A stretch of DNA of 64,000 nt, from NCBI RefSeq assembly GCF_003591005.1, contig NZ_QYYD01000023.1:1-64000 (forward strand), read 5' to 3'. The DNA is from Rhodopseudomonas palustris. GTDB taxonomy: Bacteria > Pseudomonadota > Alphaproteobacteria > Rhizobiales > Xanthobacteraceae. Below, in pieces: positions 1 to 64,000 of this stretch (position 1 is its first letter; each line of letters starts with the position of its first letter). Below the pieces are notes generated by a model. It did no database searches. It worked only from the letters and a program-made list of their open reading frames with translations, and was not told where the DNA came from. A program made the translations under genes and the position numbers.

Positions 1-321
1 CCGCCGTGGCGAGCTGCCGCCCTCGATTGCGCTTCGCTTCATCGAGGCTACAAGGTCGACTGCCCCATGCGTGGCCCTAGCCTGGATGCAGCGAAGCGAA
101 ATCCAGGACAGCACCAATCTCCCGCAAAACGTCCGCCGTGGCGAACTGCCGCCCTCGATTGCGCTTCGCTTCATCGAGGCTACAAGGTCGACTGCCCCAT
201 GCGTGGCCCGTAGCCTGGATGCAGCGAAGCGAAATCCAGGACAGCGCCAATCTCCCGCAAAACGTCCGCCGTGGCGAGCTGCCGCCCTCGATTGCGCTTC
301 GCTTCATCGAGGCTACAAGGT
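1..321. repeat. 132-133 bp tandem repeat array, two full copies plus a partial one, continuing off the left edge
   Basis: Copies begin at 1, 133 and 266 and are nearly identical. Each holds two 27-bp palindromes: one with stem CCTCGAT/ATCGAGG (21-47, 153-179, 286-312) and one with stem CCTGGAT/ATCCAGG (81-107, 214-240). The second is close to the reverse complement of the first, with the stem pair swapped from C-G to G-C so that pairing is kept. The array ends at the stop codon of the SIR2-like gene. No gene is supported inside it; the open frames across it are repeat artefacts. Confidence 0.9.
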
Positions 322-1232
322 CACGCGGTCAGCGTCTGGCCCTGGAGCGCATCCGCCAGTCCGGCGACGAATTTCGGCAATGGCAGCTCCAGCCGTGTGA
401 TGTTCTGTTCGTCGAGGAAGCGTTGTTCATTGCGGGTCGGGGTGTCGGGCAGCACGGCCCAATGGCGATCCGAGGAGCGCTTCATGATCTGGCGGGCGAA
501 GGCGCGATCGAGCTGGCTGTCGAAACGGCAGCCGACAAACAGGAAATGTTTGTCGCGCCGAATCGCCTGCACGGGCTGCGGGATCGGGGTCTGGATGTCG
601 ATCTCGGTCAGGACTTCGACAAAATCGCTGTCCGACACGATGAAATTCGCAGCCGGCGCCACCGAGCCGAGCGGCTGATACAGCAGCGTCGACCACGCCG
701 CGGCTTCATTCGGCACCGGAGAGTAGAGTGGCATGTCCTGCGGCACGAGCTCGTCGGCGACGATGCTCGGCTCGGCGTCGGCGACCTCGCTGCCGTCCGG
801 GCGATAGCAGCCGACCCAGCGGCCGTGATGCTCGGCCTGGCTCAGGCCCTGGACCATGCCCCAGTTGGCGCGCCCGGCCAGCGCTTTCTGCGGCAGGTCG
901 TCGTACCAGGCATGCACCAGCAGCGGCAGCGACGGCAGGGCCGCGAGCATCCGATGCAGTTCGTTGGGCCTGGCCGAGGCGCGAAAGGCCTCGGTCATCA
1001 TCGCGGTCAGCGTCTTGCGATGCTTGAAATTCTCGATGTACTGCGCCGCGCCGGTGAGATTGCTGCGGACCTTGTGCGGCACCGTGGTCCTGGCGGTCAG
1101 CTTGGCGACGAGTTCGAGCGGCGATGTCGGGACGCCGGTGTCGCCGAGCGTCAGGACGCCCGAGCCGAGATACGGAATCACCCGCCCCTCCGCGAAGCTA
1201 GCCGCGATGTCACTCAGCGCCTCGACGGTCAT
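321..1232 (-). CDS. SIR2-like domain protein at the end of the nif operon
   Basis: A 303-aa protein beginning MTVEALSDIAASFAEGRVIP and followed by YLGSGVL, which resembles the N-terminal nucleotide-binding loop (GAGxS type) of SIR2-like (SIR2_2) proteins. A late segment, HFLFVGCRFDSQLDRAF, fits the family pattern of a second Rossmann-type strand. Such domains bind or hydrolyse NAD+ in other systems; no activity can be proved here. It has a good ribosome site (AGAGGAG, about 7 bases before ATG at 1232). It lies downstream of the nifZ-nifT genes in the same direction, separated from the preceding gene by a 148-bp gap holding a palindromic repeat, so it may be the last gene of the operon or a separate unit. 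It could instead be a defence-type protein that landed beside nif. Confidence 0.75.
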   Translation of the reverse strand: MTVEALSDIAASFAEGRVIPYLGSGVLTLGDTGVPTSPLELVAKLTARTTVPHKVRSNLTGAAQYIENFKHRKTLTAMMTEAFRASARPNELHRMLAALPSLPLLVHAWYDDLPQKALAGRANWGMVQGLSQAEHHGRWVGCYRPDGSEVADAEPSIVADELVPQDMPLYSPVPNEAAAWSTLLYQPLGSVAPAANFIVSDSDFVEVLTEIDIQTPIPQPVQAIRRDKHFLFVGCRFDSQLDRAFARQIMKRSSDRHWAVLPDTPTRNEQRFLDEQNITRLELPLPKFVAGLADALQGQTLTA

Positions 1233-1254
1233 GCCGTTCTCCTCTGACTTTCCC

Positions 1255-1370
1255 CGTCATTGCGAGAAGCACACGGATCGTCGCTTCGCGCCGTCCGAGT
1301 ACAGGCTCCGCGACGAAGCAATCCAGCTCCGTGCACTGCGCTGGATTGCTTCGCTTCGCTCGCAATGACG
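1255..1370. repeat. long palindromic repeat, family cgtcattgcgag...ctcgcaatgacg, with an enlarged left arm
   Basis: The right arm (about 1340-1370) reads as the canonical arm of a palindromic family also present at 11033-11108 and 36014-36096. The left arm begins the same way (cgtcattgcgag) and ends the same way (gaagcaatccag) but carries about 40 extra bases between. It fills the gap between the 91-aa nif gene and the SIR2-like gene. Confidence 0.8.
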
Positions 1371-1380
1371 AATCAAAAAT

Positions 1381-1656
1381 TCACCCCCGCGCCGCCTTGT
1401 GCTGCACCACCACCAGCCCTGTCGCCTTCGCCGTATCGGCCGTGAGGGTCCAGCAATGCTGGCTGCCGTCGACCAGGTAGACGCTGAACCGCGGGTAGTC
1501 GCGGAACGGCGCTTCCGCGTCGATGTCGGAGGGATCGCAGGACGTCAGCGACAGATGCGGCAACTGCTGGCGCAGCGCCATCACCGCGCTTCGCTCCGCG
1601 TCAGCGCCGCCAAGCAGCGCGTCGAGCCTGGCGACATCGTCGCTGCTGATCGTCAT
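1381..1656 (-). CDS. conserved-looking 91-aa protein of the nif operon, unknown function
   Basis: This reads as MTISSDDVARLDALLGGADA..., with a C-terminal half rich in beta-strand-like runs (FSVYLVDGSQHCWTL). I do not recognise a named family. Its ATG (1656) overlaps the stop of nifT (ATGA-type junction at 1653-1656), so the two are almost certainly translationally coupled and share the nifT operon. A longer in-frame opening upstream exists but overlaps all of nifT and is not credible. Small proteins of unknown role are common after nifT in alphaproteobacterial nif clusters; that is the only functional hint. Confidence 0.75.
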   Translation of the reverse strand: MTISSDDVARLDALLGGADAERSAVMALRQQLPHLSLTSCDPSDIDAEAPFRDYPRFSVYLVDGSQHCWTLTADTAKATGLVVVQHKAARG

Positions 1657-1853
1657 AGCTTGCGGGCTTCGACGGTGATCGGCAGCGGCGTATCGGCCGC
1701 CATCGCCGGCAGTTCGAGCTGCCAGCCATTGGCGAGCGTCACCTTGCCGCCCCACAATGCCTCGTTCTCGATCTCGACGATCGGCTCTTCGAGATCCTTC
1801 TTGGCCACATAAGCCGACAGCCCCTTCTCGGTCCTGCGGATCATCACTTTCAT
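1653..1853 (-). CDS. nifT: NifT/FixU protein
   Basis: A 66-aa protein beginning MKVMIRRTEKGLSAYVAKKD and carrying the ALWGGKVTLANGW segment, which is the pattern of the NifT/FixU family (usually 65-80 aa). NifT is a small cytoplasmic protein co-transcribed with nifZ in many diazotrophs; its molecular role is not settled. Here it sits 44 bp after the second nifZ-type gene and overlaps the start of the 91-aa gene downstream. Start chosen at the only ATG before the conserved MIRR segment. Confidence 0.92.
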   Translation of the reverse strand: MKVMIRRTEKGLSAYVAKKDLEEPIVEIENEALWGGKVTLANGWQLELPAMAADTPLPITVEARKL

Positions 1854-1897
1854 CGATTTCGGTCCTTGGGTTGGGCCGCCGCAGCGACGTCTTTGAA

Positions 1898-2131
1898 CTA
1901 AACAGGCGCGATCTCATGTTCGAGGCAGCCGATGACACGTTGTTCGGCGAACTCGACCAGGTAGACGGGCTGGTTGCTTTCTTCGTGCAGTCCGATCCGC
2001 ACGATCTCGCCGGCATCGCCGCTCTTCACCAGCAGCGCTTCGTCCGGCTGATCCGGGAAGCTGCCGTCGTTGAACAGGTCGATCTGGGCGCTGACGCGCT
2101 GCCCCCATTGATACTTCGGCTCCGGACCCAT
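1898..2131 (-). CDS. nifZ: NifZ-domain protein, short second copy
   Basis: A 77-aa protein beginning MGPEPKYQWGQRVSAQIDLF, then NDGSFPDQPDEALLVKSGD and a C-terminal YLVEFAEQRVIGCLEHEI. This is the same fold pattern (charged start, NDGxFP, VKxGDxGxV, YxVxF, GCL/GMK) as the gene immediately upstream, so it is a second NifZ-type domain. NifZ is needed for full maturation of the nitrogenase MoFe protein P-clusters in Azotobacter. The ATG shares one base with the stop of the upstream copy (TGATG), indicating coupled translation. In Azotobacter NifZ is one longer protein; here two single-domain proteins are encoded. Confidence 0.85.
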   Translation of the reverse strand: MGPEPKYQWGQRVSAQIDLFNDGSFPDQPDEALLVKSGDAGEIVRIGLHEESNQPVYLVEFAEQRVIGCLEHEIAPV

Positions 2132-2421
2132 CACGCCACCTCCTGCTGCGCCGGCTCGACGGCGATCAGCTCTTTGCGCTTCATGCCGACGATGCGCCCC
2201 TGCGCGACGAAGTCCACGCCGTAGATGTAGAACTGCTGAAGGAAGGTGCCGATCGAGACCACGTAGCCCTCGTCGCCCTTCTTCACCAGCACCTCGCCGA
2301 TCTCCTTGCCGGGAAAGGTGCCGTCGTTGCGGATGTTGATCTTGGCCCGCACCTTCTGGCCGTAGTCGAAGTCCGGCGGGCCGTCGAGTTCGACGATGTC
2401 GCTGTCGCGGGCGATGTTCAT
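2131..2421 (-). CDS. nifZ: NifZ nitrogenase maturation protein
   Basis: A 96-aa protein with the NifZ-domain hallmarks in order: FDYGQKVRAKINIRNDGTFP, GEVLVKKGDEGYV, GTFLQQFYIYGVDF and IVGMKRKEL. NifZ assists P-cluster formation on the apo MoFe protein. It follows the LRV Fe-S gene with a 4-base overlap and is followed by a second shorter NifZ-type gene with a one-base overlap. Transcription is from the upstream ferredoxin/nifB promoter by position. Of the two copies this one matches the family better. Confidence 0.92.
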   Translation of the reverse strand: MNIARDSDIVELDGPPDFDYGQKVRAKINIRNDGTFPGKEIGEVLVKKGDEGYVVSIGTFLQQFYIYGVDFVAQGRIVGMKRKELIAVEPAQQEVA

Positions 2422-3224
2422 GATGAGGGCTCCGTGGCGGGCTTGGCATTGGGCGAGGCGGGACCGGAGCGCGGCGCGCCGGTGAAGCCGGTGCGGCTGT
2501 GCACCAGTTCGCGGACCAGCGGGTCCGGATCATCCAGCAGCCGGCTCAGTTCGTAAGTATCGGCCCGGGTGGCGACTTCGTAGCGGACGCGCCAATCCGT
2601 ATCGCCGATCATCGCCAGCAGCCGTCCCGGCGACATCCGCTTCGCGGCCTCGAGCCGCACCTCGCCGTCCTTGTCCATCGCGATCTGGGCCACCCACTCC
2701 GGGCCGATCCGGCGCGCCACCTCGCGGCGCACGCCGGCATCCGGATCGAGCACCAGCAGCGGCAACAGCGCGGGCGATGCACGCTTCGCCACGACCTGGC
2801 GGACATAGTAGTCCTCATCGCCCGCCATCGGGCGCAGATCGTCGTCGCTGAGCACCGAGGCGACGCGGATCCGCACCTCGCGATGCGGATCGCTCCGCAG
2901 CGGCAGCAGATAGCGCTTCGGCAGCCGGCGCGCCGCGCTCCAGCGCACGGTCTCGTCAGGGTCCTGGAGCAGCTTCGGCAGCAGGAACACGGTGGCGTAA
3001 CCGGCCGCGACCGCGCGCGTTTCGAAATAGGGATGATCGAGATAAGCGTCGGCCAGGGCGCGATTCTGCTGGAAAAACCGCTCCAGCCGTCGCGCGTAGC
3101 GGTCCTGGGCGCAGGCCTTCTTCAATTCGCACAGCCCGGCGGACAGTAACTCGCGATGCGGACACGACGCGCAATCGATGTCGTTGCCCTGCCAGTCGCG
3201 GGCCTCGTCGATGTCAGTCGTCAT
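2418..3224 (-). CDS. 4Fe-4S-binding leucine-rich-repeat-variant (LRV) protein
   Basis: A 268-aa protein. The N-terminal 45 residues carry a cysteine cluster (CASCPHREL...GLCELKKAC) of the type that holds a 4Fe-4S cluster in the Azotobacter LRV protein. The rest is a row of about 23-25-residue helical repeats (LLPKLLQDPDETVRWSAARR, LLPLLVLDPDAGVRREVARR, LLAMIGDTDWRVRYEVATR, LSRLLDDPDPLVRELV). Proteins of this type are encoded next to nifB/nifZ in several diazotrophs; function is unproven, probably a scaffold or sensor. ATG at 3224 is taken because it opens directly before the cysteine cluster and overlaps the preceding stop by 11 bases. Confidence 0.88.
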   Translation of the reverse strand: MTTDIDEARDWQGNDIDCASCPHRELLSAGLCELKKACAQDRYARRLERFFQQNRALADAYLDHPYFETRAVAAGYATVFLLPKLLQDPDETVRWSAARRLPKRYLLPLRSDPHREVRIRVASVLSDDDLRPMAGDEDYYVRQVVAKRASPALLPLLVLDPDAGVRREVARRIGPEWVAQIAMDKDGEVRLEAAKRMSPGRLLAMIGDTDWRVRYEVATRADTYELSRLLDDPDPLVRELVHSRTGFTGAPRSGPASPNAKPATEPSS

Positions 3225-3753
3225 CGTCGTGCCCAATCCGCTTCCAGACGTCATTGAGCACGCCGGCATTGACCTTGTCGGACGGATCGAGCTCGAGCAG
3301 CTTTTCGATCGCCGCATGGCCTTGGTCGAGATCACCGAGGCGCATCCGCAAATATGCATAGGCCTTCAGGGCGAACAGATAGAACCGCGGCAGGATCGCG
3401 GCGAAGCTGGAGAACTCCGCGTCGCTGCGCCGAACCTCGCGCCAGTCGGCGTCGAGACCGTTGTCGCGGGCCGCTTTCGCCAGGCAGGTTTCGGCGACGC
3501 GCAGGGCTTCCTGTAGCCGGCCTTTGTAGAAATAAAAGCGATACAGCCCGATCAGCACCGCGGCATGATCGGGGGCCAGTGCCTGGGCGTCGCGCAGATG
3601 CTGCTCGGCCTCTGCGTCGCTCTGAAAGTCTTCGCCGGCCAATTCGAGGTGGCGCTGCGCGTCGGTCGGCAGCCCCGCACCGAGCAACGCGCCAGCGAGC
3701 AGCGCCTGCTCGGGACCGGACATCGTCAGCTCGCCGTGCAGGACATGCGACAT
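3214..3753 (-). CDS. TPR-type protein of the nif operon
   Basis: A 179-aa alpha-helical protein beginning MSHVLHGELTMSGPEQALLA. Helix pairs such as EAEQHLRDAQALAPDHAAVL..YRFYFYKGRLQEALRVAE and AYLRMRLGDLDQGHAAIEKLLELDPSD follow the tetratricopeptide pattern. This suggests protein-protein contact in nitrogenase assembly. It ends in a short acidic tail (DDDD) that overlaps the next gene. ATG 3753 begins one base after the HesB/IscA stop; an internal ATG at 3723 is an alternative start. Partner unknown. Confidence 0.82.
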   Translation of the reverse strand: MSHVLHGELTMSGPEQALLAGALLGAGLPTDAQRHLELAGEDFQSDAEAEQHLRDAQALAPDHAAVLIGLYRFYFYKGRLQEALRVAETCLAKAARDNGLDADWREVRRSDAEFSSFAAILPRFYLFALKAYAYLRMRLGDLDQGHAAIEKLLELDPSDKVNAGVLNDVWKRIGHDDDD

Positions 3754-3754
3754 C

Positions 3755-4108
3755 TCACAGCTCCTGCAATTGATGCAGGCCGGCCTTCGGCTTGGCGTCG
3801 TCACCGGAGCATTGGCAGGCGGAGGGTTTTGGATCGTGGAACACGAAGCCACTCGACGTCGGCGTCTCCATATAGTCGACGGTGACGCCGTCGAGCAGCT
3901 TGCAGGTCGCGTCGGGCATGAACAGCCGCACATCGCCGTGGTCGATAACCTGATCACCCGCGCGCGGCGCCGCCTCGACGTCGAACGCAGCGGTGAAGCC
4001 CGAGCAGCCGCCGGACGTCACCGTGAGATGAAAGCCGCCGGCCCCGCCGCTGAACCGGATCATACGGCGGATGAATTTCTCGGCGGAGGGCGTCATGATC
4101 AGGTTCAT
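3755..4108 (-). CDS. HesB/IscA-family iron-sulphur assembly protein (nif-type)
   Basis: A 117-aa A-type Fe-S carrier. The family features are visible: a start of MNLIMTPSAEKFIRRMI, the first cysteine in TVTSGGCSGF, and a C-terminal cysteine pair (SACQCSGD) in place of the usual CGCG. The extension after the second motif is short and basic. A-type carriers pass Fe-S clusters to target proteins; a copy inside a nif operon is expected to serve NifB or nitrogenase. It lies 8 bp after the second ferredoxin gene. The altered C-terminal cysteine motif (CQC rather than CGC) is notable but keeps both cysteines. Confidence 0.9.
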   Translation of the reverse strand: MNLIMTPSAEKFIRRMIRFSGGAGGFHLTVTSGGCSGFTAAFDVEAAPRAGDQVIDHGDVRLFMPDATCKLLDGVTVDYMETPTSSGFVFHDPKPSACQCSGDDAKPKAGLHQLQEL

Positions 4109-4116
4109 CTCTCACC

Positions 4117-4338
4117 TCATGCAGCGCGAGCGCGCGGGACGGAATTGTCGATCACGCAGGTGCCGTCGACCGGGCACACGGCGACGCATTGCGGCTGATC
4201 GAAATGGCCGATGCATTCGGTGCATTTGGCCGGGTCGATCGCAAATACGCCGCCCTTCTCGAAGATCGCGACGTTGGGGCACTGCGGCTCACAGGCCGAG
4301 CAGGAGGTGCACTGTGAACCGACGATCCTGTAAGCCAT
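4117..4338 (-). CDS. fdxN: 2[4Fe-4S] ferredoxin downstream of nifB
   Basis: A 73-aa bacterial ferredoxin with two cluster motifs: [12 protein letters not shown] near the N-terminus and [18 protein letters not shown] in the second half. The longer spacing in the second motif (CxxC-x8-CxxxCP) is the FdxN type associated with nifB. It probably carries low-potential electrons to NifB or nitrogenase. It starts 24 bp after the nifB stop. It is a close paralogue of the ferredoxin at 5998-6192, so the operon has a ferredoxin on each side of nifB. Confidence 0.92.
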
Positions 4339-4362
4339 GCCCGCGCCCCGTTTGCTGTTCGC

Positions 4363-5916
4363 CTACGCTTCGGTGAAGGCGCCCTGCCGGATCGTCGCGT
4401 CGCCGCGGGCGACGTGGCGGATCTCGGATTTGCCGACGCGTTCGAGATAGTCCTTGAAGTAGGCGATCACCGACTGCTCGATATATTCGAACGCGTAGCT
4501 CTCGACCGCCTCGATGCCGGCGCCGGCCAGCGAGTCCTTCGGACACATCCCGATCTTGGCGACCAGCACCGCGGTGCAGTCGTTCAGCGCCTTCAGGATC
4601 GGCTCGATGCCGGCGTCGCTGGCATAGCCGCCCTCGCAATACAGATCGACGCGGCGGTGGCCGACGAACTTGGCGCCCGCGGTCGACACCTCGTAGATCT
4701 GGAATTCGTGGGCGTGGCCGAAGTGCTCGTTGATGACACCGCCGCCCTTGGTGGCGATCGCGACCTGGATCTTGATCGTCGCGGTCTCGTCCGCCAGCGT
4801 CGCGAGTTCGCGCTGCTTGGCGGCTGCGATGGCGTCGCGCTCGGCTTCGACCTTGGCCTGATAGGCCTGCCGGCCTGCGAGGTCGTAGGTGACGTCCATC
4901 GCCATCACCTTCTCGGTGGTGAACTCGGCGCTGCGGTCTTCGCCGAGCAGGCCGACGGCGTCGGCACGGCACTGCCGGCAGTGGCGCATCATGTTCATCT
5001 CGCCTTCGCAGGCGTCCTGCAGCGCCTTGAGCTCCTGCGCGGTCGGGCCGCGCTGACCGGACAGGCCGAACGCCGTGCCGTGCTCGGCTTCGGAAATCAG
5101 CGGCATGATGTTGTGCAGGAAGGCGCCGCGCGACTTCACCGCCTTGTTGACCTCGATCAGGTGCTGATCATTGATCCCCGGGATCATCACCGAGTTGACC
5201 TTCACCAGGATGCCGCGCGCCACCAGCATCTCTAGGCCGAGCAATTGCCGCTCGCTGAGAATCGTCGAGGCTTCGACGCCGGTGTATCGTCGATGGTTAT
5301 AGAAGATCCACGGATAGATCTTCGCGCCGACCTCCGGGTCGACCATGTTGATGGTGATGGTGACGTGATCGACATTCATGGCGGCGATCTGCTCGACGTA
5401 GTCGGGCAGCATCAGGCCGTTGGTCGACAGGCACAGCTTGATGTCGGGCGCGGTCTCGGTGACCATCTCGAAGGTCTTGAAGGTCTTGGCCGGATTGGCG
5501 AGCGCGTCGCCGGGGCCGGCGATGCCGAGCACCGTCATCTGCGGAATGGTCGAGGCCACCGCCACGACTTTGCGCGCGGCCTGCTCCGGGGTCAGCTTCT
5601 CGCTGACCACGCCGGGACGGGATTCGTTGGCGCAATCGTATTTGCGATTGCAGTAATTGCACTGGATGTTGCACGCGGGGGCGACCGCGACGTGCATGCG
5701 GGCGAAGTGATGATGTGCCTGCTCGGAGTAGCAGGGATGGTTCTTCACCTTCTCCCAAACCTCCGGCGGCAGATCACTTGGCCCGGCGGCTGAGCCGCAG
5801 CTGCTCTTGCCGGCGCCGCCGGTGCTGCTGCAGCCGGACGCGGCGGACTTGCGCAGTTCGTCGAAGGAGGTCGCACCGGGCGCGCCGAAATCGTGCAGTT
5901 GCAGCAGCTTGGTCAT
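4363..5916 (-). CDS. nifB: NifB, FeMo-cofactor core (NifB-co) synthase
   Basis: A 517-aa radical-SAM enzyme that fuses two 4Fe-4S clusters and inserts carbide to make the FeMo-co precursor. The N-terminal part has the NifB-specific segment [20 protein letters not shown] followed by the radical-SAM motif CNIQCNYC and the second cysteine of RKYDC. AGPGD and later cysteines [13 protein letters not shown] are also family features. The last ~120 residues ([20 protein letters not shown]) form a NifX/NafY-like cofactor-binding domain, so this is the long NifB form. It is second in the operon, 81 bp after the first ferredoxin; no separate promoter is evident in that gap. Confidence 0.98.
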
Positions 5917-5997
5917 GTCCGGGCCTCTTTCGATCGGCGATGGAGAGGACGACAGCCGACGGTCAAGGCGCCGGCGCGTCGTTCGGTCAAACAGGCG

Positions 5998-6192
5998 TCA
6001 GGCCGGCACGCAGGTGTTGTCGACTGGGCAGACCGAGACGCATTGCGGCTTGTCGAACTGGCCTTCGCATTCGGTGCACTTGGCGGCGTCGATCACATAG
6101 GTGCCGCGCTTCATGCTGATCGCAGCATTGGGGCATTCGAATTCACAGGCACCGCAGACGGTGCATTGGGACGTCACGATCTTGTAGGCCAT
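5998..6192 (-). CDS. fdxN: 2[4Fe-4S] ferredoxin, first gene of the nifB operon
   Basis: A 64-aa ferredoxin with motifs [12 protein letters not shown] and [18 protein letters not shown], giving eight cluster cysteines. It opens the operon under the sigma54/NifA promoter upstream. It resembles the ferredoxin at 4117-4338 along its length, so one is probably a duplicate of the other. Expected role: electron donor in nitrogenase cofactor synthesis or nitrogenase reduction. ATG 6192 is preceded by GGAGCC about 7 bases away. Confidence 0.92.
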
Positions 6193-6235
6193 AGAAGGCT
6201 CCTCGGTTGAGAGACATTGCGTTACGCATCGTCTT

Positions 6236-6250
6236 TCAAGCCTCGTGCCA
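6236..6250 (-). promoter_or_regulatory. sigma54 -24/-12 promoter of the ferredoxin-nifB operon
   Basis: On the minus strand this reads TGGCACGAGGCTTGA. The -24 element is perfect (TGGCAC), but the -12 element has GA where GC is usual. Distance to the ATG at 6192 (about 44 bases) and the two NifA sites upstream support it. Confidence 0.75.
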
Positions 6251-6307
6251 GACTGCTACTTCGTTGATTCTTAGAAGGATTATACGGATGACGCGATCGC
6301 GCGACGG

Positions 6308-6323
6308 TGTCGGGGCCCCGACA
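6308..6323. promoter_or_regulatory. NifA upstream activator site (proximal)
   Basis: TGTCGGGGCCCCGACA is a perfect TGT-N10-ACA site, and its whole 16 bp is a palindrome. It lies about 58 bp upstream of the -24 box of the ferredoxin-nifB promoter. Confidence 0.88.
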
Positions 6324-6325
6324 CT

Positions 6326-6341
6326 TGTCGCAAGTCTGACA
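6326..6341. promoter_or_regulatory. NifA upstream activator site (distal)
   Basis: TGTCGCAAGTCTGACA matches TGT-N10-ACA. Its centre is 18 bp from that of the first site, so the two would be occupied by adjacent NifA dimers on nearly the same DNA face. Confidence 0.85.
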
Positions 6342-6375
6342 GATGATGGGGCGCTGCGTGAAGACGGGTGATCCA

Positions 6376-6463
6376 GTCGGTAGGATGTGGTGAGCGAAGC
6401 GATCCCATCGGTCTGAGTACGGCTCTGATGGGGTTCGCTCCGTTCAACCCATCCTACCGATAC
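6376..6463. repeat. imperfect palindromic intergenic repeat
   Basis: The arms gtcggtaggatg...gagcgaagcgatcccatcgg and gatggggttcgctc...catcctaccgat are near reverse complements around a short loop. It lies between the NifA sites of the ferredoxin promoter and the nifA terminator and is probably a non-coding REP-like element. Confidence 0.7.
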
Positions 6464-6479
6464 TGCCGCAAAAGCATTG

Positions 6480-6502
6480 AAGGCCGGGACATGCCCGGCC
6501 TT
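6480..6502 (-). terminator. hairpin terminator of nifA
   Basis: AAGGCCGGG-loop(5)-CCCGGCCTT is a perfect 9-bp stem 24 bases after the nifA stop. In the minus-strand transcript it is followed by CAATGCTTTT, a moderately U-rich tail. Confidence 0.75.
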
Positions 6503-6525
6503 GACGGAGAGAATGGCGACAACTC

Positions 6526-8283
<1,758 letters not shown>

Positions 8284-8636
8284 CGCTCCTGAGCTTTTCC
8301 CCCTTTAGTTCTGGAGCGTTGCGGGATTGTGTCTGATCCTCATTCCGATGTCGTGCCCAACTTGGCTGCATCGCTGAGGAAACTGATAGCGGTCACTGCA
8401 CAGTTCGTCGTCAGAGCGGAAATGTCTGAAACTGTTATGATTACTTAGTTACCAGCGGAAATGGTGCGAGCCTGCATTGATGCAACGCAAAACGAACGTA
8501 TTAAATGACAGGCAGGCTAACCTTGCGCGATCGGTGATCAACGAAGTAATTGCGAACTATTCGCTTGTGCATCCACGATCATTGGCCATCTGACTAGAGC
8601 CCACGCATGATGCACTGCGCCACCCCACCCTCTCCC

Positions 8637-8733
8637 GTCATCGCCCGCGAAGGCGGGTACCAGTATCGCAGAGCTTCAGTGATCAGCAATCAGCACACCA
8701 GAATACTGGATCCCCGCCTTCGCGAGGATGACC
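8637..8733. repeat. hairpin repeat with cccgcgaaggcggg core
   Basis: The arms gtcatcgcccgcgaaggcgg and ccgccttcgcgaggatgac close a 97-bp inverted repeat, with matching inner arms ccagtat/atactgg. The shorter hairpin at 25959-25984 uses the same core sequence. Confidence 0.8.
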
Positions 8734-8751
8734 CTGTGCGCGGGATCTGCC

Positions 8752-8967
8752 TCAGAGCCTGACTCAAGACTCAGGCCGAATTCTCGGCCCCATTCTTCGG
8801 TGGTCTGGTGTGCTAACAAGCTCCGTCATGGCCGGGCTTGTCCCGGCCATCCACGCCTTTTCTGCATTTTCAGCCGCAAGGCGTGGATGCCCGGCACAAG
8901 GCCGGGCATGACGCGTGGAGACGGAAGTGCCCGAACCTGAAGGGCGCACCTCCGGCCAGGCTCTCAG
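8752..8967. repeat. MITE-like element, copy 1
   Basis: About 216 bp bounded by inverted CTNAGAGCCTGRC ends (CTCAGAGCCTGAC and, inverted, CTGAGAGCCTGGC). The centre is a long palindrome (catggccgggcttgtcccgg ... ccgggcatgac). Related copies are at 13971-14183 and 47155-47370. It has no coding capacity. Confidence 0.85.
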
Positions 8968-8994
8968 GCCATCACGGGTTCGGCACCGCCTCGA

Positions 8995-9891
8995 CTACAC
9001 GCGTTGCCCGCCGTTGATGTGGATCTCCTCGCCGGTGACGTAGCTGGCCGCGTCGGAGCAGAGGAAGAACATCACCTTGGCGACTTCCTCCGGTGTTCCG
9101 ATACGGCGCATCGGGATCGTCGGGGCCAGCATCGCCTCCGTTTCCGGCGACAGGATGTCGGTCTTGATCTCGCCCGGCGCGATCGCATTGACGCGAATTC
9201 CGTAGGGTGCGTAGTCGTGCGCCATCTCGCGGGTGAGGCAAGTCAGCGCCGCCTTGGAGGTCGCATAGGCGCTGCCGGCGAACGGGTGCACGCGCGAGCC
9301 GACGATCGAGGTGACGTTGACGATCGAGCCCTGGCCGGCGCGTAGTTCGTCGAACAGGCCCTGCGCTAACATCACCGGAGCCAGCAAATTGACGTGAAAC
9401 ACGCTCATCCAGGTCCCGACCGGCGTGTTCAGCGACGTCAGACGTTCGCCCGCATCGCTCTTCGGCGAGATCGCCGCGTTGTTGATCAGCGCGTGCAGCG
9501 GCCCGCCGCCGAGCTTCTCCTTCAGCTCGTCGATCGCCCGCGGCACGGCACGGTGATCGGCAAGTTCGACCGCAACGTGGTTCTCGAGCCCTGTCGCCCA
9601 GGGGCAGCGATCGTCGGCAAATGGCTGCCGCGAGCAGGTGATGATCCGCCAGCCGGCGTCGGAGAACAGCTTTCCTGTGGCATGGCCGATGCCGCGCGAG
9701 GCGCCGGTCAGCACCAGCGTCTTCTGCTTGCCCGAACGCGACTCGCGCTGATCGTTGTGAAACGGACAGGCGCCGGACGTCGGCACGCCAGCCGGATGCC
9801 CAGCAGGCTCGTGCGCTCCCGGATCCGGCTGGCCCGTCCCGGGTCCGCCCGGGTGCCCGGGCCGCTCGGCGTGCGCTGGCTCGCTGTGCAA
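8995..9891 (-). CDS. fixR: FixR, SDR-family oxidoreductase upstream of nifA
   Basis: A 298-aa short-chain dehydrogenase/reductase. A proline/glycine-rich N-terminal extension of about 55 residues (PGAHEPAGHPAGVPTSGACP) precedes the cofactor motif TGASRGIG. NNAAIS, the catalytic Ser region NVTSIVGS and YATSK follow, with C-terminal YVTGEEIHINGG. Position, direction and the unusual N-terminus match FixR of the Bradyrhizobium fixR-nifA operon; its substrate is unknown. The start is a TTG at 9891, chosen because GGAGG lies 6 bases before it and no ATG fits this frame. In Bradyrhizobium fixR and nifA are adjacent; here repeats separate them. Confidence 0.85.
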   Translation of the reverse strand: MHSEPAHAERPGHPGGPGTGQPDPGAHEPAGHPAGVPTSGACPFHNDQRESRSGKQKTLVLTGASRGIGHATGKLFSDAGWRIITCSRQPFADDRCPWATGLENHVAVELADHRAVPRAIDELKEKLGGGPLHALINNAAISPKSDAGERLTSLNTPVGTWMSVFHVNLLAPVMLAQGLFDELRAGQGSIVNVTSIVGSRVHPFAGSAYATSKAALTCLTREMAHDYAPYGIRVNAIAPGEIKTDILSPETEAMLAPTIPMRRIGTPEEVAKVMFFLCSDAASYVTGEEIHINGGQRV

Positions 9892-9922
9892 GGACGACCT
9901 CCATTGTTTGCTACGCGAGACT

Positions 9923-9939
9923 TTGCATGAAGCGGGCCA
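9923..9939 (-). promoter_or_regulatory. sigma54-type promoter of fixR
   Basis: The minus strand reads TGGCCCGCTTCATGCAA, with the invariant GG-N10-GC spacing. The predicted start site near 9913 gives a leader of about 22 bases with the ribosome site correctly inside it. It overlaps one arm of a GC-rich hairpin (AAGCGGGC/GCCCGCTT, about 9930-9950). Confidence 0.7.
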
Positions 9940-9990
9940 GAAGCCCGCTTGCGGATTTGCTGTGAGAAACGGTGCCTAGCTGCCAGCGAA

Positions 9991-10006
9991 TGTCATGTGC
10001 CCGACA
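9991..10006. promoter_or_regulatory. NifA site shared by fixR and the divergent gene
   Basis: TGTCATGTGCCCGACA fits TGT-N10-ACA. It lies about 52 bp upstream of the fixR -24 box and about 96 bp upstream of the plus-strand -24 box. On the minus strand GACATTCGC overlaps it and resembles the core of the RegR site known upstream of Bradyrhizobium fixR; that similarity is partial. Confidence 0.65.
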
Positions 10007-10101
10007 AGGCGAGGCCGCGTCGGTCCGACAAATCGTGGTGTTCCTGACAGCTTTGTTCGACCAAAGACGCAGTTCGCAGCATTTGCGGCACTGTTCGGCC
10101 G

Positions 10102-10117
10102 TGGTCCGGCGCTTGCT
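10102..10117 (+). promoter_or_regulatory. sigma54-type promoter of the divergent gene
   Basis: TGGTCCGGCGCTTGCT keeps GG-N10-GC and a good TTGC -12 box; the -24 box is weaker (TGGTCC). It is about 40 bp upstream of the ATG at 10158. Confidence 0.6.
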
Positions 10118-10157
10118 TATCAGCCGTCACCGTCACCTTGCGACAGTCGAGATCCGG

Positions 10158-11003
10158 ATGCACCAGCCGATCCATGCCAGCCGACGCCGCTTCGCGGTGA
10201 TGCTCGGGACTAACGAGATCGCATCCGCCGCGGCGGTGCGTCTACATCGCGCGGGCTTCGCCGTGGTGATGTCGCACGATCCTTTCCCGCCGGTGATCCG
10301 GCGACGGATGGCTTTTCACGACGCTTTGTATGGCGATCCGGTGTCGGTCGACGGCGTGGCCGGCGTGCGAGCCGACGGCGGCATGCAGATCTATCACGCG
10401 CTGCGGCACGCGCCGGAGATCCAGGTGACGTGGCTGCCGCTGACCGACCTGCTGCCGGTGCGATCGATTGATCTGCTGGTTGACGCGCGGATGCAGAAGC
10501 ATCGCGTCACGCCCGATCTGCGCCGGCTGGCGCGCCTCAGCATCGGCCTCGGGCCCGGCTTCTCCACGGACGTGAATTGCGACGTCGCCATCGAGACCCG
10601 GCCGGGCCGCAGCGGGATGATCGTCGCACAGGGCTGGACCGATGCGGCCGATGGCGTCGCCAGCCCGCTCGGCAGCGCCGGCGCCGAGCGCTTCCAATAC
10701 TCGCAGGCTACCGGACGCTGGCATACGCCGGTCGAGATCGGCAGCCGTGTGTTCAAGGGCTTCGTGCTCGGCCATCTCGGCGGCGAGCCGGTGCGCGCGC
10801 CGTGCGATGGCATCGTCCGCGGCGTCGTGCGCGACGGCAGCGACGTTCCGGCCCGGGTCAAACTGCTGGAGATCGACCCCCGCGGCCGCCACGCTCAATG
10901 GACCGGCATCGATAGCCGCGGCCGAACGATTGCCGAAGCGGTGTGCCGGGCGGCGGGCAAGCTCGACGAGATGACGGCGGCGCGGACTTACGTGAGAGTC
11001 TGA
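10158..11003 (+). CDS. EF2563/YqeB-family protein of molybdenum-hydroxylase systems
   Basis: A 281-aa protein beginning MHQPIHASRRRFAVMLGTNE. A dinucleotide-fold start (VMLGTNEIASAAAVRLHRAG) is followed by DLLVDARMQKH, GLGPGF, the paired VFKGFVLGHLGG segment and VRAPCDGIVRG. I recognise this as the EF2563 family, named after selenium-dependent molybdenum hydroxylase systems; no selenium link is implied here. The family is thought to act in maturation of Mo enzymes. ATG 10158 is preferred over an upstream in-frame opening, which lacks a good ribosome site and would swallow the sigma54 promoter. Divergent placement from fixR with a shared NifA site suggests expression with nif genes, where Mo handling is relevant. 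Confidence 0.7.
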   Translation: MHQPIHASRRRFAVMLGTNEIASAAAVRLHRAGFAVVMSHDPFPPVIRRRMAFHDALYGDPVSVDGVAGVRADGGMQIYHALRHAPEIQVTWLPLTDLLPVRSIDLLVDARMQKHRVTPDLRRLARLSIGLGPGFSTDVNCDVAIETRPGRSGMIVAQGWTDAADGVASPLGSAGAERFQYSQATGRWHTPVEIGSRVFKGFVLGHLGGEPVRAPCDGIVRGVVRDGSDVPARVKLLEIDPRGRHAQWTGIDSRGRTIAEAVCRAAGKLDEMTAARTYVRV

Positions 11004-11032
11004 ATCACGTTCGCGCGCTGGGGTCTCGACTC

Positions 11033-11108
11033 CGTCATTGCGAGCGAAGCGAAGCAATCCAGCGCGCTGCTCGGCGCTTCTGGATTGCTTCGCTTCGCTC
11101 GCAATGAC
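11033..11108. repeat. palindromic repeat, family cgtcattgcgag...ctcgcaatgac
   Basis: Near-perfect arms (cattgcgagcgaagcgaagc / gcttcgcttcgctcgcaatg) surround a ~20-base loop. It sits between the ends of the convergent EF2563-type gene and feoB, so it could also act as a two-way terminator. Other copies: 1255-1370 and 36014-36096. Confidence 0.88.
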
Positions 11109-11146
11109 CCGGGGTGAGGCTTGCGAACACCTCTGACGAAATCAGC

Positions 11147-13027
11147 TCACCCCGCGCCCAGCGCGACGGCGGCGTTGTAGGTGATCAGGCTGGCGATGTA
11201 AGCCAGCGCGAACATGTAGATGAAGGTGACGCCCATCCAGCGCCAGCTGCCGGTTTCGCGCTTGATCACCGCCAGGGTCGAGGCGCATTGCGGGGCGAAG
11301 ATGAACCACGCCAGCAGCGACAGCGCGGTGGCGAGGCTCCACTTGGTTGCCAGCACCTGGCCGATCTGCTCGGCCGCTTCCTTGCCGCCCTCGATCGCAT
11401 AGACGGTGCCGAGGCCGGCGACCGCGACTTCGCGCGCCGCCATGCCGGGGATCAGCGCGACCGCGATCTGCCAGTTGAAGCCGAGCGGTGCCAACACCGG
11501 CTCGATGGCGTGGCCGATGATCGAGGCGAGGCTGTAGTCGATCGCCGGCTCGGTGGCGCCGGCCGGCGGCCGCGGAAACGAAGCCAGGAACCAGATCAGC
11601 ACCATCATCGAAAAGATCGTGGTGCCGGCGCGCTGCAGGAACATCTTGGCGCGGATATAGATGCCGATCGCGACGCTCTTCAGCCGCGGCATCTTGTAGT
11701 CCGGCAGCTCCAGCATGAACGGCGCGGGCTCGTAGTCGCGCCACATGAAGAACTTGATCAGCGCCGAAACCGCCAGCGCGCTGGCGATGCCGGCCGCGTA
11801 CAGCCCGAACATCACCAGACCCTGCAGATTGATCCAGCCGAACACCTGTTTGGACGGAATGAACGCCGAGATGATCAGCGTGTAAACCGGGATGCGCGCC
11901 GAGCAGGTCATCAGCGGCGCGATCAGGATGGTGGTCAACCGGTCGCGCTTATTGTCGATCACCCGCGTCGCCATGATGCCGGGAATGGCGCAGGCAAAGC
12001 TCGACAGCAGCGGGATGAAGGCGCGGCCATGCAGCCCGGCGCCGCCCATGATGCGGTCCATCAGGAACGCCGCGCGCGCCATGTAGCCGAAATCTTCCAG
12101 CAGCAGGATGAACAGGAAGATGATGATGATCTGCGGCAGGAATACCAGCACGCTGCCGACGCCGGAGATCACGCCGTTCTGCAGGAAGCTCTGCAGCAAC
12201 CCGTCCGGCAGCGTGTCGTGCACCACCTGACCGAGCGCCTCGAAGCCGCCGGAGATCAGATCCATCAGCGGCTGCGCCCAGATGAACACCGCCTGGAACA
12301 TCACGAACAGGATCACCAGCAGCAGCACCAGCCCGGCGACCGGATGCAGCACCACCGAGTCGACCTTGGCGGTCACGGTGTGCGGCCGAGCCGGCAGGCT
12401 GACGCATTCGGCGATGATGCGATCGGCCTCGCGCTGCAGGGCGCGCAGTTCGGCCGTGGACAGCGGATGCCAATTGTCCGACGACTGCACAGCCGGCATG
12501 TGCGCCGCCATCTCGTCGGTGCGCTTCAGCAGCTCGGCAGTGCCGCCCTTGCGCACGGCGATCGACGTCACGACCGGGATGCCGAGCATCTCGGTCAGCT
12601 TCTCGACATCGACGGTGACGCCGCGGCGCATGGCGATGTCGTACATGTTGAGCACGAGCATCAGCGGCCGGCCGGTGGCCTTGAGCTCGAGCATCAGCCG
12701 GAAGGTCAGGCGCAGGTTGGTGGAGTCGGCGACGCACAGCACCAGATCCGGAACCTGCTCGCCGGCCCGGCGGCCGAGCACGACGTCACGAGTGATCTCT
12801 TCATCCGGACTGCGGCCGCGCAGCGAATAGGTGCCGGGCAGGTCGAGCAGGCTGACGCTGCGGCCGGCCGGCGTGGTGAACACCCCGGCCTTGCGTTCGA
12901 CCGTCACGCCCGGATAGTTCGCCACCTTCTGGCGGCTGCCGGTCAGCGCGTTGAACAGCGAGGTCTTGCCGCTGTTCGGCGTTCCCACCAGCGCAAGATT
13001 GATGGACTGCGTTTCGATCGTGCTCAT
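11147..13027 (-). CDS. feoB: FeoB ferrous iron transporter
   Basis: A 626-aa inner-membrane Fe(II) transporter with an N-terminal G-protein domain: G1 GTPNSGKTS, G2 region YPGVTVERK, G3 DLPGTYS, G4-like LNMYD. After a helical linker come the hydrophobic segments (LHPVAGLVLLLVILFVMFQA, the gate motifs and PGMAAREVAV). It is shorter than E. coli FeoB (773 aa) and ends soon after the last membrane segment. It starts 10 bp after feoA. Fe(II) supply is needed for the Fe-rich nitrogenase encoded next door, and Fe(II) dominates under anoxia. Confidence 0.97.
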   Translation of the reverse strand: MSTIETQSINLALVGTPNSGKTSLFNALTGSRQKVANYPGVTVERKAGVFTTPAGRSVSLLDLPGTYSLRGRSPDEEITRDVVLGRRAGEQVPDLVLCVADSTNLRLTFRLMLELKATGRPLMLVLNMYDIAMRRGVTVDVEKLTEMLGIPVVTSIAVRKGGTAELLKRTDEMAAHMPAVQSSDNWHPLSTAELRALQREADRIIAECVSLPARPHTVTAKVDSVVLHPVAGLVLLLVILFVMFQAVFIWAQPLMDLISGGFEALGQVVHDTLPDGLLQSFLQNGVISGVGSVLVFLPQIIIIFLFILLLEDFGYMARAAFLMDRIMGGAGLHGRAFIPLLSSFACAIPGIMATRVIDNKRDRLTTILIAPLMTCSARIPVYTLIISAFIPSKQVFGWINLQGLVMFGLYAAGIASALAVSALIKFFMWRDYEPAPFMLELPDYKMPRLKSVAIGIYIRAKMFLQRAGTTIFSMMVLIWFLASFPRPPAGATEPAIDYSLASIIGHAIEPVLAPLGFNWQIAVALIPGMAAREVAVAGLGTVYAIEGGKEAAEQIGQVLATKWSLATALSLLAWFIFAPQCASTLAVIKRETGSWRWMGVTFIYMFALAYIASLITYNAAVALGAG

Positions 13028-13037
13028 CGCGCAATCG

Positions 13038-13319
13038 TCACATCAATACGACGGCCATCGCTTCGCGGCGGCGGACGGCGATCGTGACGTTGTCGACCCG
13101 AACCGCGATCGGGTCACGTCCGATGATACCTTCGTGCAGCACTTCGACCTTAGCGCCCTCGACGAAACCGAGCTCGATCAGTCGGCTTTCCAGCTCGACC
13201 GGCTGCAGCGCCGATGCAACCCGCTGCGAGTCGATCGCTTGCACCACGCCGCGATAGCCGCGCCGCGCATTGCCAAGCAGGATGGGCTTGTGGCCGTCGT
13301 GATGCAGGTTTGAGGTCAT
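13038..13319 (-). CDS. feoA: FeoA, accessory SH3-like protein of Fe(II) transport
   Basis: A 93-aa protein with the FeoA pattern: VELESRLIELGFVEGAKVEV, then GRDPIAVRVDNVTIAVRRRE. It is a small cytoplasmic partner of FeoB. ATG 13319 is chosen because GGAAG lies about 8 bases upstream; a TTG further upstream would add five residues. About 125 bp upstream is a FixK/FnrN-like box. Confidence 0.93.
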   Translation of the reverse strand: MTSNLHHDGHKPILLGNARRGYRGVVQAIDSQRVASALQPVELESRLIELGFVEGAKVEVLHEGIIGRDPIAVRVDNVTIAVRRREAMAVVLM

Positions 13320-13441
13320 CGCCCGTTCTTCCAATCGTGGCCGCGGAGGTCAAGAGATTCAGCCCTGCGCCGCTCGGAGTTTAGAACGATTGTAACAGGC
13401 GCTATCAATTCGCATCTATGCCGACTCCACTACAAAACGGT

Positions 13442-13455
13442 TTGATCTGGCACAA
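13442..13455 (-). promoter_or_regulatory. possible FixK/FnrN-type anaerobic box upstream of feoA
   Basis: TTGAT-CTGG-CACAA matches TTGAT-N4-ATCAA in 8 of 10 defined positions. An anaerobic regulator here would fit ferrous iron uptake. Confidence 0.35.
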
Positions 13456-13688
13456 TTTGGCCGCGACTTTGCACGTTTCGCAGCTTGGCAGATGTGATGA
13501 GCCCGCGGCCCATGCGTCAAAGGCGGCACCCCAGCCGCCCAAATTCATAAACCATGGGTCTTGATCGCAGCCGTCGAGTCGCGGCCGTTAAGCCTTCGAT
13601 CAGCGCAGGCTGAGAGGGTGGCACCGGGGATCAGGACACCTCGGCAGGAAGCAAGTTCCGCGCGAGTGGTCCGAAACAGGGGACGACC

Positions 13689-13853
13689 ATGGCCGCACGC
13701 ACGACCAAGACCAAACACCGCCAACAGGCCGCTGCGGCGCCGACCACGGCAGGACTCGCCGGTGTCATCGCACTGAACCTCACCAACATGGCCGCCGTGA
13801 TGGCATCATCCGGAACGGTTTTGCTGTGCTTGCTGATCGTCAAGCGGTTCTGA
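13689..13853 (+). CDS. candidate small single-pass membrane protein, 54 aa
   Basis: ATG at 13689 is preceded by AGGGGA at a good distance. The protein begins MAARTTKTKHRQQ (basic) and ends with a hydrophobic stretch (VMASSGTVLLCLLIVKRF), with an AGLAGVIALNL segment before it. A GC-rich hairpin follows at 13948-13964. This is consistent with a short basic, membrane-anchored protein. I know no family for it; it could be spurious. It is the only gene I can support in the ~940 bases between feoA and cbbM. Confidence 0.45.
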   Translation: MAARTTKTKHRQQAAAAPTTAGLAGVIALNLTNMAAVMASSGTVLLCLLIVKRF

Positions 13854-13947
13854 TGCTGTCCGTCACGCGCACGACCTCGTGGTGAGGTGGCGCGTAGCGC
13901 AGTCTTGTATCATGGCTGCAGGCGATGCGTTGTCCTCCATTCGAGAC

Positions 13948-13964
13948 GCCCGGATTCGCCGGGC
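13948..13964 (+). terminator. possible terminator after the 54-aa gene
   Basis: GCCCGG-ATTCG-CCGGGC is a perfect 6-bp stem followed by TCCTTCCTT, about 95 bp after the stop at 13853. Confidence 0.45.
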
Positions 13965-13970
13965 TCCTTC

Positions 13971-14183
13971 CTTAGAGCCTGGCGCAAAGCTGAGCCGACT
14001 TTTCAGCCTTTTCTGAAAGCTTAGTTTGCCCGCGAACTCGGTCGTGCCGAGCTTGTCGCGGCCATGCCCGCGTTTCCAGCATCATCAGCAGCAAGGCGTG
14101 GATGCCCGGCACAAAGGCCGGGCATGACGCGGGGAAACGAAGGTGCCGAAATCGGACGGGCGCGTTTCCGCTCAGGCTCTCAG
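13971..14183. repeat. MITE-like element, copy 2
   Basis: About 213 bp with ends CTTAGAGCCTGGC and, inverted, CTGAGAGCCTGAG. The right half of the core palindrome (aaggcgtggatgcccggcac) matches copy 1 almost exactly; the left half is more diverged. It lies 78 bp downstream of the cbbM stop. Confidence 0.82.
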
Positions 14184-14260
14184 GATGAGGAGTCGGTGCG
14201 GACCTGTCCGATAGCCAGGCTTGTCCCGGCTATCGGACGGAACGAGATGGACTCGCTGAT

Positions 14261-15646
14261 CTACGCCGCCGCGAGCTTGAGCTGATTGCGCCAGTTCGGA
14301 TACAGCTTGTCGGCGTCCTGCGGGAAGCTCTCGAAAGCGCGGGCTAATTCGCGGTGATCCTTGGCGAACTCGACCGGGTCGGCCCCAAGCTTCCAGCACT
14401 GCTCGGCCTGGCGTAGCGACTTCGCGCCGGCCGCGCCGCCGTCGAGATGGCCGAACGCGCCGCCGCCTGCTGTCATAATCAGGTTGGAGTGGCCGAGGTT
14501 GTCGAAGAAGCCCGGCATCCGCAGCGCATTCATGCCGCCCGAGATGATCGGTGTGGTCGGATTGAGGCCAAGCCATTCCTGATGGAAATGCGGACCATCA
14601 GCCGAGTCCTGCGTGATCATGAAGGCCGACGCGCGGTCGGAGGCTTCGCCCTCCATCTTGCCGAAGCCCATCGTGCCGACATGGATGCCCGAGGCGCCCT
14701 GCAGCCGGGCCATCTTCGACAGCACGAAGGCGGTGTAGCCGCGCTTGCTCTGCGGCGACGTCACGGCGCCGTGACCGGCGCGGTGATAGTGCAGATACTG
14801 CTTCGGGAAACGGCGGCGAGCGGTGGTCACCGCGGCCGGACCGGCAACGTAGCCGTCGACCAGGAAGGCGACGTGATCGGCGTTGTCGGCGAACGTTTCG
14901 AGGATGTATTCGCCGCGCGCCACCATCTCGTAGTGATCGTCGGCGGTGATGTTGAACGAGAACAGCTTGGCCTCGCCGGTCTTATCCTGCGCCCGGCGCA
15001 TCGCGTCCGCGACGGCGCGCACCGTGTCCTTGAACGGCGCGAACACCTGGTTGCCCTGCGGCTCGTCGTTCTTGATAAAGTCGCCGCCGAGCCAGAAATC
15101 GTAGCAGGCGTTAGCGAAGGGCTGCGGCCGCAGGCCGAGCTTCGGCTTGATGATGGTGCCGACGATGAAGCCGCCGTCGACCACCGGTCGGCCGAGCACG
15201 CGCCAAAGATCCTTGATCGTGGTCGACGGTCCGTCGAACAGCTTCAAGTAAGCCGGCGGCACATAGAAGTCGTACATCTTGGCGTATTCGACGTCGCCCA
15301 TGCCCTGATTGTTGCCGATCGTCAGCGTCAGGAACGAGGCGATCATGGCGCGGCCGTCGATCACGTTGCGATCGAACAGCTCGATCGGATAGGCGATCTT
15401 CATCAGCTGCTTGGCTTCGTCGATCTCGTACACCAGCGCGTCGACGCCGCGGGTGAAGTCGTCGGTCGTCGAGACTTCGACATTTGTACCGGTCGACGAT
15501 TCAGCCGCGAAGTGCGCGGCGGTTTGCAGGAAATTGCCGAAGCCGTCCTTCGGCTTGATGATGTAGGCGCACAGCACGTGGCGTCCGCCCGCGATCAGAT
15601 CGCTCTCTTTGAGGTTGAGATTGGCGTAGCGATTGGACTGGTCCAT
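14261..15646 (-). CDS. cbbM: form II RuBisCO (ribulose-1,5-bisphosphate carboxylase/oxygenase)
   Basis: A 461-aa form II enzyme; it carboxylates ribulose bisphosphate to two 3-phosphoglycerates in the cytoplasm as a homodimer-based oligomer. Key residues are present: K167 in [10 protein letters not shown], carbamylated K192 with D194/E195 in [14 protein letters not shown], and the loop 6 lysine in [10 protein letters not shown]. Length and sequence are typical of CbbM, which lacks a small subunit. ATG 15646 is preceded by AGGAG at 6 bases. It is the last gene of the cbb operon, 155 bp after cbbA. Form II enzymes suit high-CO2, low-O2 photoheterotrophic growth, where CO2 acts as electron sink. 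Confidence 0.99.
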
Positions 15647-15801
15647 GTCGAACTCCTGAGTACCGGCCATTGCCGGCGTGATGCATCCCGAAAATTCGCC
15701 GCGCAGACGCGCGGCCGCGCGGAGACCCTGCTCCCCGCGCGTCAACACTCCCCGTGATTTCTTGAGCCCGCGGTTAGTCCGCGGGTCCTGATCGCGCCGC
15801 G

Positions 15802-16887
15802 CTATTCGGCGGCGTGGGCGACCTGGCCGATCTGCGGATCGAGCGCACCGGCCTTGTAGCGCTTGGCCATTTCGGCCATCGGCACGACCTTGATCTTGCT
15901 GGCATGGCCGGCGGTGCCGAACTGCTCGAAGCGGAGCCGGCAGACGTCGCGCATCGCATCCATCGCCGGCTTCAAGAACTTGCGCGGATCGAACTCAGCC
16001 TTGTTCTGGGTCGCCACTTTCCGGAACACGCCGGTCATCGCCAAACGGCAATCGGTGTCGATGTTGACCTTGCGGACGCCGTGCTTGATGCCGCGCACGA
16101 TCTCCTCGACCGGCACACCAAACGTCTGCGGCATCGCGCCGCCGAACTCGTTGAAGATGTCCTGCAGGTCCTGCGGCACCGACGACGAGCCGTGCATGAC
16201 GAGGTGCGTGTTCGGCAGGCGGCGATGGATCTCTTCGACCACCTTCATGGCCAGCACGTCGCCGTCCGGCTTGCGCGAGAACTTGTAGGCGCCGTGCGAG
16301 GTGCCCATCGCGATCGCCAGCGCGTCGACCTTGGTGGCGCGCACGAAGTCGACCGCCTGGTCCGGGTCGGTCAGCAGCTGTTCGCGGCTGACCTTGCCCT
16401 CGACGCCGTGGCCGTCTTCCTGCTCGCCGCCGCCGTGTTCGAGCGAGCCTAGCACGCCGAGCTCACCTTCCACCGAGGCGCCGACCCAGTGCGCCATGTC
16501 GGTGACGCGGCGGGTGATGTCGACATTGTACTGATAGTCCGCTGCCGTCTTGGCGTCCGCCTTGAGCGAGCCGTCCATCATCACCGAGGTGAAGCCGTAG
16601 CGGATCGCGGTGGCGCAGGTGGCCTCGTCGTTGCCGTGGTCCTGATGCATGCACAGCGGGATGTCCGGATACATCTCGGCCAGCGCATCGATCATCTTGG
16701 CCAGCATGATGTCGTTGGCGTAGGAGCGCGCGCCGCGCGACGCCTGGATGATCACCGGCGCGTCGACCGCAGCCGCCGCCTCCATGATCGCCAGGCCCTG
16801 CTCCATGTTGTTGATGTTGAAGGCGGGCACGCCGTAGCCGTGCTCGGCGGCGTGATCCAGCAATTGCCTCAGGGTGATACGCGCCAT
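15802..16887 (-). CDS. cbbA: class II fructose-1,6-bisphosphate aldolase
   Basis: A 361-aa zinc-type aldolase that condenses triose phosphates to fructose- or sedoheptulose-bisphosphate in the Calvin cycle. Visible features: [11 protein letters not shown] near the N-terminus, the metal-binding CMHQDHGND, and HGSSSVP in the second half. ATG 16887 has AGGAG upstream. It is fourth in the cbb operon, 58 bp after cbbT. Confidence 0.97.
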
Positions 16888-16945
16888 GATGTCTCCTACT
16901 GACTAACCGTTTTACGACCCGGGGTCGTGATGATTCGAACTTGGC

Positions 16946-18961
16946 TCAATGCTTGCCGCGGGCGATCGCGGCCTTGGCGGCGTCCACCACCGCGTCGGTG
17001 GTGATGCCGAACTTTTGGTACAGCACCGGCGCGGGCGCCGAGGCACCGAAGCCGGTCATGCCGACGAAAGCGCCGCCATCGCCGATCCAGCGCCGCCAAT
17101 CGGTGTCGCGCGCGGCCTCGATGCCGACCCGCGGCGCGCTACCGAGCACGCTGGCCCGATACGCGTCGTCCTGTTCGGCGAACAGTTCGAAGCACGGCGC
17201 CGACACCACCGCGGCCTTGATACCATCGGCCTCGAGCTTGCAGGCCGCTTCCAGCGCGAGTGAGACTTCCGAGCCGGTGGCGATCAGTGTGACATCGCGG
17301 GCGCCCGGATCGATGACCAAATAAGCGCCACGCGCCACCGGATTGTCGGTGACGCCGTTTGGGCGCGGCAGCATCGGCAGCGCCTGGCGCGACAGCGCCA
17401 GAACCGAGGGCCGGTGCGCCTGCTTCAACGCAACGTCCCAGGCCTGCGCGGTCTCGATCGCATCGGCCGGGCGGAACACCAGCACGTTGGGGATCGCACG
17501 CAGCGAGGCGACGTGCTCGACCGGCTGATGCGTCGGGCCGTCCTCGCCAAGGCCGATCGAGTCGTGGGTCAGCACATGGATGACGCGCACCCCCATCAGC
17601 GCCGCGAGGCGGATCGCCGGCCGGCTGTAGTCGGCGAACACCAGGAAAGTGCCGCCGAACGGGATGAAGCCGCCATGCAGAGCGATGCCGTTCATCGCCG
17701 CCGCCATGCCGAATTCGCGGATGCCGTAGTGCAGATAGTTGCCGCCGAACGCGCCCGGCTTCACCGAAGCAGAGCCCTTGGCCTGCGTGAGGTTGGAATG
17801 CGTTAGGTCGGCCGAGCCGCCGAGCAGGTTCGGCGATGCCGGCACCAGCGCGTTGATGGTGAGCTGCGACGCCTGACGAGTGGCGATCGACGGCTTCTCC
17901 GCCGCGAAGCCGGCGATCAGCGCCTTCAGCGCCGGCTCGTAGTCGGCCGACAGCTTGCCGGCAAGGTTGTTCTCGAAGCCGGCGCGGGTCGCGGCATCGA
18001 GATCGCCGAGACGCTGCGTCCAGGCCTGATGCACCGCCTTGCCGCGGCTACCGGCTTCGCGCCAGCGCGCCAGAATCGCGTCCGGCACTTCGAACGCCGG
18101 ATAGGGCCAGCCGAGCGCCGCGCGGGTCTTCTCGATTTCCTCGGCGCCGAGCGGCGCGCCGTGCGCCTTCTCGGTGCCCTCCACCTTCGGCGAACCAAAG
18201 CCGATCTTGGTGCGGCAGGCGATCAGCGACGGACGGTCGCTCGCCTTGGCGGCCTCGATCGCCGCCGCCACCGCGTCCGGATCATGGCCATCGACGCGCG
18301 TGGTGGCCCAGCCCGACGCGGCGAAGCGCGCCAGCTGATCGTCCGAACAGGACAGCGAGGTGTTGCCGTCGATCGAGATGTGGTTGTCGTCCCACAGCAC
18401 GATCAGCTTGTTCAGCTTGAGATGGCCGGCCAGCGAGATCGCCTCGTGGCTGACGCCTTCCATCAGGCAGCCGTCGCCGGCGATCACATAGGTCGTGTGA
18501 TCGACCAGAGCGTCGCCGTAGCGGGCGTTCATCATGCGTTCGGCGAGCGCCATGCCGACCGAGGTGGCGAGTCCCTGGCCGAGCGGGCCGGTGGTGGTCT
18601 CGACGCCTTGCGTATGGCCGTATTCCGGATGGCCGGCGGTCTTCGATCCCCATTGCCGGAATGCCTTGATCTCGTCGATCGTCATTTCCGGATAGCCGGT
18701 GAGATGCAGCAGCGCATACAGCAGCATCGAGCCATGGCCGGCCGACAGCACGAAGCGGTCGCGGTCCGGCCAGGCCGGATCGGTCGGATCGAACTTCAGG
18801 AAGCGGGTGAACAGCACCGTGGCAACGTCGGCCATGCCCATCGGCATGCCGGGGTGACCGGATTTCGCCTTCTCCACCGCGTCGATGGCGAGGAAGCGGA
18901 TCGCGTTCGCCATGTCGCGATGGCTGACCTGATCGTGGAGTTCGCGTGCGGAGATATTCAA
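16946..18961 (-). CDS. cbbT: transketolase of the Calvin-cycle operon
   Basis: A 671-aa thiamine-diphosphate enzyme that transfers two-carbon units between sugar phosphates. Features: [16 protein letters not shown] near the start, the ThDP-binding [13 protein letters not shown], and the pyrimidine-domain segments GIREFGMAA and [17 protein letters not shown]. The start is TTG at 18961 (GGGAGG five bases upstream), giving [20 protein letters not shown]. An in-frame opening further upstream runs through cbbP in another frame and is not real. A later ATG (MANAIRF) would give a shorter but still complete enzyme. It lies 35 bp after cbbP. Confidence 0.96.
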
Positions 18962-18996
18962 GCCGGCCTCCCGGAAATGAAGTGAGTACGCATCGG

Positions 18997-19872
18997 TTAT
19001 TTCACGCCGCGCTTGCGGTCGATCAGCTGCATGATCAGCGGGGTGAGGATCAGCTGCATCGCCAGATCGAGCTTGGCGCCGTGGATCACGATCGAATTGG
19101 CGCGCGACATGAAGCTGCCCTGGATCATCGACAGCAGATAGGCGAAGTCGATGCCGCGCGGGTTCTTGAAGCGGATCACCACCATCGATTCGTCGGCGGT
19201 CGGGATCCAGCGGGCGATGAACGGGTTCGAGGTGTCGACCGTCGGCACGCGCTGAAAGTTGATGTCGGTCTCGGCGAATTGCGGCACGATGTAGTGCACG
19301 TAGTCCGGCATGCGGCGCAGGATGGTGTCGGTCACCGCCTCGGTGGAGTAACCGCGCGCTGCGCGGTCGCGGTGCAGCTTCTGGATCCATTCGAGGTTGA
19401 TCACCGGCACCACGCCGATCTTGAGGTCGGCATGCTGCGCGACGTTGACCTTGTCGGTGATCACCGCGCCGTGCAGGCCTTCGTAGAACAACAGGTCGGA
19501 CTGCGGATCGAGATCGCGCCAGCCGGTGAAGTTGCCGGGCGGCACGCCGTGCAGCGCCGCTTCTTCGTCGTCGTGGACATAGTGCCGGGTGCGGCCGGTG
19601 CCCTTTTCGGCGTAGTCGCGGAAGGTCTGCTCCAGCTCCTCGAACAAATTAGTCTCGGGGCTGAAATGACTGAAGTGGCGATTGCCGCGCTCGGCCTCCT
19701 CGGCCATCCTGTTGCGCATGTCGATGCGGTTGTAGCGATGGAACGCGTCGCCCTCGATGAAGGCGGCATTGACGTTCTCGCGGCGAAAGATCTGCTCGAA
19801 CGTTTTCTTCACCGACGTGGTGCCGGCGCCGGACGAGCCGGTGATGGAGATGATCGGGTGCTTGCGGGACAT
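18997..19872 (-). CDS. cbbP: phosphoribulokinase, class I
   Basis: A 291-aa kinase that makes ribulose-1,5-bisphosphate from ribulose-5-phosphate and ATP, the step dedicated to CO2 fixation. Walker A is [23 protein letters not shown] and [10 protein letters not shown] are substrate-site segments of bacterial PRK. Length fits the octameric bacterial class (about 290 aa). Second gene of the operon, 28 bp after cbbF. Confidence 0.98.
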
Positions 19873-19900
19873 GGAGTGTACTTCCAGAGGGACTGCGAAA

Positions 19901-20932
19901 TCAGACGCGGAACAGGCCGCGGCGGCCGAACAGCGGCGCGGTGCGCGCGGCGGCGCTCGGATCGGTGTGCAGCTGCTCGATGCGGTTGACCTTTTCGAGC
20001 GAGCCCATGATCAGCGGCGAGCGCTGATGGATCGCGCGGGCGACAAGATCGAGCACGCGCTCGCGCCCAGTCGATGCCGCGCCGCCGGCCTGCTCCATCA
20101 CGAAGGCCATCGGGTGAGTCTCGTACAACAGCCGCAGCCGGCCATCGCCATAGCCGGGGCGCTGATCGGCCGGATACAGAAACACGCCGCCGCGGGTCAG
20201 GATGCGATACGCCTCGGCCACCAGCGAGCCGATCCAGCGCATGTTGAAGTCCTTGGCGCGCGGGCCGTCAGCGCCGGCGATGCACTCGTCGACGAAGTCG
20301 CGCACCGGCTGTTCCCAGTGGCGATGGTTCGAGGCGTTGATGGCGTATTCGGCGGTGTCGGCGGGCACCGTCACTTTCTCGCGGATCAGCCGATAGTGTT
20401 TCGCCTTGCGGTCGAGCGTGAAGATGTCGACGCCGTCGCCGAGCGTCAGCACCAGCGAGGTCTGCGGGCCGTACACCACGAAGCCGGCGGCGAGCTGACA
20501 GCTGCCCGGCGCGCTGAACGGCGCCACGCCGGCCTCGTTCGGGATGATCGAGAAGATGGTGCCGACCGTCATGTTGGTGTCGATGTTCGACGAGCCGTCG
20601 AGCGGATCGTAGGCGATCGAGATCGGCGCCAGCGGGTCGCCCATCACCAGCGTGTCGGATTCCTCCGAGGCGAGTGCCGCATAGGGCACGTCTTTCAGCG
20701 CGGCCAGGATGGCCTCGTCCGCCTTGACGTCGAGATCCTTCTGCACGTCGCCATCGGCATTGGCGCCGCCATGCGCCGCGCCGGTGATGCCGGCCAGTGC
20801 GCCCTGCCCGATCAGTTCGGAGATCGTAACCGAAGCCCCGGCGATGGCGCCGACCGCGGCCGCGACCGCGCGCGTCCGCGTATCAGTGCCGCAACACTCC
20901 AAGAGACGTGACAGCGTCTGACCCTGATCCAT
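19901..20932 (-). CDS. cbbF: fructose-1,6-bisphosphatase (class I)
   Basis: A 343-aa phosphatase releasing phosphate from fructose- (and probably sedoheptulose-) bisphosphate. The metal site is visible as ALASEESD and [34 protein letters not shown] is also family-typical. ATG 20932 ([12 protein letters not shown]) is chosen because GGGGGAT lies just upstream; an in-frame ATG 12 codons earlier has no such site. First gene of the cbb operon, so the operon promoter lies in 20933-21368. No cbbR gene is adjacent in this window. Confidence 0.97.
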
Positions 20933-21368
20933 GCTCGATCCCCCATTCCAAAGCCCAGCTTCCGCCATCCCTCGGGCCCGGTGCCGGGAGCTTGTGAGCC
21001 GATGGACCCCATAAGAGAAGCTTGTTTTTCCTTGGTACCATCTCAGGAATTCTTATATCCCCGAGCACCAACCCCACACGCTGCTACCGCTCACACGGTC
21101 AAGCGCGCTGCATCCTGCACAGTTAGTCGAACGCAACCGTGATTTAGATCAGTGTTAGGGCCAGGAAATCGCGGCGGAAGGGAAGAAAGTCAGCACCACA
21201 GCTGCGCATTAGACTTTCGCCGCAGAGCGCCTGTTGATGGTGCTTGCGGACCTCTTGGGGTGCGACTTGACGCTTCCGCGGCTTGTCTGAGAGATACGAA
21301 CGTGGAAATGAAACAACAGCCGCGGGGGTCGAGAGGCGAATGCCGCCTTGCGGAGCAAGGGGGACGAC
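20933..21368. promoter_or_regulatory. divergent promoter region of the cbb operon and the alpha/beta hydrolase gene
   Basis: There is no gene in these 436 bases. They hold an inverted repeat ATAAGA/TCTTAT (21011-21016, 21051-21056) and, overlapping it, TCAGGAATTCTTA, which has the TNA-N7-TNA form of CbbR (LysR-type) sites. At 21140-21151 TGAT-TTAG-ATCA is a perfect Fnr/FixK-like core lacking the outer T/A. All three are pattern matches only. Confidence 0.45.
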
Positions 21369-22118
21369 ATGACTGAGGCGGTGATGGCGGGCGCGGAGCC
21401 GTTCGCATTTGATGGCGGCAGAACCGGCGTACTGGTGCTGCACGGATTTACCGGCAGCCCTCAAAGCATGCGCTATCTCGGCGAGCGTCTTGGCGAACGC
21501 GGCTATTCAATCCTCGGACCGCGGCTGCCCGGCCACGGCGTCTCGCCGGCCGCGATGGCCAAGACCACGGCAAACGACTGGGTCGCCTGCGCCGAAGACG
21601 CGCTGCTCGAGCTGTCCGGCAAATGCGACAAGGTGTTCGTCACCGGCCTGTCGATGGGCGGCACGCTGTCGCTTTACCTGGCCGCGCTGCATCCCGACAA
21701 GGTCGCCGGCGTGATCCCGATCAACGCCGCGGTGCAGGTCGATTCACCTGACATGGCCGGCATCGCGTTCGCCCGCAACGTGCCGGAGTTCGTGCCCGGC
21801 ATCGGCTCCGACATGATGGATAAATCAGTGAAGGAGCTCGCCTACGACCAGGTGCCGGTGACCTGCTTCAAGCAGGTGATCGGCCTCGCCGCCGCCGCGC
21901 GCGCCTTGCTGCCGAAGATCACCTCCCCGACTTTCGTGATCAACTCACGGATCGACCACGTGCTGAAGCCGCACAACGCCACGATCATCGCGAGCCACGT
22001 CGGCTCCGATCGCGTCGAGCTGCTGTGGCTCAACAACTCGTATCACGTCGCCACCATCGACACCGACAAGGACCTGATCGCCAGCGAACTCCACAGCTTC
22101 GTGCAGCGCAATCTCTGA
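21369..22118 (+). CDS. alpha/beta hydrolase, carboxylesterase-like
   Basis: A 249-aa cytoplasmic hydrolase. After a short N-terminus comes VLVLHGFTGSPQSM (oxyanion region), then the nucleophile elbow GLSMGG. The acid is in NSRIDHVL and the catalytic His in NNSYHVATID. This order matches the Est30-type carboxylesterase/monoacylglycerol lipase group. ATG 21369 is preceded by AGGGGGACGAC; a TTG seven codons earlier is less likely. Its 3' end almost meets the convergent alcohol dehydrogenase gene (5 bp). Natural substrate unknown. Confidence 0.88.
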   Translation: MTEAVMAGAEPFAFDGGRTGVLVLHGFTGSPQSMRYLGERLGERGYSILGPRLPGHGVSPAAMAKTTANDWVACAEDALLELSGKCDKVFVTGLSMGGTLSLYLAALHPDKVAGVIPINAAVQVDSPDMAGIAFARNVPEFVPGIGSDMMDKSVKELAYDQVPVTCFKQVIGLAAAARALLPKITSPTFVINSRIDHVLKPHNATIIASHVGSDRVELLWLNNSYHVATIDTDKDLIASELHSFVQRNL

Positions 22119-22123
22119 CGCGC

Positions 22124-23311
22124 TCAGAGCCGCGCTTCCAGCACCTGCCTAATCTCATCGTCGCTCAGTACGATCGGATTGGTCTTCATGCTGGAGCCGC
22201 GGCTTGCGCCGACGATGCGGTCGACGTCGCTCGCGTTCACGCCGAGCGATGTCAGCGACGGCAGCGCGAGACGCTGAGTCCAATCCTCCAGCGTCGCGAC
22301 AAGATTGTCGCAATCCTCGTCGGCATTGGCACCCTCGCAACCAGATAACAGCCGGCCGATCTCGGCGTATTTAGCCAGCGCGTGTGCTTGGGGCGCCCGC
22401 GTGCGGAGCGCTTCGAGATTGATCCGCGTCGCCGCCGCCAGCAGCGTGCCGCACACCACGCCGTGGCCGATCGGGAAGTACGCGCCGAGTGGCGAGGCCA
22501 ACCCGTGCACCGCGCCTAAGCCCGTCTGCGCCAGGCAGATGCCGGATTGCAGCGAGGCGTAAGCCATCTGCGTCATCGCCTCCTTCGCAGCAGCGCCGCC
22601 GTCGTACCAGGCGAGCAAGCCATCGCGCGCGGCACGCAGGCCGGACAGCGCCAGCGCGTCGGTGAAGGCGTTGGCGCCGGTGGAGACGTAGGATTCGATC
22701 AGCTGCGTCAGCGCGTCCATGCCGTTGGCGGCGATCAGCACCGGCCGACAGCCGGCCAGTAGCTCCGGATCGACCAGCGCGATCTCGGCGACCAGCGCCT
22801 CGTCGCGGAACGACTTCTTGAAGCCGTCCGGCCCGTGGCGCGACAGCACTGCGTTTTTGGTCGCTTCGGAGCCGGTGCCGGCCGTGGTCGGCACGGCGAT
22901 GAAGGGCGTCGGCGGGCCGCGATACGGCAGCTCCGGCCCGACGCCTTCGAGATGGTCCATCACCGAATTGCCGGGCCGTAGCAGCCCGGCGATCGCCTTG
23001 GCGGCGTCAAGCGCGCTGCCGCCGCCGAGGCCGATGACCACGTCGATCTCGGCATCGCGCCCGTCGCGCACTGCGGCATCGACCAGCTCCGGCGACGGCT
23101 CGCCGCGCACCATGACCCGCTCGCAGCTCAGCCCGCGCTCGGCCAGCTTGGCCAGCAGCGGCGCGGCATAAGGCGCAGCGTCGAACGACTGCGCGCCGGT
23201 GACCAGCAGCACGCGGTGGCCATACCGCGCGGCGAGGTCGGGCAGCTTGGCGATCGCGCCGGCGCCGAACTGGATGCGCGGCAGGCGGGCGATCGAAAAC
23301 GGAGAGATCAT
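22124..23311 (-). CDS. iron-containing alcohol dehydrogenase family protein
   Basis: A 395-aa protein of the Fe-type (group III) alcohol dehydrogenases. NAD-binding segment: VIGLGGGSALDAAKAIAG; PTTAGTGSEATKNAVL follows. Metal-binding histidines fall in AVHGLASPLG and IGHGVVCGTLL. Substrate specificity cannot be read: the family includes butanol, propanediol, maleylacetate and hydroxy-acid dehydrogenases. It lies 80 bp after the amide-transport operon in the same direction and could be its last gene. Confidence 0.9.
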   Translation of the reverse strand: MISPFSIARLPRIQFGAGAIAKLPDLAARYGHRVLLVTGAQSFDAAPYAAPLLAKLAERGLSCERVMVRGEPSPELVDAAVRDGRDAEIDVVIGLGGGSALDAAKAIAGLLRPGNSVMDHLEGVGPELPYRGPPTPFIAVPTTAGTGSEATKNAVLSRHGPDGFKKSFRDEALVAEIALVDPELLAGCRPVLIAANGMDALTQLIESYVSTGANAFTDALALSGLRAARDGLLAWYDGGAAAKEAMTQMAYASLQSGICLAQTGLGAVHGLASPLGAYFPIGHGVVCGTLLAAATRINLEALRTRAPQAHALAKYAEIGRLLSGCEGANADEDCDNLVATLEDWTQRLALPSLTSLGVNASDVDRIVGASRGSSMKTNPIVLSDDEIRQVLEARL

Positions 23312-23391
23312 CAGGCGCTCGGATTAGGTCCGCGCGTCAACCGCGCGGCGTTCAAACCGACGCGACGCTAGCAGGTTCGGCGGTCCGGGCG

Positions 23392-24093
23392 CTACGGCGC
23401 GAGGAATTGCAGCAGCCGCGGATCGTTGCGGACTTCCTCGGCGGTGCCGGTGAGCGCGACGCGGCCGCGGTCGAGCACATAAGCGCGGTCGGCGACGCGC
23501 AGCGCCAGATCGAGATGCTGTTCGACGATGATGACAGCGATGTCCTTGGCGAGCGCCACCAGCCGGTCGGTGATCTCCTCGATCACGCCGATCCACACCC
23601 CCTCGGTCGGCTCGTCGAGCAGCAGCACGCTCGGCTCGGACAGCAATGCGCGGCCGATCGCCAGCATCTTGCGCTCGCCGCCCGACAGCGTGCCGGCGGC
23701 CTGATCGAGCCGCTGGCCGAGCTTGGGAAACATCTCAAGTACGCGGTCGACAGCGCCGCTGTCTTTATTCGTCAGCGCGCCGACTGCCAGGTTGTCGCGG
23801 ATCGACAGCCGCGCGAACACCGGATGGTCCTGCGGCACATAACCGAATCCGGCGCGGATGCGCTGCTCGGTCGGCAGCTTGGTGACGTCGCGCGCATCGA
23901 GCGTGACCTGGCCACGCTTGACCGGCAGCTCGCCCATGATCGCCTTCATCAGCGTCGTCTTGCCGGCGCCGTTGCGGCCCAGAATGGCGACGCCGCCGCG
24001 CCAAGGCGCCGACATCGACACGCCGAACAGCACCTGACTGCGGCCGTAGCCGGCATCGAGATCGCTCACATTGAGATATGCATCCTCAGGCAC
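23392..24093 (-). CDS. ABC transporter ATP-binding protein, UrtE/LivF type
   Basis: A 233-aa ATPase with Walker A GRNGAGKTT, Q-loop YVPQDH, signature LSGGERK and Walker B VLLLDEPTEG. The segment EPTEGVWIGVIEEI is the pattern seen in urea/short-chain-amide transporter UrtE proteins rather than amino-acid LivF. It energises the inner-membrane importer encoded upstream. Its start overlaps the end of the preceding ATPase gene by 8 bp. Confidence 0.92.
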   Translation of the reverse strand: MPEDAYLNVSDLDAGYGRSQVLFGVSMSAPWRGGVAILGRNGAGKTTLMKAIMGELPVKRGQVTLDARDVTKLPTEQRIRAGFGYVPQDHPVFARLSIRDNLAVGALTNKDSGAVDRVLEMFPKLGQRLDQAAGTLSGGERKMLAIGRALLSEPSVLLLDEPTEGVWIGVIEEITDRLVALAKDIAVIIVEQHLDLALRVADRAYVLDRGRVALTGTAEEVRNDPRLLQFLAP

Positions 24094-24820
24094 GGCGCAG
24101 ATAAACCTCTTGAACCTTGGGGCTCGCCTGGATCTGCTCGATAGAGCCGGTGTCGAGCACCGCCCCTTGATCCAGCACGGTGAGGCGATCGCAGATGTCG
24201 CGGATGAAATCGAGATCGTGCTCGACGATGACCAGCGAGCAGCGCGCCTTGATCGGCTGCAGCAATTCGCCGGTAACGCGGCGTTCCTCGAGGCTCATGC
24301 CGCCGGTCGGCTCGTCGAGCAGCAGCAGCTTCGGCTCGGGCGCCAGAGCCATCGCGATCTCCAGCCATTGCTGCTGGCCGTGCGACAGCGCCGCGGCCGG
24401 CTCGCCGGCGCGGTCGACCAGCCGGAACTGCTCCAGCATCGCCATGACCTTGTCGTGCAGCAGGCCGCGGGTGCGCGAGAACATCAGCTTGGACAGCGCG
24501 GTCTGGCCCTGCAGCGCCAGCAGCACGTTGTCGTACAGCGTCAGCGCCGGCAGCACGCTGGTGATCTGGAATTTCAGGCTCATGCCGGCGCGGGCGCGCT
24601 CGGCCGGCGACGCCGCGGTGATGTCGGTGCCGTCGAAGCTGACGCGGCCCTCGGTCGGCACCTCGGCGCCGGCGATGCACTTCATCATCGTGCTCTTGCC
24701 GGAGCCGTTCGGGCCGATCAGCCCGTGAAACTCGTTCGGTTGCACGACCAGCTCGGCGCCGTTCAGCGCGGTGAGCTTGCCGAAGATCTTCTTCAGGCCG
24801 CGCGCCTCAAGCAGGGCCAT
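24086..24820 (-). CDS. ABC transporter ATP-binding protein, UrtD/LivG type
   Basis: A 244-aa ATPase with Walker A GPNGSGKST, Walker B LLLLDEPTGG and signature LSHGQQQWLEI, which is the UrtD-like form (LSHGQ) rather than LSYGQQR. Pairs with the UrtE-type ATPase under the two permeases. Overlaps the permease gene upstream by 14 bp. Confidence 0.92.
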   Translation of the reverse strand: MALLEARGLKKIFGKLTALNGAELVVQPNEFHGLIGPNGSGKSTMMKCIAGAEVPTEGRVSFDGTDITAASPAERARAGMSLKFQITSVLPALTLYDNVLLALQGQTALSKLMFSRTRGLLHDKVMAMLEQFRLVDRAGEPAAALSHGQQQWLEIAMALAPEPKLLLLDEPTGGMSLEERRVTGELLQPIKARCSLVIVEHDLDFIRDICDRLTVLDQGAVLDTGSIEQIQASPKVQEVYLRRA

Positions 24821-25856
24821 GGCCGCGCTCCTTGTTGGTCGGCGGGCGGCCGAAGCTGCCGATGCGCTCGCGCTCGGTGAGGATCAGGCTGATCAGCCCG
24901 GCCGGCCGAAACAGGATCACCGCCAGCATCAGACAGCCGAGGATGATCGGCCAGATGTCCTGATACGAGTTGGACAGCCAGAATGACACCAGCTCGATCA
25001 CCACGGTGCCGATGACTGCCCCGATCAGCGTGCCGGAGCCGCCGAACAACACGTACAGCACGACCTGGGTGGACATCACCACGCCCAGCATGTTGGGCCA
25101 GACGAAACCTTCGTGGAATGCGTAGAGACTGCCGGCGAGGCCGGCGATGGCGCCGCCGAGCGAGAAGATGATCGCCTTGATGTGCTGAACCTTGTAGCCG
25201 AAGAACGCGATGCGCTGCTCGTTCTCGCGCAGGCCCGCCAGCGCCAGGCCGAATTGCGAGCGCACCAGGAAGCGGCAACCGAGATAGACCAGCAGCAGGA
25301 TCGCCAGCACGAAGTAATAGAAGACCGGCCCCTCGGTGAGATCATAGCCGGCGATCTGCATCGGCGGGATCGACGGAATGCCGTTTTGGCCGCCGAGATA
25401 ATACCAGCCGCGCGCCAGCCGGTCGAACGCATAGGAGCCGGTCAGCGTGCCGAGCGAGACGAAGATGACGCTCGATGGATTACGGCCGAGCAGCAGGAAG
25501 CCGCCGATCAAGAGCGCGATCGCGAAGCCGATCAGCACGCCGGCCGGAATCACCAGCAGCATCGACGAGACGTCGAGATCGCGCGCCAGCAGCGCCACGC
25601 CGTAGCCGGCCGAGCCGAAGAACACCGCCTGGCCGAAGCTCATGATGCCGGAATAGCCCCACACCAGATCGAACGACAGCGCGAACAGGCACAGGATCAG
25701 CACCCGCGTGCCGAACACCGTGAGATAATCCTGCAACACCAGCGGCAGCAGCAGCCCGATCACCAGCAGCGTCAGCTCGATGATCGGCAGCACGGCCCAA
25801 CGACGCTTGGCACGGGTCGTGGCGATGGTGTCGAGTGTCGATGAAGTTTCAGTCAT
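24807..25856 (-). CDS. ABC transporter permease, UrtC/LivM type
   Basis: A 349-aa inner-membrane permease with about nine hydrophobic segments (LPIIELTLLVIGLLLPLVL at the N-terminus) and the LivM-family GYSGIMSFGQAVFFG. Late GGSGTLIGAVIGTVVIEL is also typical. ATG 25856 (MTETSSTLDTIAT) is taken; longer openings upstream would read through the hairpin at 25959-25984. Works with the UrtB-type permease at 27232-28089. Confidence 0.92.
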   Translation of the reverse strand: MTETSSTLDTIATTRAKRRWAVLPIIELTLLVIGLLLPLVLQDYLTVFGTRVLILCLFALSFDLVWGYSGIMSFGQAVFFGSAGYGVALLARDLDVSSMLLVIPAGVLIGFAIALLIGGFLLLGRNPSSVIFVSLGTLTGSYAFDRLARGWYYLGGQNGIPSIPPMQIAGYDLTEGPVFYYFVLAILLLVYLGCRFLVRSQFGLALAGLRENEQRIAFFGYKVQHIKAIIFSLGGAIAGLAGSLYAFHEGFVWPNMLGVVMSTQVVLYVLFGGSGTLIGAVIGTVVIELVSFWLSNSYQDIWPIILGCLMLAVILFRPAGLISLILTERERIGSFGRPPTNKERGHGPA

Positions 25857-25958
25857 CGATCCGCCGATTCTCGGATGGGGGAACAGCGCGCGAGATTGCG
25901 CGACCGAATGAAGGTGCAGAAGGTGCCGCGAATTGATCAGGGCACCGCCTCTCGTCAC

Positions 25959-25984
25959 GTCGTCCCCGCGAAGGCGGGGACGAC
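25959..25984. terminator. strong hairpin between solute-binding and permease genes
   Basis: GTCGTCCCCGC-GAAG-GCGGGGACGAC, a perfect 11-bp stem with a GAAG loop, 20 bases after the solute-binding gene stop. It has no U-tract, so it is more likely an mRNA-stabilising or attenuating hairpin than a full terminator. Same core as the repeat at 8637-8733. Confidence 0.6.
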
Positions 25985-26003
25985 TCGTCGTAAACGCAGT
26001 GCA

Positions 26004-27227
26004 TCAGCATTCCTTCGGGTCGACCAGACCCTTGCTGCGCTCGACGATCTCGTAGCTGCCGTTCTTGGCGACCGCCGTGTACATGTTCATCTTGCAGTGG
26101 CGCTTGCCGGGGACCATTTCGGCGGGGCCGCCGGGCCCTTCGGCGATCTTGGCGTGATCGAGCGCTGCGGCGACGCCGTCGCGATCGACCTTGCCGGCCT
26201 CCTTGACGGCGGCCTCCCACAGCTTCAGCGCCCGATACGTGCCGGTGGCGGCGCTGCCGGCGGCGAACAGGAAGTTGCCCGGGAACGCCTTTTCATACTC
26301 GCCCTGCAGCTTGGCGCTGAACGGATCGTCCTTGGTGAGCGCCTTGAAGTAATCGAGGCAGCTCGCCAGCCCTTCGATTTCGGCCGGCTGGTTGATGGCC
26401 AGCGTGTTCTCGTCGTAATACACGCAGGCGAGCCGGCCGCCGTTCTTGAGGAAGCCCGCTTCATAGAGCTGCTTGAAGAACGGACCGACGCCCGGCGGGA
26501 TCACGGTGTTGAACACCACGTCGACCTTGTTGGAGATGATGCGGTTGACGGTCGACGAGAAGTCGACCTGGTCGAGCGGATAGTATTCTTCGAACACCAC
26601 CTCGCCGCCATTGGCCTCGATCACCTTGCGGGCATAGGCGTTGAGCGTGTGCGGCCAGACGTAGTTGGCGCTCGGCAGCGCGAACTTCTTGCCGCCATTC
26701 TTGATCAGCCACGGAATGAACTCGTCGCACTGCTGCGCCGGGGTCGGGCCGGTGCAAAACAGGTTGGGGGTGCATTCCTTGCCTTCGTAGAGCTGCGGAT
26801 AGATGTACAGCGTCTTGCCGCGCGACACGATGACGTCCTTGATGGCGTTGCGCATCGACGAGGTGATGCCGCCGATCACCAGATCGACCTTGTCGCGCTG
26901 GATCAGCTTGCGGACGTTGCCGACCGCTACCGCCTCGTTCGATGCGGTGTCCTCGATGAACAGCTCGATCGGCCGGCCGAGCAGGCCGCCGGCATCGTTG
27001 ATCTGCTTGATGACCATCTTGGCGACGTTGGCGTCGGCGTTGCCGGCGTAGCCCATTGGACCGGTCAGGTCGGTGCCGACGCCGACCTTGATCGGACCGG
27101 CTGCGGCGTTCGCCCAGCCGGCCGGCACCACCCAGCTGCCGACGCCGGTGGCGATCGCGGTGCCGGCGAAGGCGAAGTTGGAGAGGAAGCGGCGGCGGTT
27201 GAGCTGGAAGTCGGAGTCGCTGGACAT
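26004..27227 (-). CDS. solute-binding protein of a urea/short-chain-amide ABC transporter
   Basis: A 407-aa periplasmic binding protein (Peripla_BP_5/6, FmdD/UrtA-like). The N-terminus has a twin-arginine motif (NRRRFLS) followed by a hydrophobic stretch ending in WANA-A, so Tat export is likely. KVGVGTDLTGPMGYAG opens the mature part; the ligand cleft region LYIYPQLYEGKECTPNLFCT and ANYVWPHTLNAYARK resemble amide/urea-binding relatives. Downstream of the UrtB-type permease by 4 bp. Confidence 0.9.
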   Translation of the reverse strand: MSSDSDFQLNRRRFLSNFAFAGTAIATGVGSWVVPAGWANAAAGPIKVGVGTDLTGPMGYAGNADANVAKMVIKQINDAGGLLGRPIELFIEDTASNEAVAVGNVRKLIQRDKVDLVIGGITSSMRNAIKDVIVSRGKTLYIYPQLYEGKECTPNLFCTGPTPAQQCDEFIPWLIKNGGKKFALPSANYVWPHTLNAYARKVIEANGGEVVFEEYYPLDQVDFSSTVNRIISNKVDVVFNTVIPPGVGPFFKQLYEAGFLKNGGRLACVYYDENTLAINQPAEIEGLASCLDYFKALTKDDPFSAKLQGEYEKAFPGNFLFAAGSAATGTYRALKLWEAAVKEAGKVDRDGVAAALDHAKIAEGPGGPAEMVPGKRHCKMNMYTAVAKNGSYEIVERSKGLVDPKEC

Positions 27228-27231
27228 CAGG

Positions 27232-28089
27232 CTAGATCCCTTTTCCCGAAACGAGGCCCTGCGGCCGGAACTTGATGAAGACGATGGCGAGCACGAAGAC
27301 GAGCACGTCGGCGACCACCGGCTGAATCACCCAGGGCAGCGCCGCCGACAGCGTGCCGATGACGCCGGCGCCGGCGACCGGGCCGGCGAACGAGCCGATG
27401 CCGCCGACCATCACGGCGACGAAGCCCTGGATCAGGAAGCGCAGGCCGAGATCGGCGAACAGCGAGAACACCGGCACGATCAGCGCCCCGGCGAGGCCGG
27501 CGAGCGCCGCACCGAACGCGAAGGTGGCGCCGTAGATGGCGTTGGTGGAGATGCCCGAGGCGCGCGCCAGCGCCGGGTTCTCCAGCGAGGCGCGCACGCG
27601 CAGGCCGAACGAGGTGCGCGACAGCAGCAGATAGCTGCCGACCATCACCAGCGCGGTGACCACGATGATCACCAGTCGCCAGGTTGAGAAATGCATCGAG
27701 CCGAACGCGATCGAGCCGCCGATCGGCTCGGGTACCGAAATATAAAGGCCTCCGATCAGGCCGCGGACGATCTCGCGGATGATCAGGCCGAGCGCGTAGG
27801 TGCCGAGCATGGCGACGATCGGCGCGGCGTAGAACCGCCGCACCACCAATCGTTCGAGCACGAAGCCAAGCGCACCGACCACGAACGGCGCCGCCACCAT
27901 GCCGGTCCAGACCGGCAGGCCGGCGGTGTAGGCCAGATAGGTAACGTAGGCGCCGAGCAGCACGAACTCGCCCTGCGCGAAGTTGAAGATCCCCATCATG
28001 CTGGCGATGATTCCGAGCCCCAGCACCACCAGCACCACGATGGCGCCGAAGCTCAGAATTTCGAACAGGGCAACGATCAGATTTTCCAT
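27232..28089 (-). CDS. ABC transporter permease, UrtB/LivH type
   Basis: A 285-aa membrane permease with about eight hydrophobic segments and the LivH-family segment GIFNFAQGEFVLLGAY. Later GGIGSFAGPVAGAGVIGTL and the C-terminal FIKFRPQGL are also family features. It sits between the amidase and the solute-binding protein, so uptake and hydrolysis genes are interleaved in one operon. Confidence 0.92.
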   Translation of the reverse strand: MENLIVALFEILSFGAIVVLVVLGLGIIASMMGIFNFAQGEFVLLGAYVTYLAYTAGLPVWTGMVAAPFVVGALGFVLERLVVRRFYAAPIVAMLGTYALGLIIREIVRGLIGGLYISVPEPIGGSIAFGSMHFSTWRLVIIVVTALVMVGSYLLLSRTSFGLRVRASLENPALARASGISTNAIYGATFAFGAALAGLAGALIVPVFSLFADLGLRFLIQGFVAVMVGGIGSFAGPVAGAGVIGTLSAALPWVIQPVVADVLVFVLAIVFIKFRPQGLVSGKGI

Positions 28090-28168
28090 TCGACCTTACC
28101 GGATGGAGCAGCAAGTCCTTGGCGAGACGGTCCGGACACCCGCAACTGAAGGGTCCGGACCATCGCCG

Positions 28169-29683
28169 TCACATCTTCTTCCAATCGCCCGACTGCTCGA
28201 AAGCATGCGCCGCGCGGTAGATCGTCGGTTCGTCGAAATGCTTGCCGACAAGCATCAGCCCGACCGGCAGGCCGTCGACCATGCCGCAGGGGATCGACAT
28301 CGCCGGGTGATGGGTGATGTCGAACGGCGCGGTGTTGCTGATCATTTCGAAGGCGCGGCCGACGACTTCCTCGCGGCTGGCGCCCGGAGCAGGCAGCGGC
28401 GTCGCCTTCATCGGCGTTGTCGGCATCAGCAGCAGATCGCATTTCGCCAGCGCCGCATCGTAGGCCGCGGTGATGCGGCGGGAGATGTTGACAGCCTTGC
28501 CGTAGTAGCGCGGTCCGAATGTGTTGTTGATATAGGTCCCGAGCATCAGGAACAGCTTGGTGGTCTCGGACAGCGAATCCGCCTGCTCTCGCCAGCCGCG
28601 ATGCGCCTTCATCAGCGCCGTCGAATACAGATCCGCGCGGCTGAGACCATAGCCGTCCCCGAACATCATGGTCTGGGCGATGCCCTCAGCGCCAATCGGC
28701 GTCCATATCGCGCCCGCAAGGAGATGCGCCGGGATCGAAATTTCCTCGACTGTCGCACCCAGGCTGGCGAGCCGCTTGGCGGCCTCGCGAACGCTTTCAT
28801 TGACCGCGGTCTCGGCGCCGGCCTGCTCGAAGCCTTCCTTGACGATGCCGATCTTCATGCCCTTGACGCCGCCGCCGAGCGCCTTGGTGTAGTCGTGGAC
28901 GATCGGCGCGCGGATCCGCGGATCATAGCCGTCGTCGCCGGCCAGGACTTCGAGCAGCAAGGCGTTGTCCTCGACCGACGCGGTCATTGGACCGGTGTGA
29001 TCGACAAACACTTCGATCGGCATGATGCCGGTGTAAGGCACCAGGCCCCAGGTCGGCTTCATGCCGTAGGTGCCGCTGAACGACGACGGCATGCGGATCG
29101 ATCCGCCCTGGTCGCCGCCGATTGCCATGTCGGCTTCGCCGAGCGCAACCACCACGGCGCTGCCCGACGACGAGCCGCCGGCCGAATAGCCCATCTTGTG
29201 CGGATTGTGCACCGGGCCGTTGGAGCCGGTGTGGCTGCCGCCCGAGATACAGAAGTGTTCGCAATGCGTCTTGCCGAGGATCTCGCCGCCGGCATCGAGG
29301 ATGCGGGTGACGATGGTGGCGTCGAAATCCGGCACGAAGCCTTCCAGCGTCGACGACCCGTTCATCATCGGCACGCCGGCCAGCATGATGTTGTCTTTCA
29401 GCGCGACGGTCTTGCCCTTGAGTTTGCCGGAGGCCGCGCCCTTGACGCTCGACTTGCGATACCAGGCGTTGCGCGGGTTCTCCTCGGCGCCCGGCTGATA
29501 GCCCGGCGTGCGCGGGTACTTCACCAGCGGCACCTCGTCGGGAAGCATCGCCACGACGTTGTAGGCGTCGACCGACGGCTGCATCAACGCGCGGAACGAG
29601 GCGACATCCTCATCGGTGAGAGCCAGGCCGCATTGTTCGGCGACATCGAGAAGCTGCATGGGGGTAGGAAGCGAGACTGCCAC
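28169..29683 (-). CDS. amidase, amidase-signature family
   Basis: A 504-aa Ser-cisSer-Lys hydrolase. The catalytic Lys lies in VALKDNIMLAG, the cis-Ser in YSAGGSSSGSAVV and the nucleophilic Ser in GGDQGGSIRMPSS. The N-terminal ~80-residue helical part and overall length fit amidases related to the Rhodococcus nitrile-pathway amidase. It should release ammonia from an amide brought in by the neighbouring transporter. GTG 29683 is chosen as start (AGGAG eight bases upstream; protein begins AVSLPTPMQLLDVAEQCG). It lies 79 bp upstream of the UrtB-type permease. Confidence 0.92.
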   Translation of the reverse strand: MAVSLPTPMQLLDVAEQCGLALTDEDVASFRALMQPSVDAYNVVAMLPDEVPLVKYPRTPGYQPGAEENPRNAWYRKSSVKGAASGKLKGKTVALKDNIMLAGVPMMNGSSTLEGFVPDFDATIVTRILDAGGEILGKTHCEHFCISGGSHTGSNGPVHNPHKMGYSAGGSSSGSAVVVALGEADMAIGGDQGGSIRMPSSFSGTYGMKPTWGLVPYTGIMPIEVFVDHTGPMTASVEDNALLLEVLAGDDGYDPRIRAPIVHDYTKALGGGVKGMKIGIVKEGFEQAGAETAVNESVREAAKRLASLGATVEEISIPAHLLAGAIWTPIGAEGIAQTMMFGDGYGLSRADLYSTALMKAHRGWREQADSLSETTKLFLMLGTYINNTFGPRYYGKAVNISRRITAAYDAALAKCDLLLMPTTPMKATPLPAPGASREEVVGRAFEMISNTAPFDITHHPAMSIPCGMVDGLPVGLMLVGKHFDEPTIYRAAHAFEQSGDWKKM

Positions 29684-29780
29684 GACGTGATCTCCTGAGC
29701 ATGGACCGGTCGACGACGCCGGCCCGGGGAGGACCGGCCGCGGCATGGTCGCCGCTGCGTCATGCAATTACTACATACGG

Positions 29781-29803
29781 AAATATTTTCGATTTCAAGT
29801 ATA
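29781..29803. promoter_or_regulatory. candidate operator upstream of the amidase gene
   Basis: AAATATT-N5-TTTCAAG-TATA, in an AT-rich pocket between the amidase and AmiC-like genes. The same pattern with a 4-base spacer occurs at 31089-31110 in front of the divergent AmiC-like and MarR genes. Confidence 0.55.
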
Positions 29804-29833
29804 ATCTTGCAATCGCGCATTCGTCGCCGCTGA

Positions 29834-31018
29834 TCACAGGCTGCGCAGCAGCCGGAAGTCGAGCCCATCGGCCTGCGCCAGATGGATGTTCATCCGCGCG
29901 CGGCCGTCGCGCAGCGTCACCGGGCCACGGGCACCGCGATAGACGATGTTCTTGGCGGCGGACAGCAGCGGCCCGCGCGCCAGCGTCTGTGCCTTGTGCG
30001 CGGCGGCTTCGAGAAAGCGCAGGCCTTCGTAGTTGGACTCGCCGACCGACCCGACCGGCGGCGCCGTCGGGCCGAACGCGCGGGCGTAAGAGGCGCGGAA
30101 TTCGTCGTTCTCCAGCGTGTCCTCGCCGCTGAAATAGCCCGACGCGCAGAACAGATTCTCGGTGGCGTCGGCGCCGATGCCGAGCAGCACCGTCTCGTCC
30201 ATCGCGCCGGCGAGCCGCAGCACGTGGCCGGCCAGGCCGCATTCGGCGAAGGCTCGATTGAAGGTGACGCTGTCGGTGCCGATCAGCGAGATCAGCACCA
30301 CATCCGGCCGCGCGGCGCGGATCCGTTCGAGGTGACGCTCGTGGTTGTCCTCGCCGAGCGGCACGAACTCCTCGCCCACGACCTGGCCGCCGGCATCGTT
30401 GATGTAGCCCTTGACGGCGCGGTGCGACAGCCACGGCCAGACGTAGTCGCTGCCGATCAGATACCAGCGCTGCGCCTTCTTGACCTGCGCCAGCCAGTCG
30501 ATCGCCGGACGGCTGGTCCAGCGCGGCGTCTCGCCGATCGTCATCACGCCCGGCGAGCGTTCGCCGCCTTCATAGACCGGCGTGTAGACGTAGGGCACGC
30601 GGCTGCGGATGGCGTTGCGCAGCGCGACGCGGACCGCGCTGATATGCGAGCCCATCACGATGTCGATGTCTTCGTCCGCGACAGCGCGGGCGACACGCTC
30701 GGTGACCTCCTCGATCGGACCGCCGGCGTCGTACATCACCAGTTCGATCTCGCGGCCGAGAATGCCGCCGCGCTTGTTGATCTCGGCAGCGGCCAGCAGC
30801 GAGGCATTGCAGCAGGCGGGGCCCCATAGCCCCGGCGCGCCCTGAAAGGTGACGAAATTGCCGATCCGCAGTTTGTTGCGCGCGCGCCGTGCCGCCGCGC
30901 CCATGCCGTCGCCGGGGCCGTCCATCCATGCCGCATCAGCCAGCGACGACACTCGATCAAGCAAGCCGAGTGGCGCAACGGCGGCGGCACCGTTGCCGAG
31001 ATCCCCGATCGAGAGCAC
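29834..31018 (-). CDS. AmiC-like amide-binding protein without a signal peptide
   Basis: A 394-aa periplasmic-binding-fold protein. Segments such as YTPVYEGGERSPGV, YLIGSDYVWPWLSHRAV and GGQVVGEEFVPLGEDNHERH resemble AmiC, the cytoplasmic amide sensor of Pseudomonas, as well as amide transporter binding proteins. With the GTG start at 31018 (AGGAG five bases upstream) the N-terminus (MLSIGDLGNGAAAVAPLGLL) has no clear Sec or Tat signal, pointing to a cytoplasmic sensor. A longer N-terminus would run through the divergent promoter region. It is the first gene of the amidase-transporter operon. No amiR-type antiterminator is seen nearby; its partner may be the MarR protein or none. Confidence 0.75.
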   Translation of the reverse strand: MLSIGDLGNGAAAVAPLGLLDRVSSLADAAWMDGPGDGMGAAARRARNKLRIGNFVTFQGAPGLWGPACCNASLLAAAEINKRGGILGREIELVMYDAGGPIEEVTERVARAVADEDIDIVMGSHISAVRVALRNAIRSRVPYVYTPVYEGGERSPGVMTIGETPRWTSRPAIDWLAQVKKAQRWYLIGSDYVWPWLSHRAVKGYINDAGGQVVGEEFVPLGEDNHERHLERIRAARPDVVLISLIGTDSVTFNRAFAECGLAGHVLRLAGAMDETVLLGIGADATENLFCASGYFSGEDTLENDEFRASYARAFGPTAPPVGSVGESNYEGLRFLEAAAHKAQTLARGPLLSAAKNIVYRGARGPVTLRDGRARMNIHLAQADGLDFRLLRSL

Positions 31019-31081
31019 ACCCTCTCCTGAACTATTGGCGCCGACCTGCAGCGACAGCGCGGCCCGCACGCCTAGTGATGC

Positions 31082-31111
31082 TATTCGAAAATATTGAACT
31101 TTCAAGAATAG
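31082..31111. promoter_or_regulatory. candidate operator between the AmiC-like and MarR genes
   Basis: Outer arms TATTC/GAATA and an inner perfect palindrome TTGAACTTTCAA (31094-31105). It contains AAATATT-N4-TTTCAAG-AATA, nearly the same as the site at 29781-29803. Likely a MarR binding site for both directions. Confidence 0.6.
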
Positions 31112-31176
31112 ATGTGCATATAGATGCAGCAAGTGCAGCACGTGATTCATTCAATCCGAACGATAAAGTCCCAGCC

Positions 31177-31620
31177 GTGGCCAGATCGCCCAGCCGCAAC
31201 CCGCCGATCACCGAACACCTCGCTTATCTGCTCGCGCAGGCCAACCGGGAGATCAACCGGCAGCTCGAGGCACGGCTGCGCGACGAGGGCGTGCCGGTGG
31301 AACAGTGGCGCATCCTCAAGGTGCTGTCCGACGGCAAGGGCCACTCGATGGGCGAACTCGCCGACGCGGTGCTGCTCGCTCACCCGACCCTGACCAAGAT
31401 GATCGACCGCATGGTGTCCGACGCGCTGGTGTATCGCGCGCAGGATCCGGACGATCGCCGCAAGGTCCTGATGTACAGCTCCGAACGCGGCAAGGCGCTG
31501 ACCCAGAGGCTCAACGCGCTGGCGCTGAGCCAGGAAGCCCACATCGCCGAAAGCTACGGCGACAAGGCCACGGCGGAGCTGAAGCGCCTGCTCGAAAGCC
31601 TGATCGACGCGGCGACCTGA
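31177..31620 (+). CDS. MarR-family transcriptional regulator
   Basis: A 147-aa winged-helix repressor/activator. HTH region: VEQWRILKVLSDGKGHSMGE then LADAVLLAHPTLTKMIDRMV; wing: QDPDDRRKVLMYSSERG, the DxDRR signature of MarR proteins. Start set at GTG 31177, which gives a normal MarR length; an ATG at 31080 would put the operator inside the gene. Divergent from the amide operon and the obvious candidate to control it. Ligand unknown. Confidence 0.88.
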   Translation: MARSPSRNPPITEHLAYLLAQANREINRQLEARLRDEGVPVEQWRILKVLSDGKGHSMGELADAVLLAHPTLTKMIDRMVSDALVYRAQDPDDRRKVLMYSSERGKALTQRLNALALSQEAHIAESYGDKATAELKRLLESLIDAAT

Positions 31621-31708
31621 GCGGGCCTCGCCGCGCCGGCGCGAGCCTGCACGGCTGCTGGCGCGCCGCTTGTGTCGCGCGATCTCGCTCGGGCGATGCG
31701 CAACGACC

Positions 31709-32446
31709 TCATCGAAATCTTCTCCCCGTCCTCAAGGTGCGGGCCCATCCTAACCGACCGAGCTGTTCGGCACGCCGAGCGGCTGTTTCGAAATCATAGG
31801 CGACTGCCCGCAAATCGACCCGCCAGAAACCGCCCTCGCCCAACGCCGCGATGAGGTAGCGTGAACGCGGCCCCTGCGGATCTGGGAGATCGGGAACAAT
31901 CGGATCGTCATCGTAGGCGGGGAGGCCAACGCTGCCAGGATTGGCGATGATCCGGCCATCGGGTAACTCCACGCATCGCGCAGCGTGGCTATGGCCGCAA
32001 AATGCCAGGCGGTGATGGGTCGCATGACGGCTGATGTCGGTCTCGCTGGCCTTCAGCATCGCGCCCGGCCGCCCGGTATGCAGCCAATAGTCAGCATCGC
32101 TAGTCGGGGCGCCATGGCAGAAAAGCACACTGGGAATCGGCTCCATCCGGGCCGGTAGGCCGGCTAGCCAATTGCGATGGCGGCCCTCGATCCGAGCAGC
32201 AGCGAAGCCATCGGACGAATCGACGTCGGCCGCGCCGACCGACAGCATTTGCCGTTCGTGATTTCCCGCCAAGGTCGGCCAGCCCAACGCGAGCAATAGA
32301 TCGGCGGTCTCCGAAGGCCAAAGCGGTCCCGAAAGGCAATCGTCCAGATTGTAGATCTGATCGACACGGGCCGCCGCGATGTCCTTGATCACGGCTTCCA
32401 GAGCGGGGAGATTGCCGTGGATGTCCGACAACACGGCGATCCGCAT
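31709..32446 (-). CDS. metallophosphoesterase, YfcE/diadenosine-phosphatase-like
   Basis: A 245-aa protein with the calcineurin-type metal motifs in order: SDIHGN, AGNHERQ, FCHGAP and GHSHAARC. The usual GD motif after the first block reads NLDDCLSGP, keeping the metal-binding Asp but replacing Gly by Asp. This fold hydrolyses phosphodi- or phosphomonoesters; substrate unknown. It lies convergent to marR and just downstream of the AEC carrier gene. Confidence 0.87.
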   Translation of the reverse strand: MRIAVLSDIHGNLPALEAVIKDIAAARVDQIYNLDDCLSGPLWPSETADLLLALGWPTLAGNHERQMLSVGAADVDSSDGFAAARIEGRHRNWLAGLPARMEPIPSVLFCHGAPTSDADYWLHTGRPGAMLKASETDISRHATHHRLAFCGHSHAARCVELPDGRIIANPGSVGLPAYDDDPIVPDLPDPQGPRSRYLIAALGEGGFWRVDLRAVAYDFETAARRAEQLGRLGWARTLRTGRRFR

Positions 32447-32453
32447 CGAGAGC

Positions 32454-33374
32454 TTACTGCCAACTCAAGGCGACCAGAACGGCGGGCATTGTCACCGCTG
32501 CGAGCGCTGTCTGCACACTGATGATGCCTGCAGCAATACGATGATCGCCTCCGAGCAGCCTCGCCATGATGTAGGCCGATGGCGTGCACGGCAAGGCGTT
32601 GAAAAGAACGATCGCATTCAGAGAAACACCCCTAAGCCCGAGTGCAACGCCGATGATATAGGTGGCAAACGGGACTAATCCTAGTTTGACAATCGTCGAT
32701 TGAAGGACCGCCCCGTGAGAGAGACGAGGGGCCGCCATATCAAGCCCTGCACCGACCGCGAGCAGGCCAAGGGGCAGTGAGGCGGTGCCCAGAATCGTGA
32801 GAGTCGACGCCAGCGCTTGAGGAAGCTTGAGCCCGAGAAGCTGTGTCGCGGCACCTGCCAGGACCGACACGATGACAGGATTGGTGACGATCGTTTTGAG
32901 CAGCTTGCGTGGATCGATCGGGCCTTCGTTTCCATATAGCGCCAACACCACGATCGAGCCGACATTGAGGACGGGAATCATGATTGCGATTGCAACCGCC
33001 GTCACCATCATTCCATCGTCGCCGTAAAGCGCCGTCGCCGCTGCGAGACCGACGTAAGTATTCGGACGAAGAGCGCCTTGTAGAACAGACGAGAAGATCG
33101 GCCCTGACTGCGGCCGGAACAAGCGCCATCCGTAGAGCAATGCGCCGCCTATCGCCACGGCGCCCAACAGCGTGACGGCGACGGCCTGCAGTGAAAGGCT
33201 TGAGAAATTTGCCGTCGCTATCTGCCTGAACATCAGCGCCGGAAACAGGTAGAAGTAATTGAGCCTCTCGCAAGGCAGCCAAAATTCTTCGGCAATCATG
33301 CGTCGATGTCGTAACACAAAGCCCAGCACGATGATGGCGAAGATCGGCGCGAGTGCGACGGTTATTTCGATCAT
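32454..33374 (-). CDS. AEC-family transporter (auxin efflux carrier type)
   Basis: A 306-aa membrane protein with about ten hydrophobic segments arranged as two halves (LAPIFAIIVLGFVLRHRRMI; LAVGAGLDMAAP in the second half; ALPCTPSAYIMARLLGGD near the end). The AEC family exports or imports organic acids such as malate and malonate. ATG 33374 (MIEITVALAP) has GAGAG upstream. It lies 10 bp after the TSUP gene and is co-oriented with it and the pyruvate-kinase-like gene. Base composition here is lower in GC than the surroundings. Confidence 0.88.
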   Translation of the reverse strand: MIEITVALAPIFAIIVLGFVLRHRRMIAEEFWLPCERLNYFYLFPALMFRQIATANFSSLSLQAVAVTLLGAVAIGGALLYGWRLFRPQSGPIFSSVLQGALRPNTYVGLAAATALYGDDGMMVTAVAIAIMIPVLNVGSIVVLALYGNEGPIDPRKLLKTIVTNPVIVSVLAGAATQLLGLKLPQALASTLTILGTASLPLGLLAVGAGLDMAAPRLSHGAVLQSTIVKLGLVPFATYIIGVALGLRGVSLNAIVLFNALPCTPSAYIMARLLGGDHRIAAGIISVQTALAAVTMPAVLVALSWQ

Positions 33375-33384
33375 GACTCTCTCG

Positions 33385-34119
33385 TTAAAGGCTGGCTTTG
33401 ACGAGCACGGCGACGCCATAAATCGCGATGAACCCGGTGATCGCCTTGTCGTAAGCCTTCCCGGAAGCACGCGGGAAAATGATCCGCCCAACGAGGCAAT
33501 ACGCGATGGTGGCAATGACCGCAGACATTGAGCCATGCGCCCCGAGGGCGTCGGGTTTAAGGAGTGCGATCGTCGCGATCTGCACGACACCGAACGCCAA
33601 ATAATAGGTAGCGATCGTGCCCCTGATTTCCGGCTTCTCCCTATGCACGGCTGCCGCATAAACAGATAGCAGCGCACCCCCCATGTTCGTGAACCCGTGG
33701 AGAACGCCCATTGCTACAAGGTATGGCTTCTCCGCATATACGATAAGCCGCGCCAGACGCTTTTGCAGGGCCGCGTTGACGCGAATGGCCGAAACCAGAA
33801 GCATCGTTGCGCCGATGACGAGGTCGATCTTGGCATGCAGGTCGAAGACGAGCACGACTGCCAGCCCGGCCACTAACGGCACCAGGCAGACAAGAAGGCG
33901 CCCCTGCGCCAAAGACGCGCGCGCCTGATCGAAACTCCCGACGACCTGAATCGTCGAGATCGCCAGCGAGGCCGGCAGAAGCCAGCCAAGAGCAATCGGG
34001 AAAGGCAGCCCCAAGAGAAGAAGCGTCGGTGTCCCGAAGACCAGAAGGCCCATTCCGAACACGGACTGAATGACAGAGAACGCGAAGATAACGCCGATAA
34101 TGGCAACAGTCTGGTCCAT
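33385..34119 (-). CDS. TSUP (TauE/SafE) family permease
   Basis: A 244-aa membrane protein with about seven hydrophobic segments; IIGVIFAFSVIQSVFGMG and LHGFTNMGGALLSVY are the paired repeat motifs of the TSUP family (sulphite, sulphoacetate and related organic anion exporters). A good ribosome site (GGAGG) precedes ATG 34119. It sits between a pyruvate-kinase-like gene and an AEC carrier, suggesting export of an organic acid or sulphonate made or used there. Confidence 0.88.
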   Translation of the reverse strand: MDQTVAIIGVIFAFSVIQSVFGMGLLVFGTPTLLLLGLPFPIALGWLLPASLAISTIQVVGSFDQARASLAQGRLLVCLVPLVAGLAVVLVFDLHAKIDLVIGATMLLVSAIRVNAALQKRLARLIVYAEKPYLVAMGVLHGFTNMGGALLSVYAAAVHREKPEIRGTIATYYLAFGVVQIATIALLKPDALGAHGSMSAVIATIAYCLVGRIIFPRASGKAYDKAITGFIAIYGVAVLVKASL

Positions 34120-34156
34120 CTAATCTTACCTCCGAGATCAATAGCTGTCCGAAGGG

Positions 34157-35575
34157 CTAAGCCGTTGCCAGCCAGCGTTCACCATTTTCGACGTCATGCC
34201 CGATCGTGCCGACCCGAAACGTCTGAAAGCTGTTTAGATATTGTCGATCATCACCAAGGTTGGCGCTAACGACCAACACCACGTCATCGTCGGCAAGGAT
34301 TGCGCGTTGCCGCAACTCATTCAGCGTCTCGATGGATGAACTATCTTGCCAACCGAGCCGAGGGACGTGGACACCCTGAACGCCCGGCACCAAATTCAGG
34401 CTGCGGGCAACGAGTTGATCGGAATGTGCCGCGATGATCGGCTGTTCCACAAGCGCCGCAGCGACGAGGCCGGCTGCATAACCGCTACGGGACAGCACAA
34501 CGATCTTGTTGACAGGGAGCGTCGTCGCGAGAGAACGGATCGCACGCGCAATCTCGTTCGAAGGTTGGTCTTTGAGGCCGTTGCCGGTGATATGCCCTTG
34601 AGCGACAAGCGAGATACTTTTCAGCCGCGCCACGGCCTCGATCGGATAACGACCGATCGCGGTTTCTCCAGACAGCATCAGCAGGCTGGCACCATCGATC
34701 ACTGCATTGGTGATGTCGCCGATTTCTGCCTTGGTTGGATAGGGATTGTCGATCATGGTATGCAGAAGCTCGGTGGCGACGATGACCGGCTTGCCGTACG
34801 TCCTGCCCACGCCGATGATCAGCTTCTGAAGTAGAGAGACCTGATCGACATCGGTTTCCACCGAAAGATCGCCCCTATCGATCATGATCACATCGGCTGC
34901 GCCGATAACATCGTCCAAGTGATCCAGCCCGCCCTGGTTCTCGACCTTCGCGACAATTCGAGGCGTGATGCCACCGATCAGGTCGCGGATCGCCTCGACG
35001 TGCAAGGCGCTCTCAACGAAGCTGATGCCGACATAGTCGACGCCGTTATCCTTCGCAAACCGAACCATGTTGCGATCATGGTCTGTTACCAGTTCGCGGC
35101 CCAACACGACCTCCGGAACATTGATGCCTTTCCGGCTTCGCAGCGTTCCGTCGCCCGTCGCACGCACATGGATGTCGCGCCCTTCGATGTGAGTCACAAT
35201 AAACGACAGCGTGCCGTCATCCGCATAGAGTCTGACGCCCGATCGAAGCTGTTCGTGCAGACCATCGAAATTCACCGGCACTTTCAGCGAGCCGTCATGG
35301 CTCGTGTCGGTCGTCAAGATGATGGTTTCGCCCGCCTTGAAATTCGGCTCGTGGGCGAGCTGAATAGTTCGGATCTTGCGCCCTGGAATGTCCAGCAGGA
35401 TCGGCACGTCGGGGACAGCCGTTCGAAGAAGCTCGATCGTCTGTCGGTGCCACTCCATATTGTTATGCGAGCCGTTGAGCCGCGCGACGGTCATGCCCGC
35501 TGCACGCAAAGCGACAAGAATTCCAGCCTGAGCCGAAACCGGCCCGATAGTAGCGATAATACCGATTGCACTCAT
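34157..35575 (-). CDS. divergent pyruvate kinase family protein
   Basis: A 472-aa protein with the pyruvate kinase layout: N-terminal GIIATIGPVSAQAG, barrel motif IVAKVENQGGLDHLDDV (catalytic Lys and metal-binding Glu kept), RGDLSVETDVDQ, PTKAEIGDITNAVIDGAS and MLSGETAIGRYP, then a C-terminal domain. The phosphate/K+ segment usually read DTKGPEIR is DIPGRKIR here, so it is not a standard glycolytic isozyme. It may act on pyruvate or on a related enolpyruvate. ATG 35575. First gene of a three-gene, lower-GC unit with the TSUP and AEC transporters. Confidence 0.8.
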   Translation of the reverse strand: MSAIGIIATIGPVSAQAGILVALRAAGMTVARLNGSHNNMEWHRQTIELLRTAVPDVPILLDIPGRKIRTIQLAHEPNFKAGETIILTTDTSHDGSLKVPVNFDGLHEQLRSGVRLYADDGTLSFIVTHIEGRDIHVRATGDGTLRSRKGINVPEVVLGRELVTDHDRNMVRFAKDNGVDYVGISFVESALHVEAIRDLIGGITPRIVAKVENQGGLDHLDDVIGAADVIMIDRGDLSVETDVDQVSLLQKLIIGVGRTYGKPVIVATELLHTMIDNPYPTKAEIGDITNAVIDGASLLMLSGETAIGRYPIEAVARLKSISLVAQGHITGNGLKDQPSNEIARAIRSLATTLPVNKIVVLSRSGYAAGLVAAALVEQPIIAAHSDQLVARSLNLVPGVQGVHVPRLGWQDSSSIETLNELRQRAILADDDVVLVVSANLGDDRQYLNSFQTFRVGTIGHDVENGERWLATA

Positions 35576-36117
35576 AACAGCGCCCAAATTGATTTATGAC
35601 AGATTGATGACAGGCGTCCTGCGATGAGTCTATCCGGCTAGAGGAAATAAGAATTCCGAATCGGGAGATAGCCATCTGCCGAGAATGAATGCTGCACGAG
35701 CACGGTCAATTGCGCATGGATTATCTGCGCTGCGACGGCACTCGTGACGAAGCTCGACGAATCTTCAGACGCTGCGACTCGAAAATCATGTCGATTACAA
35801 AGTGCTGCCGCGCTGGCGCGCCGCCGACGACGATTGAAACTAAGCAGAATAATACCGACATCGCGCGAAACGCGAGCTAATCCAACGCAAGCAGGACGGC
35901 CACCACATCCAGCCGCGCTTGAAGACGGCCCGCCCCTCGACGACACCGACCGCAGTTCCGTAAGGTGATCAAGCCGTCGCGAAAGCCGCAGGCCTCAAAG
36001 CAAGACCTCTCCCCGTCATTGCGAGCGCAGCGAAGCAATCCAGCACCCCCGTGCACTGGGCTGGATTGCCTCGTCGCTGCGCTCCTCGCAATGACGAGAC
36101 CACTGAACGGCGCCTTA
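35576..36117. other. 542-bp gap: promoter of the pyruvate-kinase-like gene and a palindromic repeat
   Basis: The left 400 bases are AT-richer than the flanks; the short open frames there lack ribosome sites and I support none. The right part contains the palindromic repeat at 36014-36096. Confidence 0.6.
36014..36096. repeat. palindromic repeat, family cgtcattgcgag...ctcgcaatgacg
   Basis: The arms cattgcgagcgcagcgaagc and gcgctcctcgcaatgacg pair around ccagcacccccgtgcactgg. Third copy of the family in the window. It lies just downstream of the MBL-fold gene stop and could act as its terminator. Confidence 0.85.
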
Positions 36118-37128
36118 CTACTTCGTTCCCAACAGCGTCGTGTAGCTCGCCGGGATCCAGGCAAAGCGCTCGCCGGAGGGCACGATGTGGCCGATGCCGG
36201 GGAACGCGATGTGGGCCGCGGCAATCCACGTGCCGCTGGTGGCGGCATCGGCGAACATCGCGGTGCGCTGGGCTTCGGCGGCGAACGGGTCGCTGTCGTA
36301 AGTCAGCGTGATCGCCGGATTGCGAAACTGGATCGGCGCGACGTGAACGAGATCGCCCCATACCAACAGGCGTTGGCCGTTGCTGCTGACTTCGTAAGAG
36401 GTGTGGCCCGGCGTGTGACCGCTCGTCGGGATCGCGCGGATGCCCGGCGAGAGTTGCTCGCCGTCCTTGAACGGCTTCAGCCGCCCCGACTCCTGATACG
36501 GCTTCAGCGAGGCGCGGTCGCCTTCGAACATCGATTTCAGGAATGCCGGCGCCTTGCCTTCGCTGGCCGGATCGAGCCAGTAATCGACGTCCTTCTGATT
36601 GACACGGACGATTGCGTTGGCGAACGCCGCCTTGCCGTTCGGCGCGATGCCGCCGACGTGGTCGGCATGCAGATGCGTCAGATAGATCTCGTCGACCTGC
36701 TCGGGCTGATAGCCGGCCGCGCGCAGATTGGCGATCAGATGGCCGCAGCAATCGCCGTAGAGACTGCCGGCGCCACTGTCGATCAGCACCAGCCTGTCGC
36801 CGGTGTTGATTAGAAACGCGTTGATGGCGCCTTCGAGCGGGATCGACAGCCGTTCGGCGGCGAGCAGCGCCTCGGCCTCGCCGGGATGCGCCTCGGACAG
36901 TTGCACCGCGCGCCGCTTGCCGTCGGCCTCCGTTTCGTTGCGCAGCATCACCTTGCCGACCGGAAACGTGTGGGTGCCGTCGAGCAGCGCGGTGATCTCG
37001 AACTGCCCGAGCATCATCCGATAGTAACCGGGCGCCTGGGTGCGGACCTGCGGCGCGGCGGCCGCGGCTATGCCGACGCCAAGTATCGACAATAACAGCG
37101 CCACCAAGATCGTTCTGATCGCTTTCAT
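36118..37128 (-). CDS. exported MBL-fold metallo-hydrolase
   Basis: A 336-aa protein. The N-terminus is a signal peptide (KAIRTILVALLLSILGVGIA, cut near AAAA-P). Metallo-beta-lactamase-fold motif THLHADHVGG, later SGHTPGHTSY and WGDLVHV give two-metal ligands. Relatives include lactonases and other quorum-quenching enzymes, but also many unknown hydrolases. It follows the triheme cytochrome c gene by 24 bp in the same direction, so it may belong to the molybdenum-enzyme operon and act on its product in the periplasm. Confidence 0.85.
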   Translation of the reverse strand: MKAIRTILVALLLSILGVGIAAAAAPQVRTQAPGYYRMMLGQFEITALLDGTHTFPVGKVMLRNETEADGKRRAVQLSEAHPGEAEALLAAERLSIPLEGAINAFLINTGDRLVLIDSGAGSLYGDCCGHLIANLRAAGYQPEQVDEIYLTHLHADHVGGIAPNGKAAFANAIVRVNQKDVDYWLDPASEGKAPAFLKSMFEGDRASLKPYQESGRLKPFKDGEQLSPGIRAIPTSGHTPGHTSYEVSSNGQRLLVWGDLVHVAPIQFRNPAITLTYDSDPFAAEAQRTAMFADAATSGTWIAAAHIAFPGIGHIVPSGERFAWIPASYTTLLGTK

Positions 37129-37152
37129 CGAGTATCTCCCTGCGCCACGCAG

Positions 37153-38442
37153 TTAGTTTCGCGCCGCCTTGACATCCTGCGGCTTCACGCGGCCCGGTTT
37201 TCCGCCGAAATGGCCGATCACGTAGTTGGCGACCGCGGCGATCTCGTCGTCGGAGTAAGCCGCCGCGAAGGCCGGCATCGCGCCGGTCGGCGAGCTGACG
37301 GCGACGCCTTGCAGCACCGTGCGGATGACGTTGGCGCCCTCGACGTCGTTGACGCTGCGAGCGCCGCGCAGCGAGGCGTTGCCGGTCTGGCGGCCCGAGC
37401 CGTCCCAGCCGTGACAGCTGGCGCAGGCCGAGGCAAAGATGCGCCGGCCGGTCGGATTGGCGCCGCTCTCAGCAGCGGGCAGCCACGGCGCCGCGCTCGC
37501 CAGCGTCGTCGGGTTGGGATTGATCGGCGGCGACAGTGCCGAGCGCTGTGGCGGCACGGTCTTCAGATACGCGGTGATCGCCGCGATGTCGTCGCGCGGC
37601 AGCCGGCCGAGGCTGAACTTGATCGCCTCCGCCATGCCGCCGGAAGCGCCGCCATGGCCCGGTGCGTGGCCGGTCGCGAGATACGCGCTGATCTCGGCGT
37701 CGGACCAGCGGCCGATCCCGGTCTCGGGGTCGGGCGTGATGTTGTAGGCCTTGTAGCCGTCGACCACCGCGCCGGCGAACTTCTCGCTGCGCTTCATCGC
37801 GAACATGACGTTGCGCGGCGTATGGCACTCGCCGCAATGCGCCAGCGCTTCGACGAGGTAAGCGCCCTTGTTCCATTGCGCATCGCGCTGCGGTGACGGC
37901 CGCCACGGCTGCGCCGGCATGAACAGCAGCTTCCAGGCGCGCAGCACGAAGCGCTGATTGAACGGGAAGCTCAGCGTGTTGACCGGCTGCTGCGTCGCGA
38001 CCGGCCGCAGCGTCGCGAGGTGAGCGCGGATCGCCAACACGTCGTCGGTGGAAAGCAGCGCGTAGGACGTATAGGGCAGCGCCGGATACAGATCCTCGCC
38101 TCCGCGGCCGATGCCCTGATGCAGCGCGCGGACGAATTCGGCGTCTGACCATTGGCCGATGCCGGTGGTGGCGTCGGGCGTGATGTTGGTCGAGTAGATC
38201 GTGCCGAACGGCAGCTTGAAGGCACGGCCGCCGGCGAACGGCTTGCCGCCGGGCGCGGTGTGGCAGCTTTCACAATCTGCCGCCGTCGTGAGATACGCGC
38301 CGCGCGCAATCAGCGCCGCACCGGCGGGCTGATTGGGCGAGGCTTGAACCTGCGTCAGCTTCGCCGGCCAGAAGAAGAACCAGCCAGCCAGCACGGCCGC
38401 CACAACGATGAGACCAGTAGTGATGGTGAGGATGCGCGTCAC
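37153..38442 (-). CDS. triheme cytochrome c, electron acceptor subunit of the Mo hydroxylase
   Basis: A 429-aa membrane-anchored periplasmic cytochrome. An N-terminal hydrophobic anchor (ITTGLIVVAAVLAGWFFFWP) is followed by three CxxCH haem motifs: CESCH, CGECH and CASCH, each with a later Met ligand candidate. Such triheme subunits take electrons from isoquinoline-oxidoreductase-type or alcohol dehydrogenases to the respiratory chain. Overlaps the large Mo subunit gene by 4 bp (ATGA), so the three are one complex. Confidence 0.92.
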   Translation of the reverse strand: MTRILTITTGLIVVAAVLAGWFFFWPAKLTQVQASPNQPAGAALIARGAYLTTAADCESCHTAPGGKPFAGGRAFKLPFGTIYSTNITPDATTGIGQWSDAEFVRALHQGIGRGGEDLYPALPYTSYALLSTDDVLAIRAHLATLRPVATQQPVNTLSFPFNQRFVLRAWKLLFMPAQPWRPSPQRDAQWNKGAYLVEALAHCGECHTPRNVMFAMKRSEKFAGAVVDGYKAYNITPDPETGIGRWSDAEISAYLATGHAPGHGGASGGMAEAIKFSLGRLPRDDIAAITAYLKTVPPQRSALSPPINPNPTTLASAAPWLPAAESGANPTGRRIFASACASCHGWDGSGRQTGNASLRGARSVNDVEGANVIRTVLQGVAVSSPTGAMPAFAAAYSDDEIAAVANYVIGHFGGKPGRVKPQDVKAARN

Positions 38443-40613
38443 GATGCGTTCCGGGCCATAAGCGCCGTCGTGTCGATCGGCAGCCGCCGCAGCCGCACGC
38501 CGGTGGCGGCGAAAATCGCGTTGGCGAGCGCCGGCGCGGCTGACACGGTGCCGACCTCGCCAAGCCCGCCGGGCGGCTCGCGGCTATCAACCAGATGCAC
38601 TTCGACCGAGGGCGTCTCGTTGATGCGGAGCTGACGATAGTCGTTGAAATTGCTCTCCTGCACGCGGCCGTTGGCGAAGGTGATGCCGTTGAACAGCGCC
38701 GCCGACAGCCCGAACAACACGCCGCCCTCGATCTGGGCGCGGACGATGTCCGGATTGATCAGGACGCCGCAATCGACCGCAGCGACGGCCTTGCGCAGCG
38801 TTACTTCGCCCGAGGCCGCCACCGCGACTTCGATCACCAGCGCTGCGAAGCTCCCGAAGTTCTGATGCAGCGACACGCCGCGGCCGATCCGGCCGCCCAG
38901 CGGCGCGCCCCACTTCGCTTTCTCGATTGCGACATCGAGCACATGCCGGGCGCGAACGTTGTCGGCCGGCAGCAGCGCGCGGCGATAATCGACCGGATCG
39001 CGGCCGGCGCTATGCGCCAGCTCATCGACGAAACTCTCGAGCACGAACACATTGTGGGTCGGCCCGACGCCGCGCCACCAGTTCAGCCGGATCGGCGGAT
39101 CGTGCCGGACCCAGTCGACCCGTATGTTCGGGAACGCGTAGGGGCTGTCCCAGGAGCCGTCGACGGCGTCCTTGTCGAGCTTGCCCTGCGGCCAGCCGTT
39201 GTCGTCGAAATCCTTGCGCACGGTGCCGGAGGTGGTCCGATGCGTCCAGGCGATCGGCAGGCCGTTCTCATCGAGACCGGCGCTGAAGCGGTCGTAGTAA
39301 GACGGCCGGAAGCGGTCGTGCTGGATGTCCTGCTCGCGCGTCCAGATCACTTTGAGCGGATAGGGTACCTGCTTGGCGAAGCGTACTGCCTGCTCAATGG
39401 TGTCGGCCTGCAGCCGTCGTCCGAAGCCGCCGCCGATCAGCTGATTGTGGACCGCGACCTTCTCGACCGGCAGGCCGGTGATCTGCGCCGCATGGCGCTG
39501 CGCCACCGCCGGTGTCTGCGTGCCGACCCAGATGTCGCAACCGTCCGGCCGCACATGCACCGTGGTGTTGATCGGCTCCATCGTAGCATGGGCGAGAAAC
39601 GGCATCTCGTAGTCGGCATCGACGCGGCGCCTGGCTCGCGCGAACGCCGCATCGACATCGCCATGCTTCAGCGCCTCGATCGGCGCGACGCTCGCTGACG
39701 CCGCCTTGGCGTCCTGCCGCATGCTGTCCGACGACAGGCTGGCATTGGCGCCAAAGTCCCAATCGAGATCCAGCGCATCGCAGCCAGTCTTGGCGGCCCA
39801 GTAATGCTCGCCGACCACCGCGACTGCGTCGTCGACGCGTAGCACCTCGATCACACCCGGCAATTGCCGCGCCTTGGTATCGTCCACTGCGCGCAGCGTG
39901 CCGCCGGCGACCGGGCAGATCGCCAGCACCGCCGTCTTCATGCCGGGCACGTCGATGTCGATGCCGTAGACCGCGCTGCCGTCGACCTTGCTGGGCGTAT
40001 CGATCCGCTTCAGGCTCTTGCCGATCAGTTTGTAGTCGGCCGGCGCTTTCAGCCGCGGCTGCGTCGGGATCGGCAGTGCCGCGGCTTCCGCCGCGACCTC
40101 CGCATAGGGCAGCGACCGGCCACTCGGCGTGTGCGTGATGGTGCCGTCGCGGGTGACGCAATCAGTCGCATCGACCCGCCAGCGCTGCGCGGCCGCGGTG
40201 ACCAGCATCTGGCGCGCCGCAGCGCCAGCCTCGCGCAGCGGCGCCCAGAAGCCGCGGATTGAGGTCGAGCCGCCGGTGAGCTGCGCCTTGAACAGCGGCT
40301 GCGCGTACAGCGCGACATCCGGCGGCGCCGCCACCGCGGTGATCTGGTCGAGCCGGACGTCGAGCTCTTCGGCGAGCAGCGCCGCCTCGGCGGTGTAGAT
40401 GCCCTGCCCCATCTCGACGCTCGGCATCACCAGCGAGATCTCGCCGCCCGGCGCGATGCGGACGAAGCCGCCGAGCTGCGCCGGCGATGGCACAGCGGCC
40501 GGCTCGAGCGGCACGGCGTGCGCCTTGTCGGGCCGCACGAAGGCAATCACCAGCGCGCCGGCGAGAAACGCGCGGCGCGACGGCCCACGGGGATTGTTCT
40601 GAGACGCGTTCAT
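38439..40613 (-). CDS. molybdopterin-binding large subunit, IorB/aldehyde-oxidoreductase type
   Basis: A 724-aa catalytic subunit of the xanthine-oxidase family. A Tat signal is present ([14 protein letters not shown]), as in IorB-type enzymes working in the periplasm. Features: [43 protein letters not shown] and [17 protein letters not shown] with the active-site Glu region near the end. Reaction: hydroxylation of an aldehyde or N-heterocycle; substrate not readable. Overlaps both partner genes by 4 bp. Confidence 0.93.
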
Positions 40614-41059
40614 GTCGCCGCCGCCTTGATGGCGGCGCGGATCCGCACATAGGTGGCGCAGCGGCAGATGTTACCGGCCATCGCCGCATCGATCGTGGCG
40701 TCGTCCGGTTTGGCTTCACGGCCGAGCAGCGCCACCGCGCTCATGATCTGGCCGGATTGGCAGTAGCCGCATTGCACGACTTCGAGATCGAGCCAGGCCT
40801 GCCGCACCTTGCGGCCGGCCTCGGTGTCGCCGACGCCTTCGATCGTGGTGATGGCGCGGCCGCCGACGCTGCCGACCGGCAGTACGCAGGACCGCACCGG
40901 CTGCTGATCGAGATGCACCGTGCAGGCGCCGCATTGCGCGATGCCGCAGCCGAACTTGGTGCCGCGCAGCTTGATCCGATCGCGCAGCACCCACAATAGC
41001 GGCATGTCGTCCGGCGCATCCACCGCATAGTCGCGGCCGTTGACTTTGAGTGCCAGCAT
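40610..41059 (-). CDS. [2Fe-2S] subunit of the Mo hydroxylase, IorA type
   Basis: A 149-aa two-domain iron-sulphur protein. First cluster: [15 protein letters not shown] plus a later Cys (RSCVL). Second cluster: [11 protein letters not shown] and [10 protein letters not shown]. It passes electrons from the Mo site to the triheme cytochrome. It has no own signal and is expected to be exported bound to the Tat-signal large subunit. Confidence 0.95.
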
Positions 41060-41159
41060 CGTGTTCCCGTCCAGCTCACAGCGTGAGTATCAGCCGGTGC
41101 CGCGGCGGCCTCTTGTCGATTTGCGTCGCGGGTTGGACGAGTCGATCACCGGATACGCA

Positions 41160-42023
41160 TCATCCCTTCCAGCCCTGCAGGAACTCGATCAGCAGATTGG
41201 TAACGATCTCGGGCTGTTCCTCGTGCGGCAGGTGTCCGCATTGCGGGATCGCGGCGGCGCGCAGGTCACTCGCCATCTCGCGCCACACCGCCTCCATATC
41301 GAACAGCTTGCCGACCGCCCCGAAATCCGCGCCCCACAGCGACAGCGTCGGGCAGGCGATCTTGATGCCGGCGTCGGCGAGGTCCTGGGCGATATCGTCG
41401 GCGCCGGCGCCATAGTCCGACAGCGCGCCACGCACGCCGCCCTCGGCCGCGAACGCCTTCACGTAAGCGGCGATCGCATCCTCGGTGATACTCTTGGGGT
41501 CATGGCACCAGTCGGTGAAGAAATGGCGCAGCCAGATTTCTTCGCGGCCGGCGATCAGCGCCTCCGGCAGGTCGGCGACCTGGTGAAACAGGAAGAACCA
41601 ATATTGCCGGGCGATCCTGGCGTTCATGTCGCGCGCCACGATGCGGGTCGGCACGTTGTCCATCACCACCAGCCGATCGACCAGATCGGGATGATCCTTG
41701 GTCAGCCGCGTCGCCACCCGCGCGCCGCGATCGTGGCCGATCAGCGCGAACTTGCCGATGCCGAGCGCCTGCGCCAGCGCCACGATGTCGCTCGCCATGG
41801 TGCGCTTGTCGTAGCCGCCGGTCGGCTTGTCGGTGTCGCCATAGCCGCGCAGATCCGGCGCGATCACCCGATACTGCTTCGCCAGCACGGGAAGCTGAAA
41901 CCGCCACGCATAGCTCGTCTCCGGAAAGCCGTGCAGCAGGACCACCGGCGGCCCAGACCCGGCCTCGCGATAAAACTGCCGGATGCCATTGGCGCGGATC
42001 GTGGCGTGGCGCGGTTCGGACAT
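41160..42023 (-). CDS. alpha/beta hydrolase, epoxide-hydrolase / haloacetate-dehalogenase type
   Basis: A 287-aa cytoplasmic protein. Oxyanion motif LLHGFPETSYAWR, nucleophile region IGHDRGARVATRL with Asp as nucleophile, SDYGAG, and C-terminal QCGHLPHEEQPE with the catalytic His. An Asp nucleophile and HDRGAR are shared with fluoroacetate dehalogenase (known in this genus) and epoxide hydrolases. The paired His-Trp that binds the halide in fluoroacetate dehalogenase is not plainly present (ARQYWFFLFHQV), so dehalogenase activity is uncertain. ATG 42023 has GAGGAG upstream. Confidence 0.85.
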   Translation of the reverse strand: MSEPRHATIRANGIRQFYREAGSGPPVVLLHGFPETSYAWRFQLPVLAKQYRVIAPDLRGYGDTDKPTGGYDKRTMASDIVALAQALGIGKFALIGHDRGARVATRLTKDHPDLVDRLVVMDNVPTRIVARDMNARIARQYWFFLFHQVADLPEALIAGREEIWLRHFFTDWCHDPKSITEDAIAAYVKAFAAEGGVRGALSDYGAGADDIAQDLADAGIKIACPTLSLWGADFGAVGKLFDMEAVWREMASDLRAAAIPQCGHLPHEEQPEIVTNLLIEFLQGWKG

Positions 42024-42193
42024 CGGCAGGCTCCTCAGGCATCGGGCTCGACAGCAGCGAGCGCTGTGGAGCGTCGCGTCCTAGGCTGAGGATAGTCAGG
42101 CCGGGCTGCGCCGGATTGCAGCCTTGTGCGGCCGATTGGACGCTTGCATGCAGGCCATCGGACGACGCTCGGCGGACCGACCGACTTCTGCGC

Positions 42194-45100
42194 TCAATCG
42201 GCGCCGGCTTTCAGCGCGTCGATGAGTTGGCCGACCGCCTCCAGCCTGTCCGCGGGGTCGATGCTCCGCTTCAGCAGCAATCGCCCGTCGTGCCGCACCA
42301 CGCCCTGCGGAAGCTCGGCCGGCCCGGGCTGATCGCGCAACGTCAGCGCAATCCCGTTCGGGCCGGCATCGATCCGCGCGATGCCGAGTTCGCGGCATTG
42401 CAAGCTCAGCGTCGCCAGCGCCAACAGATGATCGACCTCCTGCGGCGCCGCGCCAAACCGCACGGCGATCTCGTCGCCGAGTTCTTCGATCTCCGTTTCG
42501 GTTCCGGCGCGGGCGAGCCGCACGTACAGATCGAGCCGGGTCGCCTCGTCGGGCACGTAGCTGGACGGCAGCAGCGATTCGACGTCGAGATGCAGGTCCG
42601 GCGTCCAGAAATCATCGAGACGCCGCGGCTTTCCCCCGGTCGCCTGCGCCAGCAGATGATGAGTGAGCGCTGCGCCGAACATCTGGACGTGGCCGGCCTG
42701 TTGTTCCGACAGCAGATCGCCGGCGCCGCGCAGATCGAGATCGCGGGCGCTGATCGCAAATCCGGCGCCCGGCCTGCTCAGCTCCTCGAGCGCATCGATC
42801 CGCGTTTGTGCGGCAGCGCCGGGGTCGTCGCTCAGCAAGTACGCATACGCGCGGATGCCGCCGCGCCCGACCCGGCCGCGCAGCTGATGCAACTGCGCCA
42901 GCCCGAACCGCTCCGGCTCGCAGATCACGATGGTGTTGGCGCGCGGAATGTCGAGACCGTTCTCGATGATATTGGTGGCGAGCAGGATATCGGCCCGCCC
43001 AGCCACGAACTGCATCATGCAGTCTTCGATCTCGGCGACCGGCATCCGCCCATGCAGCGTCAGCACGCGGAGCTCCGGCACATGCTGTTGCAGCCGCTCC
43101 GCCATCGGCGCCAGATCCTTGATCCGTGGGCAGATGACGAAGCTCTGGCCGCGCCGGCGATGCTCGCGCCGCAGCGCGATCGCCAGCGATGAATCGGCCA
43201 GCGGCCCGGTGGTCGTCACCACCGGCACACGCTGCACCGGCGGCGTCGCGATCACGCTGATGTCGCGCAGCCCGGACAGCGCACCCGCCAGCGTGCGCGG
43301 GATCGGCGTCGCGCTCATCGTCAGCGTATGTACGCCGCAGCGCAGCGCCGCGAGCTTGGCCTTCTCGGCGGCGCCGAAATGCTGCTCCTCGTCGATGATC
43401 ACCAACCCGAGATCGGCGAAGCCGACATCCTTCGCGGTCAGCGCCTGGGTGCCGACCACGACCGCGAGCGAGCCGTCGCCGAGGCGCTGCTTGATCCGCC
43501 GCGCTTCCGCGGCCGATGTCATCCGCGACAGATGCCCGACTTCGACGCCGAGTGCGGCGAAACGCTTTGCGAAATTCGCCGCATGCTGCCGGGCCAGCAC
43601 CGTCGTCGGCACCACGAGCGCGACCTGCTTGCCGGATAGCACCGTCGCAGCCGCGGCGCGCAGCGCCACCTCGGTCTTGCCGAAGCCGACATCACCGCAG
43701 ACGATGCGGTCCATCGGATGGCCGGATGCGAGATCGCGCAGCACGTCCTCGACCGCGCTGATCTGATCGGGCGTCGGAAAGTAAGGAAACTGCGCGACGA
43801 AGCGTTCGTACTCCGCACCCGGCGGGCTGATCTTCGCAGCGGGCGTGGCGCGCCGCGTCGCGACCGCCTCCGCCATCGTCCGCGCGACCTGCCCGAGCTC
43901 GCGCTCGACCTCACTTTTGCGCGCCTGCCAGGTCGAGCCGTCGGCGTCGTCGAGCTTGAGCCCGCCGGGATCGCTCGAATACGGCCAGACCAGAGCGAGA
44001 TCGCTGACCGGACACAGCGCCGTCTCGTCGCCGGCGAAACGCAGCCGGATCATCTCGGCGGTCGGCAGGCCGGGCGACGCCACCTGCTCCAAGCCTTCGA
44101 GCACCGCGAGGCCGCGCTGCAGATGCACCACCGCCCCGCCCAACACCGGACGAGCGGTGAGGTCCGCCGGCTCCGCGCGCCGCGCCATCGGCTGCAGGTG
44201 ATGGGCGCGGCTGCCCAGCACCTCGGCGGCGCTGATCACGATGCGCGGCGGCTTGGTCGTCATCCGAAAGCCGGCTTCGAGATCGACCAGCACGGAGGCG
44301 ATGCCGCCGTCCGGCGCGCGCAGCGCCTTCTGCCAGGCGAGCCGCGGTGCGTTCTCGCCGGCGAGCCGCTGCATGCGCGCCAGATCCTGCGGCGTCGCCG
44401 CCGTGAAGATGATGCGCGCGCCCTGCTCGCGGCTGTCCGCGATGAAGCGGCGCAGCGCCGCTCGGGGCGCCCGCGCCTGGGAGAATTCCGGCACCGGCTC
44501 GCGCGCCGCCGTCGCGGGCAGCACTGTCATCGCGGCGCGAGCCGCCTGCCATTCGCGGCGGCCGGTGAAACTCGCCTTGCTGTCCGCATCGGCATCGCTG
44601 CGCTCGATCGCGCTCAGCCGCGCGTCGACACGGCCGGGCACGTCGGCATCGGCGATCAGACTGGCCTCGCGCAAGTAAGTAAAGATGCCGACCGCTTTGG
44701 CCGCGCCCGTCGCTGCCGCGCTCACCTCCCGCTCCGACATCGGATCGATCACCACCGCATCCAGCGCCTCGCCGCCGGTCGAGACGCCGGGCGTGAAGCT
44801 GCGAATGCCGCTGATGACGCCGTCACCAAGTTCGATCCGCAGCGGCGACAGCGCGCCCGCCGGATAGGCCTCGATCGACTGGCCGTGCACCAGCGCGCCG
44901 CCCGGGTAGTCGGCCGGCTCGTCGAGATCGTAGCCACAGCTTTGCAGACGTTCGGCCAGCGCATCGATCTCGAACGGTTGGCCGACTTCCAACCGGAGAC
45001 TTGCACCGCCCCACTCCGTCGGCGGCGGCACATACGGCAGCATCGCCTCGACAGTCGTGATCAGCAGCGGAGGATCTGCGCTTTCGGCCAGACGCCGGAG

Positions 45101-45466
45101 CACGTGACTGCGCCGGCCCGCGATCTCGCGCGATGGTTCGAGCTGTTCGAACGGCAGAGTGTCGAACCGCGGCAGCACCACCACGCCGCACTGCGGGTCG
45201 AACGCGTGGAGAATAGCTCCGAGCCGCTCGGCGCGGGCCTCGTCGCGCGCGATGAAGACGAGACCTTTGGATCCGGATTTGCGCCGCCGCTGCAACAGGC
45301 CGATGGCCAACAGACCTAGCGGAGCGGCCGAGGAGATCTGCTGCTTCGCTTGTTTGGAAGCTGATCCAGCCTTCGCCCGGCTCCGCGTCTTCGCCGGCGC
45401 TTTGGCAATGCTCCGCGTCGGACGTTCGGATGGCGGGGCCGTCGCGTCGCCGTCCGGTTGGCGCAT
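42194..45466 (-). CDS. Mfd-like DEAD/DEAH helicase, transcription-repair coupling factor paralogue
   Basis: A 1090-aa superfamily-2 helicase. N-terminal ~45 residues are Ala/Lys/Arg-rich. A UvrB-like region (LPRFDTLPFEQLEPSREIAG) comes next, then a CarD-like RNAP-contact region (GGAVVHLQRGLAVLEGLEQV). The helicase core has Walker A GDVGFGKTEVA, DEEQHFG, SATPIPRTLAG and HQLRGRVGRG. Canonical Mfd is about 1150-1170 aa and reads DEEQRFG; the contact domain here is diverged. This is therefore probably a second, Mfd-like copy, with the housekeeping mfd elsewhere. ATG 45466. Confidence 0.85.
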   Translation of the reverse strand: MRQPDGDATAPPSERPTRSIAKAPAKTRSRAKAGSASKQAKQQISSAAPLGLLAIGLLQRRRKSGSKGLVFIARDEARAERLGAILHAFDPQCGVVVLPRFDTLPFEQLEPSREIAGRRSHVLRRLAESADPPLLITTVEAMLPYVPPPTEWGGASLRLEVGQPFEIDALAERLQSCGYDLDEPADYPGGALVHGQSIEAYPAGALSPLRIELGDGVISGIRSFTPGVSTGGEALDAVVIDPMSEREVSAAATGAAKAVGIFTYLREASLIADADVPGRVDARLSAIERSDADADSKASFTGRREWQAARAAMTVLPATAAREPVPEFSQARAPRAALRRFIADSREQGARIIFTAATPQDLARMQRLAGENAPRLAWQKALRAPDGGIASVLVDLEAGFRMTTKPPRIVISAAEVLGSRAHHLQPMARRAEPADLTARPVLGGAVVHLQRGLAVLEGLEQVASPGLPTAEMIRLRFAGDETALCPVSDLALVWPYSSDPGGLKLDDADGSTWQARKSEVERELGQVARTMAEAVATRRATPAAKISPPGAEYERFVAQFPYFPTPDQISAVEDVLRDLASGHPMDRIVCGDVGFGKTEVALRAAAATVLSGKQVALVVPTTVLARQHAANFAKRFAALGVEVGHLSRMTSAAEARRIKQRLGDGSLAVVVGTQALTAKDVGFADLGLVIIDEEQHFGAAEKAKLAALRCGVHTLTMSATPIPRTLAGALSGLRDISVIATPPVQRVPVVTTTGPLADSSLAIALRREHRRRGQSFVICPRIKDLAPMAERLQQHVPELRVLTLHGRMPVAEIEDCMMQFVAGRADILLATNIIENGLDIPRANTIVICEPERFGLAQLHQLRGRVGRGGIRAYAYLLSDDPGAAAQTRIDALEELSRPGAGFAISARDLDLRGAGDLLSEQQAGHVQMFGAALTHHLLAQATGGKPRRLDDFWTPDLHLDVESLLPSSYVPDEATRLDLYVRLARAGTETEIEELGDEIAVRFGAAPQEVDHLLALATLSLQCRELGIARIDAGPNGIALTLRDQPGPAELPQGVVRHDGRLLLKRSIDPADRLEAVGQLIDALKAGAD

Positions 45467-45476
45467 ATCGGCCAAC

Positions 45477-45590
45477 TCAGCGCAACCGCGGCTCAATGAT
45501 CGTCGGTATATCCGGCAAGCCCATGTGACCATTGCCGGTGATCGCCGGCGTATCGTTGCGGTGAGCTTCGGGCTTGAGTGGCGCGGCCAT
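45477..45590 (-). CDS. candidate 37-aa upstream ORF of the Mfd-like gene
   Basis: ATG 45590 preceded by AAGGA at 6 bases; the protein begins MAAPLKPEAHRNDTPAITGN and ends PTIIEPRLR, 10 bp before the Mfd-like start. It is the only opening in this 225-bp gap with a plausible ribosome site. It may be a short leader peptide or chance. Confidence 0.25.
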   Translation of the reverse strand: MAAPLKPEAHRNDTPAITGNGHMGLPDIPTIIEPRLR

Positions 45591-45691
45591 CACGGGTCCT
45601 TCCATTGCCCGCGATAAGCCGCTGACACCGCGCTTGGTTCCTGGAAGACAGGTCCGGCTGACAGGGCCACCCCTGCGTCACGCGCTCTCGA

Positions 45692-47140
45692 TTAACGTCC
45701 TCGCCACCGCGCGTGAAAATCGCCCAGCGTGTGCTGCGAGCGTTCCAGCATCGGCTTGAGAGCACGCATCCGCTCGCCCTGGGCGCGGGCTGCTTTGGCG
45801 ACTTCGCGTTCGATCGCGTCGAGGTCGACGCCGAGCACGCGGCCGTCGCCGACGATGCGGCGGCCGGCGACATAGACGTCCTTGACGTGCGCGGTGGTGG
45901 CGCGGGTCAGCGCCACCTCCATCGGATCGATCATGCCGTCGATCAAATCGTAGGCGAGCGCGTCGTAGTCGAGCACGACGAGATCGCCCGGCGCACCGGC
46001 GGTGACTTCCCCATAACCGTCCCGATTGTTGACCGCCTTGAAGCCGTTGCGGTGCCAGCCGTCGAACAGCAGCTGCTGCGTCAGCGGCGCCGGGCTGGCA
46101 TCGAGCGAGAACAGCCAGTGGCCGACGCGTAGCTCGCGAAATGCGTCCTCGTCATCGTCGATCGAGAACGAGTCGATGCCGAACGAGAACTTCATCCCGG
46201 CCTTGATGTAGTCGCCGACGGGCGCGATGCCCGAGCGCAGCCGCAGGTTCGAGCTCATGTTGATGGCGATCTGCGCGTCCTGCTCCGCCATGATGCGGAT
46301 GTCGTCGGGCCGCAGCCAGACGCCATGTGCTCCGGTGAAGCGTGGGCTGATGACGCCGAGATTCGCCAGATGCGGGATGAAGCCGTCCGGATAGGTCTCG
46401 TCGGCCCAGCGGCGCTGAATCGAGGTTTCGAGCAGATGCGTCGTGACGCGCCGCCCGTCGCGAGCCGACGCCTCCGCCACCGCCGCCAGCAACGCATCCG
46501 AGCACGCCTGCGGACTGTTCGGACCGTACTGCACCGACACCGTCGGCCCGTCGATGCGCCGGCCGATGTCGGCGACGAGGTCCATGTAGGTCGCCGGGCT
46601 CGGGAACGGATACAGCCAGGTCTTCTCGATGAAGTCGCGGTCCTGCGCCGGATGCAGCCGCAGCAGTTCGGCATCGTTGCCGTAGCCTAGCGTCTGCTGG
46701 TCGCGCAGCGGCACCACCAGCGCCAGCCGGACGCCCACGTCCCGCGCCGCGCGCGCGATGATCTCGGCATCCTCGGCGAGCCGGTCGACCTTGATCGACG
46801 AATAGACGTGCATCACCGAACCGACGCCGGCCCGTGCCAGCCGCCCGAACGCCAGCGCCGAATTGAGGTAGAGGTCAATCGGCGGCTGCGCGTACAGCGC
46901 GGCGCGCCAGATCTCGAAGGTCTGGTCGCGGGCGCCGAACGCGATGTGATGCAGGCCGCGGACGTGGTCGTGCGCATCGACCAACGCCGGCATCGCCAGC
47001 AGCCCCTTGCCCTGCCCCTCCGCGGCGCCGACCGATCCGATCCGATCGTCCGCGAATGTGACGGATGCGTCGCGGCGCATCTCGCCTCGGCCGGGAGCCA
47101 TGGCCAGATACTCGACGTTCAATCCGGCTGCAGCGTTCAT
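45692..47140 (-). CDS. amidohydrolase-family protein (TRZ/ATZ type)
   Basis: A 482-aa metal-dependent hydrolase. Metal motif HDH in PALVDAHDHVRGLHH, later HLLETSIQRRW, GAHGVWL and the catalytic Asp in FGIDSFS. The C-terminal beta domain ends with GAPGDLVVLDYDAL and AGRRIVGDGRV. Family members deaminate or dechlorinate N-heterocycles or open cyclic amides. Two ATGs (47143, 47140) and a GTG lie together; AGGAG suits 47140. It follows the LivF-type ATPase but a MITE-like element lies between them. Confidence 0.88.
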   Translation of the reverse strand: MNAAAGLNVEYLAMAPGRGEMRRDASVTFADDRIGSVGAAEGQGKGLLAMPALVDAHDHVRGLHHIAFGARDQTFEIWRAALYAQPPIDLYLNSALAFGRLARAGVGSVMHVYSSIKVDRLAEDAEIIARAARDVGVRLALVVPLRDQQTLGYGNDAELLRLHPAQDRDFIEKTWLYPFPSPATYMDLVADIGRRIDGPTVSVQYGPNSPQACSDALLAAVAEASARDGRRVTTHLLETSIQRRWADETYPDGFIPHLANLGVISPRFTGAHGVWLRPDDIRIMAEQDAQIAINMSSNLRLRSGIAPVGDYIKAGMKFSFGIDSFSIDDDEDAFRELRVGHWLFSLDASPAPLTQQLLFDGWHRNGFKAVNNRDGYGEVTAGAPGDLVVLDYDALAYDLIDGMIDPMEVALTRATTAHVKDVYVAGRRIVGDGRVLGVDLDAIEREVAKAARAQGERMRALKPMLERSQHTLGDFHARWRGR

Positions 47141-47154
47141 CATCACTCCTTGGG

Positions 47155-47370
47155 CTTAGAGCCTGACTCAAAACTAAGGCCGAACACTCGGCCGCCTCTT
47201 GCAGTCGTTAGTTTGCTCAAAAATTCCGTCAGGGTCGGGCTTGTCCCGGCCATCCACACCTTGTCTGCATTGCCCTCAGCAAGGCGTGGAGGCCCGGTAC
47301 AAGGACGGGCATGACGCGCGGAGAGGGATGTCCTGATTTCAGAGGGCACATTTTCGGTCAGGCTGTTAAG
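47155..47370. repeat. MITE-like element, copy 3
   Basis: About 216 bp with ends CTTAGAGCCTGAC and, inverted, CTTAACAGCCTGAC, and the shared core palindrome (cgggcttgtcccggccatcc ... acgggcatgacgcg). Its right terminal repeat contains the stop codon of the LivF-type ATPase (TAA at 47366-47368). It separates the ABC operon from the amidohydrolase at 45692-47140. Confidence 0.85.
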
Positions 47371-48061
47371 AGAAATACGCGTCGGCGATCGCGTCGCTCG
47401 CCAGCGCATCGCTCATCGCGCCGCGCCAGGCGACGCGGCCGGTCGCCAGCACGATGCAGTCGTCGGCGAGCGCGCGGGCGATCTCGAGATTCTGCTCGAC
47501 CAGCAGAATGCCGATGCCGCGCTCGCGAATCTGCTGCACGATGCCGATCATCGACCGTGTGATGCCGACCGCGAGGCCGGCAGACGGCTCGTCCAGCAGC
47601 ATCACTTTCGGATTGGTGATCAGCGCGCGGCCGATCGCCAGCATCTGTTGCTCACCGCCGGACAACGAGCCGGCGAGCTGCGACTTGCGCGATGCCAGCG
47701 CCGGAAACATTTCGTAAATGGTGTCGAGCGGCAGCGGCGGCCGGCCGCGCGGCGCCGACATCCCGGCGCGCAGAGTTTCGTCGACGCTGAAGTTCGGGAA
47801 CAGCTCGCGCCATTGCGGCACCAGCGCGAGTCCGCCGCGCACGATGGTACTCGCGGGCTTGCGGGTGATGTCGCGGCCATCGAAGGTCACGCGGCCACCC
47901 GACGCCGGCAGCAGCCCGGCGATCGCTTCGACGCTCGAGGTCTTGCCTGCACCGTTAGCTCCGAGCAGCGCCAGGCATCGGCCGCTCTCGATCTCCAGAT
48001 CGAGCGCGTGCACCACTTCGACCGAGCCGTACGCGACCTTCAAATTTTCGACGCGCAGCAT
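47366..48061 (-). CDS. ABC transporter ATP-binding protein, LivF type
   Basis: A 231-aa ATPase: Walker A GANGAGKTS, Q-loop LVPQWRELF, signature LSGGEQQML, Walker B VMLLDEPSAG, H-loop LVEQNLE. Its ATG shares one base with the stop of the fused LivM-LivG gene (TGATG), so they are translated together. The stop lies within the terminal repeat of the neighbouring MITE-like element, which may have replaced the original C-terminus. Confidence 0.93.
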   Translation of the reverse strand: MLRVENLKVAYGSVEVVHALDLEIESGRCLALLGANGAGKTSSVEAIAGLLPASGGRVTFDGRDITRKPASTIVRGGLALVPQWRELFPNFSVDETLRAGMSAPRGRPPLPLDTIYEMFPALASRKSQLAGSLSGGEQQMLAIGRALITNPKVMLLDEPSAGLAVGITRSMIGIVQQIRERGIGILLVEQNLEIARALADDCIVLATGRVAWRGAMSDALASDAIADAYFS

Positions 48062-49866
48062 CACGCGGCCTCTTCGACTTCGCCGAAATAGATCCGGCGG
48101 ACATCCTTGCGGGCGATCACGTCCGCGGGATCGCCTTCCGCGATCAATCGGCCGTTGGCCATCACCGACAGGCGGTCGCACAGCGACGCAAGAAAGCCGA
48201 TGTTGTGCTCGACCACCAGCATGGTGGCGCCGAGCTCGGCGTTCAGCGACTTAAGTAACTGCACGATCTGCTCGACCTCGTGATGGCTAACGCCGGACAC
48301 CGGTTCGTCGAGCAGGATCAGCCGCGGTCGCGACACGATCGCGCGGGCGATCTCGAGCCGGCGCTGATCGCCGAGCGACAGCTTGCCGGCTGGCGCGTCG
48401 ATCAGTCCGCCAAGCCCGACGGCGCCCAGTGCCCACCTCGCCTGCTCGTCTTCGCGGCGGCTGGCGGCGCCGGCCAGCGCCCAGTCGAAGCTGCGGCGCA
48501 GCGAAGCCCCGACCTGATTGCGCCCGAGGCCGACGATGACGTTCTCGCGGCAGGTCAGCGTCGGGAAGATCGCGACGTTTTGGAACGTCCGCGTCACGCC
48601 GAGGCTGGCGCGGTCCTCGACGCGTCCGCGGGTGACGTCCTCGCCGAACAGATGCACCGCGCCTTCGTCGGGACGAACGAAACCGGAGACCATGTTGAAT
48701 AGCGTGGTCTTGCCTGCGCCATTCGGCCCCATCACGCCGTGCAGGCTGCCGACGGCGACATCGAGGTCGACATGATCGACCGCCGTCAGCGCGTCATAGC
48801 GCTTGACCACGCCGGTGGTGATCAGCGCGCGGTCGGTGGTCGCTGTCCACGACGAAGTTCGGGCCGGCGCAGCAATCGTTGCCGCCCTACCCACGGCGGG
48901 CTCCGGGCCAATGACCCGCACACCGCTTGCCTGCCGCCGGCTGAACCGCGCGAACAGATCGGTCAGGCCGCCGCGAAAGTACACGATGATCACCAGCACG
49001 ATTGCCGACAGGATCAGCTCGATAAAGCCGGCGATCGGTCGCAGCACTTCCGGCAAAATCCGCAGCAGGCTGCCGCCGAGCGCCCCACCCCACACCGATC
49101 CGAGGCCGCCGACGATCGGATAGGCCAGGTTGAGGATCGACGTGTGCAGGCCGAAGCTTTCCGGATCGATGATGCGAAACCGCGGCGCGCTCACCGCAGC
49201 CGCCATCGCCACGGCGGCCGAACTCACTGCAAAGGCGGCGATCAGATAGTGCTCGGGCCGGATTCCGAACGCGCGGGCGCCGACCTCGTTGATCGCCAGC
49301 GCGCGCAGGTTCTTGCCGAACGGGCCATAAAGCAGGATCAGCAGCGGCATCATCGCCAGCGCGCAGAACACCGCGGCGACGACGAGGTTGGCCATGTCGG
49401 ACGTGATGGCATGGCCGAAGATCGTCGGTACCGGCACGTTGAGGCCTTCGGCGCCGCCGCTCAGCCCCTTGCTCTCGCGGATCGCGATGATGACGATCGA
49501 CTGAAAAACCAGTGTCACCAGCGCGAGATTGTGGCCGCGAAACCGCACCGCCGGCACCGCAAGCACAATTCCCGCAACTGCGCCGACGATGCCGGCAACC
49601 AGCACCGCGATCGGAAAAGGGCAGACCAGATGGATCATCAGCAGCGCTGCGGTGTAGGCCCCCAGCGCCTGAAACGCACCGGTCGCCAGCGAAATGCAGC
49701 GCGCGAAGCTGATCAGCACCGTCAGCCCCATGCCGATGATGATCGCGGTGGCCGCGAGCGACAGCACGTAGCGCCAATAGTCATTGGCCAGCGCGCCGAC
49801 GACCAGGAACGCCGCGAGCACTGCCGCCGGAACGACGAAGATGTTGATCAGACGGCGGTCAGACAT
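48061..49866 (-). CDS. fused LivM-type permease and LivG-type ATPase
   Basis: A 601-aa protein. Residues about 1-300 are a LivM-type membrane permease (about eight hydrophobic segments; LVSLVFQSIVI-like helix; GGLGSVWGGALGG). A ~45-residue Ala/Arg/Thr-rich linker follows. Residues about 350-600 are a LivG-type ATPase: Walker A GPNGAGKTT, signature LSLGDQRRLEIA, Walker B LILLDEPVSG, H-loop VVEHNIGF. In most transporters these are separate genes. No stop or frameshift separates the halves. ATG 49866 overlaps the LivH gene by 8 bp. Confidence 0.92.
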   Translation of the reverse strand: MSDRRLINIFVVPAAVLAAFLVVGALANDYWRYVLSLAATAIIIGMGLTVLISFARCISLATGAFQALGAYTAALLMIHLVCPFPIAVLVAGIVGAVAGIVLAVPAVRFRGHNLALVTLVFQSIVIIAIRESKGLSGGAEGLNVPVPTIFGHAITSDMANLVVAAVFCALAMMPLLILLYGPFGKNLRALAINEVGARAFGIRPEHYLIAAFAVSSAAVAMAAAVSAPRFRIIDPESFGLHTSILNLAYPIVGGLGSVWGGALGGSLLRILPEVLRPIAGFIELILSAIVLVIIVYFRGGLTDLFARFSRRQASGVRVIGPEPAVGRAATIAAPARTSSWTATTDRALITTGVVKRYDALTAVDHVDLDVAVGSLHGVMGPNGAGKTTLFNMVSGFVRPDEGAVHLFGEDVTRGRVEDRASLGVTRTFQNVAIFPTLTCRENVIVGLGRNQVGASLRRSFDWALAGAASRREDEQARWALGAVGLGGLIDAPAGKLSLGDQRRLEIARAIVSRPRLILLDEPVSGVSHHEVEQIVQLLKSLNAELGATMLVVEHNIGFLASLCDRLSVMANGRLIAEGDPADVIARKDVRRIYFGEVEEAA

Positions 49867-50746
49867 GTCGTCGTTTCGCTTCCGGGAATAGTCCCTCCGG
49901 TCGCACCAGCAGGACGCAGAACAGAATGAAGAAGCTGATCGCCGTACCCAACGTGCTGGAGACATAGGCCGCCGCCAGCGTCTCGATGATTCCGAGCAGG
50001 ATGCCGCCGATCAGCGCACCGCCGAGCGAATCGAAGCCGCCGATCACCGCGGCGATGAAGGCCGACGAGATGATGAACACCGCAAGATCCGGCGAGACGC
50101 CCTTGCTCGGGGCCGCAAACGCGCCGGCGAGCCCGGCGAGCGCCGAGCCGAGAAACCAGGTGGTGACGTAGACTCCTTCGACCGAGTAGCCGCACAGCTG
50201 CGCACCGCGGCTGTTCGACGCCATCGCCCGCATGCTGCGGCCGAGCGGCAGGTAGCGGAACGTCACCAGCGCGGCGAGGCCGGTCGCGAGCGCGCCGAGC
50301 GTGACCCAGAGCTGCTCGCGTGTGACGATCACCACCGAGCCGCCGAACTCGATCAGGAACGGGCGGCCCTTGAACACCGCGGGCACGGCGAGCAGTTCGG
50401 AATTCTCGGCAAGCCGAAACGCCTCGGACAGCAGCGTGCCGAGGAAGATCGTGCCGACGATGACGATGAATAAATCGGCCTTGCGCAGCGGCCGGAGCAC
50501 CGAGATCTCGAGGAACGCACCGAGCGCGCCGATGAGGATCGGCACCAGCACATAGGCGGTCCAGTACGGCCATTCATAGACGACGACGATCTGGTAAGTG
50601 GCAAACGCGCCGAGCATGACCAGGCCGCCATGCGCGAAGTTGACCGTTCTGGTGGCCTTGTGAATGACCACCAGTCCGATCGCTGCGAGTGCATAGACGG
50701 CGCCGATCTTGGCGCCGCCCAGCAGTGTCATCAGCAGTTCGGCCAT
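49859..50746 (-). CDS. ABC transporter permease, LivH type
   Basis: A 295-aa membrane permease with about eight hydrophobic segments and the LivH motif TVNFAHGGLVMLGAFATY; later GGFDSLGGALIGGILLGIIE and the C-terminal LLVRPEGLFP are typical. It heads the membrane part of the importer and follows the solute-binding protein gene by 25 bp. Confidence 0.93.
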   Translation of the reverse strand: MAELLMTLLGGAKIGAVYALAAIGLVVIHKATRTVNFAHGGLVMLGAFATYQIVVVYEWPYWTAYVLVPILIGALGAFLEISVLRPLRKADLFIVIVGTIFLGTLLSEAFRLAENSELLAVPAVFKGRPFLIEFGGSVVIVTREQLWVTLGALATGLAALVTFRYLPLGRSMRAMASNSRGAQLCGYSVEGVYVTTWFLGSALAGLAGAFAAPSKGVSPDLAVFIISSAFIAAVIGGFDSLGGALIGGILLGIIETLAAAYVSSTLGTAISFFILFCVLLVRPEGLFPEAKRRHV

Positions 50747-50771
50747 GAGCGTTCCTCGAGCTGCGCGCCGG

Positions 50772-51959
50772 TCAGTCGACGACCTGCCAGATGCCGTCCT
50801 TGATCTTGGCCCGGCCCATCACCCGGTTGCCCTGATGATCGGTCTCGGAGAACGACTCCGGATAGATGACGTCGGCGCCGCCGAGCTTGGACGGCTTGGC
50901 ATCCTTGAGATTGCTCCACGAGGCGATCAGGCTCTTCCAGGTCAGGTCCTGGCCGGCATTCTTGATCGCCTGGGCCAGCACGTAGGTGCCGCCATAGGCG
51001 ACGAGGTCGTAGATGTTCGGGCGGCCCTGCGGCGGCTGGCCGAAGCGCTGAATCCAGGCGTCGCGAAATTGCTTCATCGCCGGCACCGCCTGCGCGGGGA
51101 AGAACGGCGTGTTCGAATAGCCCCAGACGTTGGGCGGGTTCTTCTCGCCGAGAATCGGCACGATGGCGTCGTTGACGGCAGAGCCGTCGAGCACCCAGAC
51201 GACGTCCGACAGCCCCTTCTCGGGCGCCTGCTTCATCGCGAAGCCGGCTTCGGCGAAGCTGCCGAGCACGATCACCGCATCGACCCGGTCGCGGGCGAAC
51301 TTGATCAGCTGCGAGGTGAAGTCGCGCGCGCCCTGGTCGAATTCCTCGACCACCGTCTCCACCGGCAGCTTGCCCAGGATCGGCATCACCGCCGCCTTGT
51401 TGGCCTGCGGAAACGCGTAGGTGCCGATCAGCAGGCCGATCTTCTTGGCTTTCGGATTGGCCTGGAATACGCGATCGACCAGCGCCTGAGCGGAATCCGC
51501 CGAGGACGGCATCGCGCTGTGGAACACATTGGCGGCGAATGGCGTCCGGATGATCGGGGTCGCGCCGAACAGATTGTAGGTCGGAATCCCCTTCTCGCGG
51601 ACGTAGTCGGCCGCCGCGGCGGCGCCGGTGCTGCCGGACGCCAGAACCAGCAGGAACACACCGTCGCTTTCGACCAGCTTCTTGGCCGCCGCGACGCTCT
51701 CGGCCGGCGTGAAGGCGTGCTCGAAATTCAGCTTCAGCTTGCGCCCATTGATGCCGCCGGCCTGATTGATCTGTTCGATGGCGAGTTGCATGCCATCACG
51801 GCCGGGCACGCCCATGAACGACGTAGCGCCCGTCAGCGGCCCCACCGCGCCGACCGTCACCTCGGTCGCCGTCACGCCCGGCGACTGCGCGGCCGCCGGC
51901 AGGGGAAGTAACGCCAACGCAGCTGCGATCAGCGGGAGAGAGCGTTTCAAGCGAAGCAT
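50772..51959 (-). CDS. solute-binding protein of a branched-chain-amino-acid-type ABC transporter
   Basis: A 395-aa periplasmic protein (Peripla_BP_6). Sec signal peptide: LKRSLPLIAAALALLPLP, cut near AAA-QSPG. VTVGAVGPLTGATSFMGVPG opens the mature domain and GVFLLVLASGSTGAAAAADY lines the cleft. AGGAG precedes ATG 51959. The 155-bp gap upstream contains a two-box operator (52100-52130), so the transporter genes have their own promoter. Ligand not predictable; the family binds amino acids, amides and aromatic acids. Confidence 0.92.
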   Translation of the reverse strand: MLRLKRSLPLIAAALALLPLPAAAQSPGVTATEVTVGAVGPLTGATSFMGVPGRDGMQLAIEQINQAGGINGRKLKLNFEHAFTPAESVAAAKKLVESDGVFLLVLASGSTGAAAAADYVREKGIPTYNLFGATPIIRTPFAANVFHSAMPSSADSAQALVDRVFQANPKAKKIGLLIGTYAFPQANKAAVMPILGKLPVETVVEEFDQGARDFTSQLIKFARDRVDAVIVLGSFAEAGFAMKQAPEKGLSDVVWVLDGSAVNDAIVPILGEKNPPNVWGYSNTPFFPAQAVPAMKQFRDAWIQRFGQPPQGRPNIYDLVAYGGTYVLAQAIKNAGQDLTWKSLIASWSNLKDAKPSKLGGADVIYPESFSETDHQGNRVMGRAKIKDGIWQVVD

Positions 51960-52099
51960 TCGTTTGGACTCCTGTCAGTCACCAGATCATCGCTCGGATC
52001 GTAGCAACAACCGTACCACCAGCTTAATCATTGAAATTGCTGCTTAATTTTGATCGACACGGAAATCTCGCCAGTGCGCCCCGATCGATCAGGCAGCAA

Positions 52100-52130
52100 C
52101 TGCATGCTATTTCATCATTTTTGCATACAA
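52100..52130. promoter_or_regulatory. two-box GntR-type operator, site A
   Basis: CTGCATGCTA (52100-52109) and TTGCATACAA (52121-52130), centres 21 bp apart. It is about 140-170 bp upstream of the solute-binding protein gene and overlaps the last codons of the CoxL-like gene. Confidence 0.7.
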
Positions 52131-54445
52131 ATTTCTGCCGTCCTGATGGCGGCGAAGACTTTTTCCGGCGTGAGCGGCATATCGAGATGGCGAACACCAA
52201 GGGGCGCAAGCGCGTCCAGCGCCGCATTGACGAAGGCCGGGCTGCTGCCGGTTGCGGCCGACTCGCCAATCCCCTTCACCCCCAGCGGGTTGCTATCGTC
52301 CCATTGCTGCGACAATCGGGTGCCGATGGTCGGCAGGTCCGCTGCGCGGGCGACGCCATAGTCCATCAGGCTGCCGCTCATCAGCTGCCCGTCGGATGCG
52401 TAGGCAATGCGCTCGCTCCACGCTTGCCCAATGCCTTGAGCCACGCCGCCGTGCAGCTGTCCGGTCACCAGCATCGGGTTGATGATGCGGCCGGCGTCCT
52501 GCGCGACGCCGAAGGCGACGATCGTGACGTCTCCCGTATCCGGATCGACTTCGACCTCGCAAGCATGACAGCCGATCGGCAGGCCCTGCCCGCTGCCGTC
52601 GAAGCTCGCCGACACCGCGAACTCCGGCTCGGCCTCGAAGATCTCGCTCCACCCGACGACGCGGTTTGTCACCGAGGCGCGGAACAGGCCATCCGAAAAT
52701 GCAACGTCGCTGCTACCACAATCCAGCAGCCGCGCCGCGATGCTCTTCGCAGCTTCGACCGCTCGCGCTGACGCCACATGCACCGACGAGCCGCCCAGCG
52801 TCAGGGACCACGAAGCTGCCGTCCCGACGCCGTCGGGGATCTGCGCGGTGTCGGATTGAACGAAAGCGAGCCGTGCCAGCGGCAGCCCGAGGCATTGCGA
52901 CGCGATCTGCAGAAAGCTGGTCTCATGGCCATGGCCGGCGGAGCCCGACCCGACCATCACGGCGAGCTTGCCGCCGCGATGCCGCAGGTGCACCGGGATC
53001 GGCTCGTGCGAGCCGTGCAGATCTTCGGCATAGAGCGCGACGCCGAGACCGCGCAGACGGCCACGCTTGCGCGCCTGCTTGCGCCGAGCGGCGAAGCCGG
53101 CGTGATCGATACACGCCAGCGCATCGTCGAGCTTGGCGGCGAAGTCGGCCCGCTCGAACGTCGTCCCGAGCGGCGAGACGCAAGGCTGTGCGGCGAGCGC
53201 GATCAGGTTGCGCCGGCGCACGTCGATCGGATCGAGATTGTAGTCGCGCGCGATCACGTCGATCAGGCGCTCGCAGCACTGCACGTTTTCCGGCCGGCCG
53301 GCGCCGCGAAACGGGCTGGTGCAGGCGGTGTTGGTCAGTACGCCCTGCACCCGGGCATGCGCGGCCGGGATCGCGTACACCCCCGTGAGGTGCGTCAGAC
53401 CGTTGAGCACCGGCACGATCGCGCGCGGCGCGGTGTACGCGCCGATATTCATCAGCCGCGTCGCGCGGATGGCGCGGATGCGCGCCCCGGCATCGACGGC
53501 GGCCGCGATCGTGAAGACGTTGTCGCGGCCATGGCAGTCGCTCTGCAACGCCTCGGAGCGCTCGGCGACCCACTTCACCGCACGGCCGAGCCGGCGCGCC
53601 GCCTCCAGGCACAGCACGTATTCGGGATACAGACCATTCTTCTGGCCGAACCCGCCGCCGGTGTCGGGCGCAACGACGCGCATCCGCTCTCGGCCGACCT
53701 TGAAGACACGATCGGCCAGCGCCCGCTGCAGGATGTGAACGCGCTGCGTGCTGACATACAGCGTAAAGTCGCCGCCGGCGAAAGCGCCGACACAGGCACG
53801 CGTTTCCAATGGCAAAGCATCGATGCGGTTGGAGACGACGTCGAGCTCGATGACCCGATCCGCGGTCGCAAACGCCGCATCGACGGCGTCGGCATCGCCC
53901 TCGTGGTGATCAAACACGACGTTCGTGGCGCTGCCGCTCCAGGCCAGCACCTGATCCGACAGCGCCTCCGTGGGATCGACGATCGCCGGCAGGATGTCGT
54001 AATCGGCGACGATCGCCTCCGCGGCATCGCGCGCCTGCACCAGCGTTTCTGCGACCACGAATGCGACCGTGTCGCCGACAAAACGGACGAAGCCGTCAGC
54101 AAGGATCGGCTGCTCGGCGCAATGTGCATGCGGCACCGGCTCGCCCGGCGGCGGGATATCGAGCGGCACCTTCGACAGGCCGGCTTCCCGCAGATCCGAG
54201 TAGCTCAGAACGAGCCGGACACCCGGCATCGCCCGGACAACTTCGAGATCGAGGCCGGTCAGCCGCGCGTGGCCGTGCGGCGAGCGCAAAACGACGCCAT
54301 GCAGCACGTCTGGCAGATCGAGATCATCGAGAAAGCGGCCATGGCCGCGCAGAAACCGGTCGTCCTCGAGGCGCCGAACGCTTTGTCCGATCAGCTCGGT
54401 GGTTCGTGAAGGATCCTGCTCCTGCTCGCCTCTTGGCTGGTTCAT
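52115..54445 (-). CDS. CoxL-like molybdopterin-binding large subunit
   Basis: A 776-aa catalytic subunit of the xanthine-dehydrogenase family. Features: IGQSVRRLEDDRFLRGHGRF at the N-terminus (CoxL/CutL style), GGGFGQKNG, the active-site loop TSPFRGAGRPENVQ (not the AYxCSFR loop of true CO dehydrogenase) and GVKGIGESAATGSSPAFVNA. No Tat signal, so it should be cytoplasmic. No medium (FAD) or small (2Fe-2S) subunit gene is adjacent, which is unusual. It overlaps the M20 hydrolase gene by 4 bp (ATGA). Expected reaction: hydroxylation of an N-heterocycle or aldehyde. Confidence 0.9.
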   Translation of the reverse strand: MNQPRGEQEQDPSRTTELIGQSVRRLEDDRFLRGHGRFLDDLDLPDVLHGVVLRSPHGHARLTGLDLEVVRAMPGVRLVLSYSDLREAGLSKVPLDIPPPGEPVPHAHCAEQPILADGFVRFVGDTVAFVVAETLVQARDAAEAIVADYDILPAIVDPTEALSDQVLAWSGSATNVVFDHHEGDADAVDAAFATADRVIELDVVSNRIDALPLETRACVGAFAGGDFTLYVSTQRVHILQRALADRVFKVGRERMRVVAPDTGGGFGQKNGLYPEYVLCLEAARRLGRAVKWVAERSEALQSDCHGRDNVFTIAAAVDAGARIRAIRATRLMNIGAYTAPRAIVPVLNGLTHLTGVYAIPAAHARVQGVLTNTACTSPFRGAGRPENVQCCERLIDVIARDYNLDPIDVRRRNLIALAAQPCVSPLGTTFERADFAAKLDDALACIDHAGFAARRKQARKRGRLRGLGVALYAEDLHGSHEPIPVHLRHRGGKLAVMVGSGSAGHGHETSFLQIASQCLGLPLARLAFVQSDTAQIPDGVGTAASWSLTLGGSSVHVASARAVEAAKSIAARLLDCGSSDVAFSDGLFRASVTNRVVGWSEIFEAEPEFAVSASFDGSGQGLPIGCHACEVEVDPDTGDVTIVAFGVAQDAGRIINPMLVTGQLHGGVAQGIGQAWSERIAYASDGQLMSGSLMDYGVARAADLPTIGTRLSQQWDDSNPLGVKGIGESAATGSSPAFVNAALDALAPLGVRHLDMPLTPEKVFAAIRTAEICMQK

Positions 54446-55707
54446 GCGCGGCCCGCGCCTTCGTCGCCTTGGCTGGCGAGCGCCATGGTGACGTCCGCGA
54501 GGACGCGCGCGCCGGCCGTGACGTGATCCGGCTCGGCCCACTCCGCCGGGTTATGACTGATGCCGCCGCGGCACGGGATGAAGATCATCCCGGTCGGGCA
54601 GATGTAGTGCAGCTGCCGCGCATCGTGCCCCGCCGCCGAGTAGATCGGCATCGCCGGAAGTTCGGCCGCCTCGGCGGCCGTGGTAATCGCGGCGCGGATC
54701 TGTGGCGCAAAATCCAGTGATGGCGCGTGCGCGATCTGATCGAGCGTGGCGCTGCACGGACCGCACTCGTCCGCGACGATGCGGCGGATTTCGGCATCGA
54801 TGCGATCCACCACGGCGTCGTCGACGTGACGCAGATCGATCGAGAAATACGCTTCCTCCGGCACGACCGACGGCGCGTTCGGTGTCAGCCGCATCATGCC
54901 GACCGTCAGCATCACGTCCGCCGGATCGCTCGCGACGGCGTCGATCGCGCGGATCATCCGTACCGCAGCCATCAGCGCATCCTTGCGCTCGGCCCGCAGC
55001 GTCGTGCCGGCATGCGCCGCCTCGCCGCGCACGCGGACCCGGTAGCGGCGCGTGCCCTGAATGCCGGTGACCACACCGATCGGAACGCCGGCACGCTCGA
55101 GCAGCGGCGCCTGCTCGATATGCGCCTCGACGAAGGCCGCCGGCCGCCAGCCGAACGGCCGCTGCGGCACGTCGACATCGCGCGCCAGGACACGTTCCGC
55201 CGCTTCGCGCACGGTGCATCCCGCTGCGTCCGTGACGGCCAGCAGCGTCTCCAGCGGCTTGACGCCGGCGAACGCTTCAGAGCCGGACATGCCGGGCGCA
55301 AAGCGCGAGCCCTCTTCGTTGGTCCACGCCACCACTTCGATCGAGCGCAACGGCTGCTCGCCGCTGGCGCGGATCGCCTCGATCACTTCGAGAGCGGCCA
55401 GCACCCCGAACGCGCCATCGAACTTGCCGCCTGTCGGCTGCGAGTCGATATGCGAGCCGATCAGCACCGGCGACAGATCGGGGCGGCTGCCCTCCAGCCG
55501 CAGGAACAGGTTGGCGATCGGATCGGTGAACGGCTGCAGACCAAGCTCACGTCCCCAGCCGATCAGTTGCGCGCGCGCCTCGGCTTCCACGTCGGACAAT
55601 GCCGGGCGATCGACGCCGCCATCCGCCCGCGCGCCATAGTTCGCCAGCAGCATCAGGCGATCCCACAGCCGCTGTCCGTTGACGTGATGCGAAAGGCGCT
55701 GCCGCAT
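54442..55707 (-). CDS. M20-family N-carbamoyl-amino-acid hydrolase / allantoate amidohydrolase type
   Basis: A 421-aa dinuclear-metal amidase. Metal ligands: IGSHIDSQPTGGKFDGAFGV (His, Asp), WTNEEGSRF (Glu pair), EAHIEQAPLLE (His) and SAAGHDARQ (C-terminal His). This order defines the Zn-dependent hydantoinase/carbamoylase group, which releases NH3 and CO2 from carbamoyl or ureido acids. Start at ATG 55707, five bases after the upstream stop; a TTG three codons earlier is possible. Suggests that a ureido- or carbamoyl-type intermediate occurs in the pathway. Confidence 0.92.
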   Translation of the reverse strand: MRQRLSHHVNGQRLWDRLMLLANYGARADGGVDRPALSDVEAEARAQLIGWGRELGLQPFTDPIANLFLRLEGSRPDLSPVLIGSHIDSQPTGGKFDGAFGVLAALEVIEAIRASGEQPLRSIEVVAWTNEEGSRFAPGMSGSEAFAGVKPLETLLAVTDAAGCTVREAAERVLARDVDVPQRPFGWRPAAFVEAHIEQAPLLERAGVPIGVVTGIQGTRRYRVRVRGEAAHAGTTLRAERKDALMAAVRMIRAIDAVASDPADVMLTVGMMRLTPNAPSVVPEEAYFSIDLRHVDDAVVDRIDAEIRRIVADECGPCSATLDQIAHAPSLDFAPQIRAAITTAAEAAELPAMPIYSAAGHDARQLHYICPTGMIFIPCRGGISHNPAEWAEPDHVTAGARVLADVTMALASQGDEGAGRA

Positions 55708-55712
55708 ATGGA

Positions 55713-56594
55713 TCAATCGGTCCGCATGATCTGGGCAGGATTGGCGCGTGGATCGCGCGGCCCCCACTGCCCGGCCTCGACCTGAGCGACGAACTCCGCG
55801 AGCAGACGGTTGAACAGCTCCGGCTCTTCGAGATTGAGAGTGTGGCCGGATTTCGGAAACACCGCGAAGCCACAGCGCGGGATCGTCAGCTTCAGGAACA
55901 TGCCGGGGCGCAGGCAGTGGTCGTCCTCATCGCCGACCATCACCAGCACCGGCAATTGCATGCGCCGAAACTCGTCCGCAAGATCGTACAGCGACGGCCG
56001 GCGCATCTGCACGCCGATCATGGTGTTGGCCGCCCCGATCGAGGAATGCTGCGCGAGCCGATCGGCGAACAGCTGCCAGCCGCGCGGATCTTTGGCCTGA
56101 AACTGGACGCGCGAGGCGCCCTCGGCATAGGTCGGCGCGAACGACTTGGCGCCGAGTTCGCGAAAGTTCCTGGCGACCTGCTCGGAGATGCCGCGGAAGT
56201 AGTCCTCGTGCTCCTTCTCGGCGCCATATCCGGCACCGGCCGCAACGATCGACAGCACCCGGCCCGGGTGACGCAGACCGACGTGAAGCGCCGCGAAGCC
56301 ACCCATCGACAGCCCGACCACGTGCGCCTTGTCGATGCCGGCGGCGTCCATCACCGCAATGACATCGTCGGCGGCGTGCGCCTGCGAATACGCCGCGTCG
56401 TCCTCCGGGATATCCGACGGCGGAAAGCCGCGCGCCGCGAAGGTGACGCAGCGATGCCGCCGCGCAAAGAAGTTCATCTGCGGCTCCCAGCTCCAATGGT
56501 TGCCGCCGAACTCGTGCACAAACACGATAGCGGAGCCGGTCCCCGCGGTTTCGTAGAACAGCTTCACTCCATCATCGGTCGTCGCGAAGGCCAT
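55713..56594 (-). CDS. alpha/beta hydrolase, 3-oxoadipate-enol-lactonase-like
   Basis: A 293-aa hydrolase: oxyanion IVFVHEFGGNHWSWE, nucleophile VVGLSMGGFAA with Ser, acid in MVGDEDDHCL and catalytic His in PKSGHTLNLEEPE. Similar to enol-lactonases and C-C hydrolases that act after ring opening. It lies 8 bp after the SDR gene and 5 bp before the M20 hydrolase, inside one operon. Substrate unknown. Confidence 0.88.
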   Translation of the reverse strand: MAFATTDDGVKLFYETAGTGSAIVFVHEFGGNHWSWEPQMNFFARRHRCVTFAARGFPPSDIPEDDAAYSQAHAADDVIAVMDAAGIDKAHVVGLSMGGFAALHVGLRHPGRVLSIVAAGAGYGAEKEHEDYFRGISEQVARNFRELGAKSFAPTYAEGASRVQFQAKDPRGWQLFADRLAQHSSIGAANTMIGVQMRRPSLYDLADEFRRMQLPVLVMVGDEDDHCLRPGMFLKLTIPRCGFAVFPKSGHTLNLEEPELFNRLLAEFVAQVEAGQWGPRDPRANPAQIMRTD

Positions 56595-56602
56595 GATGGA
56601 CC

Positions 56603-57385
56603 TCAGACGATCGAGCGGCGTGAGGCGATGCCGCCGTCGACCGTGATGATCGTGCCCGACGTGTAGCCGGAACGCTCGGAGGCGAGAAACAGGAACAGAT
56701 CGGTGATCTCGCGGACCGACGCCGCCCGCTTCAGCGGGTAGCGCTCGACCAGTTCCTGATAGCGATCGGCATCGCCAAGGTCCGACGCCGCGCGCTTGCG
56801 CAGCATGTTGTAGATCCGCGACGTATCGACCGGCCCCGGATTGACGCCGACCACGCGGATGTTGTCGTCGAGGCTGGTACCGCCGAGCGCGCGGGTGAAG
56901 GCCATCAGACTGGCGTTGGCGGTGGCGCCGGCGATGTAGGCGGGATCGCAGACTTCGCCGCCATTGCCGATATTGTTGAGGATCACGCCGCCGCCACGCG
57001 CCTTCATCTTGGGATAGATCGCGCGGGTGAGATCGACGTAGCCGAAGCCCTTGAGAGCCCAGCCCGTCTTCCAGGCGTCACTGTCGACCTGCCACAGATA
57101 GCCGCTCGGCACGGTGCCCGCGTTGTTGATCAGGACATCGACGTCGCCGGCGGCGTCGGCAACCGCGTCGGCCGCGCCGTCCGCGGTCAGGTCGATCGGC
57201 TGCACCGTGACCTGCACGGGATGCTTGGCGGACAACTCCGACCGCAATTGCTCGAGCACGTCGGCCGAGCGGGCGGTCAGATGCAGATCGCAACCTTCTT
57301 CCGCGAAGGCCTTCGCCAGCCCTTCGCCGATACCCTGCGAAGCGCCGGTGATGAGCACCTTCTTTCCATTCAGGTTGAGATCCAT
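56603..57385 (-). CDS. SDR-family oxidoreductase
   Basis: A 260-aa short-chain dehydrogenase. Cofactor motif TGASQGIGEG, NNAGTV, and C-terminal YTSGTIITVDGG. The usual catalytic YxxxK is not plainly kept: the segment after NNIGNGGEVCD reads PAYIAGATANASLMAFTR, with Tyr but Asn/Ala in place of Lys. It may thus be a noncanonical SDR. Located 52 bp after the aminotransferase gene. Confidence 0.85.
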   Translation of the reverse strand: MDLNLNGKKVLITGASQGIGEGLAKAFAEEGCDLHLTARSADVLEQLRSELSAKHPVQVTVQPIDLTADGAADAVADAAGDVDVLINNAGTVPSGYLWQVDSDAWKTGWALKGFGYVDLTRAIYPKMKARGGGVILNNIGNGGEVCDPAYIAGATANASLMAFTRALGGTSLDDNIRVVGVNPGPVDTSRIYNMLRKRAASDLGDADRYQELVERYPLKRAASVREITDLFLFLASERSGYTSGTIITVDGGIASRRSIV

Positions 57386-57437
57386 TTCTCACGTCTCCAT
57401 GGGTTGATCATTGCCGGCCGGACGGCAGAGCGCCCGC

Positions 57438-58571
57438 TTAGAACAGCTTGACTGCCTCGTTCATGCCGCGCGCACGGTCCAGCATCTCGGGAAGCGTCGC
57501 GGCGAATTCCTCGACCCACTCTGCAGGCACGGTCGTGCTGACCTTGACGAAGCGGTCGCCGAAATTCGGAGTGTGATACGAGCCCTGCCTGATCATGATG
57601 CCGCGCTCCTGATAGCAGGCGACCAGCGCTTCGGGCCGCACGCCGGCACCGGCGCACTCGAGCACGATGAAATTGCCGTTCGAAGGAAACACAGGCATGA
57701 GCAGGCCCGGCAGGCCGTCGACCGCCCTTTTGATACGCGCCTGATTGTCGCGCTGGTTCTGCAGCACGGCGGGAAACCATTCGGCCTTGGTGCCGAGGCC
57801 GGCGATCGCGGCGCGCTGGCCGAGCACGTTGGAGCCGAGAATGTTCGACGGCGCGGCGGCGAGCCGCTCGGCGATGTCCGGCGACGTCACCAACGCGCCG
57901 ACGCGGAGTCCGGCCATGCCGAGCCATTTCGAGCAGCTGTAGATCGTGATGGTCCGATCAGGCATCAGCTTGGCGGCGAGCGTGTGCGAATAGGCGAAAT
58001 CACGATAGGTGCAGTCGTGGATCAGCGTCGCCCCGCTCTGCCGCACGATCGCGCAGATCGCCTCGATCTCCTGCGGCGTACAGGCGGTGCCGAGCGGATT
58101 GTTCGGATCGACCAGATACACGACCTTGGTGCGCGGCGTGATCGCCGCCGCGAGCCGCTCCGGCGCGAGACGATAATTGTGCTCCTCGCCGTAGATCGGG
58201 ATCTGCTTGACGTCAGCACCGACCGACCTGGCAAACACCATCGGCCAATTCCAGGTCGGATCGGTGGTGATCAGCTCATCGCCGGGGCCGAGCAGGGTTC
58301 TGCAGGCATGCGACAGCCCGGCGACGGCGCCGTCGCTGACCAGCACCGCCTGGTCCAGCAGATCGAGGTCGGCCGCAATGCCGTGACGCAGCGCTTCAAA
58401 GCCGACCGGCGGCGCGTAGACGTGAAACTCCTCGTCACGAATACAGCGCTGCATCGCCTCGATCACTGCAGGATGCGGGGTCGCGTGATTGGTATTCTGC
58501 CCAAGCCACTTCAATTCCCGGGTGTTGGTCAGACGGTCGAAATGAGCATTTCGCATCTCGAACGCACGCAT
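57438..58571 (-). CDS. PLP-dependent aminotransferase, fold type I
   Basis: A 377-aa class I/II aminotransferase. Asn/Pro motif DPNNPLGTACTP, IHDCTYRDFAY (Asp and Tyr that bind PLP), Schiff-base Lys in YSCSKWLGMAGLRVG, and the carboxylate-binding Arg in PNFGDRFVKVS. ATG 58571 with AGGAG six bases upstream. First gene of the minus-strand catabolic operon, divergent from the GntR gene; operator site B lies between. Amino donor and acceptor not predictable. Confidence 0.93.
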   Translation of the reverse strand: MRAFEMRNAHFDRLTNTRELKWLGQNTNHATPHPAVIEAMQRCIRDEEFHVYAPPVGFEALRHGIAADLDLLDQAVLVSDGAVAGLSHACRTLLGPGDELITTDPTWNWPMVFARSVGADVKQIPIYGEEHNYRLAPERLAAAITPRTKVVYLVDPNNPLGTACTPQEIEAICAIVRQSGATLIHDCTYRDFAYSHTLAAKLMPDRTITIYSCSKWLGMAGLRVGALVTSPDIAERLAAAPSNILGSNVLGQRAAIAGLGTKAEWFPAVLQNQRDNQARIKRAVDGLPGLLMPVFPSNGNFIVLECAGAGVRPEALVACYQERGIMIRQGSYHTPNFGDRFVKVSTTVPAEWVEEFAATLPEMLDRARGMNEAVKLF

Positions 58572-58645
58572 TTTGTGCTCCTGGGCAGTCTCTAGGGCTT
58601 GCGGATCGACCGATCCGATCGAATAATTAGCCGATAACAAGATTT

Positions 58646-58676
58646 CTGCATGCAGACAACGATATTTTGTATGCAG
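58646..58676. promoter_or_regulatory. two-box GntR-type operator, site B
   Basis: CTGCATGCAG (58646-58655, a perfect palindrome) and TTGTATGCAG (58667-58676), centres 21 bp apart. Between the divergent aminotransferase and gntR genes. Confidence 0.75.
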
Positions 58677-58708
58677 GTATAATTACCCCTGAATCGGAAG
58701 TTTTGACG

Positions 58709-59413
58709 ATGACCAAAGTCGAGCCGGAGACGCCGGCGCCAGCCCGCAGCACCACGCGCGCCGAAACCCTACGCCGGTCGCTCGAGGAAATGATCATGAG
58801 CGGCGCGCTCAAGCCGGGCGATCGATTGGACGAAACCGAGCTGGCGACACGCTTCGAAGTCTCGCGCACGCCTGTCCGCGAGGCTCTGAAATCACTTCTG
58901 GCGACTGGGCTGGTGGAGATGTCGGGGCGGCAAGGATTGACCGTGGCGGCGATCTCGATCGGGACGCTGCTGGAGATGTTTCAGCTGATGGCCGAGCTCG
59001 AGGGGCTTCACGCCAAGCTGGCGGCGCGACGGGCCTCGTTGCCGCAGCGAGAACGCATGATCGCCGCGCATGAGCAGCTGAAGAAGACGCTGGAACGCGG
59101 TGATCCGCAGCTGTTCTACGACGTCAACCGCGAATTTCACGAAGCCATTTACGAGGCCTCGCAGTCGGAATTCCTGGCCGACCAGACTCGCGCACTGCGG
59201 CGCCGCGTCGCTCCCTATCGCCGCTACGTGACTTACCAGCCGGGCCGGATGGCGGCCACGATCACCGAGCACCAACGCATCCTCGACGCCATCATGAGCG
59301 CCGACGGCGAGGCCGCCCAGCGGGCGGCGCGCGATCACGTCAACCTCCTCGGAGATAACCTCGCGGACTTCATCGCCTCCTTGCCGCCGGAAATGACGCG
59401 AAAGAGCGCATAA
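58709..59413 (+). CDS. GntR-family regulator, FCD subfamily
   Basis: A 234-aa regulator. N-terminal winged helix: RRSLEEMIMSGALKPGDRLD, then ETELATRFEVSRTPVREALK. The C-terminal all-helical FCD domain has the expected metal/ligand residues (DVNREFHEAIY, then TEHQRIL). ATG 58709 is used; an upstream TTG would lie inside the operator. It is flanked on both sides by copies of the same two-box operator, so autoregulation and control of neighbours are likely. FCD regulators usually bind organic acids made by the pathway. Confidence 0.93.
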   Translation: MTKVEPETPAPARSTTRAETLRRSLEEMIMSGALKPGDRLDETELATRFEVSRTPVREALKSLLATGLVEMSGRQGLTVAAISIGTLLEMFQLMAELEGLHAKLAARRASLPQRERMIAAHEQLKKTLERGDPQLFYDVNREFHEAIYEASQSEFLADQTRALRRRVAPYRRYVTYQPGRMAATITEHQRILDAIMSADGEAAQRAARDHVNLLGDNLADFIASLPPEMTRKSA

Positions 59414-59416
59414 TTC

Positions 59417-59447
59417 GAGTATACAAAAAGGCTATTCTTGCATACTC
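59417..59447. promoter_or_regulatory. two-box GntR-type operator, site C
   Basis: GAGTATACAA (59417-59426) and TTGCATACTC (59438-59447), centres 21 bp apart and together forming an inverted repeat. Between gntR and the first amidohydrolase gene. Confidence 0.72.
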
Positions 59448-59479
59448 TCGTGGCGACGTGGGCAAGGAGCAACGATGCT

Positions 59480-60943
59480 ATGGAAACCACACACGGCCGC
59501 ACCAAGATCGTCGGCGGGATGGTCATCGCCTTCCGGGACGGAGCACACCACTTGCTCGAGGATGGCGTCGTGGTTTTCGAGGGCGACACGATCGTCCACG
59601 TCGGTCCCAGCTATGACGGCCCCGCCAACCAGGTGGTCAACGCCGCCGGGAAGCTGATCTTTCCGGGTTTCGTTTCGACCCACGCCCACGTCAACGTTCA
59701 CGAAGGCACGAGGCTGATCACCGACGTCGGCCGACGCGACGTGATGCGCTCCGGCTTTCTCAACTACACGCCGAACAACGGCCCCGACGGTCCCCCCTAT
59801 GTGGCGGCGGCGATCGCGGAGGATTCGATCCGATTCGGCTTCGCCCAGCTGATCCGCAACGGCATCACCACGGCCATGGCCTTCGGCGGCGGCACCCCTG
59901 CCGCTGCCGACACTTTCGCAGCTCTCGCCGGCGAAAGCGGCATCCGGACTTACTACGCTCCGCAGGCCAGCTCGGCGGTGAACTATTTCACCGACGAAGG
60001 ACGCATGGTTGAAAAGTGGGACGAGGCCAACGGTCATGCCGAGCTTGATCGCCAGGAAGCGTTCATCGACGCCCATCACGATACGTTCGACGGGCGCTTC
60101 AAGGGCATCGTCGTCATTCGCAACTTCATCCTGGCGACGATCGAGTTGATGCAGCGCGGCAAGGAGATCGCCGATCGCAGAAACCTGCGCATGACAACGC
60201 ATTTTTGCGAACAGCTGTTCGAATTTCATCGCATCGTTCGGGATTACGGCATCACCCCGGTCGATCTGATGGAGCGCGAAGGCCTGCTCGGCGAGAACGT
60301 GCTCCTCGCTCATGCGATCTATCTGGCAGGCCACTCCTACACGACCTGGGAGTATTCCAACGACCTCGAGATCCTCGGTCGAACCCGCACCGCTGTGTCG
60401 CACGCCCCGCTGGTGATGCTGCGCCGAGGCCATGCGCTCGAAGGCTTCGACCGCTATCTGCAGCACGGCGTCACGATGTCGATCGGCACCGACGTCATGC
60501 CGCACGACATCATTTCCGAAATGCGGGTCGGGGCGCTGGCCTGCAAGCTGATCGCCCGCAATCATGAGGTTGGCACCTCACTCGATTTCTTCAACGCCGC
60601 GACGCTCGGCGGCGCCAAGGCGTTCGGCCGCGACGACATTGGCCGGATCGCGGTCGGCGCCAAAGCCGATATCGTGGTGATGGACTTCGACAATCTTCAG
60701 ATCGGACCGGTCTACGACCCGATCCGCAGCCTGGTGCATCTCGCCTCGCCGGATCTGATCGACCATGTGATCTGTGACGGACGTTTCCTGATGCGCGATC
60801 GGGTCCTGCAAGGCTACGACGAAGCCGCGGTCGTCGCAGGCGGCAAGCGGTCGTTCCAGCGAGTGCTCGACGAATTTCCGCAGCGACACTGGTCAAAGCG
60901 CTCGGTTGAGAACGAATACCCAAAATCACTGTCAAAATTCTGA
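59480..60943 (+). CDS. amidohydrolase-family protein, first of a tandem pair
   Basis: A 487-aa metal-dependent hydrolase. HxH in FVSTHAHVNVHEG, HFCEQLFEF, VSHAPLVMLRRG and the catalytic Asp in SIGTDVMPHD; the composite beta domain closes with VGAKADIVVMDFDNL. This is the cytosine deaminase/atrazine chlorohydrolase-like group. ATG 59480 follows AAGGAGC by about 10 bases. It is strongly similar along its length to the gene at 61083-62531, so they arose by tandem duplication. Confidence 0.92.
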   Translation: METTHGRTKIVGGMVIAFRDGAHHLLEDGVVVFEGDTIVHVGPSYDGPANQVVNAAGKLIFPGFVSTHAHVNVHEGTRLITDVGRRDVMRSGFLNYTPNNGPDGPPYVAAAIAEDSIRFGFAQLIRNGITTAMAFGGGTPAAADTFAALAGESGIRTYYAPQASSAVNYFTDEGRMVEKWDEANGHAELDRQEAFIDAHHDTFDGRFKGIVVIRNFILATIELMQRGKEIADRRNLRMTTHFCEQLFEFHRIVRDYGITPVDLMEREGLLGENVLLAHAIYLAGHSYTTWEYSNDLEILGRTRTAVSHAPLVMLRRGHALEGFDRYLQHGVTMSIGTDVMPHDIISEMRVGALACKLIARNHEVGTSLDFFNAATLGGAKAFGRDDIGRIAVGAKADIVVMDFDNLQIGPVYDPIRSLVHLASPDLIDHVICDGRFLMRDRVLQGYDEAAVVAGGKRSFQRVLDEFPQRHWSKRSVENEYPKSLSKF

Positions 60944-60970
60944 GTGCAAATTTTGCATTTCTGCATACAC
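60940..60970. promoter_or_regulatory. two-box GntR-type operator, site D
   Basis: CTGAGTGCAA (60940-60949, weaker) and CTGCATACAC (60961-60970), centres 21 bp apart, in the gap between the two amidohydrolase genes. Confidence 0.6.
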
Positions 60971-61082
60971 AATGGGCATTTTCGAGCCCTCCCCGCCGAG
61001 CTGAGGCCGAAACGTCAATGATATCAAGTGACTACAAACCGGCACGCGACTTGCTCAACCCACCTAGGGCAGGAGGCTGAGC

Positions 61083-62531
61083 ATGCGAACGAAGATCTCG
61101 GGCGGTACGGTGATCGCCCACAAAGATGGCGGCCACCGCGTGCTCGACCCGGGCGTCGTGGTGTTCGACGATGACCGTATCGTCAGCGTCGGCCCCAGCT
61201 ATGACGGACCTGCCGACAAGACCGTCAACGCTGCCGGCAAGCTGGTGATCCCCGGCTTCGTCTCGACCCATGCCCACGTCAACGCCCACGAAGGCTCGCG
61301 GCTGATCACCGACCTCGGCCGCCGCGACGTGATGCGATCCGGCTTTCTCAACTACACGCCGAACGGCGGCCCCGAGGGCCGCCCGATCGTGGCAGCAGCC
61401 TCTCCCGAGCATTCGATCCGGTTCGGCTTCGCCCAGATGATCCGCAACGGCGTCACCACCGTGCTGTCGTTCGGCGCCGGCAGCCGCGACGATCCGAAAC
61501 TGATGACCGATCTGGCTGAAGAAAGCGGCCTGCGCGTGTACTACGCACCCCAATGCACCGCTGCTGAGAATTTCTTCGACGCCGACGGCCGGCTGCGGCC
61601 CTCTTGGGATGAAGCCACCGGCTTTGCGCAACTCGAGCGCGCCGCGCGCTATGTCCAGGACCATCACGGCAAGTTCGACGACCGCCTGCGCGGCCTGATC
61701 AACGTCCGCAACTACGTTCTGGCCACGGTGCCGCTGATGCGCCGGGCCAAACAACTCGCCGACGACCTCGGGGTGCAGTTCACCACGCATTTCTGCGAGC
61801 AGCTGTTCGAATTCCACGAGACCGTCCGCAATTACGGGATCACGCCGGTCGACCTGATGGACGCCGAGGGGCTGCTCGGCCCCAACGTGATCCTGGCGCA
61901 TTGCGTGTACATCGCCGGACACTCATCGACAACCTGGGAATACAGCAGCGACCTCGAGAAGCTCGGCCGCAGCAAGTCCGTCGTCTCGCATGCGCCGGTC
62001 GCCTATCTGCGCCGCGGCTACAATCTCGAAGGCTTCGAGCGCTACCTCGCCCACGGCGTCACGATGTCGATGGGCACCGATGTGATGCCGCACGACATGC
62101 TGGGCGAAATGCGCGCCGGCGCGCTGGCCGCGAAGTGGTTCGGCAAGAACCACGAGGTCGGCACCGCCGCATCGTTCTTCGACGCAGCGACGCTTGGCGG
62201 CGCCACCGCGTTCGGTCGTGACGACATCGGCCGGCTGGCGGTCGGCGCCAAGGCCGACATCGTCGTGCTCGACTTCGACAACATGCAGATCGGCCCGGTC
62301 TACGACCCGATCCGCAGCCTGGTGCATCTCGCCTCGCCGGACCTGATCGAAACGGTGATCTGCAACGGGCGAACGCTGATGCAGGAGGGCGTTCTGACCA
62401 ACTACGACGAACGCGCCGTCGTCGCGGGTGGCAAGCGCTCATTCGCGCAGGTCGTCGATCAATTCCCACAGCGGCACTGGTCCGGCCAGTCGATCGACGA
62501 GGTGTTTCCGACTTCATATCCGCGCTGGTGA
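61083..62531 (+). CDS. amidohydrolase-family protein, second of a tandem pair
   Basis: A 482-aa paralogue of the preceding gene with the same motif order: STHAHVNAHEGSRLI, TTHFCEQLFEF, HAPVAYLRRG, GTDVMPHDMLGEM and the C-terminal GAKADIVVLDFDN. AGGAGG five bases before ATG 61083 is strong. It has its own upstream operator copy. The pair may differ in substrate: the segment after FGAG/FGGG (residues about 130-200) is the most variable between them. Confidence 0.92.
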   Translation: MRTKISGGTVIAHKDGGHRVLDPGVVVFDDDRIVSVGPSYDGPADKTVNAAGKLVIPGFVSTHAHVNAHEGSRLITDLGRRDVMRSGFLNYTPNGGPEGRPIVAAASPEHSIRFGFAQMIRNGVTTVLSFGAGSRDDPKLMTDLAEESGLRVYYAPQCTAAENFFDADGRLRPSWDEATGFAQLERAARYVQDHHGKFDDRLRGLINVRNYVLATVPLMRRAKQLADDLGVQFTTHFCEQLFEFHETVRNYGITPVDLMDAEGLLGPNVILAHCVYIAGHSSTTWEYSSDLEKLGRSKSVVSHAPVAYLRRGYNLEGFERYLAHGVTMSMGTDVMPHDMLGEMRAGALAAKWFGKNHEVGTAASFFDAATLGGATAFGRDDIGRLAVGAKADIVVLDFDNMQIGPVYDPIRSLVHLASPDLIETVICNGRTLMQEGVLTNYDERAVVAGGKRSFAQVVDQFPQRHWSGQSIDEVFPTSYPRW

Positions 62532-62593
62532 TCAACGCATCGCGCGATCGCCGGCCGCCGCCGTGGCGTCATTTCAAGCAGGGGGAGTCTATC

Positions 62594-64000
62594 GTGAACT
62601 TCAGACAATCGGCACTGAACTGGCGACGGATCGCCGGAATCATGGCGGTCGCAGCAACGGCGGCGTTCGGCGCCGCTTCGACGGCGGCACAGGCCGAGAC
62701 CGTGCTGCGGATGGCCAAGACCTCGATCCCGCGCATTCTCGACCCGCATTTCACCACCAGTTTCACCGAGCGTGACTTCGGCTATCTGATTTACGACACG
62801 CTGTTCGCGGTCGATCACACCTTCACCGTCAAGCCGCAGATGGTCGAGAGCTGGACCGTCAGCGACGACCGCCTCAGCTACACCTTCAAGCTGCGCGACG
62901 GCCTGACGTTTCACAACGGCGCGCCCGTGCGCTCGGCCGATTGTATCGCCTCGATCCAGCGCTGGGCACAGCGCGATGGCATGGGGCAGAAGCTCGCCGG
63001 CCTCACCAAGGAATGGACCGCGGTCGACGACCGCACCTTCAAGCTCACCCTGAGCCGGCCATACGGGTTTGTGCTCGAGACGCTCGGCAAGGTCGGCGCA
63101 TCGGTGCCGTTCATCATGCCGGAGAGCGTGGCAAAGACGCCGATCACCGAAACCATCAAGGACTACACCGGCTCCGGCCCGTTCGTGTTCGATCAGTCCG
63201 CCGGCACCTCCGGCGTCAAGCTGGTGTTTAGGCGCTTCGACAAATACGTGCCGCGCAGCGAGCCGGCCGATTGGGCGACCGGCGGCAAAGTGGCGAAGGT
63301 CGACAAGGTCGAGTGGATCGAATTCCGCGATCCGATGACCGCCGTCAACGCCCTCACCAACCGCGAAATCGACTTCATCCACGAGCTGCCGCACGATCTG
63401 GCGCCACTGCTGGAGAGCGACCGCAAGGTCAAGGTAATGGTCTACAACGAGCTCGGCCAGCTCGGCTTCATCCGCTTCAACAGCCTGTTTCCGCCGTTCA
63501 ACGACGTCAACGCCCGCCGCGCGGTGCTGCTGGCGGTGAACCAGAAGGACTTCCTGCAGGGCCTGGTCGGTAACGAGAAGTATTACAGCGTCTGTCGCTC
63601 GATCTATTCCTGCGGCTCGCCTTACGAAACCGACGCCGGCGTTCCGGCAGTCGACCTCGCCAAGGCCAAGCAGGCGCTGAAGGCGTCGTCCTATGACGGC
63701 TCCCCGATCGTGCAGTTCGCCGCGACCAACAGCGCCACCATCGGGCCGCTCAGCGAAGTACTGACGCGCGTGCTCAAAGACGTGGGCTTCAACGTCAAGG
63801 TCGAGGCGATGGACTTCCAGACCTTCACGCGCAAGCGGCTGTCGCAATCGCCGCCGGCCGACGGCGGCTGGAATATCGCGCTGTCGACCTGGACCGGGCC
63901 GGACGTCGTCGATCCGGTCGTCAACGTCTCGCTCGGCGGCGCCGGTCTGAAGGCGCAATGGGGCTGGCCGAGCCTGCCGGAGATCGACGCGCTGCGCGAC
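62594..64000 (+). CDS. peptide/nickel-type ABC transporter solute-binding protein (partial, runs off the window)
   Basis: 469 codons are present. GTG start at 62594 with GGGGGAG eight bases upstream; the protein begins MNFRQSALNWRRIAGIMAVA and has a Sec signal cut near TAAQA-ET. The mature part shows the SBP_bac_5 pattern: SIPRILDPHFTTSF, LIYDTLFAVD, YTFKLRDGLTFHNG and TGSGPFVF. It should bind an oligopeptide-like or other solute in the periplasm; permease and ATPase genes are expected beyond 64000. It follows the second amidohydrolase by 62 bp, so it belongs to the same transcription unit. Confidence 0.92.
   Translation, partial: MNFRQSALNWRRIAGIMAVAATAAFGAASTAAQAETVLRMAKTSIPRILDPHFTTSFTERDFGYLIYDTLFAVDHTFTVKPQMVESWTVSDDRLSYTFKLRDGLTFHNGAPVRSADCIASIQRWAQRDGMGQKLAGLTKEWTAVDDRTFKLTLSRPYGFVLETLGKVGASVPFIMPESVAKTPITETIKDYTGSGPFVFDQSAGTSGVKLVFRRFDKYVPRSEPADWATGGKVAKVDKVEWIEFRDPMTAVNALTNREIDFIHELPHDLAPLLESDRKVKVMVYNELGQLGFIRFNSLFPPFNDVNARRAVLLAVNQKDFLQGLVGNEKYYSVCRSIYSCGSPYETDAGVPAVDLAKAKQALKASSYDGSPIVQFAATNSATIGPLSEVLTRVLKDVGFNVKVEAMDFQTFTRKRLSQSPPADGGWNIALSTWTGPDVVDPVVNVSLGGAGLKAQWGWPSLPEIDALRD

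Follow-up and report, generated by a model that had tools for sequence, protein, structure and literature searches.

Box pairs at a constant 21-bp spacing as putative double operators of an FCD-type GntR regulator in a catabolic gene cluster

The cluster and its regulator

The window, by which we mean the whole analysed stretch of 64,000 nucleotides, contains a catabolic gene cluster with its own gntR gene. The following genes were annotated:

47366..50746, minus strand: transporter permease, fused permease-ATPase and second ATPase (NCBIfam LivH/LivM/LivG/LivF-like matches under curated cut-offs)
50772..51959, minus strand: binding protein of a branched-chain-type ABC transporter (Pfam Peripla_BP_6, 2.3e-51)
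52115..54541, minus strand: molybdenum hydroxylase large subunit (Pfam MoCoBD_1, MoCoBD_2)
54442..55767, minus strand: M20 hydantoinase/carbamoylase-type amidase (TIGR01879, 383.6 bits, cut-off 204)
55713..56594, minus strand: alpha/beta hydrolase (Pfam Abhydrolase_1, 1.1e-24)
56603..57385, minus strand: short-chain dehydrogenase (NF004779, 385.9 bits, cut-off 261)
57438..58571, minus strand: PLP aminotransferase, leading the minus-strand operon (NF004870, 458.9 bits, cut-off 351)
58709..59413, plus strand: gntR, GntR-FCD regulator of 234 aa (Pfam GntR 1.9e-18, FCD 1.5e-28)
59480..60943, plus strand: amidohydrolase 1 (Pfam Amidohydro_1, 3.8e-36)
61083..62531, plus strand: amidohydrolase 2 (Pfam Amidohydro_1, 4.1e-39)

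The two amidohydrolases share 67% identity. Among 296 sampled genomes of the family, amidohydrolase 2 was found at E <= 1e-100 in its own genome only, and the search thus gave no further copies of the cluster. The substrate is probably a nitrogen compound; a literature search returned no published description that fits it.

The gntR product belongs to the FCD subfamily of the GntR superfamily, with an N-terminal winged helix (PF00392, 66.3 bits, cut-off 27) and a C-terminal FCD domain (PF07729, 100.1 bits, cut-off 24.3). Its AlphaFold model, calculated as a monomer, has a pLDDT of 88.4, and 16 residues precede the first helix. The best Foldseek matches of this model are 7u5q (TM 0.83), McbR (4p9f, 0.75) and Atu1419/VanR (6za7_A, 0.65). 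The recognition helix residues SRTPVREA are invariant across 27 aligned sequences. Metal ligands of FCD domains are an Asn or Asp and three His residues. The corresponding putative ligand residues are present here (N140, H144 and H188 are invariant in the 27 sequences, and a further His near the end occurs in 19 of 19 aligned).

Box pairs and their spacing

An earlier note on this DNA had described four pairs of boxes of the form YTGYATRCAR with a distance of 21 bp and had placed them in front of the ABC transporter, the aminotransferase operon plus gntR, amidohydrolase 1 and amidohydrolase 2. The coordinates bear this out for all four units, and the distance from box to box is exactly 21 bp in each pair (no strand is assigned to the boxes):

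52100..52109: pair 1, box a, CTGCATGCTA; syntenic pair at 3236 of a Bradyrhizobium locus (L046)
52121..52130: pair 1, box b, TTGCATACAA; within the 3' end of the gene that precedes it
58646..58655: pair 2, box a, CTGCATGCAG; in the stretch from the aminotransferase operon to gntR; L046 has a syntenic pair at 9877
58667..58676: pair 2, box b, TTGTATGCAG; TATAAT follows one base further on
58678..58683, plus strand: TATAAT, read in the sequence, 25 bp ahead of the gntR start codon ATG
59417..59426: pair 3, box a, GAGTATACAA; 3 bp past the gntR stop, where the pair of relatives is located; not in L046
59438..59447: pair 3, box b, TTGCATACTC; nearly an inverted copy of the box at 59417
60940..60949: pair 4, box a, CTGAGTGCAA; weak, overlapping the amidohydrolase 1 stop codon
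60961..60970: pair 4, box b, CTGCATACAC; in L046 the syntenic pair, at 12190, is stronger

Pair 1 starts 140 bp ahead of the start of the transporter binding protein, and its box at 52121 scores highest of all single boxes in the window when the independent matrix described below is used. The TATAAT next to pair 2 is likely the sigma-70 -10 element of gntR; no clear -35 element was seen for it by inspection of the sequence. As a description of the boxes, YTGYATRCAR proved too strict, since it is matched exactly by three of the eight, with one mismatch by two and with two mismatches by three. The G-Y and R-C halves of the boxes are 2 nt apart, and in GntR-FCD operators GT and AC boxes are described at a distance of 2-3 nt (PMC4494728). 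GT and AC on both sides occur in one of the eight boxes (59417), and in most boxes GC stands on one side or both.

Single boxes are not enriched (16 in the window with at most one mismatch, 12.2 +/- 3.6 expected), and the unusual feature is their pairing. With the core TGYATRCA and at most two mismatches per pair, four pairs were found at 21 bp, whereas the 52 other spacings between 8 and 60 gave 0.10 on average. With an independent matrix, built solely from boxes of relatives, pairs 1-3 take the first three ranks at 21 bp (scores 22.2, 20.3 and 19.4) and outscore their counterparts of equal rank at each of the 288 other spacings; in 300 dinucleotide shuffles, pairs scoring at least 19 arose 0.007 times per shuffle, with a maximum of one in any shuffle. 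Pair 4 scores 10.9 and ranks sixth at 21 bp, which six of the 288 other spacings also reach at that rank. Taken alone, it is at chance level; its position and the stronger syntenic pair in L046 lend it support. The proposal that the spacing is unlikely by chance thus stands for pairs 1-3, but not for pair 4 on its own.

Paired boxes that are frequent genome-wide, named in the earlier note as speaking against its reading, were not seen at up to two mismatches: the scan returned only eight places, four of which are the window pairs. At up to three mismatches there were 30 places versus 22 for a reversed control pattern, and this loose pattern is therefore poorly specific.

Conservation and sigma-54-type promoters

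In the Bradyrhizobium locus L046, whose GntR protein is 80% identical, the three best 21-bp pairs correspond in place to pairs 1, 2 and 4, and pair 3 is absent. Bradyrhizobium loci have a single box before gntR and, after it, a second box with two core mismatches. Pairs at 21 bp beside gntR also occur in loci of the Pseudomonas, Halomonas, Methylobacterium, Azorhizobium and Roseomonas type. For these other genera, 50 spacings were compared in 26 regions on each side of gntR, using a matrix from the window and L046 boxes only. The best spacing was 21 bp in 18 of the 26 regions after gntR and in 10 of the 26 before it, and another spacing won in 8 downstream and 16 upstream regions. After gntR, three loci (L091, L095 and L097) have a spacing of 22 bp.

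Of 296 family genomes sampled, 13 contain the 21-bp element of the relatives, which was defined on their gntR loci; all 13 belong to the 21 genomes with a gntR orthologue, and none of the 275 without one has the element. It is located 13 to about 225 bp beyond the end of the orthologue, and a 20-bp version was found in none of the 296 genomes. The exact element is missing in 8 of the 21 genomes with an orthologue, including the genome studied here.

A search for GG at -24 and GC at -12 with fixed spacing identified two sites next to the window pairs:

52003..52018, minus strand: sigma-54 -24/-12 type promoter TGGTACGGTTGTTGCT of the transporter operon, perfect match
61040..61055, plus strand: sigma-54-like promoter CGGCACGCGACTTGCT of amidohydrolase 2, one mismatch

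The genome contains 17 perfect matches, including that at 52018 minus, and one for the reversed control. L046 has counterparts, the same kind of site at 3145 minus and CGGCACGGCTCTTGCT at 12278. No such site was found at pairs 2 and 3. Computed from the coordinates, pairs 1 and 4 lie approximately 123 and 111 bp upstream of the predicted sigma-54 starts. In relatives, the 21-bp pair after gntR overlies a sigma-54 -24/-12 promoter, which is a new observation; an element of sigma-54 site and left box follows gntR in 59 of 61 loci, with the left box fused to the -24 element.

Exact NtrC-like sites (GCAC-N7-GTGC) were found in none of the 143 segments upstream of sigma-54-like sites in the loci; among the 36 segments listed of these 143, five have such a site with one mismatch, one of which overlaps the L046 copy of pair 1. 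A scan for GAFTGA-type motifs, which misses activator genes without that motif, found in the window only a frame at 7362 minus, far from the cluster, and in 62 gntR loci a single match (L099, 15990) inside a molybdenum-hydroxylase-like frame.

A model of paired repressor dimers

We propose, with a probability of about 0.72, that the FCD-type GntR repressor uses the four pairs as double operators, on which two dimers side by side would place a partly sigma-54-dependent catabolic regulon under substrate control. Each 10-bp box would be a palindromic site for one dimer. The constant 21 bp corresponds to two helical turns and makes it plausible that two dimers sit next to each other on one face of the DNA, where they could help each other bind. 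We infer that, without inducer, the dimers repress gntR itself as well as the transporter, aminotransferase and amidohydrolase units, and that they are released by an inducer, probably the nitrogen compound degraded by the cluster. In relatives, a sigma-54 promoter would be blocked directly by the pair that covers its -24 element and start; of the window pairs, the two located approximately 111 and 123 bp before predicted sigma-54 starts could hinder an activator. That the boxes define a regulon of this GntR protein, as the earlier note had suggested, is supported by their specificity in the genome, the conservation in L046, the 21-bp pairs beside orthologues and the co-occurrence with gntR, with pair 4 as the weak member. 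The invariant recognition helix and the 10-bp palindromic site of Atu1419 also speak for the model. Points against it are the chance-level score of pair 4, the absence of pair 3 from L046, the eight genomes with an orthologue but no exact element, the definition of that element on gntR loci, the deviating boxes and spacings around gntR in some loci, and the absence of a GAFTGA-type match near the cluster.

A single tetramer on each pair, or tetramers looping between pairs as proposed for Atu1419, is a rather unlikely alternative. By Foldseek, the GntR model is near Atu1419 (TM 0.65), a tetramer able to loop sites at a distance of 190 bp; however, its two dimers hold sites about 10 nm apart (PMC7797058), while 21 bp of straight DNA measure an estimated 7 nm. 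Moreover, tetramer looping needs no single exact short spacing. It is quite unlikely that the spacing in relatives merely reflects sigma-54 promoter geometry from -24 to the start rather than dimer contact. The fusion of the left box with the -24 element would fit, but the window pairs and the pairs before gntR in relatives retain the 21 bp and contain no perfect sigma-54 match, and sigma-54 is not known to require such a sequence at the start site, the position of the second box.

The pairs could also be upstream activating sites of a sigma-54 activator instead of GntR sites, which we consider very unlikely. Pairs 1 and 4 lie some 111-123 bp upstream of a predicted sigma-54 start, where such sites are usually located, and the same is seen in L046, where the NtrC-like sequence with one mismatch overlaps pair 1. 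Against this, the pair of relatives overlies the sigma-54 promoter itself, pair 2 adjoins the TATAAT of gntR, the element is confined to genomes with a gntR orthologue (13 of 13), and the only GAFTGA-type match in the 62 loci is that in L099. Chance pairing in AT-rich promoter sequence would agree with the score of pair 4 and the genome count at three mismatches, but for pairs 1-3 it is contradicted by the shuffles, the other spacings, conservation and co-occurrence, and is thus extremely improbable.

Several known regulators resemble the proposed repressor dimer doublet in part. Atu1419 of Agrobacterium fabrum, an FCD GntR protein of the VanR group, has a related fold, represses catabolic genes and binds 10-bp palindromic operators (published site ATGTATACAT), also in its own promoter region; however, its sites are 190 or 109 bp apart with a tetramer proposed to loop them, and the available text describes neither a 21-bp doublet nor a sigma-54 promoter (PMC7797058). 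HutC, a GntR repressor from Pseudomonas, forms several bound species, and its footprint at a nitrogen-catabolic operon overlaps the sigma-54 site, but HutC belongs to the HutC subfamily rather than FCD and its 51-bp footprint is centred on one TGTA-N2-TACA site (PMC12977541). For the FadR subfamily, double sites at a roughly constant distance are known in 29 divergons by comparative genomics; that analysis was confined to divergent operons, and the available text states no 21-bp rule (PMC4494728). NanR of E. coli, also an FCD GntR protein, binds an array cooperatively as several dimers, and longer spacers weaken binding, but cooperation depends on its 32-residue N-terminal extension, compared to the 16 residues before the first helix here (PMC8012715). 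The NanR operator differs in consisting of three GGTATA repeats. These are closer together than the 21-bp boxes. Literature searches on double GntR operators and on GntR proteins at sigma-54 promoters showed no 21-bp FCD doublet.

The pairs suggest a testable operator code for an apparently uncharacterised, widespread regulator and would connect sigma-54 with a catabolic cluster whose substrate is probably a nitrogen compound. They may offer a simple system for the cooperation of GntR dimer pairs and for repressor control of a sigma-54 promoter, and the spacing rule could be used to find more regulons of this GntR branch. More tentatively, and with somewhat less than even odds, this branch may use a strict two-turn dimer doublet that in many Proteobacteria is built onto a sigma-54 promoter. 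One dimer would then occupy the -24 element and the other the start site, which would let a local metabolite repressor gate a globally activated nitrogen-type promoter.

A general 21-bp rule for FCD regulators is not supported: when 67 FCD upstream regions were searched for paired palindromes with no preset motif, 24 bp was the favoured spacing (six cases), and 21 bp occurred once. Another FCD regulator of the same genome (L108) may use the same 21-bp spacing. This possibility, the sigma-54-type promoters and the weakness of pair 4 were not part of the earlier note. With TGYATRCA and two mismatches, 21 bp does not lead in 39 FCD loci (one case versus two at 25 and at 38 bp). With up to three mismatches it leads both in these 39 loci (six versus a mean of 0.71, four of the six being listed) and in a set of 28 FCD loci (seven versus 0.76), several of the cases being mutual orthologues or the same place in both sets.

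Box pairs in the window and in the genome

The eight boxes form four pairs, each with a spacing of exactly 21 bp:

52100/52121: pair 1, in front of the ABC transporter
58646/58667: pair 2, in front of the aminotransferase operon and gntR
59417/59438: pair 3, in front of amidohydrolase 1
60940/60961: pair 4, in front of amidohydrolase 2

A check of the sequence confirmed the positions and spacing reported in the earlier note. The consensus YTGYATRCAR proposed there is matched exactly by three of the eight boxes, but two boxes carry one mismatch and three carry two, and the true form is looser. Single boxes with at most one mismatch have about their usual abundance in the window (16, expected 12.2 +/- 3.6). 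Pairs with no more than two total mismatches to TGYATRCA number four at 21 bp, compared with a mean of 0.10 over the 52 other spacings from 8 to 60. Since this core was derived from the finding itself, an independent matrix was made, using 26 distinct boxes from elsewhere and leaving out the window and L046, the Bradyrhizobium sp. dw_78 locus. With this matrix, the top three hits at 21 bp were pairs 1, 3 and 2 (scores 22.2, 20.3 and 19.4), which outscore the hits of equal rank at every one of the 288 other spacings; pairs as strong as these three numbered 0.007 on average in 300 dinucleotide shuffles. That the repeated spacing is unlikely by chance thus holds for pairs 1-3, but not for pair 4 alone, whose score of 10.9 is at chance level by this test. 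A good lone box, TTGCATGCCA, lies at 51786-51795 within the transporter binding-protein gene and has no strong partner.

The 5.62 Mb genome was scanned for 21-bp pairs with at most two mismatches. Only eight places were found, in agreement with the proposed regulon around gntR; they are pairs 1-4 and the following:

L006 and L007: each inside a long open frame
L003: between the two longest frames, overlapping short frames only; no evident link
L008: before an ABC transporter gene (frames chosen by reading)

At three mismatches there were 30 places versus 22 for the reversed pattern, so that looser matches carry little meaning. The L008 place (L108:7587-7617; C91 about 51587) holds a strong 21-bp pair, scoring 25.2 with the independent matrix, and its surroundings contain an FCD gene of their own (C91:49696), so the doublet may also serve a second regulator in this genome. 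Its neighbours are a nitrilase-like gene and thiamin-type genes, giving a thiamin-precursor-like locus (names by reading, not by search).

Conservation of the doublet with gntR

In L046 the three best 21-bp pairs (23.9, 20.4 and 17.8) sit at the counterparts of pairs 1, 2 and 4; a 21-bp pair search of this locus found no counterpart of pair 3. There were 62 gntR loci, 61 of which were used (L106 ends within gntR and was left out). The majority have the order gntR-SDR-aminotransferase-hydrolase-M20 on one strand. Directly after gntR, 59 of the 61 loci contain TGGYATRC-N3-TTGC, the exceptions being L046 and L093. The left part of this element was given by the search pattern, so the right box alone counts as independent evidence. 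When the best second box was sought at spacings 8-32 in the 49 distinct elements, it lay at 21 bp in 46 (22 of which tie with another spacing, mostly in Bradyrhizobium) and at 22 bp in three. The regions around gntR in 24 chosen loci contain 23 pairs spaced 21 bp with no more than two mismatches; the other spacings average 0.37 such pairs, with a maximum of 5 at 25 bp. For a reverse test, a matrix of 13 boxes from the window and L046 was used to score the other loci at 50 spacings: 21 bp was best in 18/26 downstream and 10/26 upstream gntR regions, the others having their best elsewhere. The two Bradyrhizobium upstream regions of this set show one clear box each.

L091, L095 and L097 apparently have three boxes in a row upstream of gntR, in steps of ~21-22 bp, and their pair after gntR is spaced 22 bp. 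Another FCD group (L034, L036, L121, L126 and L141) has boxes 21 bp apart upstream of gntR with a similar TGTCAATNATC between them; L034/L121 show three successive boxes, 21 bp from one to the next, of which the outer two are weak.

Among 296 sampled family genomes, 13 contain the 21-bp element, in a single copy each, and 21 contain a gntR orthologue (E <= 1e-57). All 13 belong to these 21, and in each the distance from the gntR match end to the element is 13 to about 225 bp. The element is absent from all 275 genomes without an orthologue; as its pattern derives from the gntR loci of relatives, finding it there is expected, and absence elsewhere is the only new information. The exact element is absent from 8 of the 21 orthologue genomes, our own among them, and a 20-bp version (slightly different pattern) from all 296.

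Sigma-54-like promoters and a possible mechanism

The sigma-54 -24/-12 consensus is TGGYAYR-N4-TTGCW. The relatives' element, TGGTATGCAAATTGCT, also fits it, with -24 under the left box and -5 to +5 under the right box. In 47 of the 62 loci a second sigma-54-like site lies on the opposite strand before gntR; in those loci that were looked at more closely, it faces a divergent operon for an ABC transporter. Our own genome has 17 consensus matches versus 1 for the reversed control, and two sigma-54-like sites belong to the cluster:

52018, minus strand: perfect site, one of the 17, 43 bp ahead of the start of the transporter binding protein
61040: one mismatch, before amidohydrolase 2

L046 also has both. 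By arithmetic from the predicted sigma-54 starts, pair 1 is centred about 123 bp upstream and pair 4 about 111 bp upstream. No sigma-54 match with up to one mismatch was found at pairs 2 and 3; one base separates pair 2 from a TATAAT of gntR, and pair 3 is a short way ahead of amidohydrolase 1. A GAFTGA-type motif scan revealed no gene for a sigma-54 activator near the cluster, and the loci segments scanned upstream of the sigma-54-like sites contained no exact NtrC-like site. In L046, an NtrC-like sequence with one mismatch (about 3236-3250) overlaps that locus's version of pair 1, an arrangement that recalls the shared HutC/NtrC sites of Pseudomonas. The window has GAFTGA at 7362, in a frame (6526-8283, minus) that we take to be NifA-looking; the frames at 4363-5916 (minus) and 14261-15748 are presumably NifB-looking and form II RuBisCO-like, respectively.

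Judged from sequence, each pair most likely takes two dimers side by side, as the earlier note had suggested, and these would act as repressors until a pathway compound frees the pair from them. A spacing of 21 bp is two turns and fits dimers on one face; the rival is a tetramer, rather than two dimers, on each pair. For repression by adjacent dimers, simple blocking would suffice at the relatives' sigma-54 promoter and the gntR promoter. At the window's two sigma-54-like promoters, the target of the upstream dimers would have to be the activator, the looping of the DNA or a second promoter, and this is the weakest part of the mechanism.

Published work describes HutC as a GntR repressor able to cover a sigma-54 site (PMC12977541), cooperative binding of NanR dimers to an array (PMC8012715), 10-bp operators of the FCD protein Atu1419 (PMC7797058) and double FadR-subfamily sites at constant distance (PMC4494728), and thus the principle is already known. 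In the parts seen of the literature on double GntR operators or GntR/sigma-54 promoters, we found neither this regulator's strict 21-bp doublet nor its fusion with sigma-54 promoters.

The regulator and its cluster

A domain search identified the regulator as a GntR-FCD protein. Its model has a pLDDT of 88.4, and the first solved folds among the structural matches are 7u5q, McbR and the VanR-group Atu1419. All 27 aligned regulator sequences share the same recognition helix residues. The cluster comprises a branched-chain-type ABC transporter, a molybdenum hydroxylase, an M20 hydantoinase/carbamoylase-type amidase, an alpha/beta hydrolase, a short-chain dehydrogenase, an aminotransferase and two amidohydrolases, a content that points to breakdown of some nitrogen compound. 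The cluster is rare as judged by amidohydrolase 2, to which none of the 295 other sampled family genomes has a match at E <= 1e-100; most of the cluster is present in Bradyrhizobium sp. dw_78 with 70-84% identity. On the minus strand, one frame (48061-49965) fuses an ABC permease (LivM-like) and an ATPase (LivG-like), and a third amidohydrolase-like frame (45692-47146, by reading) lies behind the transporter genes.
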